Source of the DNA: Corticimicrobacter populi
GTDB lineage: Bacteria; Pseudomonadota; Gammaproteobacteria; Burkholderiales; Burkholderiaceae_B
Assembly (NCBI RefSeq): GCF_003123725.1
Contig: NZ_QETA01000006.1
Coordinates: 124,001 to 188,000, forward strand
Length of the DNA stretch: 64,000 bases
Direction of reading: 5' to 3'
Shown here one piece after another: positions 1-64,000 of this stretch. The notes beneath the pieces were generated by a model that saw nothing but the letters and a program-made list of their open reading frames with translations, did no database searches and was not told the origin of the DNA. Both the position numbers and the translations under genes were made by a program. How positions within the stretch are numbered: position 1 is the stretch's first letter; each line of letters begins with the position of its first letter.

Positions 1-258
1 GATGAGCCGACCTCGGCACTCGATCCCGAAATGGTGGGCGAAGTGCTCGACGTGATGGTCGGACTGGCCCAGGAAGGCATGACCATGATGTGCGTGACCC
101 ACGAAATGGGTTTTGCGCGCAAGGTCAGCAGCCGCGTGATCTTCATGGATGTGGGCGGCAAGATCCTGGAAGACTGCCCCACGCAGGAGTTCTTTGGCAA
201 CCCGGATGCCCGCAAGGATCGTACCAAGGACTTCCTGCACAAGATCCTGGCGCACTGA
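1..258 (+). CDS. gltL: Amino-acid ABC transporter ATP-binding protein, C-terminal part (GltL/GlnQ type)
   Basis: The window opens inside this gene. The visible 85 residues begin at the Walker B / D-loop region ([10 protein letters not shown]) and continue through the switch histidine motif ([12 protein letters not shown]) to a stop at 256-258. These are the last third of an ABC ATPase of the polar amino-acid uptake family. The tail ([19 protein letters not shown], then KILAH) is most like GltL, the ATPase of the glutamate/aspartate importer, which works at the inner face of the cytoplasmic membrane with GltJ, GltK and a periplasmic binding protein. Walker A and the partner genes lie to the left, outside the window, so substrate is inferred. 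A strong terminator follows 21 bases after the stop, so this is the last gene of its operon. Confidence 0.85.
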
Positions 259-279
259 TCGCGTTCTGGTCATGAACGA

Positions 280-318
280 CCCCGCCTGGCTGATGCAGCC
301 AGGCGGGGTTTTATTTTT
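280..318 (+). terminator. Intrinsic terminator of the amino-acid ABC operon
   Basis: A 12-bp perfect stem (ccccgcctggct at 280-291 with agccaggcgggg at 297-308), a 5-nt loop and a T-rich tail (ttttattttt) form a classic Rho-independent terminator 21 bases after the stop of the ATPase gene. Confidence 0.92.
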
Positions 319-339
319 GTCGTCGGTTCGGAGGGACCT

Positions 340-696
340 TCAGGCCTGGGCCGGCAGGCTGGCCTCGTTGAAGGCGGCCACTGCATTCGCGGCATACATG
401 GCGACAGGGCCGCCGCCCATGTAGATGGCCACGCCCAGGGCTTCGTGAACTTCTTCCGTACTGGCCCCCAGCCGCGCCAGCGCCTGGGTATGAAACCCGA
501 TGCAGCCATCGCAGCGGGAGGCAACGCCGATGGCCAGTGCGATCAGCTCCTTGGTTTTGGGGTCAAGCGCCCCTCCTGCCATGGCAGCCTTGCCCATGTC
601 GGCAAAACCTTTCATGACGCCCGGCTGGGTTTTGCGCAGTTGCGCGAGTTGGGTCGAAACGGACTGGGTCAGCTGCTTGTATTGCGGCGCGGACAT
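340..696 (-). CDS. Carboxymuconolactone decarboxylase / AhpD-like family protein
   Basis: 118 residues, the usual size for a single-domain member of the CMD/AhpD family. The redox-active motif is visible as CDGCIGFH (CxxC followed by His three residues on), which in AhpD relatives reduces peroxides or disulfides; the protein is probably cytosolic. I chose the ATG at 696 because a GGAG ribosome binding site lies 6 bases upstream; a TTG two codons earlier is the alternative. It stands alone, with an AT-rich palindrome over its promoter region at 759-780, so it is probably controlled by a dedicated repressor, perhaps one sensing electrophiles or peroxides (inference). The precise substrate cannot be read from the sequence. 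Confidence 0.82.
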   Translation of the reverse strand: MSAPQYKQLTQSVSTQLAQLRKTQPGVMKGFADMGKAAMAGGALDPKTKELIALAIGVASRCDGCIGFHTQALARLGASTEEVHEALGVAIYMGGGPVAMYAANAVAAFNEASLPAQA

Positions 697-758
697 GGAC
701 AACTCCGGTGATTGTTTTTGAGAATGCCGCCCGGCAGGCAGCGGTGATACCGGAATTA

Positions 759-780
759 TAATTTAGATTTATCTAAATTA
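759..780. promoter_or_regulatory. AT-rich 10-bp-arm palindrome, candidate operator
   Basis: Arms taatttagat and atctaaatta flank a 2-bp centre, a perfect inverted repeat in otherwise GC-rich DNA. On the minus strand a TATAAT -10 hexamer (760-755) overlaps its left edge, so a protein bound here would block the promoter of the AhpD-like gene. The regulator is not encoded next to it. Confidence 0.6.
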
Positions 781-802
781 GATATGAGCGAATAAATGTC
801 TG

Positions 803-1516
803 CTATGCCAGGGAGCCAGACTTGCCCAGGGCAAAGTCCACGGCAGCCTCGATATGGATTGCCGTGGAGTCGAAGCCTGGCAGTGGCAGGGTATCTGTAT
901 CGAGGATCATGCAGATCTCGGTGCAGCCAAAAATGACCGAGTCTGCACCTTGCGTCCTGGCGGTTTCGATGATGTCGACCAACTGTTGGCGCGATAGGTC
1001 TTCTACCCTGCCAATACTGAGTTCATTGAAAATGATCTCGTGGATACGTTCACGAGATGGCGCATCGGGCACCATGACGTCGATGCCATGCGGCTTCATG
1101 CGAGCCGGATAGAAGCCGTTTTCCATCGTGTAGCGTGTGGCCAGCAGCAGAGGCCGGACGCGTCCGGCCGCCTTGAGGCGGGAGGCCACTTCATCGACGA
1201 TATGGATGAAGGGCAGTGCAGTGGCCGTTTCTACTGCGTCGGCCACCAGATGCATGGTGACGGCACAGATCATGATGCAGTCTGCCCCGCCAGCCTCCAG
1301 GGCGCGGGCGGCCTTTGCCAATGCCTGGCCCGCTTCCTCCCAGCGATCACTGCGTTGCATATCGACGATAGGCTGGAAGTCGATGGAGCGCATCAGCAGT
1401 TCTGCCGAGTGCAGTCCACCCAGGTGCTGGTGGATGGCTTCGTTTATTTTTCGATAGTAGACAGCCGAGCCTTCAAAGCTCATTCCGCCGATCAGTCCGA
1501 GGGTGCGCAGGGTCAT
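803..1516 (-). CDS. Aspartate/glutamate racemase family protein (YgeA-like)
   Basis: 237 residues, matching the cofactor-independent Asp/Glu/hydantoin racemase family. It starts with the family's GLIGGMSFEGSAVYY signature and keeps both active-site cysteines: the first in MICAVTMH, the second in IFGCTEI near residue 195. Members interconvert L- and D-amino acids by two-base deprotonation in the cytosol; YgeA relatives act broadly, so the substrate is uncertain. The first motif normally reads CxNTMH; here the Asn is Val (GTC codon), an unusual change beside a catalytic Cys. A LysR-family regulator lies just upstream on the same strand, 108 bp away, and a terminator-like hairpin abuts this start codon, so expression may be conditional. 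Confidence 0.85.
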   Translation of the reverse strand: MTLRTLGLIGGMSFEGSAVYYRKINEAIHQHLGGLHSAELLMRSIDFQPIVDMQRSDRWEEAGQALAKAARALEAGGADCIMICAVTMHLVADAVETATALPFIHIVDEVASRLKAAGRVRPLLLATRYTMENGFYPARMKPHGIDVMVPDAPSRERIHEIIFNELSIGRVEDLSRQQLVDIIETARTQGADSVIFGCTEICMILDTDTLPLPGFDSTAIHIEAAVDFALGKSGSLA

Positions 1517-1555
1517 GAAAAATCCCGATGAAAAAGAATGGATGCGTTATCGGGA
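1517..1555 (-). terminator. Terminator-like hairpin abutting the racemase start codon
   Basis: Reading the minus strand, TCCCGAT (1555-1549) pairs with ATCGGGA (1529-1523) across a 19-nt loop and is followed by TTTTTC and then the ATG at 1516. It may end LysR transcripts. Its 3' arm also contains the only Shine-Dalgarno-like GGGA for the racemase gene, so folding would also hide the ribosome binding site. Confidence 0.55.
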
Positions 1556-1624
1556 GTCTAACGAGCAGAATAATTTATGAAAATTGAATAATTCTGTTCA
1601 ATATTTCTGTTTTTGGGAAATTTA

Positions 1625-2482
1625 TCATGGCAACAGGGCCATCAATGCCTGCAGCGGTGCGCCAGGCTGATCGGTCCAGACCAGATGGGTACGGTTGAGA
1701 CGCAGCCTGTCGGGCAGGGGGTGACGTTGCACGGCATTGCCCAGTACGGCATGGTCGAGCAGTTCGGTCGAGATAATGCCAATCCCCGTTGCGGCGGCCA
1801 CGCAGGCGATGATGGCATGGTAGGAGCCGAATTCGAGTATCCGGCCGGGTGTCACGCCTTCTTCGGCCAGCCATTCCGTCAGGCGGCGACGATAAGAGCA
1901 GCCATGCGGAAAGACGACCAGGGTCTGGCCGCTCAGGTCGGCTGCACTGTGGATGCGTGGCGTACCCTGGGCCGAGATCAGCGTCAGGGTTTCATTGAAG
2001 GCGGGACGGCTGCTGAACCTGCCGGGTTCGAAGGGCTCAGCGATAAAGGCCGCATCGATCTCGAAGCGAGCCAGCATGCGCAATAGCGTGTCGGTGATCC
2101 CGGTCTGCAGTTCGATCGACATGCCAGGATGCTGCAGATGGAAGGTCGAGAGCAGGGATGGCAGGCGTGCACCGGCCGTGCTTTCGAGCGAGCCGAGTCG
2201 CAGGGTACCGTGGGTGGTGCCATTGCGGACCTCCTGCTCGGCCTGTTCTGCCAGCAACAGCAGGCGTTCGGCGTGGCCCAGCAGGGTCTGTCCGGACTCG
2301 GTCAGGGCGAGGCTGCGTCCTTGCTTGCGGAACAGGGCAACGCCCAGGCGTGCCTCGAGTTGCTTGATGCGGGTCGTGATATTGGACGGAACACGATGCA
2401 GGCGGGCGGCCGCACGCGCGATACCGCCCTCGCGGACCACGCAGCGGAAAATGTCCAGATCATCCAGGTCCATGTTTCTCAT
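1625..2482 (-). CDS. LysR-family transcriptional regulator
   Basis: 285 residues, normal for LysR. The N-terminal winged helix-turn-helix spans roughly residues 5-63 (DLDIFRCVVREGGIARAAAR, then NITTRIKQLEARLGVALF), and the remaining part is the type-2 periplasmic-binding-like co-inducer domain. LysR proteins act as DNA-bound tetramers switched by a small ligand. Its only same-strand neighbour downstream is the racemase gene, which may be its target or simply adjacent. The 108 bp between them are AT-rich and contain two direct GAATAATT repeats (1568-1575 and 1586-1593, 18 bp apart, about two helical turns). The ligand cannot be told from sequence. Confidence 0.9.
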   Translation of the reverse strand: MRNMDLDDLDIFRCVVREGGIARAAARLHRVPSNITTRIKQLEARLGVALFRKQGRSLALTESGQTLLGHAERLLLLAEQAEQEVRNGTTHGTLRLGSLESTAGARLPSLLSTFHLQHPGMSIELQTGITDTLLRMLARFEIDAAFIAEPFEPGRFSSRPAFNETLTLISAQGTPRIHSAADLSGQTLVVFPHGCSYRRRLTEWLAEEGVTPGRILEFGSYHAIIACVAAATGIGIISTELLDHAVLGNAVQRHPLPDRLRLNRTHLVWTDQPGAPLQALMALLP

Positions 2483-2521
2483 ATTGAGAATTGTAGGGCC
2501 TGATGGTTCAGTATTGGCAGA

Positions 2522-3148
2522 TCAGGTCGGCAGCAGGGCCGGATCATCGGTGCGGAACCAGCCGGTCAGGCTCCAGCGGGGCTGGGTGCAGGGCAGGACT
2601 TCATGCGGGATCAGGTCGCTGCGAAACAGCAGCAGACGGCCGGCCAGCGGTTCGAGACGGTGGAATTCGCGTTCGGGATCGTCAGCTTCGAACAGGCGCA
2701 ACTCGCCACCGTCGCCAGGTTGCCAGTCGGGATTAAGGTACAGCAGGATGGTGATCATGCGATAAGGCATGCCGCGATGCTGGTCCATGTGCCGGGCATA
2801 GCCCATGCCGGAGTCGTAGCGCGCGTAGTGCATTTCCAGGTGGCGTAGGCCCAGGTAGAAATGCCGGTTGAGCAGCGTGCGCAGTTCGTCGGTCCAGGCC
2901 AGGAATTCGCTGCTGGCCGGTTGCCGATTGTCGTGGTCCAGCCAGCAGATGGTGTCGCCGCGTATTTCCGGATGGCGGCCTTCCTGCTGTTGTCGTCCGA
3001 TGCGGGCAGCATGGAATTCGCCCTGTTGCCAGCGCTGCATGCCTTCCGTGCGTAAACGATGTGTCAGTTCCGGCGGGATGATGTCGTCCGACATGGCCCA
3101 GCCCTGGGTTTCTAAGAGATCGAGCAGCGTATCAAGCGGCTGCGTCAT
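2522..3148 (-). CDS. 2-oxoglutarate/Fe(II) oxygenase, SM-20/prolyl-4-hydroxylase-like
   Basis: 208 residues. The double-stranded beta-helix iron site is complete: HMD (HxD motif, in YARHMDQHRG), a distal His in LIPHEVLP, and the 2-oxoglutarate-binding Arg in RWSLTGWFR. The order and spacing match SM-20-like prolyl hydroxylase domains found as stand-alone cytosolic proteins in proteobacteria. These enzymes use O2 and 2-oxoglutarate to hydroxylate a protein or small substrate, which is unknown here. It lies 39 bases upstream of the LysR gene on the same strand but without obvious coupling. The start at 3148 has an AGGA close upstream. Confidence 0.85.
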   Translation of the reverse strand: MTQPLDTLLDLLETQGWAMSDDIIPPELTHRLRTEGMQRWQQGEFHAARIGRQQQEGRHPEIRGDTICWLDHDNRQPASSEFLAWTDELRTLLNRHFYLGLRHLEMHYARYDSGMGYARHMDQHRGMPYRMITILLYLNPDWQPGDGGELRLFEADDPEREFHRLEPLAGRLLLFRSDLIPHEVLPCTQPRWSLTGWFRTDDPALLPT

Positions 3149-3264
3149 GATCCATCCTGCTCAGCGGAAACACCGGAACGACTCGAATCGCAGTCTCCTT
3201 GCCACAGCGCCATGATGTGGCCGCAGCATCAGAAAATCGGTAGATGGGGAGCGAATTTTATCTG

Positions 3265-3301
3265 AAAAAAAACCGGCCACAGAGGATTTTCTGCAGCCGG
3301 T
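3265..3301 (-). terminator. Intrinsic terminator of the aminotransferase gene
   Basis: On the minus strand ACCGGC (3301-3296) pairs with GCCGGT (3277-3272), with an inner CAGA/TCTG pairing, followed by a run of seven T. It lies 28 bases beyond the stop of the AlaA-like gene. Confidence 0.85.
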
Positions 3302-3328
3302 ATGGTCAGTGCCAGGACGATCGTTCGG

Positions 3329-4561
3329 TCAGGCTTTCTTGGCGTGCCGGTTGCGGTAGCCTTCCAGGAATGTGGCGATGCGCCCGATGGCTTCGCGCAG
3401 GTCCGGCTCGTGTGGCAGGAAGACGATGCGGAAATGGTCGGGATGGGGCCAGTTGAAACCGGTGCCCTGTACCAGCATCACGCGGGTGGCCTCCAGCAGT
3501 TGCACGAAGAACTGGCGGTCGTCCTGGATCGGATAGATCTCCGGGTCCAGGCGGGGGAACATGTACAGCGTGCCATGCGGCTTGACGCAGGTGACGCCCG
3601 GGATGGCGGTGATCAGCTTGTAGGCCAGGTCGCGCTGGCGACGCAGGCGGCCACCCTCGCAGACCAGGTCATTGATGCTCTGGTAGCCGCCCAGGGCGGT
3701 CTGTATCGCCCACTGGCCAGGCACATTGGCGCACAGTTTCATGTTGGCCAGCATGTTCAGGCCCTCGATGTAGTCGCTGGCGAGGCTCTTGTCGCCCGAG
3801 ACGATCATCCAGCCGGCCCGATAGCCACAGGCTCGATAGCTCTTGGACAGCGAGTTGAAGGTCAGGGTCAGGACATCCGATGACAGGCTGGCAATGGCCG
3901 TGTGCCTGGCTCCGTCATACAGCACCTTGTCGTAGACCTCGTCGGCCAGGATGGCCAGGCCATGCTCGCGTGCGATCTTGATGATGCCCTGCAGGACGCT
4001 GTCGGGATAGAGCACGCCGGTGGGGTTGTTGGGGTTGATGACCACGATGCCCTTGGTGCGGGGTGTGATCTTGGCGCGGATATCCTCCAGGTCGGGAATC
4101 CAGCCCTTGCTTTCGTCGCACAGGTAATGCACTGGCGTGCCGCCGGACAGGCTGGTGACGGCGGTCCACAGCGGATAGTCGGGGGCGGGCAGCAGCAGTT
4201 CGTCGCCGTCGTCGAGCAGGGCATTGGTCGCCATGGCGATCAGGTCCGAGGCACCGTTGCCGAGGTAGATGTCTTCCAGGCCAACACCCTTGATGCCCTG
4301 CGCCTGGGTGTAGTGCATCACTGCCTTGCGCGCTGCGAAGATGCCCTTGCTGTCGGAGTACCCTGCCGAGTTGGGCAGGTTGCGGATCATGTCCTGCTGG
4401 ATTTCCTCGGGGGCATCGAAGCCGAATACGGCCAGGTTGCCGATGTTTAGCTTGATGATTTTCTGGCCCTCGTCCTCCATCTGTTTGGCGCGATCCATGA
4501 TGGGGCCGCGGATATCGTAGAGAACGTGGGCGAGCTTGCTGGATTTGTGGATGGGCTTCAT
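3329..4561 (-). CDS. alaA: Pyridoxal-phosphate aminotransferase, AlaA-like
   Basis: 410 residues from the ATG at 4561 (MKPIHKSSKLAHVLYDIRGP), which lines up with the start of E. coli AlaA, so longer in-frame extensions were rejected. It is a fold-type I class I/II aminotransferase. Visible landmarks are NPNNPTG (substrate and cofactor binding), ADEVYDKVLYDG, the Schiff-base lysine in FNSLSKSYRACGYRAGW, and the C-terminal substrate Arg in DHFRIV. AlaA makes alanine from pyruvate and glutamate in the cytosol. The gene stands alone between metC (same strand, about 190 bp upstream) and its own terminator. Its leader contains two tandem hairpins just before the start codon, suggesting RNA-level control. 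Confidence 0.88.
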   Translation of the reverse strand: MKPIHKSSKLAHVLYDIRGPIMDRAKQMEDEGQKIIKLNIGNLAVFGFDAPEEIQQDMIRNLPNSAGYSDSKGIFAARKAVMHYTQAQGIKGVGLEDIYLGNGASDLIAMATNALLDDGDELLLPAPDYPLWTAVTSLSGGTPVHYLCDESKGWIPDLEDIRAKITPRTKGIVVINPNNPTGVLYPDSVLQGIIKIAREHGLAILADEVYDKVLYDGARHTAIASLSSDVLTLTFNSLSKSYRACGYRAGWMIVSGDKSLASDYIEGLNMLANMKLCANVPGQWAIQTALGGYQSINDLVCEGGRLRRQRDLAYKLITAIPGVTCVKPHGTLYMFPRLDPEIYPIQDDRQFFVQLLEATRVMLVQGTGFNWPHPDHFRIVFLPHEPDLREAIGRIATFLEGYRNRHAKKA

Positions 4562-4583
4562 GGAAATGGCCTGCGGCATCGGG

Positions 4584-4622
4584 CCGCCGAAAGGGCGGAG
4601 TCCGCTTCGCGAGGAAGCGGAC
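4584..4622 (-). promoter_or_regulatory. Two tandem hairpins in the aminotransferase 5' leader
   Basis: A 9-bp perfect stem (gtccgcttc at 4600-4608 with gaagcggac at 4614-4622, loop 5) is followed on the transcript by a 5-bp stem (4594-4598 with 4584-4588, loop 5). The second ends 22 bases before the ATG. Neither has a U tract, so they are not terminators; they may shape translation or stability of the mRNA. Confidence 0.5.
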
Positions 4623-4750
4623 CGTAATCGCATATTGTGCCACCTGCGCCCGCAACGGCATATAGGCCGTTGGTCGGGGCAGACCATGAGGCCGGCAAAT
4701 GCGCAACGATCAGGCGTCAGGTAGCCCGATGAAGCGATCTGCCGAGGGGA

Positions 4751-5938
4751 TCAGGCCTGAGCGCCATCCAGGGCCTGCTGCAGGTCAGCGATCAGGTCGT
4801 CGACGTGTTCCAGTCCGATTTGCAGGCGTACCAGGGCATGCGGTGCCAGCGTCCAGTAGCCGTGCGGAGCGATCAGGGAGGGTTCGACCAGTTGCACCAG
4901 GCTTTCGAAACCGCCCCACGAGAAACCGATGCCGAACAGCGTGAGCGCATCGACGAAGCGCCGTGCTTGCGCCGGTTCGAGCGCCAGCGCCACCGACAGC
5001 ATGCCGTTGGAACCATGGAAATCGCGTTGCCACAGCGCATGGCCGGGATCGTCGGGCCAGGCGGGGTGAAAGATGCGTACCGTCTCGGGGCGGCTGGCAA
5101 AAAAGCGGCAGACCTCGAGCGCGTTGCGGGCGTGCTGCTCCAGGCGTAGTGGCAGGGTACGTGCGCCGCGCAGTGCCAGCCAGACGTCGTCGGCGCTGAC
5201 CGAGTAGCCCAGCGCGTAGTGGGCCTTGGCCAGTCGGGCAGCGGTTTTGGCGTCGTTGGTGGCGACCGCACCCAGCATCACGTCGGAGTGGCCGGCGATG
5301 TACTTGGTGGCGGCGATGACCGAGACCTGCGCGCCCAGATCGAGCGGACGGTACAGATAACCCGAGCCCCAGGTGTTGTCGCTGGCCAGCACCAGGTCAT
5401 GTTGCTGTGCGAAGGTGGCCAGCGCAGGCAGGTCCAGGGTTTCGAACAGCAGCGAACCGGGCGATTCGACGTACAGCAGGCGGGTATTGGGACGCACCAG
5501 CGCGGCCAGGTCGTCCTGTGCGGAAAAGTAGGTGACCTCGATATTCATCCGCTCCAGCAGGGAGTGGTCCAGGATGCGGGTCGGCCCGTAGACGCAGTCG
5601 GCCACCAGCGCATGGTCGCCGGCATCGAGCAGGGCCATGAAGGCCAGCGTGATGGCGGCCATGCCGGAGGGGGCGATGTAGCTGTGCGTGGCGTTTTCGA
5701 GTTCGCAGATCAGGTCTTCGAAGGCGCGGTGCGTGTCCAGGCCCTGACGGCCGTAGGCGGCGATCCGTTCGCCGCTGGCGCGTCGTGCGATGGCCCGGTC
5801 GAGCGCGTCCAGGCTCTTGAAGCGGACGGTGCTGGTACGGATGGAGGGCAGGCTGACCGGCGCGGACTCCGTGGCAGGGTCGAACGGCGCGCTGCCGGTG
5901 TGCATCAGGCGGGTATCAATGTGGTGTGTCTTGTTCAT
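4751..5938 (-). CDS. metC: Cystathionine beta-lyase
   Basis: 395 residues of the Cys/Met-metabolism PLP enzyme family (fold type I). Visible are IDTRLMHTG at the N-terminus, the AYGRQG phosphate-contact motif, SGMAAI, the SDNTWGSGYLYRPLDLGA segment and the PLP lysine in IAATKYIAGHSD. The YxRxG-containing cofactor loop and the overall length fit MetC, which splits cystathionine into homocysteine, pyruvate and ammonia in methionine synthesis. The related MetB/MetZ cannot be fully excluded by eye, but the W-G-x-G-Y-L core favours MetC. Start at 5938 chosen because homology begins there; 5947 is possible. No strong ribosome binding site is visible. Confidence 0.85.
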   Translation of the reverse strand: MNKTHHIDTRLMHTGSAPFDPATESAPVSLPSIRTSTVRFKSLDALDRAIARRASGERIAAYGRQGLDTHRAFEDLICELENATHSYIAPSGMAAITLAFMALLDAGDHALVADCVYGPTRILDHSLLERMNIEVTYFSAQDDLAALVRPNTRLLYVESPGSLLFETLDLPALATFAQQHDLVLASDNTWGSGYLYRPLDLGAQVSVIAATKYIAGHSDVMLGAVATNDAKTAARLAKAHYALGYSVSADDVWLALRGARTLPLRLEQHARNALEVCRFFASRPETVRIFHPAWPDDPGHALWQRDFHGSNGMLSVALALEPAQARRFVDALTLFGIGFSWGGFESLVQLVEPSLIAPHGYWTLAPHALVRLQIGLEHVDDLIADLQQALDGAQA

Positions 5939-6046
5939 GCGAAGCATGATAGCGGGCACCTCGCATTGGCGCCACTGCCGTCAGGGCAGATCCACTATCT
6001 ATATTCCGCCGCTATGCTCACAGCGCGCAAGGATCGGCGGATTCTG

Positions 6047-7354
6047 CTAGCCGGGGGCCGGCAGGAACAGCAATGCAGGTGTCTCCAGCAGGCGTCGCAG
6101 CTCCTGGATGAAGCGCGCTGCATCCATGCCATCCACGACGCGGTGATCGAAGGACGAAGACAGGTTCATCATGCGGCGCACTTCGATCCGTCCGTGACGT
6201 ACCACCGGGCGCTCGACCTGCCGGTTGACCCCGACGATGGCGACTTCGGGATGGTTGATGATGGGGGTGCTGGCAATGCCGCCCAGGGCACCCAGGCTGG
6301 TCAGGGTCAGCGTGGAGCCTGACAGAACTTCGCGGGGCAGGCGCGCTTCGCGTGCGGCATGCGACAGGCGCGTGATCTCCGCGGCATTGCCCCACAGGTC
6401 ACGCGATTCCGCATGGCGCAGGACCGGGACGACCAGGCCGCCGGGGGTCTGAGTGGCGATGCCCAGGTGCAGGGCCGCGTGGCGGGTGATGATGCCGGCC
6501 TCGTCGTCGTAGCAGGCATTGATCTGCGGAAAGGCCTCGGTGGCCCGCGCCAGGGCCTGGATCAGGAATGGCAGCAGGGTGAGCCTGCCATGTGTTGCGC
6601 TGTATTCGATATTCAGCGCTTGTCGCAGTGCTTCCAGATCGGTCACGTCGACCTCTTCGACATAGCTGAAATGCGGAATGCGCTGCATGGACGCCTGCAT
6701 TTTCTCGGCGATCCGGCGGCGCAGGCCGATGACCTGGATCTGTTGCGTGCCGGTGCGTACCGTGGGGCTGGTTGCGGCGGTAACAGGAGGCGGGTTGGCC
6801 GGTGTAGCGTGTGCCGGGTGGCCGGCGGTGCCATGCGGTGGGTGTGTGCGTGCCAAGGCCGTGTCTATGTCGCTGTGAACGATACGCCCGCTTGGGCCGC
6901 TACCCTGGAGTGCATGGAGATCGATATCATGTTCACGCGCCCGACGGCGTATGGAGGGCGAGGCTAGGGGGCGCGGGTGGGTGGCCTGGCGACAGGCTGC
7001 TGCCGGCTCAGGTTCGACAGATGTAATGGGGCTCGGGCAGGTTGCCTGAGGGGAGGTGGGATCCTGTTGGTTAGTGGGGACGGCCACAGGCTGTGTGGGT
7101 GGGGCGCTGTCGTCCGCCAGTTCGATATGGATCAGCGGGGCACCGACGGCGATCATCTCGCCCAGTGTGCCGCACAGCGTTTGGACCCGGCCATTTACGG
7201 GTGAAGGAATCTCGACGGCTGCCTTGTCGGTCATGACTTCGGCCAGCGGCTGGTCTTCACTGACCTGGTCTCCTTCGCGGACGTGCCAGCCGACCAGTTC
7301 GACCTCGGCAATACCTTCGCCGATGTCCGGCATCTTGATGGTGTGGATGGGCAT
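6047..7354 (-). CDS. bkdB: Dihydrolipoamide acyltransferase (E2) of branched-chain 2-oxoacid dehydrogenase
   Basis: 435 residues with the standard E2 order. The N-terminal lipoyl domain (about residues 1-78) carries the lipoylated Lys in VMTDKAAVEIPSP. A Pro/Ala/Thr-rich linker follows, then the E3/E1-binding domain around 130-165 (ASPSIRRRAREHDIDL, GSGPSGRIVHSDID), a second linker, and the catalytic acyltransferase domain with the active-site SFDHRVVDGMDAARFIQEL. The enzyme transfers branched acyl groups from lipoyl to CoA in valine, leucine and isoleucine breakdown. Third gene of the E1alpha-E1beta-E2 operon; its start lies 3 bases from the E1beta stop. No E3 gene follows. Confidence 0.92.
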   Translation of the reverse strand: MPIHTIKMPDIGEGIAEVELVGWHVREGDQVSEDQPLAEVMTDKAAVEIPSPVNGRVQTLCGTLGEMIAVGAPLIHIELADDSAPPTQPVAVPTNQQDPTSPQATCPSPITSVEPEPAAACRQATHPRPLASPSIRRRAREHDIDLHALQGSGPSGRIVHSDIDTALARTHPPHGTAGHPAHATPANPPPVTAATSPTVRTGTQQIQVIGLRRRIAEKMQASMQRIPHFSYVEEVDVTDLEALRQALNIEYSATHGRLTLLPFLIQALARATEAFPQINACYDDEAGIITRHAALHLGIATQTPGGLVVPVLRHAESRDLWGNAAEITRLSHAAREARLPREVLSGSTLTLTSLGALGGIASTPIINHPEVAIVGVNRQVERPVVRHGRIEVRRMMNLSSSFDHRVVDGMDAARFIQELRRLLETPALLFLPAPG

Positions 7355-7357
7355 GCC

Positions 7358-8371
7358 TCATTCCTCCATGACGCGTCGCAGCGCGGCGGCAATGCGGGCC
7401 GGCGATGGAAAGTAGGCCCATTCCTGCGCATGCGGGTAGGGGGTGTCCCAGCCCGCGACACGCTCGATGGGCGACTCCAGCGAATAGAAACAGTGCTCCT
7501 GCATGAGCGCCGCCAGTTCGGCACCGAAGCCGCCCGTGCGCGTGGCTTCGTGCACGATGACGCAGCGCCCGGTCTTGCGCACGGAGGCTGCCAGCGGTTC
7601 GATGTCGAGGGGCCACAGGGTGCGCAGGTCGATGATCTCGGCATCGATGCCGCTTTCTGCCACGGCGGCGGCTGCCACGTGCACCATGGTGCCGTAGGTC
7701 AGGACGGTCGCGGCCTGGCCGGGACGATGGATGGCTGGTACGCCCAGTGGCACGCGGTAGTAGCCCTCGGGCACGTCACTCATCGGATGCTTTGACCAGG
7801 GCGTGACCGGGCGGTCGTGGTGGCCGTCGAAGGGGCCGTTGTAGAGCCGCTTGGGTTCGAGGAAAATGACCGGGTCGTCACTCTCGATGGCGGCGATCAG
7901 CAGGCCCTTGGCATCGTAGGGGTTGGAAGGCATCACCGTGCGCAGGCCGCACACATGGGTGAACAGCGCCTCGGGACTCTGGCTGTGGGTCTGGCCGCCG
8001 TAGATGCCTCCACCGCAGGGCATGCGGATCACCATCGGGGCGGTGAAGTCGCCGGCCGAGCGGTGGCGCAGGCGTGCGGCTTCGGACATGATCTGGTCCG
8101 AGGCCGGATAGAAATAGTCGGCGAACTGGATTTCCACCACGGGGCGCAGGCCGTAGGCCGCCATGCCGATGGCCGTCCCGACGATGCCGCTTTCGGACAG
8201 CGGCGCGTCGAAGACGCGGGTGCGCCCGTGGCGGGCCTGCAGGCCTTCGGTACAGCGGAATACACCACCGAAGTAGCCGACGTCCTGGCCGTACAACACG
8301 ACGTTCTCATCCCGTTCCAGCATGATATCCATGGCCGAACGCAGGGCCTGGATCATGGTCATGGTCGCCAT
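7358..8371 (-). CDS. bkdA2: Branched-chain 2-oxoacid dehydrogenase E1 beta subunit
   Basis: 337 residues, typical for E1 beta. It begins with MTMIQALRSAMDIMLERDENVVLYGQDVG, the family signature containing the ThDP-contact glutamate region, and contains FDAPLSESGIVGTAIGMA and the YPHAQEWAYFPSPARI C-terminus characteristic of branched-chain rather than pyruvate E1 beta. With E1 alpha it forms the alpha2beta2 thiamine-diphosphate enzyme that decarboxylates branched-chain 2-oxoacids and passes the acyl group to the E2 lipoyl arm. Only 3 bases separate it from the E1 alpha stop, so it is co-transcribed and probably translationally coupled. Confidence 0.93.
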   Translation of the reverse strand: MATMTMIQALRSAMDIMLERDENVVLYGQDVGYFGGVFRCTEGLQARHGRTRVFDAPLSESGIVGTAIGMAAYGLRPVVEIQFADYFYPASDQIMSEAARLRHRSAGDFTAPMVIRMPCGGGIYGGQTHSQSPEALFTHVCGLRTVMPSNPYDAKGLLIAAIESDDPVIFLEPKRLYNGPFDGHHDRPVTPWSKHPMSDVPEGYYRVPLGVPAIHRPGQAATVLTYGTMVHVAAAAVAESGIDAEIIDLRTLWPLDIEPLAASVRKTGRCVIVHEATRTGGFGAELAALMQEHCFYSLESPIERVAGWDTPYPHAQEWAYFPSPARIAAALRRVMEE

Positions 8372-8374
8372 GGC

Positions 8375-9739
<1,365 letters not shown>

Positions 9740-9829
9740 TCAGAGAAGGGCGGGACGAGGCAGTAGGGGGAAACCTGGTGTGGAGAACGCATGGGCCGGC
9801 GAGCCTGATGCGTTGGCAACTGCCTGGAC

Positions 9830-10540
9830 TCAGGACTGGTGAGGAGATGTTGGCTTGCGGTTCAGATTCTGCACCAGTGTCGTGATATACACCGTGAAAA
9901 TCGGGAAGGTCGTCATCCCGATGACAGCCAGCACGGCGGTGGCAATCTTGCCGGTGGTCGTGACCGGCACGATGTTGGAGCCTAGCGTCGTGACCGTCAT
10001 CGCGGCCCACCAGAGGGCATCGCCGTAGTTCTTTACCAGGGGGTTGATGTTGGCTTCAAAGATATAGAAAGCCAGTATCTGGAAATAGCAGAGCACCAGA
10101 AAAATCGCGATATAGGTCACGAACAGGCTGTTGATGCGATTCTTGATTGTCATCCGAGTCAGGATGACCAGGGCCACGCCGCCGCGCACGATGGGCAGCA
10201 GGCGCAGCAGGTAGCTGGTTTCGTCGGACAGCTCTACGGCGAAGTGCGCCAGCAGGCTCTGATAGGGGATATACAGCAGCAGCAACGGGAGATTGCGCAG
10301 CAGATAGCGACCCTTGTGCTCCGCGTAACACAGCATGACGAACAGTTCTGCCAGGAAATACAGGCATACCCACAGCTGTATGTCGTTGTAGATCTGCTGC
10401 TCGAACATGGTCGGGCTGGTAAAGGCTTCCACGGACATGCTGATGACCAGCGCCAGCGAAAGCACGATGCCCATGATGTTGGAAATATCGGTGGCCAGCG
10501 TATGCCAGCGAGATCGGGCGGAAGGGGAAACGGAGGTCAT
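9830..10540 (-). CDS. Ion-channel family membrane protein (K+-channel-like, atypical selectivity filter)
   Basis: 236 residues from the ATG at 10540. Several hydrophobic segments are visible (around residues 20-40, 55-75, 85-100, 125-140 with a few arginines, 145-170, 200-225), fitting a six-helix voltage-gated-type channel subunit. The pore loop reads ALWWAAMTVTTLGSNIVPVT: pore helix, then TTLGSN where potassium channels have T(V/I)GYGD. The overall resemblance to the ion transporter / Kch family is clear, but the canonical GYG is absent, so K+ selectivity should not be assumed. It is divergent from aspS and not coupled to neighbours. Confidence 0.75.
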   Translation of the reverse strand: MTSVSPSARSRWHTLATDISNIMGIVLSLALVISMSVEAFTSPTMFEQQIYNDIQLWVCLYFLAELFVMLCYAEHKGRYLLRNLPLLLLYIPYQSLLAHFAVELSDETSYLLRLLPIVRGGVALVILTRMTIKNRINSLFVTYIAIFLVLCYFQILAFYIFEANINPLVKNYGDALWWAAMTVTTLGSNIVPVTTTGKIATAVLAVIGMTTFPIFTVYITTLVQNLNRKPTSPHQS

Positions 10541-10626
10541 GTCGCGTGTCGGTATCAGGCATGGACCGAGGTGTTCCCGGCCGCGCAGTCGCATCTTACC
10601 GCAGCCGGCAGGCCGTTTCCCTGCAC

Positions 10627-10632
10627 TATAAT
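10627..10632 (+). promoter_or_regulatory. Probable -10 element for aspS
   Basis: A perfect TATAAT lies 40 bases upstream of the aspS start codon. No convincing -35 hexamer is visible 17 bp further upstream. Confidence 0.5.
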
Positions 10633-10671
10633 GATTGATTGTCTTTACATTCCCCTGTCGGAGTTCCCTTC

Positions 10672-12462
10672 ATGCGTACCTGCTACACCGGTGAGGTTTG
10701 CCGCGATCAACTGGGTCAGATCGTCACCCTTTTCGGCTGGGTGCATCGTCGCCGCGACCATGGCGGTGTGATTTTCATCGACCTGCGCGACCGAGCCGGA
10801 CTGGCCCAGATCGTGTGTGATCCCGACCGTGCCGATACTTTCGCGACGGCCGAGAGCCTGCGCAACGAGTTCTGCATCCGCATCACCGGCCTGGTGCGTG
10901 AGCGTCCGGCCGGCACCACCAATGCCGACCTGAAGTCGGGCGAGATCGAAATCCTCTGCCATGACATCGAAATCCTGAACGCATCGGTCACGCCGCCGTT
11001 CCAGCTCGACGATGACAACCTGTCCGAGACCACGCGCCTCACGCATCGCGTGCTCGACCTGCGTCGTCCGCAGATGCAGCGCAACATGATGCTGCGCTAT
11101 CGTGTGTCGATCGAAGTGCGCAAGTACCTCGACGAACTGGGGTTCATCGACATCGAGACTCCGATGCTGACCAAGAGCACGCCCGAAGGCGCGCGTGACT
11201 ACCTGGTGCCGTCGCGCGTCAATGCCGGTCATTTCTTCGCGCTGCCGCAATCGCCGCAGCTCTTCAAGCAAATGCTGATGGTGGCCGGTTTCGACCGTTA
11301 CTACCAGATCACCAAGTGCTTCCGCGACGAAGACTTGCGTGCCGATCGCCAGCCCGAGTTCACCCAGATCGACTGCGAGACCTCGTTCCTCAACGAAACG
11401 CAGATTCGCGAGATCTTCGAGGGCATGATCCGTCATGTCTTCAACAAGGTCCAGGGCGTGTCGCTGCCGGCAGAGTTCCCCGAGATGACCTGGCAGGAAG
11501 CCATGGATCGCTTCGGTTCCGACAAGCCCGACCTGCGCGTCAAGCTCGAGTTCACCGATGTGACCGACGTCATGAAGGATGTCGACTTCAAAGTGTTCTC
11601 CGGTGCGGCCAACATGGTCGGCGGCCGCGTGGTGGCCCTGCGTGTGCCGGGCGGTGCCCAGCTCTCGCGCAGCGAGATCGACAGCTACACCCAGTTCGTC
11701 GGCATTTACGGTGCCAAGGGCCTGGCCTGGATCAAGGTCAACGAAGTGGCCAAGGGCCGCGAGGGCCTGCAGGCACCCATCGTCAAGAACATCCATGATG
11801 CTGCGCTGGCCGAATTGCTCAAGCGGACCGAAGCCCAGGATGGCGATCTGATCTTCTTCGGCGCGGACAAGGCCAAGGTAGTCAACGATGCCATCGGCGC
11901 ACTGCGCGTCAAGATCGGTCACAGCGAGTTCGGTCGCAACAACGGCTTGTTCGACAATGTCTGGAAGCCGCTGTGGGTGGTCGACTTCCCGATGTTCGAA
12001 TACGACGAGGACGACAACCGCTACGTGGCGGCGCATCATCCCTTCACCAGCCCCAAGGATGGCCACGAGGATTTCCTCACCAAGGATCCCAGCAAGGCGC
12101 TGGCCAAGGCCTACGACATGGTGCTCAACGGCTGGGAAATCGGTGGCGGCTCGGTGCGTATCCATCGCGAGGAAGTGCAGAGCAAGGTGTTCCGCGCCCT
12201 CAAGATCGACGAACAGGAAGCTCGCGAGAAGTTCGGCTTCCTGCTGGATGCGCTGCAGTACGGTGCGCCTCCGCACGGCGGGATTGCCTTCGGCCTGGAT
12301 CGTATCGTCACCATGATGACCGGTGCCGATTCGATCCGCGACGTGATCGCCTTCCCCAAGACGCAGCGCGCCCAGTGCCTGCTGACCGCAGCGCCTTCGT
12401 CCGTGGATGAAAAGCAGCTGCGCGAACTGCACATCCGCCTGCGCCAGACCGAAGTCAAATAA
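10672..12462 (+). CDS. aspS: Aspartyl-tRNA synthetase
   Basis: 596 residues, full length for bacterial AspRS. The start at 10672 (MRTCYTGEV) has a GGAG ribosome binding site about 8 bases upstream. Domains in order: N-terminal OB-fold anticodon-binding domain ([20 protein letters not shown]), the class II catalytic core with motif 2 ([21 protein letters not shown]), the bacterial GAD insertion, and motif 3 ([15 protein letters not shown]) near the C-terminus. It charges tRNA-Asp with aspartate in the cytosol; many betaproteobacterial AspRSs also charge tRNA-Asn, which cannot be judged here by eye. Transcribed divergently from the channel gene and followed after 40 bp by an EEP-family hydrolase gene. 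Confidence 0.97.
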
Positions 12463-12471
12463 CCCTTCGTG

Positions 12472-12493
12472 GGCTGCGGCTCCGGCCGCAGCC
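12472..12493 (+). repeat. Perfect hairpin between aspS and the EEP hydrolase gene
   Basis: 9-bp arms ggctgcggc and gccgcagcc enclose the tetraloop tccg, 9 bases after the aspS stop and 9 bases before the next ATG. There is no T tract, so it is more likely a processing, pausing or translation-control element than a terminator. Confidence 0.55.
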
Positions 12494-12502
12494 GGGCCGC
12501 CT

Positions 12503-13363
12503 ATGTCCATCCTGCGGGTCGTCAGCTACAACATCCACAAGGGCCGCTCCGCACTGGGCGGCAGGGAAAGCCTGTACGACGTGCGGCTTGGCCTGTATGG
12601 TCTGCAGCCGGACCTGGTCTTTCTGCAGGAAGTGCAGGGGCGCAACGCCCAGAGCGGCATTCTCGATGCCCAGCACGAGGCGCTGGCCGCCGGCCTGCAG
12701 TTCGAGGTGGCCTACGGCCGCAATGCGGTGCGTCGGGAAACCGACCACGGCAATGCGCTGCTGTCGCGCTACCCCATCATCGGTTTCGAAAACCAGGACA
12801 TCTCCGATCATGCGCTCGAGCAGCGCGGGCTGCTGCATGCCAAGGTGTTCGTGCAGGAAACCGAGGTGCATTGCTTTGTGGTGCACCTGGGACTGTTCGC
12901 TGTCAGTCGGGTGCGTCAGGTGCAGGCGCTGGCCGACCGTATCGAGCGGCTGGTGCCGGCGAATGCACCGGTGCTGATTGCCGGCGATTTCAACGACTGG
13001 ACCAACCGGCTGTCGCCCCTGTTCGTGCAGCGACTGGGGTTGCACGAGGTGTTCTCCTACGCGCAGCACACATCCAATATTGGCATGCCGCGACTGCGGG
13101 ATTCCGTGAAGGCGCTGCGCCAGGCATTGCAGCGTGGTGCCGGTTTGAGCCGTGCGCATCAGCGTAGTCACCAACTTGGCCATGAGGGCGGCTACGAGCC
13201 GTTGCCGCCGCCACGCACCTTCCCGGCGGCTTTCCCCTGGCTGCGGCTGGATCGCATCTACCAGCGCGGCTTTGCCGTACGCTCGGCGCGGGTGCTGCGC
13301 GGCAAGCCATGGACGCAACTGTCGGACCATGCCCCTATCGTGACCGAGCTTGAATTGCCCTGA
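12503..13363 (+). CDS. Endonuclease/exonuclease/phosphatase (EEP) family protein
   Basis: 286 residues from the ATG at 12503. EEP landmarks are in order: RVVSYNIHKG (N-terminal Asn), QPDLVFLQEVQG (metal-binding Glu), FVVHLGLF (His), LIAGDFNDW (catalytic Asp and Asn), and LSDHAPIVTEL (C-terminal Asp-His). This is the DNase I-like fold that hydrolyses phosphodiester bonds of nucleic acids or phospholipids with Mg2+. No signal peptide is visible, so it is probably cytosolic. In related bacteria such genes often sit beside a phospholipase D/cardiolipin synthase gene; that partner is not here. The actual substrate is unknown. Confidence 0.88.
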   Translation: MSILRVVSYNIHKGRSALGGRESLYDVRLGLYGLQPDLVFLQEVQGRNAQSGILDAQHEALAAGLQFEVAYGRNAVRRETDHGNALLSRYPIIGFENQDISDHALEQRGLLHAKVFVQETEVHCFVVHLGLFAVSRVRQVQALADRIERLVPANAPVLIAGDFNDWTNRLSPLFVQRLGLHEVFSYAQHTSNIGMPRLRDSVKALRQALQRGAGLSRAHQRSHQLGHEGGYEPLPPPRTFPAAFPWLRLDRIYQRGFAVRSARVLRGKPWTQLSDHAPIVTELELP

Positions 13364-13367
13364 GCGG

Positions 13368-13637
13368 ATGCTGTCCGAATTGAAGCGTCATGTGCAGTCC
13401 TGTGGCGACTATGCGCCCGTCACGCACCGGCACGGCCTGTCGGAAAGCCTGGTGGTAGATATCGACACTGATCATCGGCTGGGCCGCTTCACGGCCTGGA
13501 ATGATGGCTCATGCGTGCTGGAAGTCATGGACGCTCGGGATGGCCACTATGTGCTCAATGAGCGGATGGACCTGTCGGGCAGCGCAGCGCTGGTGGCCGC
13601 GTTCCAGGTGTTTCTGCTGCAGATGGCGTGCCGGTGA
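13368..13637 (+). CDS. Small hypothetical protein
   Basis: 89 residues from an ATG 4 bases after the EEP stop (an in-frame TTG at 13350 is an alternative). No family recognised. The protein is soluble-looking, with a beta-rich centre (ESLVVDIDTDHRLGRFTAWNDGSCVLEVMDA) and a hydrophobic C-terminal helix (AALVAAFQVFLLQMA). No clear ribosome binding site is seen, so translation may be coupled to the EEP gene. It is followed 27 bases later by another small gene of unknown function; the pair looks like the small immunity-type or accessory genes common in bacterial genomes, but nothing proves that. Confidence 0.6.
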   Translation: MLSELKRHVQSCGDYAPVTHRHGLSESLVVDIDTDHRLGRFTAWNDGSCVLEVMDARDGHYVLNERMDLSGSAALVAAFQVFLLQMACR

Positions 13638-13664
13638 TGGCGTATTTAAGACAGGCAGTAAAAA

Positions 13665-14015
13665 ATGAATGCTGAAGAGTTTGTTGAGGTGATCCGGCGA
13701 GAGGTCAGAGACTCGGCTGTAGAGGGGACTGTGTCCATTTTGACTGCTCCGCCGGGACGCAGGCCAGCCCCTGCCCTGCTCGCCATGTCGGCGTACTACA
13801 ACAGCAAGAGCGCAGAAGAGCAGGCCATGATCAGGCATCTCCTGGAGGAGGTGGCTGATAGCGCTGTTTTTGGTTTTTTCTGTGTCCTGGATGGCGTCAG
13901 GGCGATCGAAGGCATGGGCGAGAAGGGCACATTGTCACTGACCTATAAAAAGGGTGACGTCGAGGTGTGTCTGAATATCGATGAGGACCTGCACGATTTC
14001 TATAATGCGGTCTGA
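13665..14015 (+). CDS. Small hypothetical protein of an uncharacterised acidic family
   Basis: 116 residues, acidic, without signal peptide or membrane segment. The pattern APPGRRPAPALLAMSAYYNS followed by a helical part and FGFFCVLDGVRAIEG looks like a recurrent family of small proteins that I recognise by pattern but cannot name. Base composition is lower in GC than in the surrounding genes (for example agtaaaaaatgaatgctgaa at the start), which hints at recent acquisition. It lies 27 bases after the preceding small gene in the same direction and faces an MFS transporter gene. Confidence 0.65.
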   Translation: MNAEEFVEVIRREVRDSAVEGTVSILTAPPGRRPAPALLAMSAYYNSKSAEEQAMIRHLLEEVADSAVFGFFCVLDGVRAIEGMGEKGTLSLTYKKGDVEVCLNIDEDLHDFYNAV

Positions 14016-14078
14016 TTGATTCGGCTCTCATCGTCGGGATTGACGGCCGGGTTGTCCGGCGGCTCATTGCTGCAACAC

Positions 14079-15506
14079 TCAATCCGGCAGGTTCTTCATC
14101 TTGATGCGGGTCGAGGTCCAGGCGCACAGCAGGGCCAGCGCGATACAGCAGGCCAGGCCGGTACGGATGCCGGACTCGATTGTCAGGCGTGCGATCACCA
14201 GGCCCAGCACAGTGACCCCGACCGCGCTGCCGGTGCTGCGGGCGGTCTGTACCAGGGCAGAGCCCAGGCCGATGTCGCGCCGGTCGCTCAGCATCTGCAT
14301 GATGAGGGTCAGGTTAGGGAGCAGAAAGCCCAGACCCAGGCCGCTCACGAAAAACGCCAGCAGGATGTAGGCAATCGGACTGCCCTGGCCGATGAACAGC
14401 GTCATCAGGCAACCGGCGGCCAGCAGCAGCGAACCGAATACCAACAGGCGTTGCGGTTCGGTCTGGCGAGGAAAGATCCGGCCATTGATGATGCTGCCGA
14501 TCGGGATGGCGACGACCAGGGGCGTGATCAGCAGGCCGCTGGCCCCCGGTTCGTAGCCCAGCGCCTGTTGCAGCAGCAGAGGGCTGTAGTAGATCAGGAT
14601 GAACATGGTGGCACCTACGTAGACGGATACCAGCGTCAGCAGGCGGGTCTGGCGCAGGGCCAGGATGCGCAATGGAAAGATCGGCCAGGCCAGACGCCGC
14701 TCCAGCGGAATCAGTACGGCGAGGGCGGCCAGACCGCATGTCAGCAGGATCAGGGCCAGCCAGGGATGGCTGTGTTCGCCGGGAGCCAGGCCCAGTTCGA
14801 GGGCGGCCAGGGGCGCACCCAACGCCAGTGCCAGCAGGCCCGCGCCGCGCCAGTCGATGCGACGTTCAGGATCGTGCCGGGGACGGAAATCCGGGAAAAA
14901 ACGGAACAGCAGCACGAAGGCTGCCAGTGCCGTGAGCGGGGTGACCAGCAGGAAGGTGGCACGCCAGCCCAGTGCTTCGGTGATGGCTCCGCCCATGAAG
15001 GGACCGATACCGCTGGCGACCGCATAGGCGGCTGACAGCATGGCCATCCAGCGCACGCGCTGGCCCGTGTCGGGAAAAAGGTCGGCTGGCGCGGCAAAGG
15101 CGGTCGCGATCATCATGCCGCCGCCGACACCCTGCAGGGCACGCCACAGAACCAGTTGCGCCATATTCTGCGCGGTGGCGCACAGCAGCCCGCCCAGCGC
15201 GAGGATGACCACCGAGGCCAGCATCAGCCGCTGGCGGCCGTACATGTCGCCCAGCCGTCCGAAGATCAGAATGGCGATCGATGTCGAGAGCATGTAGCCG
15301 GTGCCGACCCAGGCGTACAGGTCCATGCCGTCGAGCGCTTCGGCCACGCGTGGCAGCATGGTGGCGATGATGGTGGAGTCGAAGGCTGCCAGGACCAGTG
15401 TGGCCGAGACGCCGAGCATGGCCATCAATAACTGGCGACGGCTGAGCTCCGCCGGTGACGTACAGGGCGCGTCAGTGGCGGTGGAAGAATCTGATGGAGT
15501 GGGCAT
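14079..15506 (-). CDS. MFS drug exporter, DHA2 (14-helix) family
   Basis: 475 residues from the ATG at 15506 (MPTPSDSS; an upstream in-frame start at 15548 is possible). The family motifs are plain: motif C-like DSTIIATMLPRVAEAL in helix 1, loop 2-3 motif A as GRLGDMYGRQRLML, WRALQGVGGG in helix 4, and the antiporter motif region GIGPFMGGAITEALGWRATF. DHA2 members exchange protons for cationic drugs, dyes or metabolites in the inner membrane. About 14 hydrophobic stretches are present. No regulator gene is adjacent; transcribed divergently from waaC, whose start is only 68 bp away. Substrate unknown. Confidence 0.9.
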   Translation of the reverse strand: MPTPSDSSTATDAPCTSPAELSRRQLLMAMLGVSATLVLAAFDSTIIATMLPRVAEALDGMDLYAWVGTGYMLSTSIAILIFGRLGDMYGRQRLMLASVVILALGGLLCATAQNMAQLVLWRALQGVGGGMMIATAFAAPADLFPDTGQRVRWMAMLSAAYAVASGIGPFMGGAITEALGWRATFLLVTPLTALAAFVLLFRFFPDFRPRHDPERRIDWRGAGLLALALGAPLAALELGLAPGEHSHPWLALILLTCGLAALAVLIPLERRLAWPIFPLRILALRQTRLLTLVSVYVGATMFILIYYSPLLLQQALGYEPGASGLLITPLVVAIPIGSIINGRIFPRQTEPQRLLVFGSLLLAAGCLMTLFIGQGSPIAYILLAFFVSGLGLGFLLPNLTLIMQMLSDRRDIGLGSALVQTARSTGSAVGVTVLGLVIARLTIESGIRTGLACCIALALLCAWTSTRIKMKNLPD

Positions 15507-15574
15507 AAGGTTGGATGGCGAGCAGGGCGCATGCGCGGTGCCCGACAAAAATTTCGCTAGAATGGCGGGTAATT

Positions 15575-16558
15575 ATGAGCGCTTCCATGACCCGAATCCT
15601 GATTGTACGCACATCATCGCTGGGCGATCTAGTGCATATGTTGCCAGCCATTTCCGATATTGCGCGGCATGTTCCCGGTGCCAAGATCGATTGGGTGGTC
15701 GAAGAAGCCTTTGCCGAAATCCCCGGCTGGCACCCTGCCGTGCGCCATGTCATTCCGGTGGCGCATCGGCGCTGGCGCAAGGACTGGTGGTCGGCACGCT
15801 CCCGTTCCGAGCGGGCCGCATTGGCGGCACGCCTGAAGGTCGAGCCTTATGACGTGGTGCTTGATATGCAGGCTCTGCTCAAGTCCGTCTGGATGGTACG
15901 GCTGGCCAAGGGGGTGCGCCATGGCCTGGACTGGAAATCTGCTCGCGAACCCCTGGCGACCTTGTTCTATCAGCGTCGTCACCGGGTCGAGTTCTGGCAG
16001 CCCGCCGTGACGCGCCAGCGCAAGCTGGCGGCACAGACGTTCGGCTACCACTACGAAGGCGAACCCGATTTCGGCCTGTCCCAGTTCTTCCGGCCCGAAG
16101 CAGGCAAAACGGTCGATGGGGTGGCACCCTATGCCGTGATCATGCCGTCGGCCAGCCGGGACGACAAGCTCTGGCCCGAGGCGGACTGGCACGCGGTCTT
16201 TGACCGCCTGGCGCTGGCCGGGCTGGATCTCAGGATATTGTCGGGCAATGCGCGCGAAGCCGAGCGGGCCCAGCAGCTCGTGGCTGGTCGTTCGCGTGTC
16301 GAGGTCGTGCCGCGCATGACGCTGACCGAAACGGCGCGGCTGTTGAGTGGCGCTCGCCTGATGGTGGGCCTGGACAGCGGGCTGACCCATCTGTCGGCAG
16401 CGTTGGCGCGCCCGACCATCGGCATCTATCGAGCGTCCACGCCGGTGCGCACGCCGCTGGTCGGCGCAGCCTACACAGCCAGTCTGGGGGATCGTGGCCT
16501 GTCGCCGTCACGCGACCAGGTGCTGCAGGCGGTCGAGCAGGCGCTGGCTTTTGAGTGA
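15575..16558 (+). CDS. waaC: Lipopolysaccharide heptosyltransferase I
   Basis: 327 residues, family GT9. The N-terminus MTRILIVRTSSLGDLVHMLPAI is diagnostic (start at 15575; an ATG at 15587 is also possible), and the C-terminal domain has the ADP-heptose site: PSASRDDKLWP, then LMVGLDSGLTHLSAAL near residue 270 and the PTIGIYRAS loop. It adds the first L,D-heptose to Kdo2-lipid A at the inner face of the cytoplasmic membrane. The next gene, waaA, overlaps it by one base (TGATG), so the two steps of inner-core LPS assembly are translationally coupled. Confidence 0.95.
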   Translation: MSASMTRILIVRTSSLGDLVHMLPAISDIARHVPGAKIDWVVEEAFAEIPGWHPAVRHVIPVAHRRWRKDWWSARSRSERAALAARLKVEPYDVVLDMQALLKSVWMVRLAKGVRHGLDWKSAREPLATLFYQRRHRVEFWQPAVTRQRKLAAQTFGYHYEGEPDFGLSQFFRPEAGKTVDGVAPYAVIMPSASRDDKLWPEADWHAVFDRLALAGLDLRILSGNAREAERAQQLVAGRSRVEVVPRMTLTETARLLSGARLMVGLDSGLTHLSAALARPTIGIYRASTPVRTPLVGAAYTASLGDRGLSPSRDQVLQAVEQALAFE

Positions 16559-17934
16559 TGGCTCGCTTTTTCTATTCCCTACTGCTTTATGTGCTGGCAC
16601 CACTGGTCTGGCTGCTGCTGGCTCGTCGGGCACGCCGTTCGGGCGGGCGATGGCAGGTGATGGGTGGCGAGCGCTTTGGCCGCTATGGCGATCATGTATT
16701 GCCACAGGGCGCGGTCTGGATGCACGCCGTCAGCCTGGGCGAGACGCGTGCGTCCGAGCCATTGGTGCGTGCATTGCTGCTGGCCGGTCAGACGGTGGTG
16801 ATGACGCACATGACGGCGACAGGTCGTGCCGAGGGCGCGCGGCTGTTTGCGCAGGCCATCGAGCAAGGCCAACTGGTGCAGCTTTGGCAGCCCTATGATT
16901 TTCCAGGCGCAACGCGGCGCTTCATGCAGGCGCTGCGACCCCGTTGCGGTGTATTGATGGAGCGGGAGATCTGGCCCAATCTGCTCGCCGCAGCCGAACA
17001 GGCGCGGGTGCCGATGGTGATGGTCAGCGCCCGGTTCTCGGCATCCAGCCTGCGGCAGGCGCTGCGTTTTCGGGCATTGCTCGGGCCTGCGCTGGCGAGC
17101 CTGGATGACGTGCTGGCGCAGACGGAAATGGATGCGCAGCGGCTGCGCGAGGCAGGAGCCCGGCAGGTCAGCGTGATGGGCAATCTCAAGTTCGACATGG
17201 GCTTGCCGGAGCCGTTGCTGGCGGCTGGTCATGCATGGCGTCGTGCGCTGGGTCGCCCGGTCGTGTTGCTGGCCAGTGCGCGTGATGGCGAAGAGCAGAT
17301 GCTGATCGATGCGGTGAAGGTGGCGATGCCGTCGAGCGGGGCTGCAATGCCGGTGACGCAGGCAGGAAACGTACGGGTCGCTGTTGCCTCGTCAGCAGAA
17401 AGTGTGGCACAGACGCCGCTCTGGCTGGTCGTGCCGCGTCATCCGCAGCGTTTCGACGAGGCTGCGGGTATCCTGGCCGGGCTGGATGGCACACTGCTGC
17501 GGCGTTCGACACTGGGAACGCTGGAGCGGATGGCCGAAGGCCACGAGGATGATATGCAGGCCCTGCGCAATGCCACGGTTCTGCTGGGGGATTCGCTGGG
17601 CGAGATGCCGTTTTACTATGCTGCGGCCGATGTGGTGCTCATGGGAGGCAGCTTTGCACCCATGGGCGGGCAGAACGTGATTGAGGCCTGTGCCGCCGGT
17701 GCGCCTGCCGTGGTGGGGCCGAATACCTGGAATTTCGAGCAGGCCGTGGTGGATGGCTGTGCCGCCGGTGCTATCGAGCAGGTGCCGGATTTGCCGCTGG
17801 CTCTGGCCGTGGCGCAGTCCTGGATAGACCAGTCATCAGAGCGTGCCCGGCGTGCAGCGGCGGCACGCGAGTGGGTGGCTGCGCATCGCGGTGCGACCGA
17901 GCGGGCGTTGAGGGTGCTGGCTGCCTATTTCTGA
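16558..17934 (+). CDS. waaA: 3-deoxy-D-manno-octulosonic acid (Kdo) transferase
   Basis: 458 residues. The ATG at 16558 overlaps the waaC stop by one base. An N-terminal membrane anchor (about residues 3-22, FFYSLLLYVLAPLVWLLLA) precedes the GT-B catalytic domains. The HAVSLGETRAS motif, the acceptor-side catalytic Glu in MEREIWPN, and the nucleotide-sugar site GGSFAPMGGQNVIEACAAG with GPNTWNF are all present. The enzyme transfers Kdo from CMP-Kdo onto lipid IVA in LPS biosynthesis. It is somewhat longer than E. coli WaaA because of an insert around residues 240-290 (roughly MPSSGAAMPVTQAGNVRVAV). Confidence 0.95.
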   Translation: MARFFYSLLLYVLAPLVWLLLARRARRSGGRWQVMGGERFGRYGDHVLPQGAVWMHAVSLGETRASEPLVRALLLAGQTVVMTHMTATGRAEGARLFAQAIEQGQLVQLWQPYDFPGATRRFMQALRPRCGVLMEREIWPNLLAAAEQARVPMVMVSARFSASSLRQALRFRALLGPALASLDDVLAQTEMDAQRLREAGARQVSVMGNLKFDMGLPEPLLAAGHAWRRALGRPVVLLASARDGEEQMLIDAVKVAMPSSGAAMPVTQAGNVRVAVASSAESVAQTPLWLVVPRHPQRFDEAAGILAGLDGTLLRRSTLGTLERMAEGHEDDMQALRNATVLLGDSLGEMPFYYAAADVVLMGGSFAPMGGQNVIEACAAGAPAVVGPNTWNFEQAVVDGCAAGAIEQVPDLPLALAVAQSWIDQSSERARRAAAAREWVAAHRGATERALRVLAAYF

Positions 17935-18010
17935 GACGCTTTTGAATGGTACGGCTATGACAAAACCGTCACATCCCTTACCCAGCCTGCCTGTCTGAGG
18001 CCTAAAGTCA

Positions 18011-18034
18011 GTGTCCCTGTCACTCACGGGACAC
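18011..18034 (+). promoter_or_regulatory. Hairpin covering the ribosome binding site of the Rpn-like gene
   Basis: Arms gtgtccc (18011-18017) and gggacac (18028-18034) enclose a 10-nt loop. The 3' arm contains GGGA at 18028-18031, the only Shine-Dalgarno-like sequence before the ATG at 18040, so the fold would hold translation low. Confidence 0.5.
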
Positions 18035-18039
18035 ACGTC

Positions 18040-18978
18040 ATGAATCTGCAGGACCAGTATTATCGCCGCCTGTTCAGCAGTCCGCTGATGGTGCGCGCGC
18101 TGTTCGCAGGGATATTGCCGCCAGGGTTGCTGGACCTGGTGGATCTTGGCACATTGGAGCCGTTGCCTACCGACTACGTCAGTGACAGACGTCGGCAGCG
18201 CCAGGGAGATCGTCTCTGGCGCGTCAGGCGGCGTGATGGTCAGATGCTGTACCTGATTATCATGCTGGAGCATCAATCTGGTACAGACCGGATGATCAGT
18301 GTACGGGTCATGGGCTATTGCGCCTTGATGTATGAGGACCTTGCCATGCGTCGTTTGCTTGGTCCTTCGGGACGGTTGCCGATCATTCTGCCCATTGTGC
18401 TGTACAGCGGTGCTCGACGCTGGCGTGAGCCACGTCAGGTATCAGAGTTGATGGATCCCGCGCCACCGGAGCTGACGCCCTATCAGCCGCAGATGCGCTA
18501 CCTGCTGCTGGACGAGGGGGCGTTGGCTGATGCCGATGTCTTGCCGGCGGACAATCTGGTGAGTGCCCTCTTTCATCTGGAGCACAGCCGTAGTATTGAG
18601 GAAACGGCGCAATTGCTGCACACTGTGCTCAGACTGACCGACTGCGCGCAAGGACAGGAGTTGCGCCGGGTATTCGGAGCCTGGGCACGGCATGTGCTGC
18701 TGCCACGAGCGGCACCTGCCACGGCCACGTTGCCGGATACCGAAGATTTACAGGAGATCACCCTCATGATGGCAGCGCATCCCCATGATTGGGGTCATAA
18801 GTGGCGACAGGAAGGCGAGGCACTCTTGCTGGCGCGCCAGTTGACACGCAAATTCGGCCCCTTGTCCGAGGAAGTGCAGCAGCGTATTCGTCAGGCAGGT
18901 ACCTTGCAGCTTGAGGCGTGGTCCATCAATCTGCTGGATGCAGAAACGCTGGAGGCGGTGTTTTCAGGCACCGACTGA
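18040..18978 (+). CDS. Rpn-family recombination-promoting nuclease / YhgA-like putative transposase
   Basis: 312 residues. The N-terminal half matches the Rpn (YhgA-like) PD-(D/E)XK nuclease family: DQYYRRLFSSPLMVRALFAGIL, the acidic and polar active-site region around LYLIIMLEHQSGTD with an invariant-type EHQS, and SVRVMGYCALMYEDL, then PIVLYSG. The C-terminus (LARQLTRKFGPLSEEVQQRIRQAG...LEAWSINLLDAETLEAVF) is the short domain typically found at the end of these proteins (DUF4351-like). Rpn proteins cut DNA and promote RecA-independent recombination; they are mobile-like but carry no terminal repeats here. It sits between waaA and the convergent birA-coaX operon, 25 bp from the end of a shortened SPOR-type gene. 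Confidence 0.85.
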   Translation: MNLQDQYYRRLFSSPLMVRALFAGILPPGLLDLVDLGTLEPLPTDYVSDRRRQRQGDRLWRVRRRDGQMLYLIIMLEHQSGTDRMISVRVMGYCALMYEDLAMRRLLGPSGRLPIILPIVLYSGARRWREPRQVSELMDPAPPELTPYQPQMRYLLLDEGALADADVLPADNLVSALFHLEHSRSIEETAQLLHTVLRLTDCAQGQELRRVFGAWARHVLLPRAAPATATLPDTEDLQEITLMMAAHPHDWGHKWRQEGEALLLARQLTRKFGPLSEEVQQRIRQAGTLQLEAWSINLLDAETLEAVFSGTD

Positions 18979-19003
18979 TCCTGCAGTACGGTTGTGGCGA
19001 TGC

Positions 19004-19183
19004 CTACGAACCACTCTGGCGTGTGTTCGGTTCTTTTCGTACCGTGATTGCATCGGCCCGGATTTCCTGCGAGGCATAGCCCGGCGAGCGCTGTTGCAGT
19101 TCGGGGGGCGTGCCCAGCCAGCCCTGGCCGTAGCCATAGAGGGCCAGGTTGCCGAGTACCAGTAGAAAGAACAGGCTACGCAT
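19004..19183 (-). CDS. Small single-pass membrane protein, probable remnant of a SPOR-domain protein
   Basis: 59 residues. It opens with MRSLFFLLVLGNLALYGYGQGW, a membrane-spanning helix, and continues as a short proline- and charge-rich tail. The start codon overlaps the coaX stop by 8 bases, so it belongs to the birA-coaX operon. In Bordetella-type genomes the gene after coaX encodes a longer protein with the same kind of N-terminal helix and a peptidoglycan-binding SPOR domain; that C-terminal domain is missing here because the frame stops 25 bp before the convergent Rpn-like gene. It may be a truncated relic or a short functional membrane protein. Confidence 0.6.
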   Translation of the reverse strand: MRSLFFLLVLGNLALYGYGQGWLGTPPELQQRSPGYASQEIRADAITVRKEPNTRQSGS

Positions 19184-19988
19184 GGGAAGACTCCTGCAAC
19201 AGATAGGCGACGCCTTCGAGCGACAGGTGTTCATGATAGTGCAGTTCGGGAGACGGCTTGCCCAGCAGCGTGGTTTCCGTGCGCAGCAGGGTTTCCATTT
19301 CGCTGGCCAGCGCAGGCCAGGCTCCACCGGTCACGACCAGGTGGGGAGGCTGGCCATAGCGTTGCAGGCCAAGCAGCCACTGGCGCAGCAGCGCACCACA
19401 CTGGGCAGCGTAGATGCCGGAGATAATACCGTTGTGGGTATCCTGCGGATAGTCCTGGGCTTCGCCGGAGGCCACTGGCAGCAACTCGGTGCCCTGGGCC
19501 AGGGCATGGCGCATGAGTGCCGTGCCAGGCAGGATCAGGCCGCCCACGAATGTGCCGTCGGGACTGATGGTATCCAGCGTGGTGGCGGTGCCGAAGCCGG
19601 CCAGTAGCAGCGGTTGCGCCAGGTGACGCCAGCGCTGCCAGGCACCCAGTTGTGCTGCCCAGCGGTCGGCCCCCAACTGGGTGGTCTGCAGGTAGCCGTT
19701 GGTCAGGCCGAGTGCCTGTTGCGCAGCTTTGCGCCAGATCAGGCTGCAGCCATGCGTATCGAGCGTGCGCGACAGATAATCATTGATGCGGTGGTGCGTG
19801 ACACTGACACCCAGCGCCCGTTCCGGCGTGTAGGGCAGCGTGCGCAGCCAGCCGGTGAACACTTCCGGCAGGTCGGCATGGGGGCAGGCCATGATGTGCT
19901 CGATGCAGGGCGGCTGTCCGGGAACCGTGTCCTGAGCCAGCCAGCCCAGTTTGATGCGGGTATTGCCGGCGTCTATCAGTATGCTCAT
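19176..19988 (-). CDS. coaX: Type III pantothenate kinase
   Basis: 270 residues. The family's three signatures are present: MSILIDAGNTRIKLGW (phosphate 1, with catalytic Asp), QLGADRWAAQLGAW, and the phosphate 2 region GFGTATTLDTISPDGTFVGGLILPG. CoaX phosphorylates pantothenate, the first step of coenzyme A synthesis; type III enzymes are insensitive to CoA feedback and need a monovalent cation. It overlaps birA by 4 bases (ATGA), an arrangement common in betaproteobacteria where birA and coaX are paired or fused. Confidence 0.95.
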   Translation of the reverse strand: MSILIDAGNTRIKLGWLAQDTVPGQPPCIEHIMACPHADLPEVFTGWLRTLPYTPERALGVSVTHHRINDYLSRTLDTHGCSLIWRKAAQQALGLTNGYLQTTQLGADRWAAQLGAWQRWRHLAQPLLLAGFGTATTLDTISPDGTFVGGLILPGTALMRHALAQGTELLPVASGEAQDYPQDTHNGIISGIYAAQCGALLRQWLLGLQRYGQPPHLVVTGGAWPALASEMETLLRTETTLLGKPSPELHYHEHLSLEGVAYLLQESSHA

Positions 19989-20836
19989 GAATGGGTCCGT
20001 ACGGAAATCTCGCCGATCGACACGGGATGGATGCGGCCGTCTTCGGTTTCTACCTGCAGGCAGCCCTGGTGGTCGATGCCCGCCGCCGTGCCGCTCAGCA
20101 GCACATGCTCGCGGTCGATGACGTTGATGGCGCGGCCACGCAGGGCATCGATGGCGGCAAAGCGGGCGTCGACATCGCCCAGGGTGCCGTGTTCGAATTC
20201 AGCGACGGCCTGTTGCCAGGCCTGGGCCAGGGACGCCACGATCATACAGGCATCCTGCGGTGCAGGTGTGGGGGCGGTGCTCAGTATCTGGCTCCAGTCG
20301 GCCACTTCGCGTCCCAGGTGAAGACTGGTTTCTGCGGCATCGGCCAGATTGATGCCGATGCCCATGACCACCAGGAAACCCGTGCCCATGCGCATCGATT
20401 CGACCAGGATGCCTGCCAGTTTGGCCTGGCCGAATTGCACGTCGTTGGGCCATTTCAGGATAATGTCGTGGCGTGCCGGGGCGGGTGCAATCCGGCGCAG
20501 CGTTTCGCAGGCGATCATGCCGGCCAGGAATGACAGAAATGGCAGGCGTGCGGCCGGGGCCTGGACCTCGAACCCGCACGAGAACATCAGCGCGGCACCG
20601 GCCCGATTGCGCCAGGGGCGTCCGGCCCGGCCACGTCCGGCCTGTTGCAGGTGTGTGCCCAGCAGCCAGGGCAGGTTGCCCGCATGCCCCTGGCGACCGC
20701 GCAGCAACAGGTCGGCATTGGTCGAGCCGGTCTGCGCCAGCCAGTCCAGGTGGCCGAAGCCGGGCAGCAGCGCAGCCAGCCCGGCCTGCTGTTGGGCGGG
20801 ATCGGGCAGCAGGACAGAGGCCTCTGGAACATGCAT
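19985..20836 (-). CDS. birA: Biotin--[acetyl-CoA-carboxylase] ligase, without DNA-binding domain
   Basis: 283 residues containing only the ligase and C-terminal domains. The biotin/ATP loop is GRGRAGRPW, the substrate motif SFLAGM..CETL is followed by ILKWPNDVQF and KLAGILVES, and the C-terminal SH3-like domain follows (GTAAGIDHQGCLQVETEDGRIHPVSIGEISVR). The N-terminal winged helix of E. coli BirA is absent, so it can biotinylate AccB but not repress biotin genes. It leads an operon with coaX. Transcribed divergently from the mlaE-like gene 48 bp away. Confidence 0.94.
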   Translation of the reverse strand: MHVPEASVLLPDPAQQQAGLAALLPGFGHLDWLAQTGSTNADLLLRGRQGHAGNLPWLLGTHLQQAGRGRAGRPWRNRAGAALMFSCGFEVQAPAARLPFLSFLAGMIACETLRRIAPAPARHDIILKWPNDVQFGQAKLAGILVESMRMGTGFLVVMGIGINLADAAETSLHLGREVADWSQILSTAPTPAPQDACMIVASLAQAWQQAVAEFEHGTLGDVDARFAAIDALRGRAINVIDREHVLLSGTAAGIDHQGCLQVETEDGRIHPVSIGEISVRTHS

Positions 20837-20884
20837 GACAGTCTCGACGCGTTATGATGTGACAAAATTTTCGACCGATATTGT

Positions 20885-22018
20885 ATGGTGAACTCGCCAC
20901 AGCCTTCAGACAGTCTGCCCAGTGGTCCTGCCCTGCATTGCGACGGGCAGGCTTGCCGCGTGGTGGGTGACTGGACGGCCCAGGGGTTGTCGGATCGCCG
21001 CAAGACCCGCAATCTGGACCAGCGGCTGCAGCAACAGGCCGATGGCGTGGCCTGGGATCTGTCTGCCGTGCGGCACCTGGATTCGGTGGGGGCGCACATG
21101 CTGTGGCGGGCCTGGGGCAATACGCTGCCCGCGCGGGTGACGCTGACCGATCTGCAGCGTGATGTATTCGACATGCTGGCGCGTTTTCCGGTCGTGGTGC
21201 CGCCTGAGCCGATAGTCGATCACTGGCGTCATGTACGCCGGGTCGGTGACCGGGTCTATGAAGGCGCGCGTGCCGCTCAGGACATGCTGGCGCTCTTCGG
21301 GCAGGTCATGCTGGATCTGTTGCGGATGCTGCGTTTCCCGGCCAGGGGGCCGTGGCGCGAAATCTCTGCGCAGGTCTATCACACCGGTACGCAGGCGCTG
21401 GGCATCACAGCATTGGTTGGTTTTCTGATCGGTGTCGTCCTGTCTTATCTGTCGGCCCAGCAGCTCAAGCTGTTCGGTGCCGATCGTCTCATTGTCACGC
21501 TGCTGGGGGTGTCGATCACTCGTGAACTGGGTCCGGTGCTGGCTGCCATCCTGGTGGCAGGCCGCTCCGGATCGGCCATTACGGCGCAGATCGGCGTGAT
21601 GCGGGTGACGCAGGAACTCGATGCCATGCAGGTCATGGGAATTTCACACAGCCAGCGGCTGGTATTGCCTCGCATGCTGGCACTGTCGATCACCATGCCG
21701 CTGCTGGTGCTGTGGACGGATGCCATGGCACTGCTGGGCGGCATGATCGCTGCCCAGCTGGAACTGGGCATGTCGATACGCTGGTTCCTGCAGGAACTGC
21801 CCAATGCGGTTGCGTCGGCCCATTACTGGATCGGGCTGGGCAAGGGCGTGACCTTCGGCATGATGATTGCCCTGGTGGCCTGCTTCTTCGGCTTGCGCAT
21901 CGAACCCAATACCGAGAGCCTGGGGCGGGGCACCACGGCATCCGTCGTCACGGCCATTACGGGTGTGATCCTGCTGGATGCGATTTATGCGGTGATCTTC
22001 AGCCGATTGGGCATATAG
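20885..22018 (+). CDS. MlaE-family ABC permease with N-terminal STAS-like domain
   Basis: 377 residues. Residues about 15-100 look like a STAS domain (VVGDWTAQGLSD, GVAWDLSAVRHLDSVGAHMLWR), the MlaB-type module normally encoded separately. From about residue 145 it is an MlaE permease (ALGITALVGFLIGVVLSY, LGVSITRELGPVLAAILVAGRSGSAITAQIGVMRVTQELDAM), with five or six hydrophobic helices. It would form the inner-membrane core of a phospholipid or hydrophobic-compound transporter with the next three genes. The STAS-permease fusion replaces MlaB; no MlaC-like periplasmic carrier gene follows, so this is a paralogous Mla/MCE system rather than the canonical mla operon. Confidence 0.9.
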   Translation: MVNSPQPSDSLPSGPALHCDGQACRVVGDWTAQGLSDRRKTRNLDQRLQQQADGVAWDLSAVRHLDSVGAHMLWRAWGNTLPARVTLTDLQRDVFDMLARFPVVVPPEPIVDHWRHVRRVGDRVYEGARAAQDMLALFGQVMLDLLRMLRFPARGPWREISAQVYHTGTQALGITALVGFLIGVVLSYLSAQQLKLFGADRLIVTLLGVSITRELGPVLAAILVAGRSGSAITAQIGVMRVTQELDAMQVMGISHSQRLVLPRMLALSITMPLLVLWTDAMALLGGMIAAQLELGMSIRWFLQELPNAVASAHYWIGLGKGVTFGMMIALVACFFGLRIEPNTESLGRGTTASVVTAITGVILLDAIYAVIFSRLGI

Positions 22019-22021
22019 GTC

Positions 22022-22831
22022 ATGAGCCAGACTGCTGCCGTTCGCCCGGTGATTTCGATCCGTGACCTGAAAACGGCGTTCGGGACGCATGTCGTCCATG
22101 AGCACCTGAACCTGGATGTGATGCCGGGGGAGATCCTGTCGCTGATCGGTGGGTCGGGTTCCGGCAAGACGACGCTGCTGCGCCAGATCCTCGGGCTGGA
22201 GCATCCGGCGGCGGGACGCGTCGAGGTATTCGGCCAGGCGTTGCACGATATGGATGCGCGTACGCGTGCGTTGCTGCCGCGCCGCTGGGGCATGCTGTTC
22301 CAGAGCGGGGCGCTGTTTTCGGCACTGTCGGTCTTCGATAATGTGGCGTTGCCGCTGCGCGAACTGCGTGCACTGCCGGAAGCGGTGATCCGCGATGTGG
22401 TCATGATGCGATTGGCCCAGGTCGGGCTGACGCCAGGCGATGCGCTCAAGCAGCCGTCGGACCTGTCCGGCGGCATGATCAAACGGGTGGCACTGGCGCG
22501 TGCGCTGGCGCTGGACCCCGATCTGGTCTTTCTTGACGAGCCTACGGCGGGTCTGGACCCGCAGCGTTCGGCGGAGTTCGTCGAGTTGATCCGCCAGTTG
22601 AATCATCAACTGGGATTCACGGTGGTCATGGTGACCCATGATGTGGATACGCTGGTTGCCATGAGCATGCGGGTCGCCGTGTTGGCCGAAAAGCGCGTCA
22701 TTGTCTGCGATACGGTGGACAAGGTCATGCAGTTCGACCATCCTTTCATCAAGGCATTTTTCCAGCGTGAGCTGGAATATCGCAGCCGGCTGTCGGCTGC
22801 GTCCGGGGAGTCTGTCCATGGAAAACCGTAG
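22022..22831 (+). CDS. MlaF-like ABC ATP-binding protein
   Basis: 269 residues. Walker A is GGSGSGKTTLLRQ, the signature is LSGGMIKRVALARALAL, Walker B is LVFLDEPTAGLDP and the switch His lies in VMVTHDVDTL. The GGMIKR signature is typical of the Mla/MCE subfamily of ATPases. It powers the permease encoded 3 bases upstream, at the cytoplasmic side. The MCE gene begins inside its last codons, so all parts of the complex are made together. Confidence 0.93.
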   Translation: MSQTAAVRPVISIRDLKTAFGTHVVHEHLNLDVMPGEILSLIGGSGSGKTTLLRQILGLEHPAAGRVEVFGQALHDMDARTRALLPRRWGMLFQSGALFSALSVFDNVALPLRELRALPEAVIRDVVMMRLAQVGLTPGDALKQPSDLSGGMIKRVALARALALDPDLVFLDEPTAGLDPQRSAEFVELIRQLNHQLGFTVVMVTHDVDTLVAMSMRVAVLAEKRVIVCDTVDKVMQFDHPFIKAFFQRELEYRSRLSAASGESVHGKP

Positions 22832-23753
22832 TCACGCGCTGCTGGCGGGACTGTTCACGATTGCATTGCTGGTTGCCGCCGTGCTGGTGGCGATCTGGAT
22901 GTCGCGCGGCCAGGGTGATCTGCTGCATTACGAGCTGCGTACCGATACCTCGGTGACCGGGCTGTCGTCCCAGTCGGCGATCAATTACCAGGGCGTGCCG
23001 GTCGGCAAGGTACTGGCGCTGTCGCTCGACACCAACCGGCCTGGCAACGTCCGCATTCAGATCGGTATCCGGCCCGGCACTCCGATCACGACTTCGACCT
23101 GGGCGGAACTCACGGCCCAGGGCGTGACCGGCATGTCATTCGTGTCACTGCACGATGATGGTTCGTCGACCGAGATGCTGGTGCCCAAGCCGGGCGGCGA
23201 GCCGATCATGATTCCGCTCAAACCGGGTCTGCTGGCACGCGTAGAGGCACGCGCCAGTGTCATTCTCGCCAGTGTCGAGCGTATCGCCAGCCAGGTTGAA
23301 AAGGTGCTGGATGACAGGCATGTGCGTGCGTTGGGCCAGACACTGGACAATCTCGATGCGATTACGGCGTCGTTGCGTCCGGCCATGGAACAGGCCGGTC
23401 CGCTGGTGCAGTCACTGCGGGGCGTGGCCGCGCAGGCCGATCGGATGGCGCGCGACATGAGCGAAGCCGTGTTGTCGGCACGCAGCGCCCTGGATCGGGT
23501 GTTGGCACCCGGAGGTCCGCTGTATACGGCGACGCAAAGCATGGAAGACCTGGCCAGGGTGGCGGCGCAACTGCGGATGCAAACACTGCCGACCCTGGGA
23601 ACCGCTGCCGGCCAGGTCGGCAGTGCGGCGGCCAGCCTTGGCAACACGGCGCGGGTGATCGGTGAGTCGCCTCAGTCGCTGTTGTTCGGGCCGCCTGCGG
23701 TCAGGCCAGGCCCCGGCGAGTCCGGGTTCCAAGGGTTTGGAGGAAACCAATGA
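22818..23753 (+). CDS. MCE-domain (MlaD-like) periplasmic lipid-binding protein
   Basis: 311 residues from the ATG at 22818 (GGGGAG ribosome binding site 7 bases upstream), overlapping the ATPase gene by 14 bases. An N-terminal transmembrane anchor (about residues 7-27, LLAGLFTIALLVAAVLVAIW) is followed by one MCE domain (YELRTDTSVTGLSSQSAINYQGVPVGKV, up to about residue 110), then a long helical region with heptad-like hydrophobics (residues 140-270) that may form the tube or coiled coil seen in MCE hexamers. The protein sits in the periplasm anchored to the inner membrane and binds the lipid cargo. Confidence 0.9.
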   Translation: MENRSHALLAGLFTIALLVAAVLVAIWMSRGQGDLLHYELRTDTSVTGLSSQSAINYQGVPVGKVLALSLDTNRPGNVRIQIGIRPGTPITTSTWAELTAQGVTGMSFVSLHDDGSSTEMLVPKPGGEPIMIPLKPGLLARVEARASVILASVERIASQVEKVLDDRHVRALGQTLDNLDAITASLRPAMEQAGPLVQSLRGVAAQADRMARDMSEAVLSARSALDRVLAPGGPLYTATQSMEDLARVAAQLRMQTLPTLGTAAGQVGSAAASLGNTARVIGESPQSLLFGPPAVRPGPGESGFQGFGGNQ

Positions 23754-24373
23754 AACAAGTGATGAAGCAGGGCGCGCAGCCGCTGCGCCTGATGGCACGC
23801 CTGTCGGCAGTGTTTGCCGTGCTGGTGCTGGCGGCCTGCAGCATGGGCCGTACGGGGGTGATGCCAGTCATGCTGGATCTGGGGGCAGCCCAGGGTGATA
23901 CGTCATTCGCCAGCGCGAGTGCGCCGGCCCGGCCTGCCCTGGTGCTGGAAACGGTGCAGGCTGCACCCCTGCTGACCGATACGCTGGTGATCTGGCGTGA
24001 GGCAGGCAGCAGTGAGCCGCATGGTTATCAAGGCTACCGCTGGGTCGCCACACCGGCCAGCCTTGTTGATCAGCGTTTGCGCGAACGCCTGTCGGCGGGC
24101 GGTCCTGTGCTGGCCCAGGACCTGACAGGCGCAATGCCGCATTTGCAGGTGCGGCTCGAGCGGTTCGAGCAGATCTACGCGCCGGAAACCGGTGCCAGCC
24201 AGGCCCATGTCACACTCAGCGGACTCTGGTTCGAGGCTGGGCAGGCACCGCGTCAGTTCCGCTTCGACCAGGTGCAGGATGTGTCCGGCACGGGGGCCGT
24301 TGCTGGTGTGCGGGCGTTGGCCCTGGCGCTGGATCGCGCCATGCAGCAGGTCGATGGCTGGCTGCAGGATTGA
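23750..24373 (+). CDS. ABC transport auxiliary lipoprotein (PqiC/YmbA-like)
   Basis: 207 residues. The signal peptide ends in the lipobox LVLAAC, giving a lipoprotein. The mature part (PALVLETVQAAPLLTDTLVIWREAG, YRWVATPASLVDQRLRERLS) fits the outer-membrane lipoprotein family that accompanies MCE transporters. It overlaps the MCE gene by 4 bases (ATGA), closing a four-gene operon: STAS-permease, ATPase, MCE, lipoprotein. The likely role is to dock the MCE assembly at the outer membrane. Confidence 0.85.
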   Translation: MKQVMKQGAQPLRLMARLSAVFAVLVLAACSMGRTGVMPVMLDLGAAQGDTSFASASAPARPALVLETVQAAPLLTDTLVIWREAGSSEPHGYQGYRWVATPASLVDQRLRERLSAGGPVLAQDLTGAMPHLQVRLERFEQIYAPETGASQAHVTLSGLWFEAGQAPRQFRFDQVQDVSGTGAVAGVRALALALDRAMQQVDGWLQD

Positions 24374-24403
24374 ACTTACGGATCGCACGATATTCAGAGA
24401 CTC

Positions 24404-25060
24404 ATGGCAATCAAAACCGAATACATCACTTTCAGCGGCGCGGCAGGGCGCATCGACTGCGCCATCGACTGGCCCGAAAGCGAGCCGCGCGGCTGGGCGC
24501 TGGCCTTGCATCCGCACCCCCTGCATGGCGGTGCGCGCGACAACAAGGTCGTGACCACACTGGCGCGAGCCTGCCTGATGCAAGGACTGGTGGTGGTACG
24601 CCCGGATTTTCGTGGCGTGGGAAAGTCCGAAGGGGCGTTCGACCAGGCACGCGGCGAAACCGAAGACATGCAGGCCCTGGTGGATCAGTTCCGCGAACGC
24701 TATCCGGCCCTGGTGGCAGGCAAGCAGGTATTGGCGGGGTTTTCGTTTGGCACGGCGGTGGCTGCGCAGCTCTATTCGGCCCTGGCCGAGCGCGATGGCG
24801 CAGCACCGTTCGATGCCGTGATGCTGGCCGGGCCCGCGGTGAGTCGTTTTCTGTTTCGCGACGTGTCGTTGCCTGACGATACCTGGTTGATCCATGGAGA
24901 GCAGGATGAGGTCGTGCCGCTGGCCGAGGCGTTCGACTGGGCACGTCCGCTGGGCCTGCCGGTCGTGGTGCTGCCGGGCGCAGGCCATTTCTTCCATGGC
25001 AAATTGTTGGTCTTGCGACAATTGGCAACCAGACATCTCGGCTGGTTGTGGCAGTCCTGA
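24404..25060 (+). CDS. Alpha/beta hydrolase, CocE/YcjY-like short family
   Basis: 218 residues. The nucleophile elbow is GFSFG (Ser near residue 106), the oxyanion region is LHPHPLHGGARDNKVV, the acid is in HGEQDEVVP, and the final His in GAGHFFHG. This set matches the compact cytosolic hydrolases often described only as alpha/beta hydrolase family proteins. No signal peptide. It lies 30 bp after the lipid-transport operon in the same direction and 58 bp before dacC; a functional link is not evident. Substrate unknown, though an ester or thioester is likely. Confidence 0.85.
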   Translation: MAIKTEYITFSGAAGRIDCAIDWPESEPRGWALALHPHPLHGGARDNKVVTTLARACLMQGLVVVRPDFRGVGKSEGAFDQARGETEDMQALVDQFRERYPALVAGKQVLAGFSFGTAVAAQLYSALAERDGAAPFDAVMLAGPAVSRFLFRDVSLPDDTWLIHGEQDEVVPLAEAFDWARPLGLPVVVLPGAGHFFHGKLLVLRQLATRHLGWLWQS

Positions 25061-25118
25061 GGCCTTTGTACACTGCCACATTCGTCCCCGTTTACGCATT
25101 CCTCCCATAGTGAAATCC

Positions 25119-26360
25119 ATGTCGATGTCTTTTCGTTCTCTCGTACTCAAGCCGACCACGCGCATGGTAATGCTCGCCATGACCGCCTCGGTGCTGGCGA
25201 CCGCCACCCCGCTCATGGCACAGGAAGCCGCCGCACCGGCTGCCGCTGTTGCCCAGCAGGCGCAGGCACCCGTGACGTCGCTGGCCGACCTGTCGGCCGT
25301 GCCTGCCCCGGTGCTGGCGGCACGCGCCTGGATTTCCATCGACCTGACCAGTGGCCAGGTACTGACGTCCAAGGACCCCGACGTGCAGGTCGAGCCGGCC
25401 TCGATCACCAAGGTGATGACCGCTTATGTGGTGTTCCAGGCACTCAAGGAAAACCGCCTGTCGCTCGACCAGCAGGCCATCGTGTCCGAATTCGCCTGGA
25501 AGACGGGCGGTTCACGCATGTTCATCGAGCCGCGCAAGCCGGTGACGGTGGATGAACTGTTGCAGGGCATGATCGTGCAATCGGGCAATGATGCCTCTGT
25601 GGCGCTGGCCGAGGCCGTGGCCGGCAGCGAACCTGCCTTTGCCGCCCTGATGAACCAGCAGGCCGAGCGCATGGGCATGAGCCGGTCGTATTTCGAGAAT
25701 GCCACCGGTTTGCCGGGCGAGCGTCACTTGGTGTCGGTACGTGATCTGGCCATCCTGGCAGAGCACCTGATCGAGGACTTCCCCGAGTACTACCACTACT
25801 ACCAGCAGCGCGAGTACAGCTACAACAACATCACACAGGCCAACCGCAACCGCCTGCTGTGGGCCGATCCGTCGGTCGATGGGCTCAAGACCGGTCACAC
25901 CTCTTCGGCCGGCTATTGCCTGGTGGCGACCGCCAAGCGCGGTGACCGCCGCATCGTGACCGTGATCGTGGGTGCCGACAGCGAAGCGGCCCGTGCCGAG
26001 GAAAGCCTCAAGCTGCTGAACTGGAGCTTCCAGAACTTCGACACGGTCAAGCTGCTCGATGCCGACCAGCCTGCCGTGCAGGCCCAGGTCTGGGAAGGCG
26101 AGCAGAAAGAAGTCGGCCTGGGTGTGCCCGAGGCTGTTTGGCTGACCGTGCCGCGTGGCAAGGCAGGTGATGTGCAATCCGTGGCACGCCGCACCGATCC
26201 GCTGGTGGCACCGCTGACCCAGGGCCAGCGCGTCGGTACGCTGGACCTGACGCTGGATGGCCAGGTGCTGCGCAGCGAGCCCTTGCAGGTTCTGACGCCG
26301 GTCGAGCGCGCCGGGTTCTTCGGCCGTATGGCTGATACCGTGCGCCGCTGGTTCAACTGA
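25119..26360 (+). CDS. dacC: D-alanyl-D-alanine carboxypeptidase (penicillin-binding protein 5/6 type)
   Basis: 413 residues from the ATG at 25119 (a GTG at 25110 is possible). A signal peptide ends around TPLMAQEAAAP. The serine acyl-enzyme motifs are SITKVMTAY (SxxK), SGNDAS (SxN) and KTGHTSSAGYC (KTG); the C-terminal beta domain and an amphipathic tail (FFGRMADTVRRWFN) for membrane association follow. It trims the terminal D-Ala of peptidoglycan stem peptides in the periplasm. It heads the widely conserved dacC-ybeD-lipB-lipA order. Confidence 0.94.
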   Translation: MSMSFRSLVLKPTTRMVMLAMTASVLATATPLMAQEAAAPAAAVAQQAQAPVTSLADLSAVPAPVLAARAWISIDLTSGQVLTSKDPDVQVEPASITKVMTAYVVFQALKENRLSLDQQAIVSEFAWKTGGSRMFIEPRKPVTVDELLQGMIVQSGNDASVALAEAVAGSEPAFAALMNQQAERMGMSRSYFENATGLPGERHLVSVRDLAILAEHLIEDFPEYYHYYQQREYSYNNITQANRNRLLWADPSVDGLKTGHTSSAGYCLVATAKRGDRRIVTVIVGADSEAARAEESLKLLNWSFQNFDTVKLLDADQPAVQAQVWEGEQKEVGLGVPEAVWLTVPRGKAGDVQSVARRTDPLVAPLTQGQRVGTLDLTLDGQVLRSEPLQVLTPVERAGFFGRMADTVRRWFN

Positions 26361-26382
26361 TCACTTGATACGAGGTCTTGTC

Positions 26383-26679
26383 ATGACAGATACCCCAGGT
26401 GCTTTTCCGGAAATTCCTCCCGAGCAGTCGCTGATCGAGTATCCCAGCGACTTTCCGATCAAGGTTATGGGCAAGGCGCATCCCGACTTTGCCCAGTTGC
26501 TGACGGCGTTGGTGCTGGAGCACGATCCTGAGTTCGACGTGGCAACGGTCGAGATGCGCCCCAGCAGCAGTGGCAACTACATGGGCTTGACCTTTGTGGT
26601 GCGTGCCACCTCGCGTGAGCAGCTCGACAACCTGTACCGTGCGCTGAACGGTCACGAGATGGTATCGGTCGTGCTGTGA
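26383..26679 (+). CDS. ybeD: DUF493 (YbeD-like) protein
   Basis: 98 residues from the ATG at 26383, with a GAGG ribosome binding site 9 bases upstream. The sequence [24 protein letters not shown] and [38 protein letters not shown] is the complete DUF493/YbeD pattern, a small ferredoxin-like (ACT-like) fold. Its biochemical role is unproven; its constant position between dacC and lipB suggests a link to lipoate metabolism or its control. The stop codon overlaps the lipB GTG start (GTGA). Confidence 0.93.
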
Positions 26680-27332
26680 GCGGTTTCCGGATCGATCGTC
26701 TGGCTGGCCAATCGCATTACACGCCGGTCTGGCTGGCGATGCAGGACTACACCGAAATGCGCACGGCCGAATCGCCGGATCATATCTGGCTGGTGGAGCA
26801 TATGCCGGTCTACACACTGGGCCAGGCCGCCAGGCCGGAGCACTTGCTCAATGTCGGCGATATCCCGGTGGTGCAGACCGACCGGGGCGGGCAGGTGACC
26901 TATCATGGGCCAGGTCAGGCCGTGGCCTATTGCCTGATGGATCTGCGCCGTGCGCGCATCTTCGTCAAGGAATATGTGTTCAGGCTTGAGCAGGCCGTGA
27001 TCGACACGCTGGCCGGTTTTGGCGTGCGTGATGCGCGTCGCAAGCCGGGCGCGCCGGGGGTGTATGTCACGCACCAGGGCGATGAAGCCAAGATTGCCGC
27101 CCTGGGCCTGAAGATCCGCAATGGCTGCAGCTACCACGGTGCCGCCCTCAACGTCGATATGGACCTGCAGCCCTTTCTGGGGATCAACCCCTGTGGCTAT
27201 GCCGGTCTGCGTACCGTAGACCTGGCGACGCTGGGCGTGCATGTCGATTTCGAGCATGCCGGACAGGCACTTGCCGCGCAGATCGATCACCAGTTGGGAC
27301 ACCGTGCCACGGGACAGGGTTTCTCTCGATAG
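26676..27332 (+). CDS. lipB: Octanoyltransferase
   Basis: 218 residues beginning at GTG 26676, overlapping ybeD by 4 bases. The family motifs are [14 protein letters not shown], the substrate lysine region [19 protein letters not shown], and the acyl-accepting Cys in NPCGYAGL. LipB moves octanoyl from acyl carrier protein to the lipoyl domains of E2 subunits and GcvH. The E2 of the branched-chain complex encoded earlier in this window is a direct substrate candidate. A 135-bp gap without other features separates it from lipA. Confidence 0.96.
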
Positions 27333-27467
27333 CGTGTCCAGGATGTCTTGGCTGGCGTTTTGTCGTGAGCAGGCCGCGCATTCCTGGCCTGCCATGCGTG
27401 AAAGGATGCGGGGCAGGGCACCTGCGGTTACACTGGCTTTTTGCACACGCTTTGCCCAGGATATCCC

Positions 27468-28499
27468 ATGACCACGGCTGCCGATCAGCAATCCTCTCCG
27501 ACAACGATCCAGACGACTGCGCCGGGTACGGCTGTTCCGGCACCCGCGCCGGCCGCCTACGATCCCACCCAGAAGCAGAAGTCGCAGGCCAAGACGGCAC
27601 GGATCCCGATCAAGATCGTGCCGGTCGAGCGGCTCAAGAAGCCCGAGTGGATCCGGGTCAAGGCGGCCTCGCAGGGGTCGCGGTTCTACGACATCAAGCG
27701 CATTCTGCGCGAGCACAATCTGCATACCGTGTGTGAAGAAGCATCCTGCCCCAATATCGGCGAATGCTTCGGCAAGGGTACGGCCACCTTCATGATCATG
27801 GGCGACAAGTGCACCCGTCGCTGCCCGTTCTGTGATGTCGGGCATGGTCGTCCGGACCCGCTGGATACGGCAGAGCCTGAGAACCTGGCACGTACCATTG
27901 CAGCGCTCAAGCTGTCGTATGTCGTGATCACGTCGGTTGATCGTGATGACCTGCGTGATGGTGGCGCAGGGCACTATGCCGACTGTATCCGGCTGATCCG
28001 CGAAATGTCGCCCAAGACCCGCATCGAGGTACTGGTGCCCGATTTCCGTGGCCGGCTTGAGCGTGCGCTGGAGATCCTCGATCTGGCACCGCCCGATGTC
28101 ATGAACCACAATCTCGAAACCGTGCCGCGTCTGTACAAGCAGTCGCGTCCGGGGGCCGATTACCTGCATTCCCTCAAGCTGCTGGCCGAGTACAAGAAGC
28201 TGCAGCCCAGCGTGCCGACCAAGTCCGGTCTGATGCTGGGCCTGGGCGAGACCGACGAGGAAATCCTCCAGGTGATGCGCGACATGCGCGAGTACAACGT
28301 CGACATGCTTACCATCGGCCAGTACCTGCAACCCTCCGAGCATCACCTGCCGGTACTGCGTTATGTGCATCCCGATACCTTTGCCATGTTCGAGCGCGAA
28401 GCCTACGACATGGGCTTCAGCCATGCTGCAGTAGGTGCCATGGTGCGTTCCTCGTACCACGCGGATCAGCAGGCCGAGGCGGCTGGCCTGGCCAACTGA
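27468..28499 (+). CDS. lipA: Lipoyl synthase
   Basis: 343 residues from the ATG at 27468, with AGGA about 6 bases upstream. It is a radical SAM enzyme with two [4Fe-4S] clusters: the auxiliary cluster cysteines in [12 protein letters not shown] and the radical SAM CxxxCxxC as CTRRCPFC, plus the conserved [14 protein letters not shown] near the C-terminus carrying the RSSY motif that binds the auxiliary cluster. It inserts two sulfurs into octanoyl groups placed by LipB. The N-terminal 35 residues are a low-complexity, Thr/Ala/Pro-rich extension. Confidence 0.97.
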
Positions 28500-28501
28500 G
28501 C

Positions 28502-29548
28502 ATGACGCACAAGCTGTGGCTGGTCGTCGCCGGCTGCCTGTTGCTGGGTGTGCTGGCGGCGTGCGCGGGTCGGGGGCCGGCGCGGATGTTCGAGCGCACG
28601 GTTGAGGATCGCTTCAGCGGTGAACTGCAGGTTCTGTCGCTGCGCAAGCTCGGGTCTTCAGAGCCGCTGGCGCGCTGGAAGGGCGTCTACGGTCTGTATG
28701 TGCGCGACCGGGCCGATGGCGAGCCATTCATGGTGCGGCTGGCTCAGGACGACAGTGCCGAGAGCCTGGTGCCCAAGGTCGAGGCAGCACGGCGCGAGAA
28801 AAACGCATTCGTGCAGCAACAGCGCCAGGCCCTGGCCTCCCTGCGCGCAGCAGGCCTGCAAGGTGATTTCTTTTCCCTGAAGGCTGACTCGGTCTACGGC
28901 AAGCCGCGCTGGAATATCGCGTATTTTGCCGATATGGGTGCATTGCGCCATGACCAGCCGCTGTTCGGCGCAGCAATGGCCAGGGGGCTTGCGGGCGTGA
29001 TGCGTGCCGGCTTGCAACCGCCGCCACAGATCGACATCTATCCGGCTTCGGCGCGGGCGGACTATGTCGATCCGCTGGGCAAGGGCTATCACGGTCCGAT
29101 CGAACTTATCCGGGGTGCGCCACAGACCTACATGCAGAGTCAGGATGACGGTTCGACGGCACTCTGGTCTCTGGATACCCAAGCGATTGCAGCACCACAC
29201 ATCGTTTCCGAGCGCCAGCCTGCCCTGCGGACAGCCTGCTATGGCGCAATCGACGCCATGCGCGCACGCAATGCATTCTTCGTGCAGGATGGCTTCTACA
29301 TCGTACCGTCCGGCAATCTGTACCGGGATTACGGCATTCCTGAAAAACTGCGCGCCTCTGGTCTGCGTCAGGGGCATACCTCGTTCGGCTTGCTGGACCG
29401 GGTTGACGGCCATATGGTGTTGCGGGGGATCGTGACCCAGGATGCGCCAGGGCTGGACGATCCCTATGCCGTGGCGGCTGTGTATGAATACGAATATGCG
29501 TTCGCCACGGATACCTTGCAGGTGCGTCGGCTGACGCCTGCCGCCTGA
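28502..29548 (+). CDS. Hypothetical lipoprotein
   Basis: 348 residues starting 2 bases after the lipA stop. The signal peptide LWLVVAGCLLLGVLAACAG ends in a lipobox (LAAC), so the protein is likely a lipoprotein at the outer or inner membrane. The mature part is mixed alpha/beta with no repeats or motif I recognise; about residues 55-65 (WKGVYGLYVRDR) and 260-290 (FFVQDGFYIVPSGNLYRDYGIPEKL) look beta-rich. The position directly behind lipA is probably only transcriptional. No paralogue in the window. Confidence 0.75.
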   Translation: MTHKLWLVVAGCLLLGVLAACAGRGPARMFERTVEDRFSGELQVLSLRKLGSSEPLARWKGVYGLYVRDRADGEPFMVRLAQDDSAESLVPKVEAARREKNAFVQQQRQALASLRAAGLQGDFFSLKADSVYGKPRWNIAYFADMGALRHDQPLFGAAMARGLAGVMRAGLQPPPQIDIYPASARADYVDPLGKGYHGPIELIRGAPQTYMQSQDDGSTALWSLDTQAIAAPHIVSERQPALRTACYGAIDAMRARNAFFVQDGFYIVPSGNLYRDYGIPEKLRASGLRQGHTSFGLLDRVDGHMVLRGIVTQDAPGLDDPYAVAAVYEYEYAFATDTLQVRRLTPAA

Positions 29549-30451
29549 TCAGGGTTGCCGTTCCATCAGCAGGGCATAGGCCGCCGCTTCCAGTTCCCCG
29601 CAGGGCGACAGGTTCTGGCCCTGTTCGTTGCGGACTTCGAAAGTATGCTGTTCGCCGCCAGCGGCAGCGGCACCATCCAGGCTCAACAGCAGGGTGTAGA
29701 GCAGATCGGTACAGACCTGATCGAGCACTGCCAGTACCTGTCCGGCTTGTTCCCCGGACAGGTTCAGTGCACGCCATTGGGCTGCCGCCAGGCCAGAGCT
29801 GTCCTGCTTGAGCAGGCCAAGCAACTGAGCGGCTTTCTCGGTTTGCCAGCAACTGACCAGACGCTCGGCATCCATGGGGCCGTCTTCGTTCTGGTGTTCT
29901 GCATCCAGACCGCCGATCAGGTCGCGTTCTGCGAAGACACTGAGCCAAGGTGGCACCGGCGTGCCTTCATGGGCACGCAGTACGGCGGTTTGCCCCTGTC
30001 GTGCGCCTGCCAGATGAAATCCCTGGTCGATGAGTGCGCGGATGCGGGCATCGACCTCATGGGCCTGCAGATCGCTGGCAGCCAGGCATTCGACGCCACT
30101 GTATTCGACCAGCCGCCAGCGTAGTGGCCGCATGTCGGCCGCCCAGCGTTGCAGGCTGGCAGATTGTTCTGCCGCATCCGATTCCGGCAGGGGAAACAAG
30201 GCACGTATGCCGGGATGGTCGGCCAGTATGCTGGCCAGCATGACCCGGTCGTCCGTGGTCAGCCCCTGGCAGGTATGCCAACCCCTGAACTCCAGCGTGT
30301 AGTGTTCTGCTTCGGGCCAGGACAAATAGTCATTGAGGGCGTCCCAACTGCCATGCCATTCGCCACCCAGTGGTGCAATGAACGCTTGGTTGAATGTGCG
30401 CACCACGGTCGGGAAAGTGTGGGCATCGGTCAGGTCGATGATGATGTGCAT
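29549..30451 (-). CDS. Barstar-like domain protein with C-terminal extension
   Basis: 300 residues from the ATG at 30451. The first 90 residues (MHIIIDLTDAHTFPTVVRTFNQ, then WHGSWDALNDYLSW, EFRGWHTC, DRVMLASILADHP) follow the barstar pattern: an N-terminal beta strand, a helix, and the WDAL-x-DYL signature used by barnase inhibitors. The remaining 210 residues (helical, acidic) match nothing I recognise. The gene lies 14 bp downstream of a gene for a small secreted protein on the same strand, so they form an operon. A barnase-type toxin gene is not visible in the window. Function as an immunity protein is an inference. Confidence 0.6.
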   Translation of the reverse strand: MHIIIDLTDAHTFPTVVRTFNQAFIAPLGGEWHGSWDALNDYLSWPEAEHYTLEFRGWHTCQGLTTDDRVMLASILADHPGIRALFPLPESDAAEQSASLQRWAADMRPLRWRLVEYSGVECLAASDLQAHEVDARIRALIDQGFHLAGARQGQTAVLRAHEGTPVPPWLSVFAERDLIGGLDAEHQNEDGPMDAERLVSCWQTEKAAQLLGLLKQDSSGLAAAQWRALNLSGEQAGQVLAVLDQVCTDLLYTLLLSLDGAAAAGGEQHTFEVRNEQGQNLSPCGELEAAAYALLMERQP

Positions 30452-30465
30452 GGCAGAAAGGGTAT

Positions 30466-31014
30466 TCAGCGGTTGTCCAGGCCATTGGCCACACGCTCTG
30501 CGCGTATGGTGTCGGCGTTGTCCAGGATGTGCTGGCGCAACCCTTGCAGGCCGGTGCGGATTTCGGCCAATTGGGTGGCGTACTGGTCTTTGGGCGTCAG
30601 TGGATTGTCGTGGCGGGCATCCCAGTCCAGCGCCTGGTCTATGGCTGCGACCCAATGATCGATAGAGCCGCCGGCCCATTCATTGATCTGCTGTCCAAGG
30701 GTGGCATTGAGTGCATCCATGACGGCAGGCTCGCCATCGGCGGGCAGTTCCGGATGGGCCAGCAGATGGTAGCGAAAACGGAGCTGGCCGATATAGAACC
30801 AGACTGTGGCTTCATCCTTGTGGCCCTGTTCGAACAGCTTCTGGGCATGCATGTAGAGCGTGCTGGGATGGGTGGTGGCGAGCTGGGTCTGTACGGCAGG
30901 TGCAGTGGCGATCATGTTGGAGGAAGCGGCAAGTGCGGTGGTGCAGGGCAAAGCCAGGGTCAGGGCCAGGCTTGCGGCGGCCAGATGGAGGCGGAGATGA
31001 GAAGGCATGCGCAA
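30466..31014 (-). CDS. Secreted hypothetical protein
   Basis: 182 residues. A clear Sec signal peptide (LAAASLALTLALPCTTALAA) ends near residue 30. The mature part is helical: MHAQKLFEQGHKDEATVWFYIGQLRFRYHLLAHPELPADGEPAV, reminiscent of a short TPR-like helix pair, then NEWAGGSIDHWVAAIDQALDWDARHDNPLTP. I do not know the family's function. It is the first gene of a two-gene operon with the barstar-like gene, which suggests they work together or are co-inherited. Confidence 0.7.
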   Translation of the reverse strand: MRMPSHLRLHLAAASLALTLALPCTTALAASSNMIATAPAVQTQLATTHPSTLYMHAQKLFEQGHKDEATVWFYIGQLRFRYHLLAHPELPADGEPAVMDALNATLGQQINEWAGGSIDHWVAAIDQALDWDARHDNPLTPKDQYATQLAEIRTGLQGLRQHILDNADTIRAERVANGLDNR

Positions 31015-31120
31015 TGACAGGATGGGCTATGGAAGCAACGCATCATTTTATGGCACTGCAAACCCGTGGCAGGCGAGTTGCCTGGCATCCCGGGCATGTG
31101 TGATGGTCGCGACTTCTCGC

Positions 31121-31828
31121 TCAGGCGACGGTTCTGGAAAGGTATGCGCAGGTGGCCTGACGTGCGCCGGTGGCATCCTGTTCCTGGATGGCGGCGATGA
31201 TCGTGGCATATTCCTGGCGAATCCAGTTGCGCTGTGCTGCGGCTGCGTGGCTGTCGGCAGGGAGTCGGTGCTCGGGGCTGGCGGTATAGCCCAACGTGGC
31301 AAGGTGCTGTGACAGGTAGTGGCTGCGGGCGGTATCGGCAAGGGCGTGGAAAAAGGCTCTGGCTGCCTGCTGGATCTCCGTCTGTGGATCCAGTTCGCTG
31401 TCGGCGGGTGCCAGGCTGAGCTGTGAAGCGGCATGGCGCAGCCGGGCCAGGTCTGCCGATGTGCGTCGCAGCGCCGCCAGGGCTGCACTTTCGCTGGCCA
31501 GGGCGCGAAACAGTTCAAGGCGTGCGGCGCTGTCTTCAATCTTGCTGTCCGGGCTGGCCTCTTGCGGGCAGGTGGACACGGGGGATGGCAGAACGAAGGT
31601 TCCCACGCCCTGTCGGGTTTCGACCCGTCCCTGTGCCTGCAGTCGTGAAATGGCTTCACGCACCACAGTCCGGCTGACGCCCAGTTGGCGGATGAGTTCG
31701 GCTTCGGAGGGCAGCTTGTCTCCTGTCTGCCAGATGCCTTGCTGGATGGGATGCATCAGCGCTGCCACGGCTTCTTCGGCCAGCGTCCGATTCTTGCGGC
31801 GCAGCGGTTGGGCGGAGAAGGCGGGCAT
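31121..31828 (-). CDS. GntR-family transcriptional regulator, FadR/FCD subfamily
   Basis: 235 residues. The N-terminal winged helix (LAEEAVAALMHPIQQGIWQTGDKLPSEAELIRQLGVSRTVVREAISRLQAQGRVETRQGVGTFV) is typical GntR, and the helical C-terminal half (RLELFRALASESAALAALRRT..., then residues to the end) is an FCD-type ligand domain. FCD members bind small carboxylates such as lactate, pyruvate or sugar acids. The gene lies just downstream of the dctD end on the same strand; whether it regulates dicarboxylate uptake or a distant target is unknown. AT-rich DNA with an imperfect inverted repeat precedes it. Confidence 0.88.
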   Translation of the reverse strand: MPAFSAQPLRRKNRTLAEEAVAALMHPIQQGIWQTGDKLPSEAELIRQLGVSRTVVREAISRLQAQGRVETRQGVGTFVLPSPVSTCPQEASPDSKIEDSAARLELFRALASESAALAALRRTSADLARLRHAASQLSLAPADSELDPQTEIQQAARAFFHALADTARSHYLSQHLATLGYTASPEHRLPADSHAAAAQRNWIRQEYATIIAAIQEQDATGARQATCAYLSRTVA

Positions 31829-31860
31829 GGCGTTGAGGGATGAATCCGTATTATGTGATG

Positions 31861-31895
31861 TTATCCGCCATATTATGCCTTTTTTATGGCGATAA
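31861..31895. promoter_or_regulatory. AT-rich imperfect inverted repeat upstream of the GntR gene
   Basis: ttatccgccat (31861-31871) and atggcgataa (31886-31895) form an inverted repeat with one unpaired base, inside the AT-rich interval between the GntR start and the dctD stop. It could be an operator for the GntR protein or a weak stem at the end of dctD; there is no T tract on the dctD transcript. Confidence 0.35.
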
Positions 31896-31927
31896 ACGGT
31901 GTCATATGTGGTTTTGCCATAGGTTGA

Positions 31928-33289
31928 TCAGGTGTCGATATCGGCATCCTGGGCAAAGTCGCTGCGGCTGATGCCATGGCGCTGCAGTTTGTCGTAGAAA
32001 GTTTTGCGTGGCAGGCCCAGTTCGGCCAGGGTGGCCCGGATATCGCCCCGGTGCGCAGCCAGTGCGCTGCGGATCTGTTGTGCTTCGTAGCGCTCCATGC
32101 GTTCGGGCAGGCTCAGTCCGGTACTGGCGCTGTATTGCGTCAGTCCGGGGTCGGACACGCCTAGCACATGGCGCTCGGCATAATGCGCCAGCTCACGGAC
32201 GTTGCCTGGCCAGGTGTGGCTGTCGAGCCAGGCCAGCGTGCGGCTGTCGGCCGGTGGTTGCGGGCGGTTGAAGCGGCGCGCCGCCTGTGCGCAGAAATGG
32301 GCAAACAGCAGTGGAATGTCCTCGCGCCGTTCGCGCAGGGGCGGCAGGCGCAGCGTGATCACGTTCAGGCGATAGTAGAGGTCGGCCCGGAACTGTTTCT
32401 GATTGTCGGGCTGGCCCAGATCGACCTTGGTGGCTGCCACCACGCGCAGATTGACAGGGCGTTCTTCGTTGGTGCCCAGCGGGGTGACGCTGCGCGTTTC
32501 CAGTACGCGCAGCAGGCGGATCTGGGCAGCCAGCGGCATGCTTTCTATTTCATCCAGGAACAGGGTGCCGTGGTCGGCATATTCGATCCGGCCCATGCGT
32601 TTGCGCTGCGCGCCGGTGAAGGCACCGGCTTCGTGACCGAACAGTTCGCTCTCGATGATGTTTTCGGGCAGGGCTCCGCAGTTGATCGCGACCAGCCGAT
32701 GCGAGGCGCGCCGGCTCCAGTGATGCAACAGCGAGGCAACGACCTCCTTGCCAGTGCCGGTTTCGCCTTCGACCAGGACGTCGGCATCGGCATCGGCGAT
32801 ATGGCGCAAGGTATTGCGCAGTCGCTGCATGGCAGGCGACTCGCCCAGCATCAGGGGCTCATTGTCGTTCTGGTGCAGCGCCTGTTGCAGGCTGCGGTTT
32901 TGCAGGGTCAACAGGCGCTGGGTGGCGGCATGGCGTGTCGAGGTCAGCAGGCGTTCGGTCGGGTAGGGTTTGGCCAGGAAGTCGAAGGCACCTTCCTGCA
33001 TGGCCTGGACCGCCATGTCGATATCGCCGTGACCGGTGATCAGGATGACAGGCTGTCCTGCGTCGCGGGCACGCAGGGCGCGGAACAGGGCCAGTCCATC
33101 CATGCCCGGCATACGGATATCGCTGATGATGACGCCTGGGTAGTCGGCGGGTAACTGCGCCAGTGCATCCTGGGCGCTGGCGAACAGGTCGACGGTGATG
33201 CCGGCCAGGTCCAGGCTTTGTGCTGCAGCGGCCCGCAGGTCGGGATCGTCGTCGATGAAGGCGGCACGCAGGGCAGTGGCGGAGGTCAT
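31928..33289 (-). CDS. dctD: C4-dicarboxylate response regulator, sigma-54 activator
   Basis: 453 residues from the ATG at 33289, which overlaps the dctB stop by 4 bases (ATGA). Domains: receiver (about 5-120; phospho-acceptor Asp in [13 protein letters not shown], switch Lys in DFLAKP), AAA+ sigma-54 interaction domain (Walker [18 protein letters not shown] loop that contacts sigma-54, Walker [10 protein letters not shown]), and a Fis-type helix-turn-helix ([27 protein letters not shown]). Phosphorylated by DctB, it activates the sigma-54 promoter of dctA, which is visible in the divergent region. Confidence 0.94.
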
Positions 33290-35127
33290 GCGGTGTATTC
33301 CGGCAGGGTGATGAGGAAACAGGCACCCGGCTGGCCGGGGGTGGAGGGTTCGAGTACCAGTGTGCCGCCCAGTGCCTGGATGATGTCGCGCGAGATGAGC
33401 AACCCAAGTCCCAGGCCATCGCTGCGGCTGGAGGTGAAGGGCGTGAAGAGCTTGCGACCGATGTCTGCATCCAGGCCCGGGCCGTTGTCGCGGATGCGGA
33501 TCCGGACCTGACCATCGGCCTGGCTCGCCGCTATGGTGATGCATCCACCCGTGGCCGGGCCGAGTGCATCGAGGGCATTGCGCAGCAGGTTGATAAAGAC
33601 CTGCTCCAGCCTGACCTGCGCGGCGCGGACCTGCAGCGGTGCCAGGGTATCGTCGATGTCGACGGTCACGCCCTGGCGGCGGGCGCGTGGCTCAAGCAGC
33701 AGCATGGCATTGTCGAGCGCGGCACGGATCGAGACCGGGCCGGGTTCGTCCCCGGCTTTGCGGGCGTAATGTCGCAATTGGCCGGTAATCAGGCCGATGC
33801 GATGGGTCAGGTCGGTGATGATGGTCAGGTTGCGGGCGGCCGCCTCGGTATCCGTCCGCTCCAGATAGACTCGGGCATTGTCGGCATAGGTCTGGATGGC
33901 GGCGACGGGCTGGTTGATTTCGTGGGCCACGCCGGCCGAAATCTGGCCCAGGAAGGCCAGTTTGTCGGCCTGCTCCAGTTGTTCGCGCAGATCGCGGGCC
34001 CGCGCCCGCGATTGTTCCAGAGCCTGCATTTTTTCTTCCAGGCGCTGGTTGGCGGCATGCCATTGCCGGGTGCGAGCTTCGACGGCCTGTTCCAGCTCCG
34101 TCTGTGAGGCAGCCTGCAGCGCCTCGCGCTCCAGTCTCTGGTGCCGGCGTACCAGCCAGAGAGCAGCCAGTGCCAGCAGGCTGGCGGTGGCCAGCAGGGC
34201 GGTCAGGCGCGAGGTCTGTGCGCTGGCAGCCAGCATGGCGCGGGTCGGCGACAGCACATGCAGGGTCCAGGTGCTGTCGGGGATGGCCTGGCTGATCTGG
34301 CGATAGCTTTCCCGGGTACCGCTGCGCAGGACCGGCAGATTGGCCTGCATACCCGGCACCAGTGGCAGGGGTGTCAGGCTGGCCGTGCCGAACTGCAGGT
34401 CGGCATGCAGGCTATCTGCCAGGGCGGGCGGCAGGGTGCCCAATGTACGGAAATGCCAGTCGGGGTCGCTGCTCAGGATGATGACGCCATGCTCGTCGGT
34501 GACGAAAAGAATGTCACCGGCGTGCTGCCAGGCCTGTTCCAGCCAGCCGAAATCGAGCTTGATGGCGATGACGCCATTCTCGCGTGTTGGATCGGTATCG
34601 ACCCGACGCGAAAAATACAGGCCGGGTCGGCCGCTGGAGGTACCCAGCGCAAAATATTCGCTTTGCCCTTCTCGCAGCGCATTGGCGAAGTAGGGGCGAA
34701 ACATATAATTCTTGCCCACGAAACTGTCGCGGTCCTGCCAGTTGCTGGATGCCAGGGTGTCGCCCTGGTGGTCTATCAGGTAGATCACGCTGGCACCCGT
34801 ACCCTGGGCCAGGCGCTCCAGCTTGAGGTTGAGCGCAGCCAGCGCTGCGGGGTTGCGTTGCGTGAGCGCCTGCTGCAGGGCCGTATCCTGCGCCAGGATA
34901 AAGGGCAGGGCATCGAACTTGTTGCGGATATTGTCGATCAGGCGGGCATTGGCCGAGGCCAGGCTGTCCAGCCGTACGGATTGTGCCTGGTAGGCCTGGT
35001 TGTCGCCCAGACGTCCCGAGAACATGGCGGCCAGTACCAGCAGGACAAGGCCAATGGCACCGAACAGCCACCAGTCATGCCGTATGCGCTGGTCGAGAGG
35101 CCGGGGCCGTGCCGGAATATCTGGCAT
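33286..35127 (-). CDS. dctB: C4-dicarboxylate sensor histidine kinase
   Basis: 613 residues from the ATG at 35127. Two transmembrane helices (about residues 20-40 and 320-340) bracket a periplasmic double-PAS sensing domain (around [26 protein letters not shown] and [19 protein letters not shown], characteristic of DctB). A coiled coil leads to the dimerisation domain with the phospho-His in [20 protein letters not shown] and the ATPase domain ([30 protein letters not shown]). It senses succinate, malate or fumarate together with DctA. Divergent from dctA, coupled to dctD. Confidence 0.94.
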
Positions 35128-35130
35128 GTC

Positions 35131-35148
35131 TGTGTGAAAATCCGCGTG
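35131..35148. promoter_or_regulatory. Second, imperfect DctD-type site overlapping the dctB leader
   Basis: The 18-mer tgtgtgaaaatccgcgtg matches the inverted orientation of the upstream palindrome at 14 of 18 positions. It begins 4 bases before the dctB start codon, so it overlaps the dctB ribosome binding region. Confidence 0.45.
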
Positions 35149-35161
35149 ATGTACTGAGTGG

Positions 35162-35181
35162 TTGTGCGGATTTTCGCACAA
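35162..35181. promoter_or_regulatory. Perfect DctD-type upstream activator palindrome
   Basis: Arms ttgtgcg and cgcacaa flank gattttt-like centre gatttt. The TGTGCG/CGCACA half-sites are those described for DctD upstream activating sequences in rhizobia. It lies about 95 bp upstream of the sigma-54 promoter, a normal enhancer distance. Confidence 0.7.
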
Positions 35182-35275
35182 TCCTGGTCGCCTGGTCGCT
35201 ATGCCCGCTTGTGGTGCCGTCCGCGAAGGCGCGCTGCGCCGTCTCGGTGCATTTGATCCGGTGTGGTGCATGAGT

Positions 35276-35291
35276 TGGCATGAAATTTGCT
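35276..35291 (+). promoter_or_regulatory. Sigma-54 (-24/-12) promoter of dctA
   Basis: tggcatgaaatttgct matches the TGGCAY-R-N4-TTGCW consensus, with exactly 12 bp from the GG to the GC element. The dctA start codon follows 61 bases downstream. Confidence 0.85.
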
Positions 35292-35352
35292 TTTGCCCCT
35301 CCAACTGTCCGAAACATACGGACCCGTTTCAAGGTATCAGGAGACATAAAAG

Positions 35353-36738
35353 ATGGTCGACCTCTCTCAGGGCGAAGGCATTGTCGTGCGCCCGACCGCT
35401 CCCCGCAAAATCCGCCTCTACCAGGTCCTGTATGTACAGGTGATCGTGGCGATCACCATCGGCATCCTGCTGGGCCACTTCTATCCCGACGTCGGCGAAA
35501 GCATGAAGCCGCTGGGCGATGCCTTCATCAAGCTGGTCAAGATGATCATCGCACCGGTGATTTTCCTGACGGTCACGACCGGTATTGCGGCCATGAGCGA
35601 TCTGCAGAAGGTGGGCCGCGTGGTCGGCAAGGCCATGCTGTATTTCCTGACTTTCTCGACGCTGGCGCTGATCATTGGCCTGATTGTCAGCAATGTGGTG
35701 CATCCCGGTCACGGCATGAACATCGACCCGGCCTCGCTCGACAGCGGTGCCGTGCAGACCTATGTGCAGAAGGCGCATGACAGCACCATCACCGCCTTCC
35801 TGATGAACATCATTCCGGCCACGCTGGTCAGCCCCTTTACTGGCGGCGACATCCTGCAGGTGCTGTTTGTGGCCGTGCTGTTCGGTATCTCGCTGGCTGC
35901 CGTGGGTGACTATGGCAAGCCGGTGCTCAATTTCTTCCAGGCGCTGATGTTCCCGGTCTTCAAGCTGGTGGCCATTCTGATGAAGGCTGCGCCCATCGGT
36001 GCCTTTGGTGCGATGGCATTCACCATCGGCAAGTACGGGATCGAGTCGGTCTCGAGTCTGGCGCTGCTGGTGGTGACCTTCTACCTGACCTCGGTCTTTT
36101 TTGTGGTGGTGGTACTGGGTGCCGTGGCCCGCTACAACGGGTTCTCGATCCTCAAGCTGATCCGCTACATCCGCGAAGAGCTTCTGCTGGTGCTGGGTAC
36201 CAGCTCGTCAGAGGCTGCGCTGCCCACGCTGATGCAGAAGCTGCAGCGCGCCGGCTGTGCCAAGTCGGTGGTCGGGCTGGTGGTGCCGACCGGGTACTCG
36301 TTCAACCTGGATGGCACCAACATCTACATGACGATGGCGGCGCTGTTCATCGCCCAGGCCTGCAATATCGATCTGTCGCTGCAGCAGCAGATTCTGTTGC
36401 TGCTGGTCGCCATGCTCAGCTCCAAGGGGGCCGCAGGCGTGACTGGTGCCGGTTTCATCACCCTGGCGGCCACGCTGTCGGTGGTGCCTGACGTGCCCGT
36501 GGCCGGCATGGCCCTGATTCTCGGCATCGACCGCTTCATGTCCGAGTGTCGCGCCCTGACCAACCTGACGGGCAATGCCGTGGCTGCCATCGTGGTGGCG
36601 CGCTGGGAAGGCGAGCTGGACAAGTCGCAACTGACGGCGGTGCTTAATGGTGAACCCGGCCATGACAAGGATCCGGTGGATCACCTGACCGAACCGCTGG
36701 TTGCCGGCACCACGCCGAGTACGCACCCGGCTGTATAA
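35353..36738 (+). CDS. dctA: C4-dicarboxylate/proton symporter
   Basis: 461 residues, GGAGA ribosome binding site upstream. It is a DAACS-family (glutamate-transporter fold) symporter: hydrophobic helices throughout, the serine-rich reentrant loop [17 protein letters not shown] (HP1), [16 protein letters not shown] (TM7 NMDGT-like), and [21 protein letters not shown] (HP2), then [19 protein letters not shown] (TM8, substrate Arg). DctA imports succinate, fumarate and malate across the inner membrane. Its promoter and activator are all visible here. Confidence 0.96.
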
Positions 36739-36741
36739 AGG

Positions 36742-36755
36742 TTGATAAATATTAA
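36742..36755. promoter_or_regulatory. Weaker FNR-like half-palindrome upstream of ubiU
   Basis: TTGATAAATATTAA matches the TTGAT-N4-ATCAA FNR consensus with one mismatch. Its centre is 81 bp upstream of the better site at 36823. Confidence 0.4.
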
Positions 36756-36822
36756 CGACGGATTGTGTTTTTATCCGGAGTTGATTGAAGAAGGCGGTGG
36801 GATCGCCGCTTTAGAAATGAGG

Positions 36823-36836
36823 TTGACGCCCGTCAA
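36823..36836 (+). promoter_or_regulatory. FNR/Crp-family box of the ubiUVT operon
   Basis: TTGACGCCCGTCAA is a perfect 5-4-5 palindrome close to the FNR consensus. A TAGACT -10-like hexamer at 36859-36864 would place the box centre near -41.5, the class II activator position. FNR control of these genes is known in E. coli. Confidence 0.65.
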
Positions 36837-36896
36837 TCACGATCCCGAAGCGCTTGCCTAGACTGTCCGGCACGAAGAATTTCTGGAGTGCCGGTC

Positions 36897-37922
36897 ATGT
36901 CATCTCATCAATCGGGTGCCCAGCGCATGGAGCTGGTCGCACCTGCAGGCAGTCTGGCAGCCCTCAAGGCTGCGCTGGATGCCGGAGCGGATACAGTCTA
37001 TCTCGGGCTGAAGAACGCTACCAATGCCCGCAATTTTGCGGGCCTCAATTTCAAGGAAGACGATATCCGTGCCGGGGTGGCGCTGGCGCACCAGCGTGGC
37101 CGCAAGGTCCTGTGCGCCATCAATACCTTTCCCCAGGCCGGACGTACGCAGGAATGGCGCAATGCGGTCGATGCCGCGCATGATCTGGGCGTGGATGCCC
37201 TCATCATGGCCGATCCCGGCATGCTGGGCTACGCCAGCCGCCGTTATCCTGACCTGCGCCTGCACCTGTCGGTGCAGGGATCGGCCACCCATGCCGATGC
37301 CATCGAAATCATGCGTGAGCAGTTCGGCATCCAGCGCGTGGTGCTGCCCCGCGTGCTGACGCTGCAGGAGATCGAGAAAATCTCGCAGCGCACCTCGGTC
37401 GAGATCGAAGTGTTCGGTTTCGGCAGCCTGTGTGTGATGGCCGAGGGGCGTTGCCTGCTGTCTTCCTATGCCACGGGTGATTCGCCCAACAACAAGGGGG
37501 TCTGTTCGCCCGCGCATGCGGTGCGCTGGACAGAACGCGATGGCACGCTCGATGCGCGCCTGAACGGTCTGCTGGTGGATCGCTATGCGCCGGGCGAGGC
37601 GGCGGCCTATCCGACCATCTGCAAGGGGCGCTTCCGCATCGATGGGCAGGAGGATCATGCCCTGGAGGAACCGACCAGCCTGAACGCGATCAGCCTGCTG
37701 CCGCGCCTGCAGGAGATGGGTGTGCGCGCCATCAAGATCGAGGGGCGCCAGCGCAGTCCGGCCTATGTGGCCCAGGTGGTATCGACGTTGCGCGCCGCAC
37801 TGGATGGGGTGGCGCAGGAGTCGACGCGTTTTTCAGCCCGGCCGGAATGGATGACGACGCTGGCACGTCATGCCGAGGGTACGCAGGTCACGCAGGGCGC
37901 GTTCGAGCGGCCCTGGAAGTAA
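36897..37922 (+). CDS. ubiU: O2-independent ubiquinone hydroxylation protein UbiU (U32 peptidase family)
   Basis: 341 residues from the ATG at 36897 (GGAG upstream; homology with E. coli UbiU begins at MELVAPAGS, residue 11). The U32 family signature is EVFGFGSLCVMAEGRCLLSSYATGDSPNNKGVCSPAH; these cysteines with the one in TICKGRF are the four [4Fe-4S] ligands of UbiU. UbiU and UbiV form a heterodimer that, with prephenate as oxygen donor, hydroxylates ubiquinone precursors without O2. Followed by ubiV 8 bases later and by ubiT, all in one operon behind an FNR-type box. Confidence 0.92.
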   Translation: MSSHQSGAQRMELVAPAGSLAALKAALDAGADTVYLGLKNATNARNFAGLNFKEDDIRAGVALAHQRGRKVLCAINTFPQAGRTQEWRNAVDAAHDLGVDALIMADPGMLGYASRRYPDLRLHLSVQGSATHADAIEIMREQFGIQRVVLPRVLTLQEIEKISQRTSVEIEVFGFGSLCVMAEGRCLLSSYATGDSPNNKGVCSPAHAVRWTERDGTLDARLNGLLVDRYAPGEAAAYPTICKGRFRIDGQEDHALEEPTSLNAISLLPRLQEMGVRAIKIEGRQRSPAYVAQVVSTLRAALDGVAQESTRFSARPEWMTTLARHAEGTQVTQGAFERPWK

Positions 37923-37930
37923 GGAGTGGA

Positions 37931-38857
37931 ATGATGTTCAGGATTGCATTGGGACCGTTGCAGTACTACTGGCCGCGCCAGTCGGTGTTTGATTTCTACC
38001 AGGCCGTGGCCGAGGGGCCGGCTGATATCGTCTATGTGGGCGAGACGGTCTGTAGTCGGCGGCATGAATTGCGGGCGGCCGACTGGATCGACGTGGCCGA
38101 TATGCTGGCACAGGCCGGCAAGACCGCTGTGCTGTCGACCCAGACGCTGATCGAGACGGGCAGTGATGCCCAGGCGTTGCGCAAGCTTTGTGCGCAGCAG
38201 GACTGGCTGGTCGAGGCTAACGAAGTGGGTGCGGTGCGGCATCTGCAGGGACGCGCTTTCGTGGCCGGCCCCTACATGAACGCCTATCACGGCGATACCC
38301 TGGCCTGGCTGCATGGGCTGGGTGCCGTGCGCTATGTCATGCCACTGGAAAACGACCGCGAGAGCCTGTGTCTGCTGTTGCAGGAAACCCCGGCAGGCCT
38401 GGAGACGGAGGTCGCTGTCTGGGGGCGGCTGCCATTGGCTTTCTCGGCACGCTGCTTCACGGCGCGGCATTTTCGCCTGCGCAAGGATGATTGCGGGTTC
38501 CGCTGTATCGAGCATCCCGACGGGCTGTTGATGGAAACGCGCGAGTCGCAGCAGTTCCTGGCGATCAACGGCATTCAGACGCAGTCGGCCGGTTGCATGG
38601 ACATTCTCGACCAGGCGGCGGTTCTGGCGCGAATGGGCGTGAGTGTGCTGCGGGTCAGTCCGCAGTCGCGCGGTACCTTCGAGGCGGTGGCGGCGCTGGA
38701 TGCGATGCGTCGGGGCAGCACGCCTGCGCAGGCGCTGGCGGCAGGTATTCCGCTGCCCGAGGGTATGGAGCGCTGCAATGGGTATTGGTATGGCCGGGCC
38801 GGTATCGAATGGGTCGAGCCGGCGGCCAATGAGGTCAATGTCGCCAGGGAGGCGTAG
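37931..38857 (+). CDS. ubiV: O2-independent ubiquinone hydroxylation protein UbiV
   Basis: 308 residues. Two tandem ATGs (37931 and 37934) follow an AAGGAG ribosome binding site; the second has the better spacing. The U32-like fold is recognisable (LGPLQYYWPRQSVFDFYQAVAEGPADIVYVGETVCSRRHEL). The cluster cysteines are in GETVC, SARCF, KDDC and FRC, the same C-x(n)-C-x12-C-x3-C layout as UbiV. It is the partner of UbiU in anaerobic coenzyme Q synthesis. Tight spacing to ubiU (8 bp) and ubiT (6 bp). Confidence 0.92.
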   Translation: MMFRIALGPLQYYWPRQSVFDFYQAVAEGPADIVYVGETVCSRRHELRAADWIDVADMLAQAGKTAVLSTQTLIETGSDAQALRKLCAQQDWLVEANEVGAVRHLQGRAFVAGPYMNAYHGDTLAWLHGLGAVRYVMPLENDRESLCLLLQETPAGLETEVAVWGRLPLAFSARCFTARHFRLRKDDCGFRCIEHPDGLLMETRESQQFLAINGIQTQSAGCMDILDQAAVLARMGVSVLRVSPQSRGTFEAVAALDAMRRGSTPAQALAAGIPLPEGMERCNGYWYGRAGIEWVEPAANEVNVAREA

Positions 38858-38863
38858 AGCAAC

Positions 38864-39307
38864 ATGATGATGGAACAGAATCGCTTGCGGTTGCCGGCTT
38901 TCCTTGCCAAGGTGGGCGCACGCCTGCCGGAGCCGTTTGTGTCGCTGCATTTCGTCGCCGGCCTGGAGGTGGCGCGCCTGATGCACTGGCTCAATCCGCC
39001 CGAGGAGCTGGAGGGCAAGGTTTTCCTCATCCGGGTCGAGGACCTGGGCGTGGCCAGTCGCTTTCGTGTGATGGCGGGTCGCTTCCGGCCCTGCATGGGC
39101 CAGGACGAGGATCTGTCGCTGAGTGCCTGCGCCGCCGATTTCCTGGTGATGATGCAGGGTGAGATGGACGCCGATACCCTGTTCTTCCAGCGCCGCCTGC
39201 GTATTTCGGGCGATACCGAACTGGGCCTGGTCGTCAAGAACTGGCTGGATACCGAAGAGCGCCCGGCCTGGCTGCGCAGGCTGGCGGGCGCGTTGTTGCC
39301 GGGCTAG
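38864..39307 (+). CDS. ubiT: Ubiquinone anaerobic biosynthesis accessory factor UbiT (SCP2 domain)
   Basis: 147 residues. It is an SCP2 lipid-binding domain: PEPFVSLHFVAGLEVARL, ELEGKVFLIRVEDLGVASRFRVMAGRF, and LSACAADFLVMMQGEMDADTLFFQRRLRISGDTELGLVVKNWLD, the SCP2 pattern containing the FQRRL-x-ISGDTELGL signature of UbiT. It is thought to hold or deliver the isoprenoid intermediates to UbiUV. Last gene of the operon; a strong hairpin follows 42 bases later. Confidence 0.92.
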   Translation: MMMEQNRLRLPAFLAKVGARLPEPFVSLHFVAGLEVARLMHWLNPPEELEGKVFLIRVEDLGVASRFRVMAGRFRPCMGQDEDLSLSACAADFLVMMQGEMDADTLFFQRRLRISGDTELGLVVKNWLDTEERPAWLRRLAGALLPG

Positions 39308-39349
39308 CCGTTCGCGAGGCTTGCCAACAGATCGAGCTCTCCCTGTGCT

Positions 39350-39380
39350 GTTGATGCCAGCGAGCAAGGCTGGCATCAAC
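39350..39380. terminator. Hairpin between convergent ubiT and YncE-like gene
   Basis: 12-bp perfect arms gttgatgccagc and gctggcatcaac enclose a 7-nt loop. It sits between the ends of two converging genes, 9 bp from the stop at 39389, and could serve both. Neither side has a T tract, so intrinsic termination is uncertain. Confidence 0.55.
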
Positions 39381-39388
39381 CGGGTGCA

Positions 39389-40504
39389 TCAGGGCAGTTC
39401 GATCCGTACCACGCTGCCCGGGCCGCTGGCGAAGCGGTCAGGCGTGAAGGGTGTCTTGACCGTGACGTAGAGGTGGCTGCCGTCGGCATCCAGCGCAAGG
39501 CTGTTGGGGTTGGGCGGCAGGTGGAGTGTCTGCAGCTCGCGGTAGTCGGTGGCATCGAGGATGCTGACGGTACCCTGATCGCGGTGGCCGATGTAGAGCT
39601 GGTTGCGCGTCGGGTTGAGCAGGATGTCCATCGAGTCACCCACCGGCAGGCGGGTGATGACGCTGCCGTCGCGGGCGTCCAGCACGAAGGTGGTCTTCTG
39701 CTGCGAGTGATCGGTCACGTACAGGCGCTGAGTCTTGTCATCGAACGCCAGGTTCAGCAGCAGTGCCTTGGCGTCGCCTGCCGGTTTCCAGCGCTGCTCG
39801 ATAGCGTGGGTGCGGGTATCGATGACCAGCACTTCGCCATCGCCGTTGGCGGCGTACAGGCGATGCTGTGCCGGGTCGAGCAGCAGGCCGGTCATCCATT
39901 TGCCGGCGTTTTCGATGGTCGTGCGCAGGGTCATGTCGGCCGGGTTGATGGCCCAGATCACGCCGGGATCGCCCACGCCGCCGACATACAGGGTGTCGTT
40001 GTCAGCACTGTAGATGGCGCTGCGGGGGCCATAGGGCCAGCCATCCTTGCCTTTCTCGGTGAAGCGGATGCGGCCGAGCGTCTTGCCTTCCTTGAGGTCG
40101 ATCTTGCTGACGGCACCGGCCAGGCTGTTGGTGACGAACAGGGTGTCGCCAGTCGGGTTGAGTGCCAGGCCGAAATTCTTCTCATCGGTATGGATCAGAC
40201 CCTTGGTGGCCAGGGTTTCGGGATCAAGCTGATAGATTACGCCACCCTGTACGCCGGGCCGAGCTTCTGCTGCGGCGACATACAGCGATTGGTTGAACGG
40301 GCTGTAGCGTACCTGGTAGATGCCGGGACTGAGCTCGCGGCGCAGTGCGCCTTCCTGGGTCAACTGATATTGCTGGGCGTCGCCTGGGGCGGGCGGCAAC
40401 TGCGGTGCCTCGCCGGTGGCGAAGGCTGTGGAGGAAAGGCCGCAGGCGGCCAGCAGCAGTGCCGTGCGTGCCAGGAGCAGCAGCGGGTTCGGGCGTGGGA
40501 TCAT
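39389..40504 (-). CDS. YncE-like secreted beta-propeller protein, copy A
   Basis: 371 residues from the ATG at 40504 (AAGGAG ribosome binding site 7 bases upstream). A signal peptide (LLLLARTALLLAACGLSSTAFATGE) leads to a seven-bladed YVTN-type beta-propeller with repeats such as YSPFNQSLYVA, LALNPTGDTLFVTNSLAGAVSKIDL, DNDTLYVGGVGDPGVIWAI, LYVTDHSQQKTTFVLD and NQLYIGHRDQGTVSILDA. A Cys in LLLAAC resembles a lipobox, so a lipoprotein is possible. E. coli YncE is a periplasmic propeller encoded beside the TonB-dependent receptor YncD. Its divergent neighbour encodes a paralogue whose last third is nearly identical. Confidence 0.85.
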   Translation of the reverse strand: MIPRPNPLLLLARTALLLAACGLSSTAFATGEAPQLPPAPGDAQQYQLTQEGALRRELSPGIYQVRYSPFNQSLYVAAAEARPGVQGGVIYQLDPETLATKGLIHTDEKNFGLALNPTGDTLFVTNSLAGAVSKIDLKEGKTLGRIRFTEKGKDGWPYGPRSAIYSADNDTLYVGGVGDPGVIWAINPADMTLRTTIENAGKWMTGLLLDPAQHRLYAANGDGEVLVIDTRTHAIEQRWKPAGDAKALLLNLAFDDKTQRLYVTDHSQQKTTFVLDARDGSVITRLPVGDSMDILLNPTRNQLYIGHRDQGTVSILDATDYRELQTLHLPPNPNSLALDADGSHLYVTVKTPFTPDRFASGPGSVVRIELP

Positions 40505-40568
40505 GGAAACTCCTTGGGTCGATATCGGGCAGAACACATTCCGATGCGCCGATACGGTAGCAGAAAAA

Positions 40569-40582
40569 CAAAAATCTTTTTG
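40569..40582. promoter_or_regulatory. A/T palindrome in the shared divergent promoter region
   Basis: CAAAAATCTTTTTG (arms of 6 around TC) is the only clear symmetry in the 154 bp between the divergent propeller genes. It may be a regulator site for both; it does not match a Fur box. Confidence 0.3.
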
Positions 40583-40658
40583 ATTAGCACATAGGGTTTT
40601 ATCGTCGTCGTTCGTCTCCATGGACAACCCCTTCCGGTATCCATTGGAGAAGTCCGTT

Positions 40659-41762
40659 ATGTTCCCTGTTCGTTTTACATGTGTGGCGGCTGCCGTTGCT
40701 GCGGTGCTCATGGGGGCAGTGCCTGCCTCTGCCCAGACTCAAGCCGCGCAAAATTCTGCCCGTCCTGTTGTTGCTCAGGCCTATCAGCTCTCGCCCGAGG
40801 GGGCGCTGCGGCGTGACCTGGCGCATGGGCTGTATCAGGTGCGCTACAGCCCGTTCAACCAGTCGCTGTATGTGGCATCGACCGAAGCGCAGCCCGGTGT
40901 CCGTGGCGGCGTGATCTATCAGCTCGATCCCGAAACCCTGGCCACCAAGGGCCTGATCCATACCGATGAGAAGAATTTCGGCCTGGCGCTCAACCCGGCT
41001 GGCGACACCCTGTTCGTCACCAACAGTTTGGCCAGCGCCGTCAGCAAGATCGACCTCAAGGAAGGTAAGGTGCTGGCGCGCCTGAAATTCACTGAAAAAA
41101 GTACCGATGGCTCGAACTATGGCCCGCGTACTGTCGTCCATGATGCAGGCAGCAATCTGCTGTATGTCGGTGGGGTCGGTGACCCCGGCATGATCTGGGC
41201 TATCGATGCCGATACCATGGCTGTGCGTGCGACCATCGGGAATGCAGGGAAATGGGTGACAGGACTGCTGCTCGACCCGGCACAGCACCGCCTTTACTCC
41301 GCCAACGGCGATGGCGAAGTGCTGGTCATCGATACCCGCACCCACACCATCGAGCAACGCTGGAAGCCGGCTGGCGATGCCAAAGCGCTGCTGGTGAACC
41401 TGGCGCTCGATGACAAGACCCAGCGCCTGTACGTCACTGACCATTCGCAGCAGAAGACCACCTTCGTGCTGGACGCCCGCGACGGCAGCGTCATCACCCG
41501 CCTGCCGGTGGGCGACTCGATGGACATCCTGCTCAACCCGACGCGCAACCAACTCTACATCGGCCACCGCGACCAAGGCACCGTCAGCATCCTTGATGCC
41601 ACCGACTACCGTGTGCTGCAGACGCACCACCTGCCGCCCAACCCCAACAGCCTTGCGCTGGATGCCGACGGCAGCCACCTCTACGTCACCGTCAAGACGC
41701 CCTTCACGCCTGACCGCTTCGCCAGCGGCCAGGGCAGCGTGGCGCGTATCCAGTTGCCCTGA
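40659..41762 (+). CDS. YncE-like secreted beta-propeller protein, copy B
   Basis: 367 residues from the ATG at 40659 (GGAG upstream; an in-frame ATG at 40620 is less likely). A signal peptide ends at PASAQTQAA. The propeller repeats follow those of copy A in order: YSPFNQSLYVAS, TLFVTNSLASAVSKIDL, NLLYVGGVGDPGMIWAID, DGEVLVIDTRTHTIEQRW, NQLYIGHRDQGTVSILDA and the final SHLYVTVKTPFTPDRFASGQGSV. The product is probably periplasmic. It lies 20 bp upstream of the TonB-dependent receptor gene in the same direction, so they are probably co-expressed. Confidence 0.85.
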   Translation: MFPVRFTCVAAAVAAVLMGAVPASAQTQAAQNSARPVVAQAYQLSPEGALRRDLAHGLYQVRYSPFNQSLYVASTEAQPGVRGGVIYQLDPETLATKGLIHTDEKNFGLALNPAGDTLFVTNSLASAVSKIDLKEGKVLARLKFTEKSTDGSNYGPRTVVHDAGSNLLYVGGVGDPGMIWAIDADTMAVRATIGNAGKWVTGLLLDPAQHRLYSANGDGEVLVIDTRTHTIEQRWKPAGDAKALLVNLALDDKTQRLYVTDHSQQKTTFVLDARDGSVITRLPVGDSMDILLNPTRNQLYIGHRDQGTVSILDATDYRVLQTHHLPPNPNSLALDADGSHLYVTVKTPFTPDRFASGQGSVARIQLP

Positions 41763-41782
41763 ATTTTTCCGGAGTTTGCATC

Positions 41783-44218
41783 ATGAAGCATGTTTTTCCC
41801 AGGGCCGGGGCCCTGTGCGCCACACTATTGATCCTGGCGTCACCAGCGCTGGCCCAGTCCGTGGTCGATACGCCGGTCTCGGTCTCCCTGCCGGCCCAGC
41901 CATTGGCGCAGGCACTGAATGCGTTTGCCCGCCAGGCCGGGCTGGAGTTGATCGTTCGTCCCGACAGCGTAGCCGGCAGAACGGCCCCGGCGGTGCAGGG
42001 CAGCCTGACCCCGGCTCAGGCGCTGGAGCGGCTGCTGGCGGGCACAGGGCTTGGTTTTCGGGTCGAAGAGGGGGCGATTGTGATCTCTCGTGCCGAAGAC
42101 AGCGAGAGTGCCCTGCATCACGGCGGTGAGTTGTCTGCGATCACGGTTCAGGCCAGTGCCGATGCCTCGGCTGGCGGCCTGCTGGGCGAATATGCAGGTG
42201 GCCAGGTGGCACGCGGTGGCCGGGTCGGCGTGCTGGGTGCCCGTGACAATATGGATACGCCTTTCAGCCTGACCAGTTATACCAATCGCCTGATCCGGGA
42301 TCAGCAGGCGCGCAGCGTGGCTGACGTGTTGCAGAACGATCCTTCCGTACGGACGGCACGCGGGTTCGGCAACTTCCAGGAGACGTATTTCATCCGGGGC
42401 TTTCTGACGACCTCCGACGATATTGCCTATAACGGGCTGTATGGTCTGTTGCCACGCCAGTTCACATCGGCGGAAATGATCGAGCGCGTCGAGGTGATGC
42501 GGGGAGCCGGCGCGTTCCTGTATGGGGCGGCACCGTCGGGCATGGGGATTGGCGGGACAGTCAATATTCTGCCCAAGCGGGCCGCCAGCGAGCCGCTGAA
42601 TTCGGTCACGCTGGGCACCGCCAGTGGCGGGCAGGTTTATACGGCAGCAGATTTCAGCCGCCGTTTCGGCGAGGATCAGCGCAGCGGGTTGCGTGTCAAT
42701 GTCGCCCGTCGTGATGGGGATACGGCCATTGATGGCGAACATGTCGAGCTGGATCTGGTCACACTGGGCTGGGACTGGCGCGGTGAGCGCCTGCGCCTGT
42801 CGGCTGATGCGGGTTATCAGAACAATCGCCTGAGCGGCATGCGTCCCAACGTGTCGCTGAGTGGTGTCGACAGTGTGCCGGTGGCACCCGATGCGCGACG
42901 CAACTATGCACAGCCCTGGACACGCTCCAATGAAGAGGATTTCTTTGGCACGTTGCGGGCCGAGTATGACTTCAATGATGCGGTGACTGGCTGGGCTGCC
43001 ATCGGTGCACGACGTGGCAAGGAGTTCAACTCGTTGGCTGGTGTGACGGTCAGCAATGCCGAGACGGGTGCGGCCAGCGCCTACCGTTTCGACAACCGGC
43101 GCCGGGACGATGTATGGACCGGAGAGATCGGCGTGCGTGCGGCACTGCAGACAGGTTCGGTTCGTCATGACCTGGTGGCTTCGGTGTCGCATTACGATCA
43201 TGAGGAGCGCAATGCCATCGTCATGGATTTCATGAATACGCTGGCGACCAATATCTATGATCCGACGTACTGGGATCGCCCGGCTTTTTCTGCCAATGCC
43301 TTTCGTGGCGGCGACCTGGGAGATCCCGGTCTGTTCAACCATACGCGCCTGACCAGCTTCACGCTGGGCGATACGATGTCGCTGTTCGATGATCGTATCG
43401 ACCTGATCGTGGGCCTGCGACATCAGCGTTTGCGGAGCACGGCCTACAACTATGCTCGCTCCCTGCCGGAAGCCAATCCCTACGACGACAGTCACAACAG
43501 CCCGGTGGCAGGTATCGTCTACAAGCTGGACGACAGTGTCTCGGTCTACGCCAATTACATCGAAAGCCTGGCGCAGGGAGAAAGCGCACCGAACACAGCC
43601 ATCAATGTGGGAGAGCGGTTGTCTCCCTATGTCTCCAAGCAGAAGGAAATCGGCCTCAAATACGATGGCGGGCAGATCGGCGGCAGCCTGGCGCTGTTCA
43701 CGACCGAGCAGCCGCGTGGCTATGTCGGTACGGATCGGGTATTCCGTGAGGCGGGCAAGAACCGGCATCGCGGTGCCGAGCTGATGCTCTACGGCGAAGC
43801 CTGGCCGGGTTTGCGGCTATTGGGCGGTATCACGCTGCTGGATGCCAAGCAGCGCAATACCGGCAATCCTGCGCATGACGGCAAGCGTGTGATCGGTGTG
43901 CCTTCCCGGCAGGCCAACCTGGGCGTCGAATGGGATGTACCCGGCACGGACGGCCTGGCATTGAATGCGCGGGTGATCGCTACCGGCAGCCGCTATGCGG
44001 ACGTGGCCAATACGTTGCGTGCGCCGGGCTGGGTCAGGCTGGATCTGGGAGCCAGCTACATGATGGACATCGGCGACCGGCTGCTGACCCTCCGTGCCCG
44101 TCTGGAGAATGCGACTGGGCTCGACTACTGGTCTTCGGTAGGCGGGTATCCCAACAGTGGCTATCTGGTGCTGGGGGCACCCCGTACTTTTATGCTGAAC
44201 GCCACGCTGGAGTTCTGA
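41783..44218 (+). CDS. TonB-dependent siderophore receptor with N-terminal signalling (STN) domain
   Basis: 811 residues. A signal peptide (ending SPALAQS) precedes an STN domain of about 80 residues (VSLPAQPLAQALNAFARQAGLELIVRPDSVAGRTAPAVQGSLTPAQALERLLAGTGL), a TonB-box-like stretch (ELSAITVQAS), the plug (FSLTSYTNRLIRDQQARSVADVLQNDPSV, RGAGAFLYGAAPSGMGIGGTVN) and a 22-stranded barrel ending in the outer-membrane C-terminal Phe (MLNATLEF). The STN domain signals to the FecR anti-sigma protein encoded convergently downstream. The plug resembles FoxA/FpvA-type siderophore receptors; ligand unknown. Confidence 0.92.
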   Translation: MKHVFPRAGALCATLLILASPALAQSVVDTPVSVSLPAQPLAQALNAFARQAGLELIVRPDSVAGRTAPAVQGSLTPAQALERLLAGTGLGFRVEEGAIVISRAEDSESALHHGGELSAITVQASADASAGGLLGEYAGGQVARGGRVGVLGARDNMDTPFSLTSYTNRLIRDQQARSVADVLQNDPSVRTARGFGNFQETYFIRGFLTTSDDIAYNGLYGLLPRQFTSAEMIERVEVMRGAGAFLYGAAPSGMGIGGTVNILPKRAASEPLNSVTLGTASGGQVYTAADFSRRFGEDQRSGLRVNVARRDGDTAIDGEHVELDLVTLGWDWRGERLRLSADAGYQNNRLSGMRPNVSLSGVDSVPVAPDARRNYAQPWTRSNEEDFFGTLRAEYDFNDAVTGWAAIGARRGKEFNSLAGVTVSNAETGAASAYRFDNRRRDDVWTGEIGVRAALQTGSVRHDLVASVSHYDHEERNAIVMDFMNTLATNIYDPTYWDRPAFSANAFRGGDLGDPGLFNHTRLTSFTLGDTMSLFDDRIDLIVGLRHQRLRSTAYNYARSLPEANPYDDSHNSPVAGIVYKLDDSVSVYANYIESLAQGESAPNTAINVGERLSPYVSKQKEIGLKYDGGQIGGSLALFTTEQPRGYVGTDRVFREAGKNRHRGAELMLYGEAWPGLRLLGGITLLDAKQRNTGNPAHDGKRVIGVPSRQANLGVEWDVPGTDGLALNARVIATGSRYADVANTLRAPGWVRLDLGASYMMDIGDRLLTLRARLENATGLDYWSSVGGYPNSGYLVLGAPRTFMLNATLEF

Positions 44219-44220
44219 GC

Positions 44221-44262
44221 ACAAGCCGGCCCGTCTGCAAGCCCGGGCCGGCTTGTTCTTTG
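44221..44262. terminator. Terminator between the receptor and fecR
   Basis: 12-bp arms acaagccggccc and gggccggcttgt enclose a 12-nt loop and are followed by ttcttt on the plus strand. It follows the receptor stop by 2 bases and lies 5 bp beyond the fecR stop on the other strand. Confidence 0.8.
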
Positions 44263-44266
44263 CCTG

Positions 44267-45316
44267 TCAGTGGGAAGTGGTAATACGGGGCGTACCCGTG
44301 TTTTGTCCCTCGACGTGGACGGGCAGGATTCGGGGCAGCAGACGATAGAAGCCTGCCATGTTCTGTGTGTCGAATGTCCCGGTGATCCGTAGCGCGGCAA
44401 TGCCAGGGTCGGCCAGTAGCGGTGACGGATGGCCATAGCGAGCGAATTCGGCGAGGACGTGGGACAGCGGTGTGTCGTCGACACTGAGGCTGTGGTTGCG
44501 CCAGGCTCCGATGTCGGCTGCGATGGCTGGCTCGGGCCGGGTGCTCTGGCGGGTGTCCAGGCGCAGTTGCTGGCCGGCGGTCAGGTCGATCTGAGATGCT
44601 GCACGCCAGGGCAGCCAACTGTCGCCCTCCGGTGCCACGCGCACATGGCCCGATGCCACGGCAACCTGCAGGGTATCCGCACCGGGCTGTCCGGGCGTAT
44701 TCCGTACCGAGAATTGCGTGCCAACCACTGTGATACGTGCTGCATCAGCTGCCACGATGAAAGGGCGGGCGGAGTTGGCGGCGACCTGGAACATGGCCTG
44801 GCCCCGTATCAGGCGTACCTCACGATGCCCGTCAAAGAGTGCCACGTTGATACGGGTATCGGTATCCAGATCGATCCGGCTGCCATCCGGTAGTTCGACT
44901 GTCTGCTGTTCGCCGGGCAGGGTGGCATAGCTGTGTGCGAAAGAGGGAGATGCCGTGCCTGGCAACTGGAACAGCAGGAGCGCTACGATCAGGCTGGCCA
45001 GCAGGGCGGTCAATTGCCAGCGGCGCGACCAGAAGCCGGTGTGTGGCGTGGGGCGCTGTGCTGCAGGTGGCTGGCATGCATTCCGTGCCGAAGCCAGCAA
45101 GGCACCCTGCTGCTGCGCGGGCAATGTGTCCAGACCGTCCCAGTCTTCCTGCCATTCGGCATAGGCCTGGGCATGGGCCGGGTCGGCGGCCAGCCATTGC
45201 GCCAGTGCCTGGCGCTGCGCATTATCCAGGCCATTCCGGCTGCGCATGAACCAGTCCAGCGCAGTCTGTTCCGGGGTGTCCGTACAGGCGGAGGGAGAAG
45301 AAGGGGAGGCAGTCAT
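44267..45316 (-). CDS. fecR: FecR-type anti-sigma factor / signal transducer
   Basis: 349 residues from the ATG at 45316 (an ATG at 45343 overlapping fecI is possible). The N-terminal cytoplasmic part has the FecR DUF4880 pattern (TALDWFMRSRNGLDNAQRQALAQWLAADPAHAQAYAEWQ), a transmembrane helix lies near residues 105-125 (LTALLASLIVALLLFQL), and the periplasmic FecR domain carries HSYATLPGEQQTVELPDGSRIDLDTDTRINV, followed by an STN-like C-terminal domain. It transmits ligand occupancy of the receptor to the sigma factor encoded 13 bp upstream. Confidence 0.92.
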   Translation of the reverse strand: MTASPSSPSACTDTPEQTALDWFMRSRNGLDNAQRQALAQWLAADPAHAQAYAEWQEDWDGLDTLPAQQQGALLASARNACQPPAAQRPTPHTGFWSRRWQLTALLASLIVALLLFQLPGTASPSFAHSYATLPGEQQTVELPDGSRIDLDTDTRINVALFDGHREVRLIRGQAMFQVAANSARPFIVAADAARITVVGTQFSVRNTPGQPGADTLQVAVASGHVRVAPEGDSWLPWRAASQIDLTAGQQLRLDTRQSTRPEPAIAADIGAWRNHSLSVDDTPLSHVLAEFARYGHPSPLLADPGIAALRITGTFDTQNMAGFYRLLPRILPVHVEGQNTGTPRITTSH

Positions 45317-45329
45317 GACAGGGACTATT

Positions 45330-45917
45330 TTAGGCGGCCCCATGGGTATCGGTGCAAGAAGGGGTATGGCGAGCTTCCCAGGCGCGTCGTTCGCGCCTGC
45401 ACGTCTGCATGGCCAGCCGGATGTGTTGCTCCACCATTTTTTGCGAGATGCCCATCATGGAAGCGATTTCGGCATGTGAGCGGCCATCGAAGCGATGCAG
45501 CACGAAGGCTTCGCGACAACGTGGCGGCAGACCCTGGATGGCAGCCAGCAGGACCTGTGCGGCCTGCTGTGACATGGCGGCGACTTCGGGCTCCTGGGCA
45601 CTCGGTCCGACCAGGGTGTCGGCATCGATGGTTCCGTCGAGCGAGGCCGTGCCCAGGTGCAGGGCATCGTGGCGATGCTGGTCGATCATCAGGTTGCGGG
45701 CCGTGCGGTAGAGCATGGCGCGTGGCTCAGCGATCCGGCTGCCCTGTTGCTGGGCCGTCAGTACCCGTGCATAGGTTTCCTGCACGACATCGGCTGCCGC
45801 ATCCCGGTTGCGGGTCAGGCGGGCGCAGAAGTTCAGCAGTTCCTGGTAGTAGCGCTCGAACACGGTGGCGGCAGACGGCGTGCAGGCGTAGAAAAGAATA
45901 ATGAAAGGTGTTCGCAT
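45330..45917 (-). CDS. fecI: ECF sigma factor, FecI type
   Basis: 195 residues. Region 2 is visible in FERYYQELLNFCARLTRNRDAAADVVQETYARVL, region 4 in LPPRCREAFVLHRFDGRSHAEIASMMGISQKMVEQHIRLAMQTC. These are the iron-starvation ECF sigma features. It should direct RNA polymerase to the receptor gene promoter once FecR is activated. No clear Fur box is found upstream; an ATAATG-N11-CATTAT inverted motif overlaps the start codon but has the wrong spacing. Start ATG 45917 has AAGG 5 bases upstream. Confidence 0.92.
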   Translation of the reverse strand: MRTPFIILFYACTPSAATVFERYYQELLNFCARLTRNRDAAADVVQETYARVLTAQQQGSRIAEPRAMLYRTARNLMIDQHRHDALHLGTASLDGTIDADTLVGPSAQEPEVAAMSQQAAQVLLAAIQGLPPRCREAFVLHRFDGRSHAEIASMMGISQKMVEQHIRLAMQTCRRERRAWEARHTPSCTDTHGAA

Positions 45918-45989
45918 TATAGCCTTGTGCCGGGCCGGTGCGTCTGCGCCCGACGCTATCAGCCCGACGGGAGCCGTGTCGCTTCCCTC

Positions 45990-45995
45990 TATAAT
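45990..45995 (+). promoter_or_regulatory. Probable -10 element of the amino-acid ABC operon
   Basis: A perfect TATAAT lies 39 bases upstream of the start codon of the binding-protein gene. No good -35 is seen. Confidence 0.4.
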
Positions 45996-46033
45996 GCGGG
46001 ATTGTTTTTTGCATGTTGGTAATGGAGGCTTCC

Positions 46034-46798
46034 ATGAAAAGAATACTGATGGGGATGGTTTGCGCCGTGTTCGCGGCGGGTGTCTCGGCCCAGGATCTGC
46101 GCGTGGCGATCGATCCGACCTACGAGCCCTTTACCTACAAGACACCGGATGGCCAGCCAGCCGGCTTCGACGTGGATATTGCCAATGCCCTGTGCGACCA
46201 GTTGCAGCGCAAGTGCGTATTCGTCGAGCAGGTCTGGGACAGCATGATCGCCGGCCTGCAGAGCCGCAAGTACGACGTGATCATCAGTTCCATGTCGATC
46301 ACCGACGAGCGCAAGCGCGTGGTGGACTTCACCGACCGCTACTACAAGACACCCAGCACCGTCGTGGTGCGCAAGGATCACCCCTATGTTGGCCATGAGT
46401 CGCTCAAGGGCCTGCGTCTGGGCGTGCTCAAGGGCAGTACCCAGGAGCGCTATGCCATGGGCGTGCTGCAACCTGAGGGGGCCACGGTCATTTCCTATCC
46501 GGCCCAGGATCAGGTCTATCTGGATATCCGCTCCGGCCGACTTGACGGCACGGTGGCCGACAAGGTCGAGGTGGGTGGTGGCTTTCTGAGCAAGCCCGAA
46601 GGGGCCGATTACCATGCCGTGGGTGGCGACATCTACGACCCCAAGTATTACGGCGAAGGCCTGGGCATCGCTCTGCGCAAGAACCGGGAAGATCTCAAGC
46701 AGGCGCTCAACGAGGCCATCCAGGCCATCCGTGCCAATGGCACCTACGAGGAAATCAGCCGCAAGTACTTCGATTTCGACCCTTACGGTACCGATTGA
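46034..46798 (+). CDS. Basic amino-acid ABC transporter, periplasmic binding protein
   Basis: 254 residues from the ATG at 46034 (GGAGG 5 bases upstream). Signal peptide MKRILMGMVCAVFAAGVSAQ. The mature part follows the lysine/arginine/ornithine/histidine (HisJ/ArgT/ArtJ) family: LRVAIDPTYEPFTYKTPDGQPAGFDVDIANALC, VWDSMIAGLQSRKYDVIISSMSITDERKRVVDFTDRYY, the CxxxxxxC pair (ALCDQLQRKC) typical of ArgT/HisJ. It captures the amino acid in the periplasm and delivers it to the permease pair encoded next. Four-gene operon with two permeases and an ATPase. Confidence 0.92.
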   Translation: MKRILMGMVCAVFAAGVSAQDLRVAIDPTYEPFTYKTPDGQPAGFDVDIANALCDQLQRKCVFVEQVWDSMIAGLQSRKYDVIISSMSITDERKRVVDFTDRYYKTPSTVVVRKDHPYVGHESLKGLRLGVLKGSTQERYAMGVLQPEGATVISYPAQDQVYLDIRSGRLDGTVADKVEVGGGFLSKPEGADYHAVGGDIYDPKYYGEGLGIALRKNREDLKQALNEAIQAIRANGTYEEISRKYFDFDPYGTD

Positions 46799-46801
46799 TC
46801 C

Positions 46802-47488
46802 GTGTCTGATTACTACTGGATGATCCTGCAGGGGGCGGGCACCACGGTGGCCGTTTCCTTGCTGTCGCTGGTCGTGGCGATCACGCTGGGCCTGCTGGGG
46901 GCCAGCGCCAAGCTGTCCGGGCGGCCTGTGCTGGTGCGGCTGGCGACGCTCTACACCACGCTGATTCGGGGCATTCCGGAACTGGTGCTGATGTTGCTGG
47001 TGTTCTACGGCGGAGCCATCGGGCTCAATGCCTTGCTCGAATACGTTGGCTACGATCAGGGCGTTGACATCAACCCGTTTGTCGCGGGTGTGCTGACGAT
47101 CGGTTTTATTTATGGTGCCTACATGGCCGAGGCCTTCCGGGGTGCGATCCTGTCTATTCCGCACGGACAGGCCGAGGCTGCCTGGGCGTTCGGCATGACC
47201 CGCTGGCAGGCATTTCGCCGCATCACGCTGCCGCAGATGATCGGCTATGTGCTGCCGAGTTTCACCAACAGCTGGATGGCGCTGCTCAAGGCGACGGCGC
47301 TGGTCAGCCTGATCGGCCTGCATGACATGACCTACCTGGCGCGCCAGGCGGGGGCCGCCAGCCGCGAGCCTTTTATCTTCATCCTGTTTGCTGCGGCGCT
47401 TTACCTGCTGTTCACCAGCATTTCCCTGTGGGTACTGCGGCGGCTCGATGCACGCTACAACCTGGGATCGGAGCGGGTGCAGCTATGA
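46802..47488 (+). CDS. Basic amino-acid ABC transporter permease (HisQ/ArtQ type)
   Basis: 228 residues from a GTG at 46802. Five or so transmembrane helices; the EAA loop reads EAAWAFGMTRWQAFRRITLPQMIGYVLPSF and contacts the ATPase. The N-terminal periplasmic-facing segment TLIRGIPELVLMLLVFYGG is characteristic of the polar amino-acid HisM/HisQ family. It overlaps the next permease gene by 4 bases (ATGA). Confidence 0.92.
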   Translation: MSDYYWMILQGAGTTVAVSLLSLVVAITLGLLGASAKLSGRPVLVRLATLYTTLIRGIPELVLMLLVFYGGAIGLNALLEYVGYDQGVDINPFVAGVLTIGFIYGAYMAEAFRGAILSIPHGQAEAAWAFGMTRWQAFRRITLPQMIGYVLPSFTNSWMALLKATALVSLIGLHDMTYLARQAGAASREPFIFILFAAALYLLFTSISLWVLRRLDARYNLGSERVQL

Positions 47489-48231
47489 GCTGGGCACAGT
47501 TTCTCGATCCCAACGAGTTCAGCTGGGCGTTGTTTCTGCAGCCTGATACATTGCGGATGTATGCTTGGGGCATGTGGACCACGTTCTACATGCTGATAGG
47601 CCTGTTGTGCTTTGGCGGGATTGCCGGCTTTGTGCTGGCACTGATGCTGACCGGTCGCTCGGTCGTGTTGCAGCGCATTGCCTCGGCCTTCACCTACTGC
47701 GTGCGCGGCACACCGCTGCTGATCCAGCTTTACCTGATCTATTACGGCGTGGCCCAGCTCGAATGGGTGCAGGAGCGCTGGGATGCCGTCTGGCCGTGGA
47801 CGTATTTCAAGACACCGCTGTTCTGCGCGATGCTGGCCTTCAGCATCAATCATGCCGGCTACCTGGCCGAAATCCTGGCGGGTGGCATCCGCGCCACGCC
47901 GGCGGGCGAGATCGAGGCCGGCTATGCGATGGGCATGAGCCGCCTGAAGGTCTGGTATCGCATCATCCTGCCTGGGGCCATGCGCCGCATCCTGCCGCCC
48001 TACAGCAATGAAGTGATGCAGATGATGCACGGCACCAGCCTGGCCAGTACCATTCCGTCGCTGATGGATATTACCGGTGTCTCCAGCCGGATCTATTCCG
48101 ACTATTACCTGCCGTTCGAGGCCTATCTGTTTGCCGCCATCCTGTACCTGCTGATCACGTTTTTCCTGATGAGCCTGTTCCGACTGGCCGAGCGCCGCTT
48201 TACCGCCTATCTGCGGCCTCGGGCGCACTGA
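47485..48231 (+). CDS. Basic amino-acid ABC transporter permease (HisM type)
   Basis: 248 residues from the ATG at 47485, overlapping the previous permease gene. Helices plus the motif YCVRGTPLLIQLYLIYYGVAQL and the EAA loop EIEAGYAMGMSRLKVWYRIILPGAMRRILPPYSNE are diagnostic of the polar amino-acid permease family. It pairs with the preceding permease as the transmembrane heterodimer of the importer. Confidence 0.92.
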   Translation: MSWAQFLDPNEFSWALFLQPDTLRMYAWGMWTTFYMLIGLLCFGGIAGFVLALMLTGRSVVLQRIASAFTYCVRGTPLLIQLYLIYYGVAQLEWVQERWDAVWPWTYFKTPLFCAMLAFSINHAGYLAEILAGGIRATPAGEIEAGYAMGMSRLKVWYRIILPGAMRRILPPYSNEVMQMMHGTSLASTIPSLMDITGVSSRIYSDYYLPFEAYLFAAILYLLITFFLMSLFRLAERRFTAYLRPRAH

Positions 48232-48243
48232 CTACGACACGCG

Positions 48244-49020
48244 ATGACCGAATCTGCCTTTTCCCTGCAAGTCGAGAATATCCACAAGCGCTATGGCAAC
48301 CAGGAGGTGCTGAAGGGCGTATCGCTGGCGGCTCGGCCTGGCGATGTGATCAGCATCATCGGCAGTTCCGGCTCCGGCAAGAGTACGCTGTTGCGCTGTA
48401 TCAACCTGCTCGAGAAACCCAGTCAGGGGCGCATCATCGTGGCCGGTGAAGAATTGCGCCTGAAACCCAATGCGGCCGGTGACCTGGAGGCCGAGACGCC
48501 GCAGCAACTGCAGCGCCTGCGCACGCGGCTGGCCATGGTGTTTCAGCATTTCAATCTGTGGGCGCACATGACGGTGCTGCAGAATATCATCGAGGCACCG
48601 GTACACGTACTGGGCATGGCGCGTGACGAAGCCATCGACGAAGCGCGTCGGTTGCTGGAACTTGTCGGTCTGAATGGGGTCGAACAGGCGTATCCCAGCC
48701 ATCTCAGCGGGGGCCAGCAACAGCGTGTGGCGATTGCCCGTGCGCTGGCCGTAAAACCCGAGGTGATGCTGTTCGACGAACCGACCAGCGCGCTCGATCC
48801 TGAACTGGTCGGTGAAGTGCTGGGCATCATGCGGTTGTTGGCGCAACAGGGCCGCACCATGGTAGTGGTGACGCACGAGATGGGCTTTGCGCGCGAGGTG
48901 TCGAGCCATCTGGTGTACCTGTACCAGGGCCTGATCGAAGAACAGGGCAATCCGCGCGACGTGCTGGCCAACCCCAGCAGCGAACGATTGGCCCGCTTCC
49001 TGTCGGGCAATCTCAAATAG
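48244..49020 (+). CDS. Basic amino-acid ABC transporter ATP-binding protein (HisP type)
   Basis: 258 residues. Walker A GSSGSGKSTLLR, signature LSGGQQQRVAIARALA, Walker [21 protein letters not shown], switch His in [23 protein letters not shown]. The insert with LRLKPNAAGDLEAETPQQLQRLRTRLAMVFQHFNLWAHMTVL is typical of HisP-type histidine/lysine/arginine ATPases. It completes the importer operon that starts at 46034. Confidence 0.94.
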   Translation: MTESAFSLQVENIHKRYGNQEVLKGVSLAARPGDVISIIGSSGSGKSTLLRCINLLEKPSQGRIIVAGEELRLKPNAAGDLEAETPQQLQRLRTRLAMVFQHFNLWAHMTVLQNIIEAPVHVLGMARDEAIDEARRLLELVGLNGVEQAYPSHLSGGQQQRVAIARALAVKPEVMLFDEPTSALDPELVGEVLGIMRLLAQQGRTMVVVTHEMGFAREVSSHLVYLYQGLIEEQGNPRDVLANPSSERLARFLSGNLK

Positions 49021-49038
49021 CCTTTTCCGGAGTGAGCC

Positions 49039-50043
49039 ATGCTGATTCGATTTCCCTCAGATATCCCCGCCTCGGAAATCACCTCGGAATCGGTATGGCA
49101 CAAGCGCCGCGCGCTGATTGCCGCAGCAGGCTTGGCCGGTATGGGCCTGGGTGGCGTGGCGCAGACAGCCCGTGCGGCAGCGTCAGCTTCAGGTACAACA
49201 ATAGATGGATCCGCGTCGCTGACGGCGGCGCAGGCGGCGATGCAACAGGCTACGCTCAATGCCGCCCTGTCCACCGACGAGGCGCGTACCGATTACGACG
49301 CGGTCACTTCGTACAACAACTTCTACGAATTCGGCGTCAACAAAGATAGCCCCAAGCGCCAGGCCGGGGCCCTGCAGACTCGTCCATGGACGGTGCGTGT
49401 CGAAGGTGAAGTGCTCAAGCCACGCACATTCGATATCGACGACCTGCTGAAACTGGCTCCCATGGAAGAGCGTATCTATCGACTGCGCTGTGTGGAGGCC
49501 TGGTCGATGGTGGTGCCCTGGGTCGGCTATTCGCTGTCGCATCTGCTGCGCCAGGTCGAACCTACCGGGCAGGCGGCCTATGTGACGTTCGAGACGGTCA
49601 TGCAGCCGCAGGCCATGCCCGGGTTGCGCTACCCGGTGCTCGAGTGGCCCTATACCGAAGGCCTGCGGCTGGACGAGGCCATGCATCCGCTCACGCTGCT
49701 GGCCTTTGGCCTGTATGGCAAGTTGCTGCCCAACCAGAATGGTGCGCCGCTGCGACTGGCCGTGCCGTGGAAATACGGCTTCAAGTCGGCCAAGTCGCTG
49801 GTGACGATCCGCCTGGTGCGCGAGCGGCCGATGACCTCCTGGATGAAGTCGGCACCGCATGAGTATGGCTTCTATGCCAACGTCAATCCTGATGTGGCCC
49901 ATCCCCGCTGGAGCCAGGCCAACGAGCGTCGCATTGGTGAAGGGGGGCTGTTCACCCCGCGCCGCAATACGCTGCCGTTCAATGGCTATGGCGAGCAGGT
50001 TGCATCCCTGTATCAGGGGATGGATCTGCAGGCCAATTACTGA
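49039..50043 (+). CDS. msrP: Periplasmic methionine sulfoxide reductase, catalytic subunit
   Basis: 334 residues. A twin-arginine type signal ([19 protein letters not shown], cleaved near residue 45) exports the folded molybdopterin protein. The YedY/MsrP core follows: [35 protein letters not shown] (the Cys ligates molybdenum), [46 protein letters not shown] and [18 protein letters not shown]. It repairs oxidised methionines in periplasmic proteins with electrons from MsrQ, whose gene begins 6 bases later. Confidence 0.95.
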
Positions 50044-50049
50044 GCCGGG

Positions 50050-50724
50050 ATGGCCGGCCAGCATGACCCGCGTGAGGCGATGAGTCAGCGCAATCGACGA
50101 GGCAGGGCGCGTGCCGATAGGTGTATCTGGTGGCTGGCGTTCCTGCTGGGGCTGCTGCCTTTGTTGCGCTGGCTCTGGCTGGGCGCGACCGGGGCGCTGG
50201 GCTTCAATCCGACGGAGTTTCTGCTGCGTTCGTCAGGCACCTGGACGCTGGTCTGTCTGCTGGTGACCCTGGCACTGACGCCGGCCCGTCACCTGCTGGG
50301 TTGGCAGGGGGCACCGCGCTGGCGAGGCATGGCAGGCCTGTTCACTTTTTTCTATGCCGTGCTGCATGCGCTGGCCTGGTCGTTTTTCGATCATGCCCTG
50401 GTGCTGCGTGACATGGGCGCGGATATCCTGCAACGACCGTTCATCGCCGTGGGCGTGGCGGTATTCGTGATCCTGCTGGCCCTGGCGGCGACATCGAGCA
50501 AGGCGGCCATGCGCATGCTGGGTAGGCAGTGGCAGCGCCTGCATCGGCTGGTGTACCTGGCCGGCGGGCTGGCGATTCTGCATTTCTGGTGGCACAAGGC
50601 GGGCAAGAACGACTGGCTGGAGCCGTTGCTGTATGGCGGTGTGCTGGTGCTGCTGCTGGCTGTGCGGGTGGTCGTGAAATTGCGGATGCGTTGGCGTGCA
50701 ACGCATCGGTCCTCACTGCCATAA
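50050..50724 (+). CDS. msrQ: Heme-binding membrane subunit of methionine sulfoxide reductase
   Basis: 224 residues, six transmembrane helices of the ferric-reductase-like YedZ family. Landmarks are WALGxTGALGFNPxE-like GATGALGFNPTEFLLRSSGTWTL, TPARHLLGW, the heme-ligand histidines in AVLHALAW and WQRLHRLVYLAGGLAILHFWWHKAGK. It is an inner-membrane b-heme protein passing quinol or flavin electrons to MsrP. It is followed by the convergent end of nasR, 47 bp away, where only a weak inverted repeat (acggg/cccgt near 50740-50753) is visible. Confidence 0.94.
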   Translation: MAGQHDPREAMSQRNRRGRARADRCIWWLAFLLGLLPLLRWLWLGATGALGFNPTEFLLRSSGTWTLVCLLVTLALTPARHLLGWQGAPRWRGMAGLFTFFYAVLHALAWSFFDHALVLRDMGADILQRPFIAVGVAVFVILLALAATSSKAAMRMLGRQWQRLHRLVYLAGGLAILHFWWHKAGKNDWLEPLLYGGVLVLLLAVRVVVKLRMRWRATHRSSLP

Positions 50725-50771
50725 CCAGCTGACAGGTACGGGGAGAGTACCCGTCATGGAGGTGTGCCGGC

Positions 50772-52043
50772 TCAGCCCTGTGTGGCGTTGCGTGTTGCCA
50801 GCAGTGCGTGGGCGACTTCGGTCAAGGTGCGGCCGCTGCGCATGGCTTCATGTTGCAGTTGTGCGTGCGCGTCGGCTTCGCTGATCCGGTGCAGCTCGAC
50901 CAGTATCCATTTGGCTTTTTCGATATGTCGGCGTTCGTCCAGGGCGGTACGGGCCTGATCCAGAGCCTGGTCGGATGCCTGGATGCGTTCGGCCTGGGCC
51001 TGCAGCAGATCCAGAATGGAGCGTTCCATGCCGCTGGCGATGCCGTCAGCCGGAGCCACGTCCAGCGGACGACTCTGGACATCGAACAGCATGGTGGGCC
51101 GGGTGCTGCCCTCGTGGGCCGCCATGCTGTCGAGCAGAGCGCGGTGGTTGCGCAGGTCCAGGCTGACGGCTTCGATGCGCTGGCGGCAGCGCTGGGCCAG
51201 CGTGGTCGTCAACTGGCATTCGATGGGGTGCATGCCGTCGATGCGCGCGGTACACAGATCAAACCACAGGGCCGCCATGCCGGTATCGACCGGCTGCTCT
51301 GCCGAGGTGCGGGCGGCCATGCCACGCAGGGACAAAACGGGTTCGTGCAGGTCGTCCAGACTCTGCCAGGCCTGCAGGCTCTGTCTGTCGGCCAATGCTT
51401 CGAACTGCATGAAGCAGCGCGTCTGCCTTTCGGCCAGCATGACCATGTGGACTTTCTGGGTAGGATTGAAGCGGCCCGCGGTATAACCGAGCACGCCGTA
51501 GGCTCGTTCCTGGCCACACAGTTCCTTGCCCTGCATGAAGTTCAGCAGTGCGGCCAGCAGGCGAGTGATGTCGGCATCGTGCGCGGCATCGGTCGTTTCT
51601 ACCGCAACGGCCAGCAGACTGGAAATCAGGCGGGTGAAGGCCGCGCTGGCGTCGCCTGGCTGCAGGCGGTGCGCGAGGATATTGCAGCGCAGGATGGGCA
51701 GTCCATCCAGACGGTAGAGCGCATGGGCGATACTGTCGAACAGCCGGGCCCGGCCATGGTCACTGCCGATGGGGTGGGTCAGCAGGGCATCCAGAAAGGT
51801 GCGGACATCGGCCTCATGGGTGGATACCGACTGGTGCTGTGCATCCAGAATGTGTTGCCGCTCAGGCGTCGGATGGCACAGGAACAGATTGGTGTAGCCC
51901 CGTTCTTTTTGCAGCTCATGAACCAGGTGGCTGATCAGGGTGACCAGCTCGCACGTATGCGCCAGCGATTCGAGACTGTGCAGTTCCGCCTGGCGGGCGG
52001 CGATCAGGAAGCGCAGTGTCGGGGGCAGGGTCTGTCGGGTCAT
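50772..52043 (-). CDS. nasR: Nitrate/nitrite-responsive antiterminator NasR (NIT-ANTAR)
   Basis: 423 residues. The long all-helical N-terminal part (about 35-340: ISHLVHELQKERGYTNLFL, then PLLAVAVETTDAAHDADI, KELCGQERAYGVLGYTAGRF, QTRCFMQFEALAD) is a NIT nitrate/nitrite-sensing domain; ERG at about 48-50 fits the family pattern. The C-terminal 60 residues (ALDERRHIEKAKWILVELHRISEADAHAQLQHEAMRSGRTLTEVAHALLA) form an ANTAR RNA-binding domain. In Klebsiella, NasR binds the nas leader RNA when nitrate or nitrite is present and prevents termination. Here it is the last gene of the nas operon, 25 bp after cobA, upstream of which no separate promoter is evident. Confidence 0.93.
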   Translation of the reverse strand: MTRQTLPPTLRFLIAARQAELHSLESLAHTCELVTLISHLVHELQKERGYTNLFLCHPTPERQHILDAQHQSVSTHEADVRTFLDALLTHPIGSDHGRARLFDSIAHALYRLDGLPILRCNILAHRLQPGDASAAFTRLISSLLAVAVETTDAAHDADITRLLAALLNFMQGKELCGQERAYGVLGYTAGRFNPTQKVHMVMLAERQTRCFMQFEALADRQSLQAWQSLDDLHEPVLSLRGMAARTSAEQPVDTGMAALWFDLCTARIDGMHPIECQLTTTLAQRCRQRIEAVSLDLRNHRALLDSMAAHEGSTRPTMLFDVQSRPLDVAPADGIASGMERSILDLLQAQAERIQASDQALDQARTALDERRHIEKAKWILVELHRISEADAHAQLQHEAMRSGRTLTEVAHALLATRNATQG

Positions 52044-52068
52044 GGTGTGCGTGGTGTTTGCGGGGGAC

Positions 52069-52869
52069 TCAGGCCTCCTGGCTGCATGGAATCATACAGG
52101 AGCGGTATTCGGAACACGAGGTGGCCTGTGTCCCGGCCTGGGCGGCGACGCTGCCGATGATCAGGATGGCCGGGCTGCGCAGGCCGGCTGCCTGCCCGTC
52201 TGCGGGCATCTCGTGCAGCGTACTGTCGATCTGGCGCTGGTAGGGCAGGCTGGCATTCTCGATCATGCAGACCGGGGTATGTCCGGGCAGGCCACCCTCC
52301 TGCAATTGCCGGGAGATGTCGTCCAGCCGGGTCACGCCCATGTAGACCACCAGTGTGGTGCCGCTGCGTGCCAGCGCTTCCCAGGGAGGCGGGCTGTCAT
52401 CGTCCGTGTGGGCCGTGACCAGGCTGACGCCGCGTGCGATGCCGCGCAGTGTCAGTGGGATGTTGCATGCGGTGGCTGCCGCCAGGCCTGCCGTAATGCC
52501 ATTGACGATGCCGCAGGCAATGCCGTGGCGGGCCAGCCATTCGATTTCTTCGCCGCTGCGTCCGAAAATTCCGGGGTCGCCGCCCTTGAGGCGAATGACC
52601 GTGAGCCCTTGGCGCGCGTAGCGCAGCATCAGGCGCTGGATGAATGACTGGGGCGTGGAGCGGCAGCCCCCGCGCTTGCCGACACGGATGATCTGGGCTT
52701 GCGGGCAATAGTGCAGGACCCCTTCCCCGACCAGATCGTCGACCAGCACAATGTCGGCCTGGGCCAGGATGCGTACGGCCTTCAGTGTCAGCAGTTCCGG
52801 GTCGCCCGGCCCGGCCCCGACCAGCCAGACAGAGGGGTGCATGCCTGGGTGCGAGAGCGTGTTGTGCAT
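52069..52869 (-). CDS. cobA: Uroporphyrinogen-III C-methyltransferase
   Basis: 266 residues. Tetrapyrrole methylase pattern: VWLVGAGPGDPELLTLKAVRILAQADIVLVDDLV, GKRGGCRSTPQ (SAM-site loop), VIRLKGGDPGIFGRSGEEIEWL, and TLRGIARGVSLVTAH. It methylates uroporphyrinogen III twice to make precorrin-2, the precursor of siroheme. Siroheme is the active-site cofactor of the nitrite reductase encoded in the same operon, so this copy is probably dedicated to NirB. Only the methyltransferase is present, not the CysG oxidase/chelatase domain. One-base overlap with nasA (TGATG). Confidence 0.94.
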   Translation of the reverse strand: MHNTLSHPGMHPSVWLVGAGPGDPELLTLKAVRILAQADIVLVDDLVGEGVLHYCPQAQIIRVGKRGGCRSTPQSFIQRLMLRYARQGLTVIRLKGGDPGIFGRSGEEIEWLARHGIACGIVNGITAGLAAATACNIPLTLRGIARGVSLVTAHTDDDSPPPWEALARSGTTLVVYMGVTRLDDISRQLQEGGLPGHTPVCMIENASLPYQRQIDSTLHEMPADGQAAGLRSPAILIIGSVAAQAGTQATSCSEYRSCMIPCSQEA

Positions 52870-55800
52870 CAGTACACATCCTTGAGATAGCGGCGCTGTT
52901 GCGCCAGACTGTCGATATAGAGATCGGCCGCTTCCGGTGTCAGGCCACCGTGTGTGCGGGCGATCTGGCGCAGCGTGGCATCGACGTCGCGGGCCATGCG
53001 GGCGGCGTCGCCGCAGATATAGAGATGCCCGTTTTCCTGTAGCCAGCGCCAGAGCAGAGCCCCCTGTTCAAGCATGCGATGCTGGACATATATCTGCGTT
53101 TCCTGATCGCGCGAAAACGCGGTATCCAGCCGGTTCAGGTGGCCGCTGGCCAGCCAGGCATCCAATTCCTGCCGATAGTAGAAATCGGTGGCCTGATACT
53201 GTTCCCCAAAGAAAAGCCAGTTCGGGCCGTGTGCGCCATCGGCTTCCCGATCCTGCAGGAATGCTCGAAAGGGGGCGATACCCGTGCCTGGGCCAATCAT
53301 GATCATGGGCGCGTCAGGATCGACGGGTGGTTTGAATAGAGGGGATTTCTGCACGAAGATGGGCACAGTGCCGTGCTCGGCACGGTCGGCCAGAAATGTC
53401 GAGCAGACACCGCCGCGCGGTTGCCCATCCAGGAGATAGCGGACCGTGCCCACGGTCAGGTGTACCGACTGCGGCACGACCTTCTGGCTGGATGAAATCG
53501 AATACAGCCTGGGTTGCAGGCGCTTGAGCAGCGACAGCAGTTCCGGTGCGGACAGACGGATCGGGCAGGCTGCCAGCAGGTCCGTCAGTTGCCTGCCCCA
53601 GAGCCAGGCTTGCAATTGTGCCTTGTGGGCAGGCTGCAATAGCCCGGTCAGCAGTTCGCTTTGGCTGCGTTCATGAATGGCATGCAGCAGCTCCTTGGTG
53701 ATGCGGGTGATGTCCAGATGGTGCAGCAAGGCATCACCCAGTGGCATCGTGATGCCGTTGAGTTCCACCGATGTGTCGGGGGCCAGCGCCAGTGCAGATA
53801 GCAAGGAGGAAACCTGCATCGGGTCATTGCGTGGCCAGACGCCCAGGGCATCGCCTGCTTCGTAGCGCAGGCCACTGTCGGCCAGGCCAAAGCCGAACTG
53901 GCGGGTGTCTTTCCCGGAGCCGGGCAGGTTGAGGCGCTGGTTCAGCTCCAAGTGGGCCGGCAAGGGGTTTTTGCGGCTGAACGCAGCGGTTGATTCTGCG
54001 GTTGAGGCACTGCCGACAGCGGCCGGGGTGGCGCTACCGGCAGGCACCGGTGCGGGGTTGGCCGTAACAGCGCTGATGGCGGCAACTGTGGTGGGTTCCG
54101 GTGCTTGGAGAGTTTCGGCGGTGAGCGCCTGGGCAATGTGCTGGCACCATGCCGTGGCCTGATCATGGGTGTCGGGTTCGCAGGGCAGGCACGGCGTCAG
54201 TTGGCGTGCCCCCAGTGCAGCCAGGCGTTGATCGAGTTGGCGGCCGAACCCGCAGAACTGATCATAGCTGGAGTCGCCAAGCGCCAGCACGGCATAGGTG
54301 CTTTTCTCCAGGCGGGGCATGTCGTTCGCGCACAGCGCCTGCCAGAATGCTGCGGCATGATCTGGTGGCTCGCCATCCCCGAAGGTGCTGACGCAGGCCA
54401 GTATGTGTGGGGCGCGAGCCAGGTCGGTGGCCTGGATGGCATCCATGCTGCTGAGTGTGACATCCAGGCCGCATTCGCGCAGGTGCTGCGCGCATTGCCG
54501 GGCCAGCGTTTCCGCATTGCCGGTCTGTGACGCCCACAACAGGGTGATGACCTGGGCTGTATTGGCGGGTGCGGAAGGTGGTGCAATAACTGCCTGGCCT
54601 GCCGGTGCGACGCTGTGATTCAGCAGGCCTGCCAGCAGACCATCCAGAAACAGCCGATGGGCGGGCTTGAGCGGGGCTGATAGCGGCAGGACGGGCGCAA
54701 CGCCCGCAGTGGACAGGGATTGGGTGCCCAATGCCGTCAGATAGCCCTGGACATAATGCTGTTCGTCGGGCTCCAGGGTGATGGTCGGCGGGTTGTCCAA
54801 TCCCAGCAGGCTGGCCACGATATCGAGTGCAGGGTGTATGTTGGTGCACATGTTTTGCAGGGGGGCGGCAGGCCTTGTTGCCGTGTCGCTGGTATCTGTG
54901 CTGCACTCAGGTGCCTGCGCTGTCTCTGATGCAATGGGCGTTAGCGAGATGGCGCAGTATTTGAGTTCCGGTTGCAGCGAGATCGGATCGACCGCATCGC
55001 TGGTGAGGGCATTGATGGCCATATTTTCTCCAAACACATCGCTCCAGTGAAACGGCGCAAAGCAGCTGCCTGGCTGAACCCGGTTTGAAATGCTGGCGGG
55101 CAGGCGGGCCTTGCCCCGGCGCGAACGGATTTCGACCTGCATTTGGTCGGTCAGGCCAAGGGCGGCAGCATCCTCGGGATGAATTTCGATGAACGGGGCC
55201 GGATTCAGGCGGTTGAGCGCCGGCACCTTGCCGGTCTTGGTCATGGTGTGCCACTGATGCTGGAGTCGTCCGGTATTGAGGATCAGCGGGAATTCTGTAT
55301 CCGGCAGTTCGGCTGCCGGCAGGCAGGGGCGGGCGAAAAAAACGGCCCGGCCATTGGCGGTGGCAAATTTCAGGCGCGGGCCTTGTGCCGGCCCCGGGTG
55401 CAGGTAGCGGATCGGATGCCGGTCCTGCGGATCGTCGGGTGGGCAGGGCCATTGCAGGGGGGTCTCGCGCAGGCGGGCATGGCTGGCACCGCGCAGGTCA
55501 TAGCCGGTGGCGGGGTTCCAGGTCTGGCGGATTTCGTCGAACACATCGCTGGCACACGCGTAGTCGAAGGCGTCGGCGTAGCCCATTTCACAGGCGATGC
55601 GGGCGATGATGCGCCAGTCGGCCATGGCCTGTCCGGGTGGTGGGACGGCCTGGCGCGCCAGGGTCAGGTTGCGCTCCGAGTTGATCATCACGCCGTCGCT
55701 CTCGGCCCACAGCGCACCTGGCAGCAGGACATCGGCATAGGCATTGGTTTCCGTGTCCAGAAAGGCGTCCTGCGCGATGACCAGTTCCGCCGCGCCCAGT

Positions 55801-57050
55801 CCGTCGATGACGGTCTGGCGGTTGGGGGCGCTGGCGACGGGGTTAGTGCAGATAATCCAGCAGGCCTTGATCTGACCGTCGCGCATTTGCTCGAACATGG
55901 CGACGGTGCCATCACCCGGATCGCTGCGCAGGGTGCCGGGGGCAAGTTGCCACAGATTTTCGATGAAAGTTCGGTCATCGGCCTGCAGGGCCGAGCGCTG
56001 ACCCGGCAGGCCAGGCCCCATGTAGCCCATCTCGCGCCCGCCCATGGCATTGGGCTGGCCGGTCAGCGAGAATGGGCCGCTGCCGGGTCGGCAGATCTTG
56101 CCGGTGGCCAGGTGCAGGTTGCACAGGGCATTGGTATGCCAGGTGCCGTGGGTACTCTGGTTCAGCCCCATGGTCCAGCAGCTCATCCATTCGCCGGCTT
56201 CGGCGATCCATTGCGCGGCGGTCCTGATATCGGCTTCGGGCAGGCCGGTCATGGCGGCAGCCTGCGCCGGTGCATAGTCTGCCAGGAAGGCGGGCATGGT
56301 CTCCCAGCCATCGGTATGTTGGGCGATGAACGCCGGATCGATATGTCCCTCTGCCACCAGCAGGTACAACAGGCCGTTGAGCAAAGCCAGATCGCTGCCA
56401 GGGCGGATCGGCAGATACAGGTGTGCCTTGTCGGCGGTGGCCGTGCGTCGTGGATCGACTACGATCAGTCGGGCTCCCGCCTTGATGCGATCCATCATGC
56501 GCAGGTACAGGATGGGATGGCAGTCCGCCATGTTGGCCCCGATCACGAAAAACAGGTCGGCATGATCGAAATCCTGGTATGAGCCGGGCGGTGCATCCGC
56601 ACCCAGTGACTGCTTGTAGCCGCTGCCGGCACTGGCCATGCACAATCGCGAGTTGCTCTCGATGTGGCGGGTACGGATATAGCCTTTGGCGAGTTTGTTG
56701 GCCAGGTACTGGGCTTCCAGCGACATCTGGCCGGACACGTACAGGGAAATGGCATCCGGCCCGTGGGTGTCCAGGATATGGCGCAGCCGTCGGGCCGTAT
56801 CGCGCAAGGCCGCATCGATATCCATCCGCATGGGCTCCTGGTGGCGCTGTGTGCGCACCCAGGCGTCGGCAAGCCGGCCAGGCGTATCGAGTGGCAGGTG
56901 ACAGCTTTGCCCCTTGGTGCATAACCGCCCCGCGTTGCTGGGATGATTGCGGTCACCGGATACCTTGATGACGCGCTGGCCGTCGACATGCAGCACGATG
57001 CCGCAGCCCACGCCGCAATAGGGGCATACGGATTTGACGGTCTCGGCCAT
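52869..57050 (-). CDS. nasA: Assimilatory nitrate reductase fused to CysJ-like flavoprotein reductase
   Basis: 1393 residues from the ATG at 57050. Residues 1 to about 720 are a NasA molybdopterin nitrate reductase: [4Fe-4S] cysteines 9, 12, 16 and 44 (CPYCGVGCG, RLCTKGQ), then GxGxNMADCHP-like substrate entry, LNQSTHGTWHTNALCNLHLATGKICRPG and GRLQHQWHTMTKTGKVP. A Pro/Ala-rich CysJ-like N-terminal stretch and linker (about 720-830) lead to a flavodoxin domain (LLWASQTGNAETLARQ, about 833-975), another linker, and an FAD/NADP reductase (YSISSS, GPGTGIAPFRAFLQDRE, YICGDAARMARDVD, to the end). A single chain can thus take NADPH electrons to nitrate. No separate NasC gene is present. Weak ribosome binding site; probably coupled to nrtC. 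Confidence 0.94.
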   Translation of the reverse strand: MAETVKSVCPYCGVGCGIVLHVDGQRVIKVSGDRNHPSNAGRLCTKGQSCHLPLDTPGRLADAWVRTQRHQEPMRMDIDAALRDTARRLRHILDTHGPDAISLYVSGQMSLEAQYLANKLAKGYIRTRHIESNSRLCMASAGSGYKQSLGADAPPGSYQDFDHADLFFVIGANMADCHPILYLRMMDRIKAGARLIVVDPRRTATADKAHLYLPIRPGSDLALLNGLLYLLVAEGHIDPAFIAQHTDGWETMPAFLADYAPAQAAAMTGLPEADIRTAAQWIAEAGEWMSCWTMGLNQSTHGTWHTNALCNLHLATGKICRPGSGPFSLTGQPNAMGGREMGYMGPGLPGQRSALQADDRTFIENLWQLAPGTLRSDPGDGTVAMFEQMRDGQIKACWIICTNPVASAPNRQTVIDGLGAAELVIAQDAFLDTETNAYADVLLPGALWAESDGVMINSERNLTLARQAVPPPGQAMADWRIIARIACEMGYADAFDYACASDVFDEIRQTWNPATGYDLRGASHARLRETPLQWPCPPDDPQDRHPIRYLHPGPAQGPRLKFATANGRAVFFARPCLPAAELPDTEFPLILNTGRLQHQWHTMTKTGKVPALNRLNPAPFIEIHPEDAAALGLTDQMQVEIRSRRGKARLPASISNRVQPGSCFAPFHWSDVFGENMAINALTSDAVDPISLQPELKYCAISLTPIASETAQAPECSTDTSDTATRPAAPLQNMCTNIHPALDIVASLLGLDNPPTITLEPDEQHYVQGYLTALGTQSLSTAGVAPVLPLSAPLKPAHRLFLDGLLAGLLNHSVAPAGQAVIAPPSAPANTAQVITLLWASQTGNAETLARQCAQHLRECGLDVTLSSMDAIQATDLARAPHILACVSTFGDGEPPDHAAAFWQALCANDMPRLEKSTYAVLALGDSSYDQFCGFGRQLDQRLAALGARQLTPCLPCEPDTHDQATAWCQHIAQALTAETLQAPEPTTVAAISAVTANPAPVPAGSATPAAVGSASTAESTAAFSRKNPLPAHLELNQRLNLPGSGKDTRQFGFGLADSGLRYEAGDALGVWPRNDPMQVSSLLSALALAPDTSVELNGITMPLGDALLHHLDITRITKELLHAIHERSQSELLTGLLQPAHKAQLQAWLWGRQLTDLLAACPIRLSAPELLSLLKRLQPRLYSISSSQKVVPQSVHLTVGTVRYLLDGQPRGGVCSTFLADRAEHGTVPIFVQKSPLFKPPVDPDAPMIMIGPGTGIAPFRAFLQDREADGAHGPNWLFFGEQYQATDFYYRQELDAWLASGHLNRLDTAFSRDQETQIYVQHRMLEQGALLWRWLQENGHLYICGDAARMARDVDATLRQIARTHGGLTPEAADLYIDSLAQQRRYLKDVY

Positions 57051-57090
57051 GGTGAGGGTTCCGGCGGATATGGGCAGGTGTCCGGGCCGC

Positions 57091-57906
57091 TCAGGCGGCC
57101 TTTTCCACATGCCCCTGGCGGGTATAGAGGAAATCGATCACTGCCTTCCGGTATTGCTGGTAGTGATTGTCTTCGGCCAGTTCGATGCGGTTGCGGGGCC
57201 GTGGCAACTCGACCGACAGCACTTCGCCAATGGTGGCGGCCGGTCCGTTTGTCAGCATGACAATCTTGTCCGACAGCAGCACGGCTTCGTCCACGTCATG
57301 CGTCACCATGATCACGGTGGAGTGGGTCTGGGCCACGATGGCCAGCAGTTCGTCCTGCAACTTGGCACGGGTCAGTGCATCCAGCGCCCCGAAGGGTTCG
57401 TCCATCAGCAGGACCTTGGGCTCCATGGAAAGCGCACGCGCAATGCCGACGCGCTGCTTCATGCCGCCCGAGATTTCCCCTGGCCGCTTGTGGGCCGCAT
57501 GGGACAGTCCAACCAGTTCCAGGGCGGCAGCGGTGCGTGCCCGCAGTTGCTCTCGTGTTTCCAGCTTGCCGAACACGCGTTCGACGGCCAGCATGATGTT
57601 GCCTTCGCAGGTCATCCAGGGCAGCAGGGAATGGTTCTGGAACACCATGGCCCGATCCGGCCCAGGGCCGGCGATTTCCTTGTTGGCGGCAATCAGCGTT
57701 CCGGCAGATGGCACGGTCAGACCGGCCACCAGGTTCAGCAAGGTCGACTTGCCGCAGCCTGAATGGCCGATCAGCGCCACGAACTCTCCCTTGGCGATAT
57801 TCAGGTTGATATCGCGCAGTGCCGGAAAAATGCCCTTGGCCGTTTTGAAGGATTGAGCCACGTTGAAAATTTCGATGTATTTGCTGTCACTCATCATGGG
57901 TTCCAT
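57091..57906 (-). CDS. nrtC: Nitrate/nitrite ABC transporter ATP-binding protein
   Basis: 271 residues from the ATG at 57906 (in-frame ATGs at 57897 and 57894 are alternatives). Walker A GHSGCGKSTLLNLVAGL, signature ISGGMKQRVGIARALS, Walker B VLLMDEPFGALDALTRAKLQ, switch His VMVTHDVDEAVLLSD. The nitrate/sulfonate/taurine family (NitT) is evident, and NKEIAGPGPDRAMVFQNHSLLPWMT matches NrtC/NasD. The C-terminal NrtA-like extension of cyanobacterial NrtC is absent, so it is the short NasD type. Confidence 0.92.
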   Translation of the reverse strand: MEPMMSDSKYIEIFNVAQSFKTAKGIFPALRDINLNIAKGEFVALIGHSGCGKSTLLNLVAGLTVPSAGTLIAANKEIAGPGPDRAMVFQNHSLLPWMTCEGNIMLAVERVFGKLETREQLRARTAAALELVGLSHAAHKRPGEISGGMKQRVGIARALSMEPKVLLMDEPFGALDALTRAKLQDELLAIVAQTHSTVIMVTHDVDEAVLLSDKIVMLTNGPAATIGEVLSVELPRPRNRIELAEDNHYQQYRKAVIDFLYTRQGHVEKAA

Positions 57907-57910
57907 ATCA

Positions 57911-57940
57911 GTGGCGTGATTCTTAGTGGCGTGATTCTTC
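57911..57940. repeat. 15-bp tandem duplication at the nrtB 3' end
   Basis: Two copies of gtggcgtgattctt plus one variable base (57911-57925 and 57926-57940). On the coding strand it repeats the last codons of nrtB with their stop codon, giving ESRH-stop-ESRH-stop. Confidence 0.85.
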
Positions 57941-58711
57941 GAAGGTCACGGCAGCCGCAAGGCGTACCAACAGGGTTTCCAGCAGCAGGCCGACGATGCC
58001 GATCACGAAAATGGCGATGATGATGTGGTTGACGTTCAGGTTGTTCCATTCATCCCAGAGCCAGAAGCCGATGCCGACGCCGCCGGTCAGCATTTCTGCC
58101 GCCACGATGACCAGCCAGGCCGTTCCCACGGCCAGCCGCACACCGGTCAGCATGTAGGGCAGGACGGCGGGCAGCAGGATGCGGGTCGCGATTTTCCACT
58201 CTGACAGGGCCAGTACCCTGGCCACATTCATGTAATCCTGCGGGACCCGCTGTACCCCTACGGCGGTGTTGATGACCATGGGCCAGATCGAGCAGATGAA
58301 AATGGTCCAGATGGCGGCAGGATTGGCGGACTTGAATACCAGCAGGCCGATGGGCAGCCATGCCAGCGGCGAGACGGGACGCAGCAGGCTGATGATCGGG
58401 TTGAGCATGCGCCCCAGGAAGGCGGAGCGGCCGATCATGAATCCCAGCGGAATGCCCACCAGTGCCGCCAGGCCGAAGCCCAGGCCGACGCGTTGCAGCG
58501 AGGCCAGCACATTCCAGCCTATCCCCTGGTCATTCGGCCCGGCCTGGTAGAACGGGTCGGAAAACAGCACGACAGCCGAGTCCCAGGTTTCCAGTGGTGG
58601 CGGGATGCCATCTCCCTGTTGGGACAGGATTTGCCAGAACAGCAGTACCAGCAGGAAGCCCAGCAGGGGGGGCAGAATGGCTTGCAACCAACGGTTCAGA
58701 ATATGTCTCAC
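57923..58711 (-). CDS. nrtB: Nitrate/nitrite ABC transporter permease
   Basis: 262 residues from a GTG at 58711 with GGGAG 7 bases upstream. Six transmembrane helices of the NitT/TauT permease family; the EAA-type loop is YMNVARVLALSEWKIATRILLPAVLPYMLTGVRLAVGTAWLVIVAAEMLTGGVGIGFWLWDEWNNLN, which contains the C-terminal WDEWNNLN signature typical of nitrate permeases. It forms the membrane channel of the NrtABC importer, supplying nitrate to NasA. It ends in a duplicated stop region (see the 15-bp repeat). Confidence 0.92.
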   Translation of the reverse strand: MRHILNRWLQAILPPLLGFLLVLLFWQILSQQGDGIPPPLETWDSAVVLFSDPFYQAGPNDQGIGWNVLASLQRVGLGFGLAALVGIPLGFMIGRSAFLGRMLNPIISLLRPVSPLAWLPIGLLVFKSANPAAIWTIFICSIWPMVINTAVGVQRVPQDYMNVARVLALSEWKIATRILLPAVLPYMLTGVRLAVGTAWLVIVAAEMLTGGVGIGFWLWDEWNNLNVNHIIIAIFVIGIVGLLLETLLVRLAAAVTFEESRH

Positions 58712-58731
58712 AGCATGCTCCCGTGCCGCGT

Positions 58732-59976
58732 TCAGGCGTGGATGTCGAAAGAGTCGGCGTAGGTGGCCGGGTCCTGTCCATCCCAGGTTTTGCCACCCAG
58801 CAGCGTGCTGCTGCGCAAATCGCTGTCCGGCACGGCAACGCCTGCAGCGGCGGCGGCTTCGCGGTAGAGGTCAGTCTGGTTGAGACGCCGTGCCACGGCC
58901 AGATAGTCAGGGTGGTCGGCCAGCAGCCCCCAGCGCTTGTGCTGGGTCAGGAACCAGGCCGCATCGGAGGCATAGGGATAGTTGACCTGGCCGGCATCGT
59001 GGAACTTCATGTGATTGGGGTCATCCCAGGTCTTGCCCAGACCGTCCTGGTAATGGCCCTGGATGCGGTCGATAATGGCGGCCCGACTGGTGTTCACATA
59101 GGCCCGGGCGGCGATGGTGTCGGCCATTTGTTCACGGTTTTCCGGTGTGCTGTCGATCCAGCGACTGGCTTCAAGAATTGCGGCGATGACCGCCTTGCAG
59201 GTGTTGGGATGCTGTTCGGCAAAGGCCTGTGTCGTGCCAAGCACCTTTTCGGGATGGTCTGGCCAGATGTCCTGCGAGGACGCGGCATGGACCGATACGC
59301 CGTCCAGGATGCCGCGCATGTTCCAGGGTTCGCCGACCGAGAAACCGTCCATGTTGCCGACCCGAGCATTGGCAATCATCTGCGGGGGCGGCACGGTGAT
59401 GACCTTGATGTCCTGCATCGGATTGATGCCGGCCGTGGCCAGCCAGTAGTACAGCCACATGGCATGGGTGCCGGTCGGGAAGGTCTGGGCGAATGGGTAT
59501 TCGCGCGGTTCCCGCTTCATCAGGGCGGCCAGCGAGGCCAGGTCGGTGGCACCGGCCTCGGCCAGTTTCCTGGAGAGGGAAATGCCCTGTCCGTTGCGGT
59601 TGAGTGTCATCAGGTTGGCCATGTCGGCCTGCGGGCCGCCGATGCCGACTTGCAGGCCGACCAGCTCACCGTAGAGGATATGGCTGAAATCGTTCTCGCC
59701 ATTGAGCTGCTTGTCCCGGATCGTGGCCCAGTTCGCTTCTTTGCTGGGAATGATCTTGATGCCGTATTTTTCGTCCAGGCCCAGGGCCGAGGCCATGACA
59801 ATGCTGGCACAGTCTGTCAGCGGGATGAAACCGATCCGGACTTCCTTCTTTTCTGGCGTGCCCATGCCGCCGGCGGCAGCGCGCGCGGGGAGCAGGGCGG
59901 GCGCGCAGAGCAGGGCACCCATGGCGGTGGCGTTGCGCATGAAACTGCGGCGTGTCTTCAGGAGAGTATCGGTCAT
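58732..59976 (-). CDS. nrtA: Nitrate/nitrite ABC transporter substrate-binding protein
   Basis: 414 residues. A twin-arginine signal (TRRSFMRNATAMGALLCAPALLPARAAAGG) directs it to the periplasm. The core matches NrtA: RIGFIPLTDCASIVMASALGLDEKYGI, ENDFSHILYGELVGLQVGIGG, PQMIANARVGNMDGFSVGEPWN, and QVNYPYASDAAWFLTQHKRWGLL. It captures nitrate (and probably nitrite) for the importer. It has an AAGGGA ribosome binding site and lies 73 bp after nirD, part of the single nas operon. Confidence 0.94.
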   Translation of the reverse strand: MTDTLLKTRRSFMRNATAMGALLCAPALLPARAAAGGMGTPEKKEVRIGFIPLTDCASIVMASALGLDEKYGIKIIPSKEANWATIRDKQLNGENDFSHILYGELVGLQVGIGGPQADMANLMTLNRNGQGISLSRKLAEAGATDLASLAALMKREPREYPFAQTFPTGTHAMWLYYWLATAGINPMQDIKVITVPPPQMIANARVGNMDGFSVGEPWNMRGILDGVSVHAASSQDIWPDHPEKVLGTTQAFAEQHPNTCKAVIAAILEASRWIDSTPENREQMADTIAARAYVNTSRAAIIDRIQGHYQDGLGKTWDDPNHMKFHDAGQVNYPYASDAAWFLTQHKRWGLLADHPDYLAVARRLNQTDLYREAAAAAGVAVPDSDLRSSTLLGGKTWDGQDPATYADSFDIHA

Positions 59977-60049
59977 GATGTTTTCCCTTGCATGCAGTGA
60001 TTGGAGTGAGTCGGTATGGTGTGAGGCAGGCGGCAGGGCAGCGGCGTGA

Positions 60050-60400
60050 TCAGCCTATTTCCACCCAGTCGCCATTGAGCCGGGCGGGCCAGGTGCGCAG
60101 GCGTTGCTCCGGGTATTGCAGGCATTGCCCGTCACGCAGCCGGAATTGCTGCTTGTAGAGAGGGGATGAAATGACAGGCTCATCCTGCACGCAACCTACC
60201 AGCCCGCGCCCGATGACATTGGCCCCGGAGCGGGGGTCGCGGTTGTCGATGGCAAACACGGTGTCGCCTTGTTCGCTGTCCGGCACCAGCACCAGGGCAA
60301 TCTGGTGCTCTCCGACCAGAGCCACCACACCCGAGCGGGCGACCAGATCCTGGCGGCGGCAGACCGGCTGCCAGTGGGGGGAGGACGTGGTGGTTTTCAT
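60050..60400 (-). CDS. nirD: Nitrite reductase small subunit
   Basis: 116 residues. A Rieske-like fold without the cluster cysteines and histidines: WQPVCRRQDLVARSGVVALVGEHQIALVLVP, VFAIDNRDPRSGANVIGRGLVGCVQDEPVISSPLYKQQFRLRDGQCLQYPEQRLRTWPARL, the standard NirD pattern. It associates with NirB to form the NAD(P)H-dependent nitrite reductase. Its start overlaps the nirB stop by 4 bases (ATGA). Confidence 0.94.
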   Translation of the reverse strand: MKTTTSSPHWQPVCRRQDLVARSGVVALVGEHQIALVLVPDSEQGDTVFAIDNRDPRSGANVIGRGLVGCVQDEPVISSPLYKQQFRLRDGQCLQYPEQRLRTWPARLNGDWVEIG

Positions 60401-62952
60401 GATGCAATCTCCTCGGTAATCTGGATGACGCGGGCGGGGCGAGGTTGACCGCGTTCCTGTTCAAAACGGATGTCGGGATCGCTGCGCGAATCGTTGACGA
60501 AGGTGCGAAAACGCTTGAGCTTTTCAGGGTCGGACAGGGCATTGGCCCATTCGCACTCATAGCGGTCCACGATGAGCTGCATCTGCGCTTCGAGTTGTCC
60601 GGCCAGGCCCAGGCTGTCGTCGATGACAACGGCTTTCAGGTAGTCCAGGCCGCCCTCCAGGGACTCCCTCCAGACTGCCGTGCGCTGCAGCTTGTCGGCG
60701 GTGCTGATGTAGAACATCAGCAGGCGGTCGATGTAGCGGATCAGGGTGGCGTCATCGAGATCTGTCGCAAACAGTTCGGCATGGCGCGGGCGCATGCCGC
60801 CGTTGCCGCAGACGTACAGGTTCCAGCCCTGTTCGGTCGCGATCACGCCGATGTCTTTGCTCTGCGCCTCGGCACATTCGCGGGTGCAGCCCGAGACGGC
60901 AAACTTCAATTTGTGCGGGGCACGCAGTCCTTTGTAGCGGTGTTCGATATGCAGGGCCATGGCGACACTGTCCTGCACACCGTAACGGCACCAGGTGCTG
61001 CCCACACAGGATTTCACGGTACGGGTGGATTTGCCGTAGGCATGGCCGGTCTCGAAGCCGGCCTCGATCAGCTCGGCCCAGATTTCCGGCAGTTCGTGCA
61101 ACTGGGCACCGAACAGGTCGATCCGCTGGCCGCCCGTGATCTTGGTGTAGAGCTGGTACTTGCGGGCGATCTGGCCGATGGCAATCAGACCATCGGGGGT
61201 GATTTCTCCACCTGGAATGCGCGGCACCACCGAATAGGTGCCGTTTTTCTGCATGTTGGCCATGAAGGTATCGTTGGTGTCCTGCAAGGGCACCAGGGCC
61301 GGGTTCTGGATGGGGCGGTTCCAGCACGAGGCCAGAACGGAGCCGACGATGGGCTTGCAGATGTCGCAACCGAGCGCGTTACCCCGGCCATGCCTGGCGT
61401 GCACCTGCTCGAAGGTTTCCAGCCCTTCCACGCGGACACAGGCATACAGTTCCTGGCGGGTCAGTGCAAAGTGCTCGCACAGGCTTTTGTCGACCGCCAC
61501 ACCGCGCGCAGTCAGCTCATGATCGAATACCTGCTTGAGGAGTGCTGCACATCCGCCGCAACCGGTGGCTGCCTTGGTGCAGGTCTTGATTTCACCCAGA
61601 TCGGTGCAGCCTGCGTCGATGGCATTGCAGATGGCACCCTTGGTGACGTTGTGGCAGGAACAGATCGTGGCCGTGGCCGGCAGGGCATCCACACCCAGCG
61701 TAGGCGTGGCAGAGCCCTGGGGCAGGATCAGCGCGGCAGGATCGGCCGGTGGTGCAATGCCGTTGCTGACATACTGGGAGAGCGTGTCGTAATAGCTGTT
61801 GTCGCCTACCAGTACGGCACCCAGCACGCGCTTGCCGTCTTCGGAGATCACCAGGCGGCGGTAGCTGGCAGTGATTTCGTCGATATAGCGATAACTGCGG
61901 GCCCCCGGCGTGGCGGCATGGGCATCGCCGATGGAGCCTACGTCCACCCCCAGCAATTTGAGCTTGGTGGACATGTCCGCGCCTGCAAAGGGCGATGCCT
62001 CCAGATCGCAGAGCCGGGCCGCCACACAGCGCGCCATCTGGTAGCCGGGAGCGACCAGGCCGAAGACGGCATCGTTCCAGGCCGCGCATTCTCCTATTGC
62101 AGAAATGGCGGGATCGCTGGTTTGGCACAGGCTGTCGATGGCAATGCCGCCCCGCTTGCCCAGTGTCAGGCCGGCGGCTCGGGCCAGCTCGTCGCGGGGC
62201 CGGATGCCTGCGGAAAAAACGATGAGATCGGTGTCCAGCACATTGCCGTCGGCAAAATGCATGCCGTATCTGTGTGTACTGCCGGGATGTATGGCTTGTG
62301 TGGCGCGATCCAGATGTACCTGCACACCCAGGGCCTCGATTCGTGCTTTCAGAGCTGCACCGCCCTGTGGATCGAGCTGTACGGGCATCAGGCGCGGTGC
62401 AAATTCGACGATGTGGGCTTCCAGTCCCAGCAGTCGCAGGGCATTGGCCGCTTCAAGCCCAAGCAGGCCGCCGCCGACAACGACGCCGCGTCGGGCATGG
62501 CGGGCGGCCATGCGGATCGTGTCCAGATCGTCCAGGGTGCGGTAGACCAGGCGGGCGTTGCCCGCAGCACCGTCGATCTGTGGCACGAACGGATACGACC
62601 CGGTTGCCAGGATCAGGTGGTCGTAATGATGGCGACCCAGGCTGGTCAGGATTTCCTGTCTGGCGCGATCGATCTCCAGCACGCTGGTATCCAGATGCAG
62701 CGTCAGGCCAGGCGTGGAGTACAGGGCACCATCGCCCAGCGCCATTGATTCGGCATCGCGGCCACTCAGGTACTCGGACAGATGAACCCGGTCATAGGCC
62801 CGGCTGCGTTCTTCACCGAAGATATGAATGTCGTAGCGTGCGGTTGCGCCATGGGCGACCAATTGCTCCGCACAGTGATGGCTGACCATGCCGTGGCCGA
62901 TGATGATGAGCGTGGGCCGATCCTGGCGAGGGGTAGAAGACGCGATGTTCAT
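60397..62952 (-). CDS. nirB: Assimilatory NAD(P)H nitrite reductase large subunit
   Basis: 851 residues from the ATG at 62952 (AAGGA ribosome binding site 8 bases upstream). Order: FAD and NAD binding domains (LIIIGHGMVSHHCAEQL, about 1-400), a [2Fe-2S] BFD-type domain (CSCHNVTKGAICNAI near residue 430 and CTKAATGCGGCAALLKQ), a sulfite/nitrite reductase half-domain, then the [4Fe-4S]/siroheme ligands (CVGSTWCRYG about 650, SGCTRECAEAQSKDIG about 690). It reduces nitrite to ammonium with six electrons. It is the first gene of the nas operon, preceded by a 114-nt leader with an attenuator and by a sigma-54 promoter. Confidence 0.95.
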   Translation of the reverse strand: MNIASSTPRQDRPTLIIIGHGMVSHHCAEQLVAHGATARYDIHIFGEERSRAYDRVHLSEYLSGRDAESMALGDGALYSTPGLTLHLDTSVLEIDRARQEILTSLGRHHYDHLILATGSYPFVPQIDGAAGNARLVYRTLDDLDTIRMAARHARRGVVVGGGLLGLEAANALRLLGLEAHIVEFAPRLMPVQLDPQGGAALKARIEALGVQVHLDRATQAIHPGSTHRYGMHFADGNVLDTDLIVFSAGIRPRDELARAAGLTLGKRGGIAIDSLCQTSDPAISAIGECAAWNDAVFGLVAPGYQMARCVAARLCDLEASPFAGADMSTKLKLLGVDVGSIGDAHAATPGARSYRYIDEITASYRRLVISEDGKRVLGAVLVGDNSYYDTLSQYVSNGIAPPADPAALILPQGSATPTLGVDALPATATICSCHNVTKGAICNAIDAGCTDLGEIKTCTKAATGCGGCAALLKQVFDHELTARGVAVDKSLCEHFALTRQELYACVRVEGLETFEQVHARHGRGNALGCDICKPIVGSVLASCWNRPIQNPALVPLQDTNDTFMANMQKNGTYSVVPRIPGGEITPDGLIAIGQIARKYQLYTKITGGQRIDLFGAQLHELPEIWAELIEAGFETGHAYGKSTRTVKSCVGSTWCRYGVQDSVAMALHIEHRYKGLRAPHKLKFAVSGCTRECAEAQSKDIGVIATEQGWNLYVCGNGGMRPRHAELFATDLDDATLIRYIDRLLMFYISTADKLQRTAVWRESLEGGLDYLKAVVIDDSLGLAGQLEAQMQLIVDRYECEWANALSDPEKLKRFRTFVNDSRSDPDIRFEQERGQPRPARVIQITEEIAS

Positions 62953-62979
62953 GTGTAATTCCTTGCAAACAATGCCGCC

Positions 62980-63026
62980 GCCAAGACAAAAGGCGCTCCT
63001 GACCTGGGAGGGTCGGGGGCGCCTTT
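62980..63026 (-). terminator. Attenuator terminator in the nirB leader
   Basis: On the minus strand AAAGGCGC (63026-63019) pairs with GCGCCTTT (62996-62989), with an inner GACC/GGTC stem, followed by the T-rich tail TTTTGTCTT. It stands between the sigma-54 promoter and the nirB start codon, so it must be bypassed for expression. NasR is the obvious antiterminator. Confidence 0.8.
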
Positions 63027-63077
63027 GCCGGTACTGCACAGGTTGTCTGGGCGAGAAAACTTCTCTACCGGTTATCA

Positions 63078-63093
63078 AGCAATATCTGTGCCA
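63078..63093 (-). promoter_or_regulatory. Sigma-54 promoter of the nas operon
   Basis: On the minus strand TGGCACAGATATTGCT matches the -24 (TGGCAC) and -12 (TTGCT) elements with the required 12 bp from GG to GC. Transcription would start near 63066, giving a leader of about 114 nt before nirB. Confidence 0.85.
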
Positions 63094-63189
63094 GACCGGA
63101 TGCGGGCTGGGGAAAACCCGGTGCTGTACCGTGCGAAAGCCCGTGAACCGGGAGGGCATGGCCGGCTGTGATTGCCTGAGTGGTGTGGG

Positions 63190-63215
63190 CCTGCGCGCCG
63201 GACTTGGTGCGCAGG
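63190..63215. repeat. Inverted repeat between the NtrC-like site and the nas promoter
   Basis: cctgcgc (63190-63196) and gcgcagg (63209-63215) with a 12-bp spacer. It may be a second regulator site; it fits no consensus I can name. Confidence 0.35.
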
Positions 63216-63225
63216 TGCCTGGATA

Positions 63226-63242
63226 TGCACTGTTGCGGCGCA
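63226..63242. promoter_or_regulatory. NtrC-like enhancer site of the nas operon
   Basis: TGCAC-TGTTGCG-GCGCA matches the NtrC consensus TGCAC-N7-GTGCA at 9 of 10 half-site positions. It lies about 140 bp upstream of the sigma-54 promoter, a usual enhancer distance. Confidence 0.6.
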
Positions 63243-63340
63243 CCCGGCACCATCCGGGTTCATCGGGCCCGCGCGGGCAGGAAAAGGGAGAAACATGAAG
63301 AATGGATGAGGGTTGGATTAAGACTTCCTTGCCTGGCCGG

Positions 63341-63366
63341 GTCTGTTTGCGTTAACGCAAACAGAC
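63341..63366. promoter_or_regulatory. Perfect 26-bp palindrome upstream of the ChuW/HutW-like gene
   Basis: The half gtctgtttgcgtt is followed directly by its exact complement, 13-bp arms with no spacer, about 80 bp before the start codon at 63445. There is no T tract and no gene upstream on this strand, so it is more likely an operator than a terminator. The centre TTGCG-TTAA-CGCAA has the 5-4-5 layout of the Crp/Fnr family but not a known half-site. Confidence 0.6.
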
Positions 63367-63444
63367 TGAAATTGCGTCTGATTACGCTTTCTTGATCTGT
63401 TGAACCCATGCATGCAGGCGTGTGCCTGCAGGCGATCGAGAGTG

Positions 63445-64000
63445 ATGAGTCGGATGGACGAGAAGCTTGCAGTCTATTTCGCCAGAACAGGCGATGATCC
63501 TTTGCGTACGGCATTTGCCATGCGACGGGCCGTGATGCCCTGGCGTCGCCAGCAGGCCGTCCCTGCCGAAGGCATGGCCGCCGCCTGGGCCCAGGTGCTG
63601 GACGCGGTACCCGGCAGCCATCGCATTGCCTATATCCATGTGCCGTTCTGTGCCAATCATTGCCTGTTCTGCGGTTTCTATCGCAATGCCTGCTCGCAGG
63701 ATGCGATGGCCCACTACACCGAATGTCTGGTCGCGGAAATCAGCCGTGAGGCTGCGCGTCTGCCAGCAGGCTCGGCACCGGTCGAGGCGCTGTATCTGGG
63801 CGGTGGCACGCCCAGTGCGCTGTCTGCACAGCAACTGGAGCGGATATTGAATACGGCACGGCAATGCCTGCCGCTGACGGATGATTGCGAGGTCACGCTG
63901 GAAGCACGGATTACCCATTTCGATGATGACAAAATTGATGCCTGCATTGCGGCAGGTGTGAACCGGATATCGATTGGCGTGCAGAGTTTCGATACCCAGG
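63445..64000 (+). CDS. hutW: Radical SAM heme-degradation enzyme, ChuW/HutW-like (partial)
   Basis: 185 residues are visible before the window ends; the frame is open to 64000. The ATG at 63445 (MSRMDEKLAVYF) is chosen; 63457 is possible. The radical SAM motif is HVPFCANHCLFCGFYRNAC (CxxxCxxC), followed by LYLGGGTPSALS (SAM binding) and LEARITHFDDDKIDACIAAG, NRISIGVQSFDTQ. The EARITHFDDDKIDAC stretch resembles ChuW/HutW, anaerobic heme-opening methyltransferases, more than HemN, although coproporphyrinogen III oxidase relatives cannot be fully excluded without the C-terminal half. Confidence 0.8.
   Translation, partial: MSRMDEKLAVYFARTGDDPLRTAFAMRRAVMPWRRQQAVPAEGMAAAWAQVLDAVPGSHRIAYIHVPFCANHCLFCGFYRNACSQDAMAHYTECLVAEISREAARLPAGSAPVEALYLGGGTPSALSAQQLERILNTARQCLPLTDDCEVTLEARITHFDDDKIDACIAAGVNRISIGVQSFDTQ

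Follow-up and report, generated by a model that had tools for sequence, protein, structure and literature searches.

Upstream of nirB, the window (the whole stretch of 64,000 nucleotides analysed here) very probably carries an attenuation leader that is driven by NtrC and sigma-54 and controlled by NasR. The original prediction had read this region as an AND gate, in which nitrogen limitation starts transcription and nitrate or nitrite finishes it. Comparative evidence supports such a gate, namely the NIT and ANTAR domains and the kept basic residues of the encoded regulator, the occurrence of rpoN and ntrC in the genome, and the conserved promoter, antiterminator hairpin (P2), terminator and palindrome. 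The leader is without the canonical first hairpin, P1, and the leader class defined by this lack looks new.

Gene row, regulator and leader RNA

The source genome (3.55 Mb in 17 contigs) is of the Alcaligenaceae type. In the window, the control region is followed on the minus strand by eight genes in the order nirB-nirD-nrtA-nrtB-nrtC-nasA-cobA-nasR (Table 1); the domains are from Pfam, and the names are those which we take the genes to bear. Since neighbouring genes from nirB to nasR either overlap by 1-20 bp or are separated by gaps of 16-73 bp, the arrangement suggests one transcription unit. NasA is encoded in one frame of 1413 aa that combines the nitrate reductase with flavodoxin, FAD and NAD-binding reductase domains, and this fused protein is matched over almost its full length in L038, L040 and L041.

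Table 1. Coordinates of the control elements and of the genes downstream of them.
Feature	Position	Strand	Remarks
NtrC-like palindrome TGCGCC-N5-AGTGCA	63226..63242	-	starts 149 bp upstream of the -24 element; 10/12 to the assumed consensus
Sigma-54 promoter TGGCACAGATATTGCT, -24/-12	63078..63093	-	exact consensus; conserved in alignment A2; rpoN in genome
5'-end hairpin GAGAA-GTT-TTCTC	63053..63065	-	from folding; in the place of P1, without ANTAR hexaloop
ACAAC element	63042..63046	-	between 5' hairpin and P2; ACAA recurrent in leaders of the NasR group
P2 antiterminator hairpin GGC[AAAGGC]GCC	63018..63029	-	ANTAR hexaloop with A1 and G4, C:G closing pair
Intrinsic terminator stem-loop	62989..63026	-	-21.9 kcal/mol; conserved in A2; 5' arm common to P2
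T-rich tail TTTTGTCTT	62991-62983	-	interrupted T-tail
nirB, assimilatory nitrite reductase large subunit	60397..62952	-	Pfam domains; name presumed
nirD, small subunit (Rieske_2)	60050..60400	-	Pfam; name presumed
nrtA-like nitrate ABC transporter binding protein	58732..59976	-	Pfam NMT1_2; name presumed
nrtB-like permease	57923..58711	-	Pfam; name presumed
nrtC-like ATPase	57091..57906	-	Pfam; name presumed
nasA, molybdopterin nitrate reductase fused to flavodoxin/FAD/NAD reductase	52869..57110	-	Pfam; name presumed
cobA-like uroporphyrinogen methyltransferase	52069..52869	-	Pfam TP_methylase; name presumed
nasR, NIT-ANTAR antiterminator	50772..52043	-	Pfam NIT and ANTAR; last in row, 25 bp after cobA

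As had been predicted, the operon encodes its own NIT-ANTAR antiterminator. The product of nasR, the last gene, unites a NIT domain (PF08376, E 2.5e-46) and an ANTAR domain (PF03861, E 5e-16) in a single protein and matches K. oxytoca NasR (4akk) with an E-value of 6.6e-33. The basic RNA-contacting residues are kept with one K to R change: R371, R372, K376 and K378 align to R340, K341, K345 and K347 of K. oxytoca NasR, whose residue numbering in the alignment has an inferred offset. Judged by its domains and residues, the nasR product is a NasR-type NIT-ANTAR antiterminator, for which binding of nitrate or nitrite is predicted.

Folding, a step proposed with the original prediction, gave energies for the 5' hairpin, P2 and the terminator. 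The small GAGAA/TTCTC hairpin anticipated at the 5' end of the transcript is present (-3.3 kcal/mol), and the predicted start lies two bases before it. The anticipated intrinsic terminator was recovered as well, is followed by TTTTGTCTT and is kept in relatives. A simple terminator scan did not list it (for 61000-64000 the scan gave 2 terminator-like sites, versus 1.9 in shuffles), and the case for the terminator therefore rests on conservation. The two-hexaloop target of ANTAR proteins had not been identified in the original prediction, and this stands in part: a P2 hexaloop has now been located, and a canonical P1 was not found, the window's leader containing no ANNGNN hairpin of at least 4 pairs. 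A reading of P1 as GGT[AGAGAA]GTT was rejected, since its three pairs are all wobble pairs and it lies at the predicted start.

The P2 loop with A1, G4 and a C:G closing pair has the features that K. oxytoca NasR picked out in SELEX (PMC7496416; statements on this and the other cited papers refer to the portions of their text that were available). The loop and the 3' side of P2 make up the 5' arm of the terminator, and the GGC before the loop lies outside the terminator. P2 alone folds at -2.8 kcal/mol, and forcing it in the leader costs about 7 kcal/mol. As P2 is weak and the terminator far stronger, the protein would have to hold P2 during transcription, that is, act co-transcriptionally. 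No Rfam family matched the window at gathering thresholds; to our knowledge, there is no ANTAR-target family in Rfam that should match the leader. A helix AGACAA/TTGTCT after the terminator, which appeared in one fold and, by eye, in some relatives, was absent in others and was discarded. The sequence GGCAAWGGCGCC has only one other exact copy in the genome, located in what looks, by eye, like part of a chemoreceptor gene, and no terminator was seen beside this copy.

Conservation of the leader and the place of P1

Promoter, P2 and terminator keep their order in 19/19 aligned leaders (the window and 18 distinct relatives; alignment A2), these having been picked with a scan scored on sigma-54, P2 and terminator. 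No variation is seen among the 19 in the loop core or in the GGC that precedes the loop, and as this GGC lies outside the terminator, P2 would be the simplest reason for its conservation. The scan requires C[ANNGNN]G with at least 3 pairs, and P2 is thus present by selection among the 92 leaders obtained; the requirement did not apply to the unselected stretches ahead of nirB or to the flanks. Of 10 such stretches from relatives, 9 contain a comparable hexaloop hairpin, seven as GGC[AAWGGC]GCC and two as the near-identical TGAGC[AAAGGC]GCTTG; L038 is the exception. The P2 stem of other lineages compensates, GGC/GCC being replaced by GGAC/GTCC or TGAC/GTCA. Accordingly, in 16 leaders (A3, hand-picked from the 92 rows and with inner pairs selected for pairing), four of five pairs change on both sides, and none of 500 shuffles reaches the covariation score; the outermost pair forms in five of the 16.

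The 92 leaders stem from 77 of 91 loci; once identical stretches had been taken out, they came down to 80. A relaxed scan, judged by eye, revealed three more in the 14 loci without a leader (L117 without P1, L135 and L147 with P1), which were not counted. From at least 596 listed stretches, at least 543 of them confirmed, the best 80 were used as named relatives, which therefore lean towards this NasR. As the window's leader type we define GGC[AAWGGC]GCC ahead of nirB in Alcaligenaceae-type genomes, which leaves out L039, L040 and L041. A leader model, R1, was used as a finder only, because its RNAalifold consensus pairs the leader with untranscribed promoter DNA. R1 matches 10 of 101 genomes strongly (E <=2e-10), and eight of these have a full-length NasR; since the leaders of the same eight genomes were used to build R1, they match by construction, and the co-occurrence was dropped as support. 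The only new genomes with strong matches, G042 and G046, have a short ANTAR match and no detected full-length NasR, and G019, G054 and G084 have a NasR-like match but none to R1. These exceptions weigh against the proposed mechanism, as does the interrupted T-tail.

Leaders of related build also occur at other positions. In G042, which is without a detected full-length NasR, the same leader type precedes a frame (L169) that resembles what we take to be a formate/nitrite transporter. In G008 and G044, another reading frame, away from the nirB leader, is preceded by a sigma-54 leader (L179, L180) whose P2 reads gggc[AACGGC]gtcc or gggc[AATGGC]gtcc and which lacks an ANNGNN P1; antitermination may have a second target in these two genomes.

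The lack of P1 extends well beyond the window. A strict P1, defined by a C:G closing pair, ANNGNN and at least 4 pairs and scored on the 80 distinct leaders, occurs in 1/59 leaders of the window's NasR group versus 15/21 in the rest, where shuffles give 0.6 and 0.5, respectively; the Fisher value of 1.2e-10 for this contrast ignores shared ancestry. The groups were taken from a quick tree of 85 NasR proteins with SH-aLRT support only, in which the window falls into a group of 62 rows (SH-aLRT 99); the rest is not one clade, and L032, L033, L035, L112, L116 and L142, which are outside the tree, were assigned as duplicates or near kin. Given that the leader has no canonical P1, P2 would have to act alone or with an unrecognised partner.

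The partner might be a non-canonical P1, with the 5' hairpin or ACAA serving as a real second NasR site outside the A1/G4 rule and the dual-site mechanism unchanged; we take this explanation seriously, at somewhat less than an even chance. Most leaders of the group (not L123 on the minus strand) indeed fold a 5' hairpin at the place of P1, though the stems are unrelated and the loops vary, and ACAA precedes the P2 loop by 15-22 nt in 37/59 group leaders and in 17/19 of the window's type (2/21 in the rest), versus a mean of 3.1/59 and a maximum of 8 in shuffles, the motif having been picked after viewing the sequences. Furthermore, if any closing pair is allowed, an ANNGNN hairpin of at least 4 pairs is found in seven group leaders (L036, L037, L099, L088, L089, L091 and L133); in the last four, which represent the Pseudomonas straminea branch, one of two leaders has the hairpin and the nrtA leaders are without it. 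Against a second site of this kind, no common loop sequence was seen among the 5' hairpins, the strict P1 is about as rare in the group as in shuffles, and under a 70 percent rule the groups differ at one ANTAR position, 404 (G versus N). The 5' hairpins of L075, L076, L079, L080, L083, L085 and L090 have GNRA-type tetraloops (GCAA; GCGA in L079).

Turning to the role of P2 itself, the minimal motif was narrowed to one hexaloop by the structure of EutV with RNA, for which successive binding was proposed, a recruitment hairpin being bound before the antitermination hairpin (PMC8934654). The leader class described here may thus be a natural switch without a recruitment hairpin, or it may hide an unrecognised one. 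Tentatively, it might be speculated that a NasR clade comprising Alcaligenaceae-type betaproteobacteria, Pseudomonas/Stutzerimonas and Halothiobacillus has largely given up P1 in favour of single-hexaloop antitermination, with recruitment by the 5' hairpin and ACAA, and that among its betaproteobacteria the antiterminator also turns on its own gene in a bistable nitrogen-gated loop, a proposal which we consider possible, if somewhat short of probable. The known proteins speak against a switch with one hexaloop: the P1 stem, A1 and G4 of the P1 loop and part of the linker are named as essential for K. oxytoca NasR in a commentary (PMC3369936), and deletion of P1 abolished induction by EutV (PMC3369931), as far as the accessible text of both papers goes. 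With canonical P1 no commoner than chance in these leaders, what P1 does becomes directly testable, and our results suggest that RNA searches for dual hexaloops will miss such leaders. Neither leaders without P1 nor a nas leader of Alcaligenaceae were found among the listed hits in the open-access literature searched.

Promoter, NtrC-like site and the reading protein

The canonical sigma-54 promoter of the original prediction was confirmed: TGGCACAGATATTGCT fits TGGCAYNNNNNTTGCW exactly and is conserved in relatives. Exact sites of this kind number 2 in the 64-kb window versus 0.25 expected, the other one being located at 35276-35291 ahead of a dctA-like gene. Counting the C of TTGC as -12 places the predicted +1 near 63067. 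The genome encodes one rpoN plus ntrC, both over the model cut-offs. The NtrC-type site likewise held up as a palindrome that agrees at 10/12 positions with TGCACC-N5-GGTGCA, which we take to be the NtrC consensus. No site scores higher in the 220 bp that lie upstream of the promoter, and 4/100 shuffles match its score. The best NtrC-like site in the same interval scores at least 10/12 in 17/19 leaders and 9 in two, the window being included in the count; in the 17, the sites are positioned at -57 to -161 and equalled by 0-5/100 shuffles, as compared to 24 and 14/100 in L034 and L082. A degenerate palindrome pattern gave 2 matches versus 0.18 expected, but was drawn to fit the site at 63242-63226, and this count is hence after the fact.

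The second exact sigma-54 site in the window is part of a similar arrangement (35235-35291, plus strand), in which an NtrC-like palindrome (35235-35251) lies 24 bp upstream, before a gene for a dctA-like dicarboxylate transporter. A sensor/regulator pair, by eye named DctB/DctD-like, is encoded on the opposite strand (33286-35304 and 31928-33544), and the DctD-like regulator matched the ntrC model below the cut-off. This suggests that the palindrome is not NtrC-specific; as the dctA-like gene has a similar one, the palindrome alone is no proof of NtrC, and binding of NtrC upstream of nirB is predicted at a site not exclusive to it. It could therefore be argued from the dctA-like site and the adjoining DctB/DctD-like pair that another enhancer-binding protein drives the nirB promoter. 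We consider this unlikely, as no other DNA-binding regulator is found among the eight gene products by Pfam domains, NtrC-like sites recur upstream of the promoter in nearly all aligned leaders, and the nas genes of P. stutzeri A1501 are NtrC-dependent according to the available part of PMC8443478, which lists the strain with nasS and nasT.

As another alternative, the leader might usually be read by an ANTAR protein other than NasR, namely NasT, with NasR being incidental. Such an assignment could draw on G046, where the leader precedes nirB, no nasR is found in the surrounding stretch and a NasT-size ANTAR match lies beside nrtA. The nrtA leader of this genome has a canonical P1, gacggcc[AACGGC]ggccgtc, plus P2; two leader types thus coexist in G046. 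Against NasT, the NasR query gave a single match in the window's genome, while the same query matched NasT-size proteins in other genomes. Moreover, each of the 22 loci that represent the window's type (19 distinct, window included) has its nasR on the strand of nirB and downstream of that gene, the intervening genes having been identified in part. NasT as the usual reader is thus quite improbable. That the signals arose by chance, the terminator being that of a constitutive attenuator, is scarcely credible: the single motifs are short and the simple scan lists no terminator here, but the order is kept in every aligned leader and P2 covaries, albeit in leaders picked by a scan for those elements and, for A3, by hand.

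Proposed switch and known systems

Under control by NtrC and NasR, nitrogen shortage would lead phosphorylated NtrC, bound near the palindrome, to activate sigma-54 RNA polymerase, and transcription would start at the predicted +1. Without nitrate or nitrite, the RNA would fold into the terminator and most transcripts would stop. With either ion present, NasR would grip the P2 hexaloop as it emerges and retain the terminator's 5' arm within P2, which would let the polymerase read through nirBD-nrtABC-nasA-cobA-nasR. For K. oxytoca, nitrate raised readthrough in vitro from 5 to 52 percent (PMC7496416, available portion). Until nitrate arrives, NasR would be made from rare readthrough. Positive feedback on nasR is predicted because nasR is the last gene and simple scans saw no promoter near it: no sigma-70-like site was found in 50300-53200 (0.4 expected), and no minus-strand sigma-54 site with at most 1 mismatch between nasR and 62252. 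The distal nasR thus predicts hysteresis in nitrate use. A different order, with nasR ahead of the leader, is seen in three more distant NasR loci from this family (L039, L040 and L041) as well as in many Pseudomonas/Stutzerimonas loci.

The gate logic is known from Klebsiella, where Ntr is combined with NasR (PMC5424462), as the original prediction held, yet it is not confined to that genus. According to the accessible part of a review citing work on P. putida and P. aeruginosa, the nirBD leader NalA of Pseudomonas is controlled by sigma-54, NtrC and NasT (PMC12830290), and for the betaproteobacterium Azoarcus olearius, NtrBC plus NasR are stated (PMC8467165). The combination of sigma-54, NtrC and attenuator is thus ordinary for this function, and it is the leaders lacking a canonical P1, as a class, and the distal position of nasR that merit a test. 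With regard to the latter, nasR of Klebsiella is a separate upstream gene, in contrast to its distal position in the gene row here.

Among the closest known systems, K. oxytoca nasF/NasR shares the NIT-ANTAR protein, a P2 hexaloop overlapping the terminator, the nitrate/nitrite signal and Ntr control (PMC7496416, PMC3369936, PMC5424462), but needs P1, which in its canonical form is missing from the window's leader. Similarly, NalA has nirBD, sigma-54, NtrC and ANTAR antitermination in common with the leader described here and differs in its two-protein sensor, NasS/NasT, in place of the one-component NasR. The Enterococcus eut leaders, read by EutV, also place an ANTAR hexaloop over the terminator; as stated in the available text, however, they require both P1 and P2 and a linker of critical length and depend on two-component input (PMC3369931). 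Finally, the amiECBRS operon of Pseudomonas aeruginosa (named in PMC3369936) resembles the present one in that the antiterminator gene, amiR, lies within the operon it controls, but there amides are sensed through AmiC and P1 is present.
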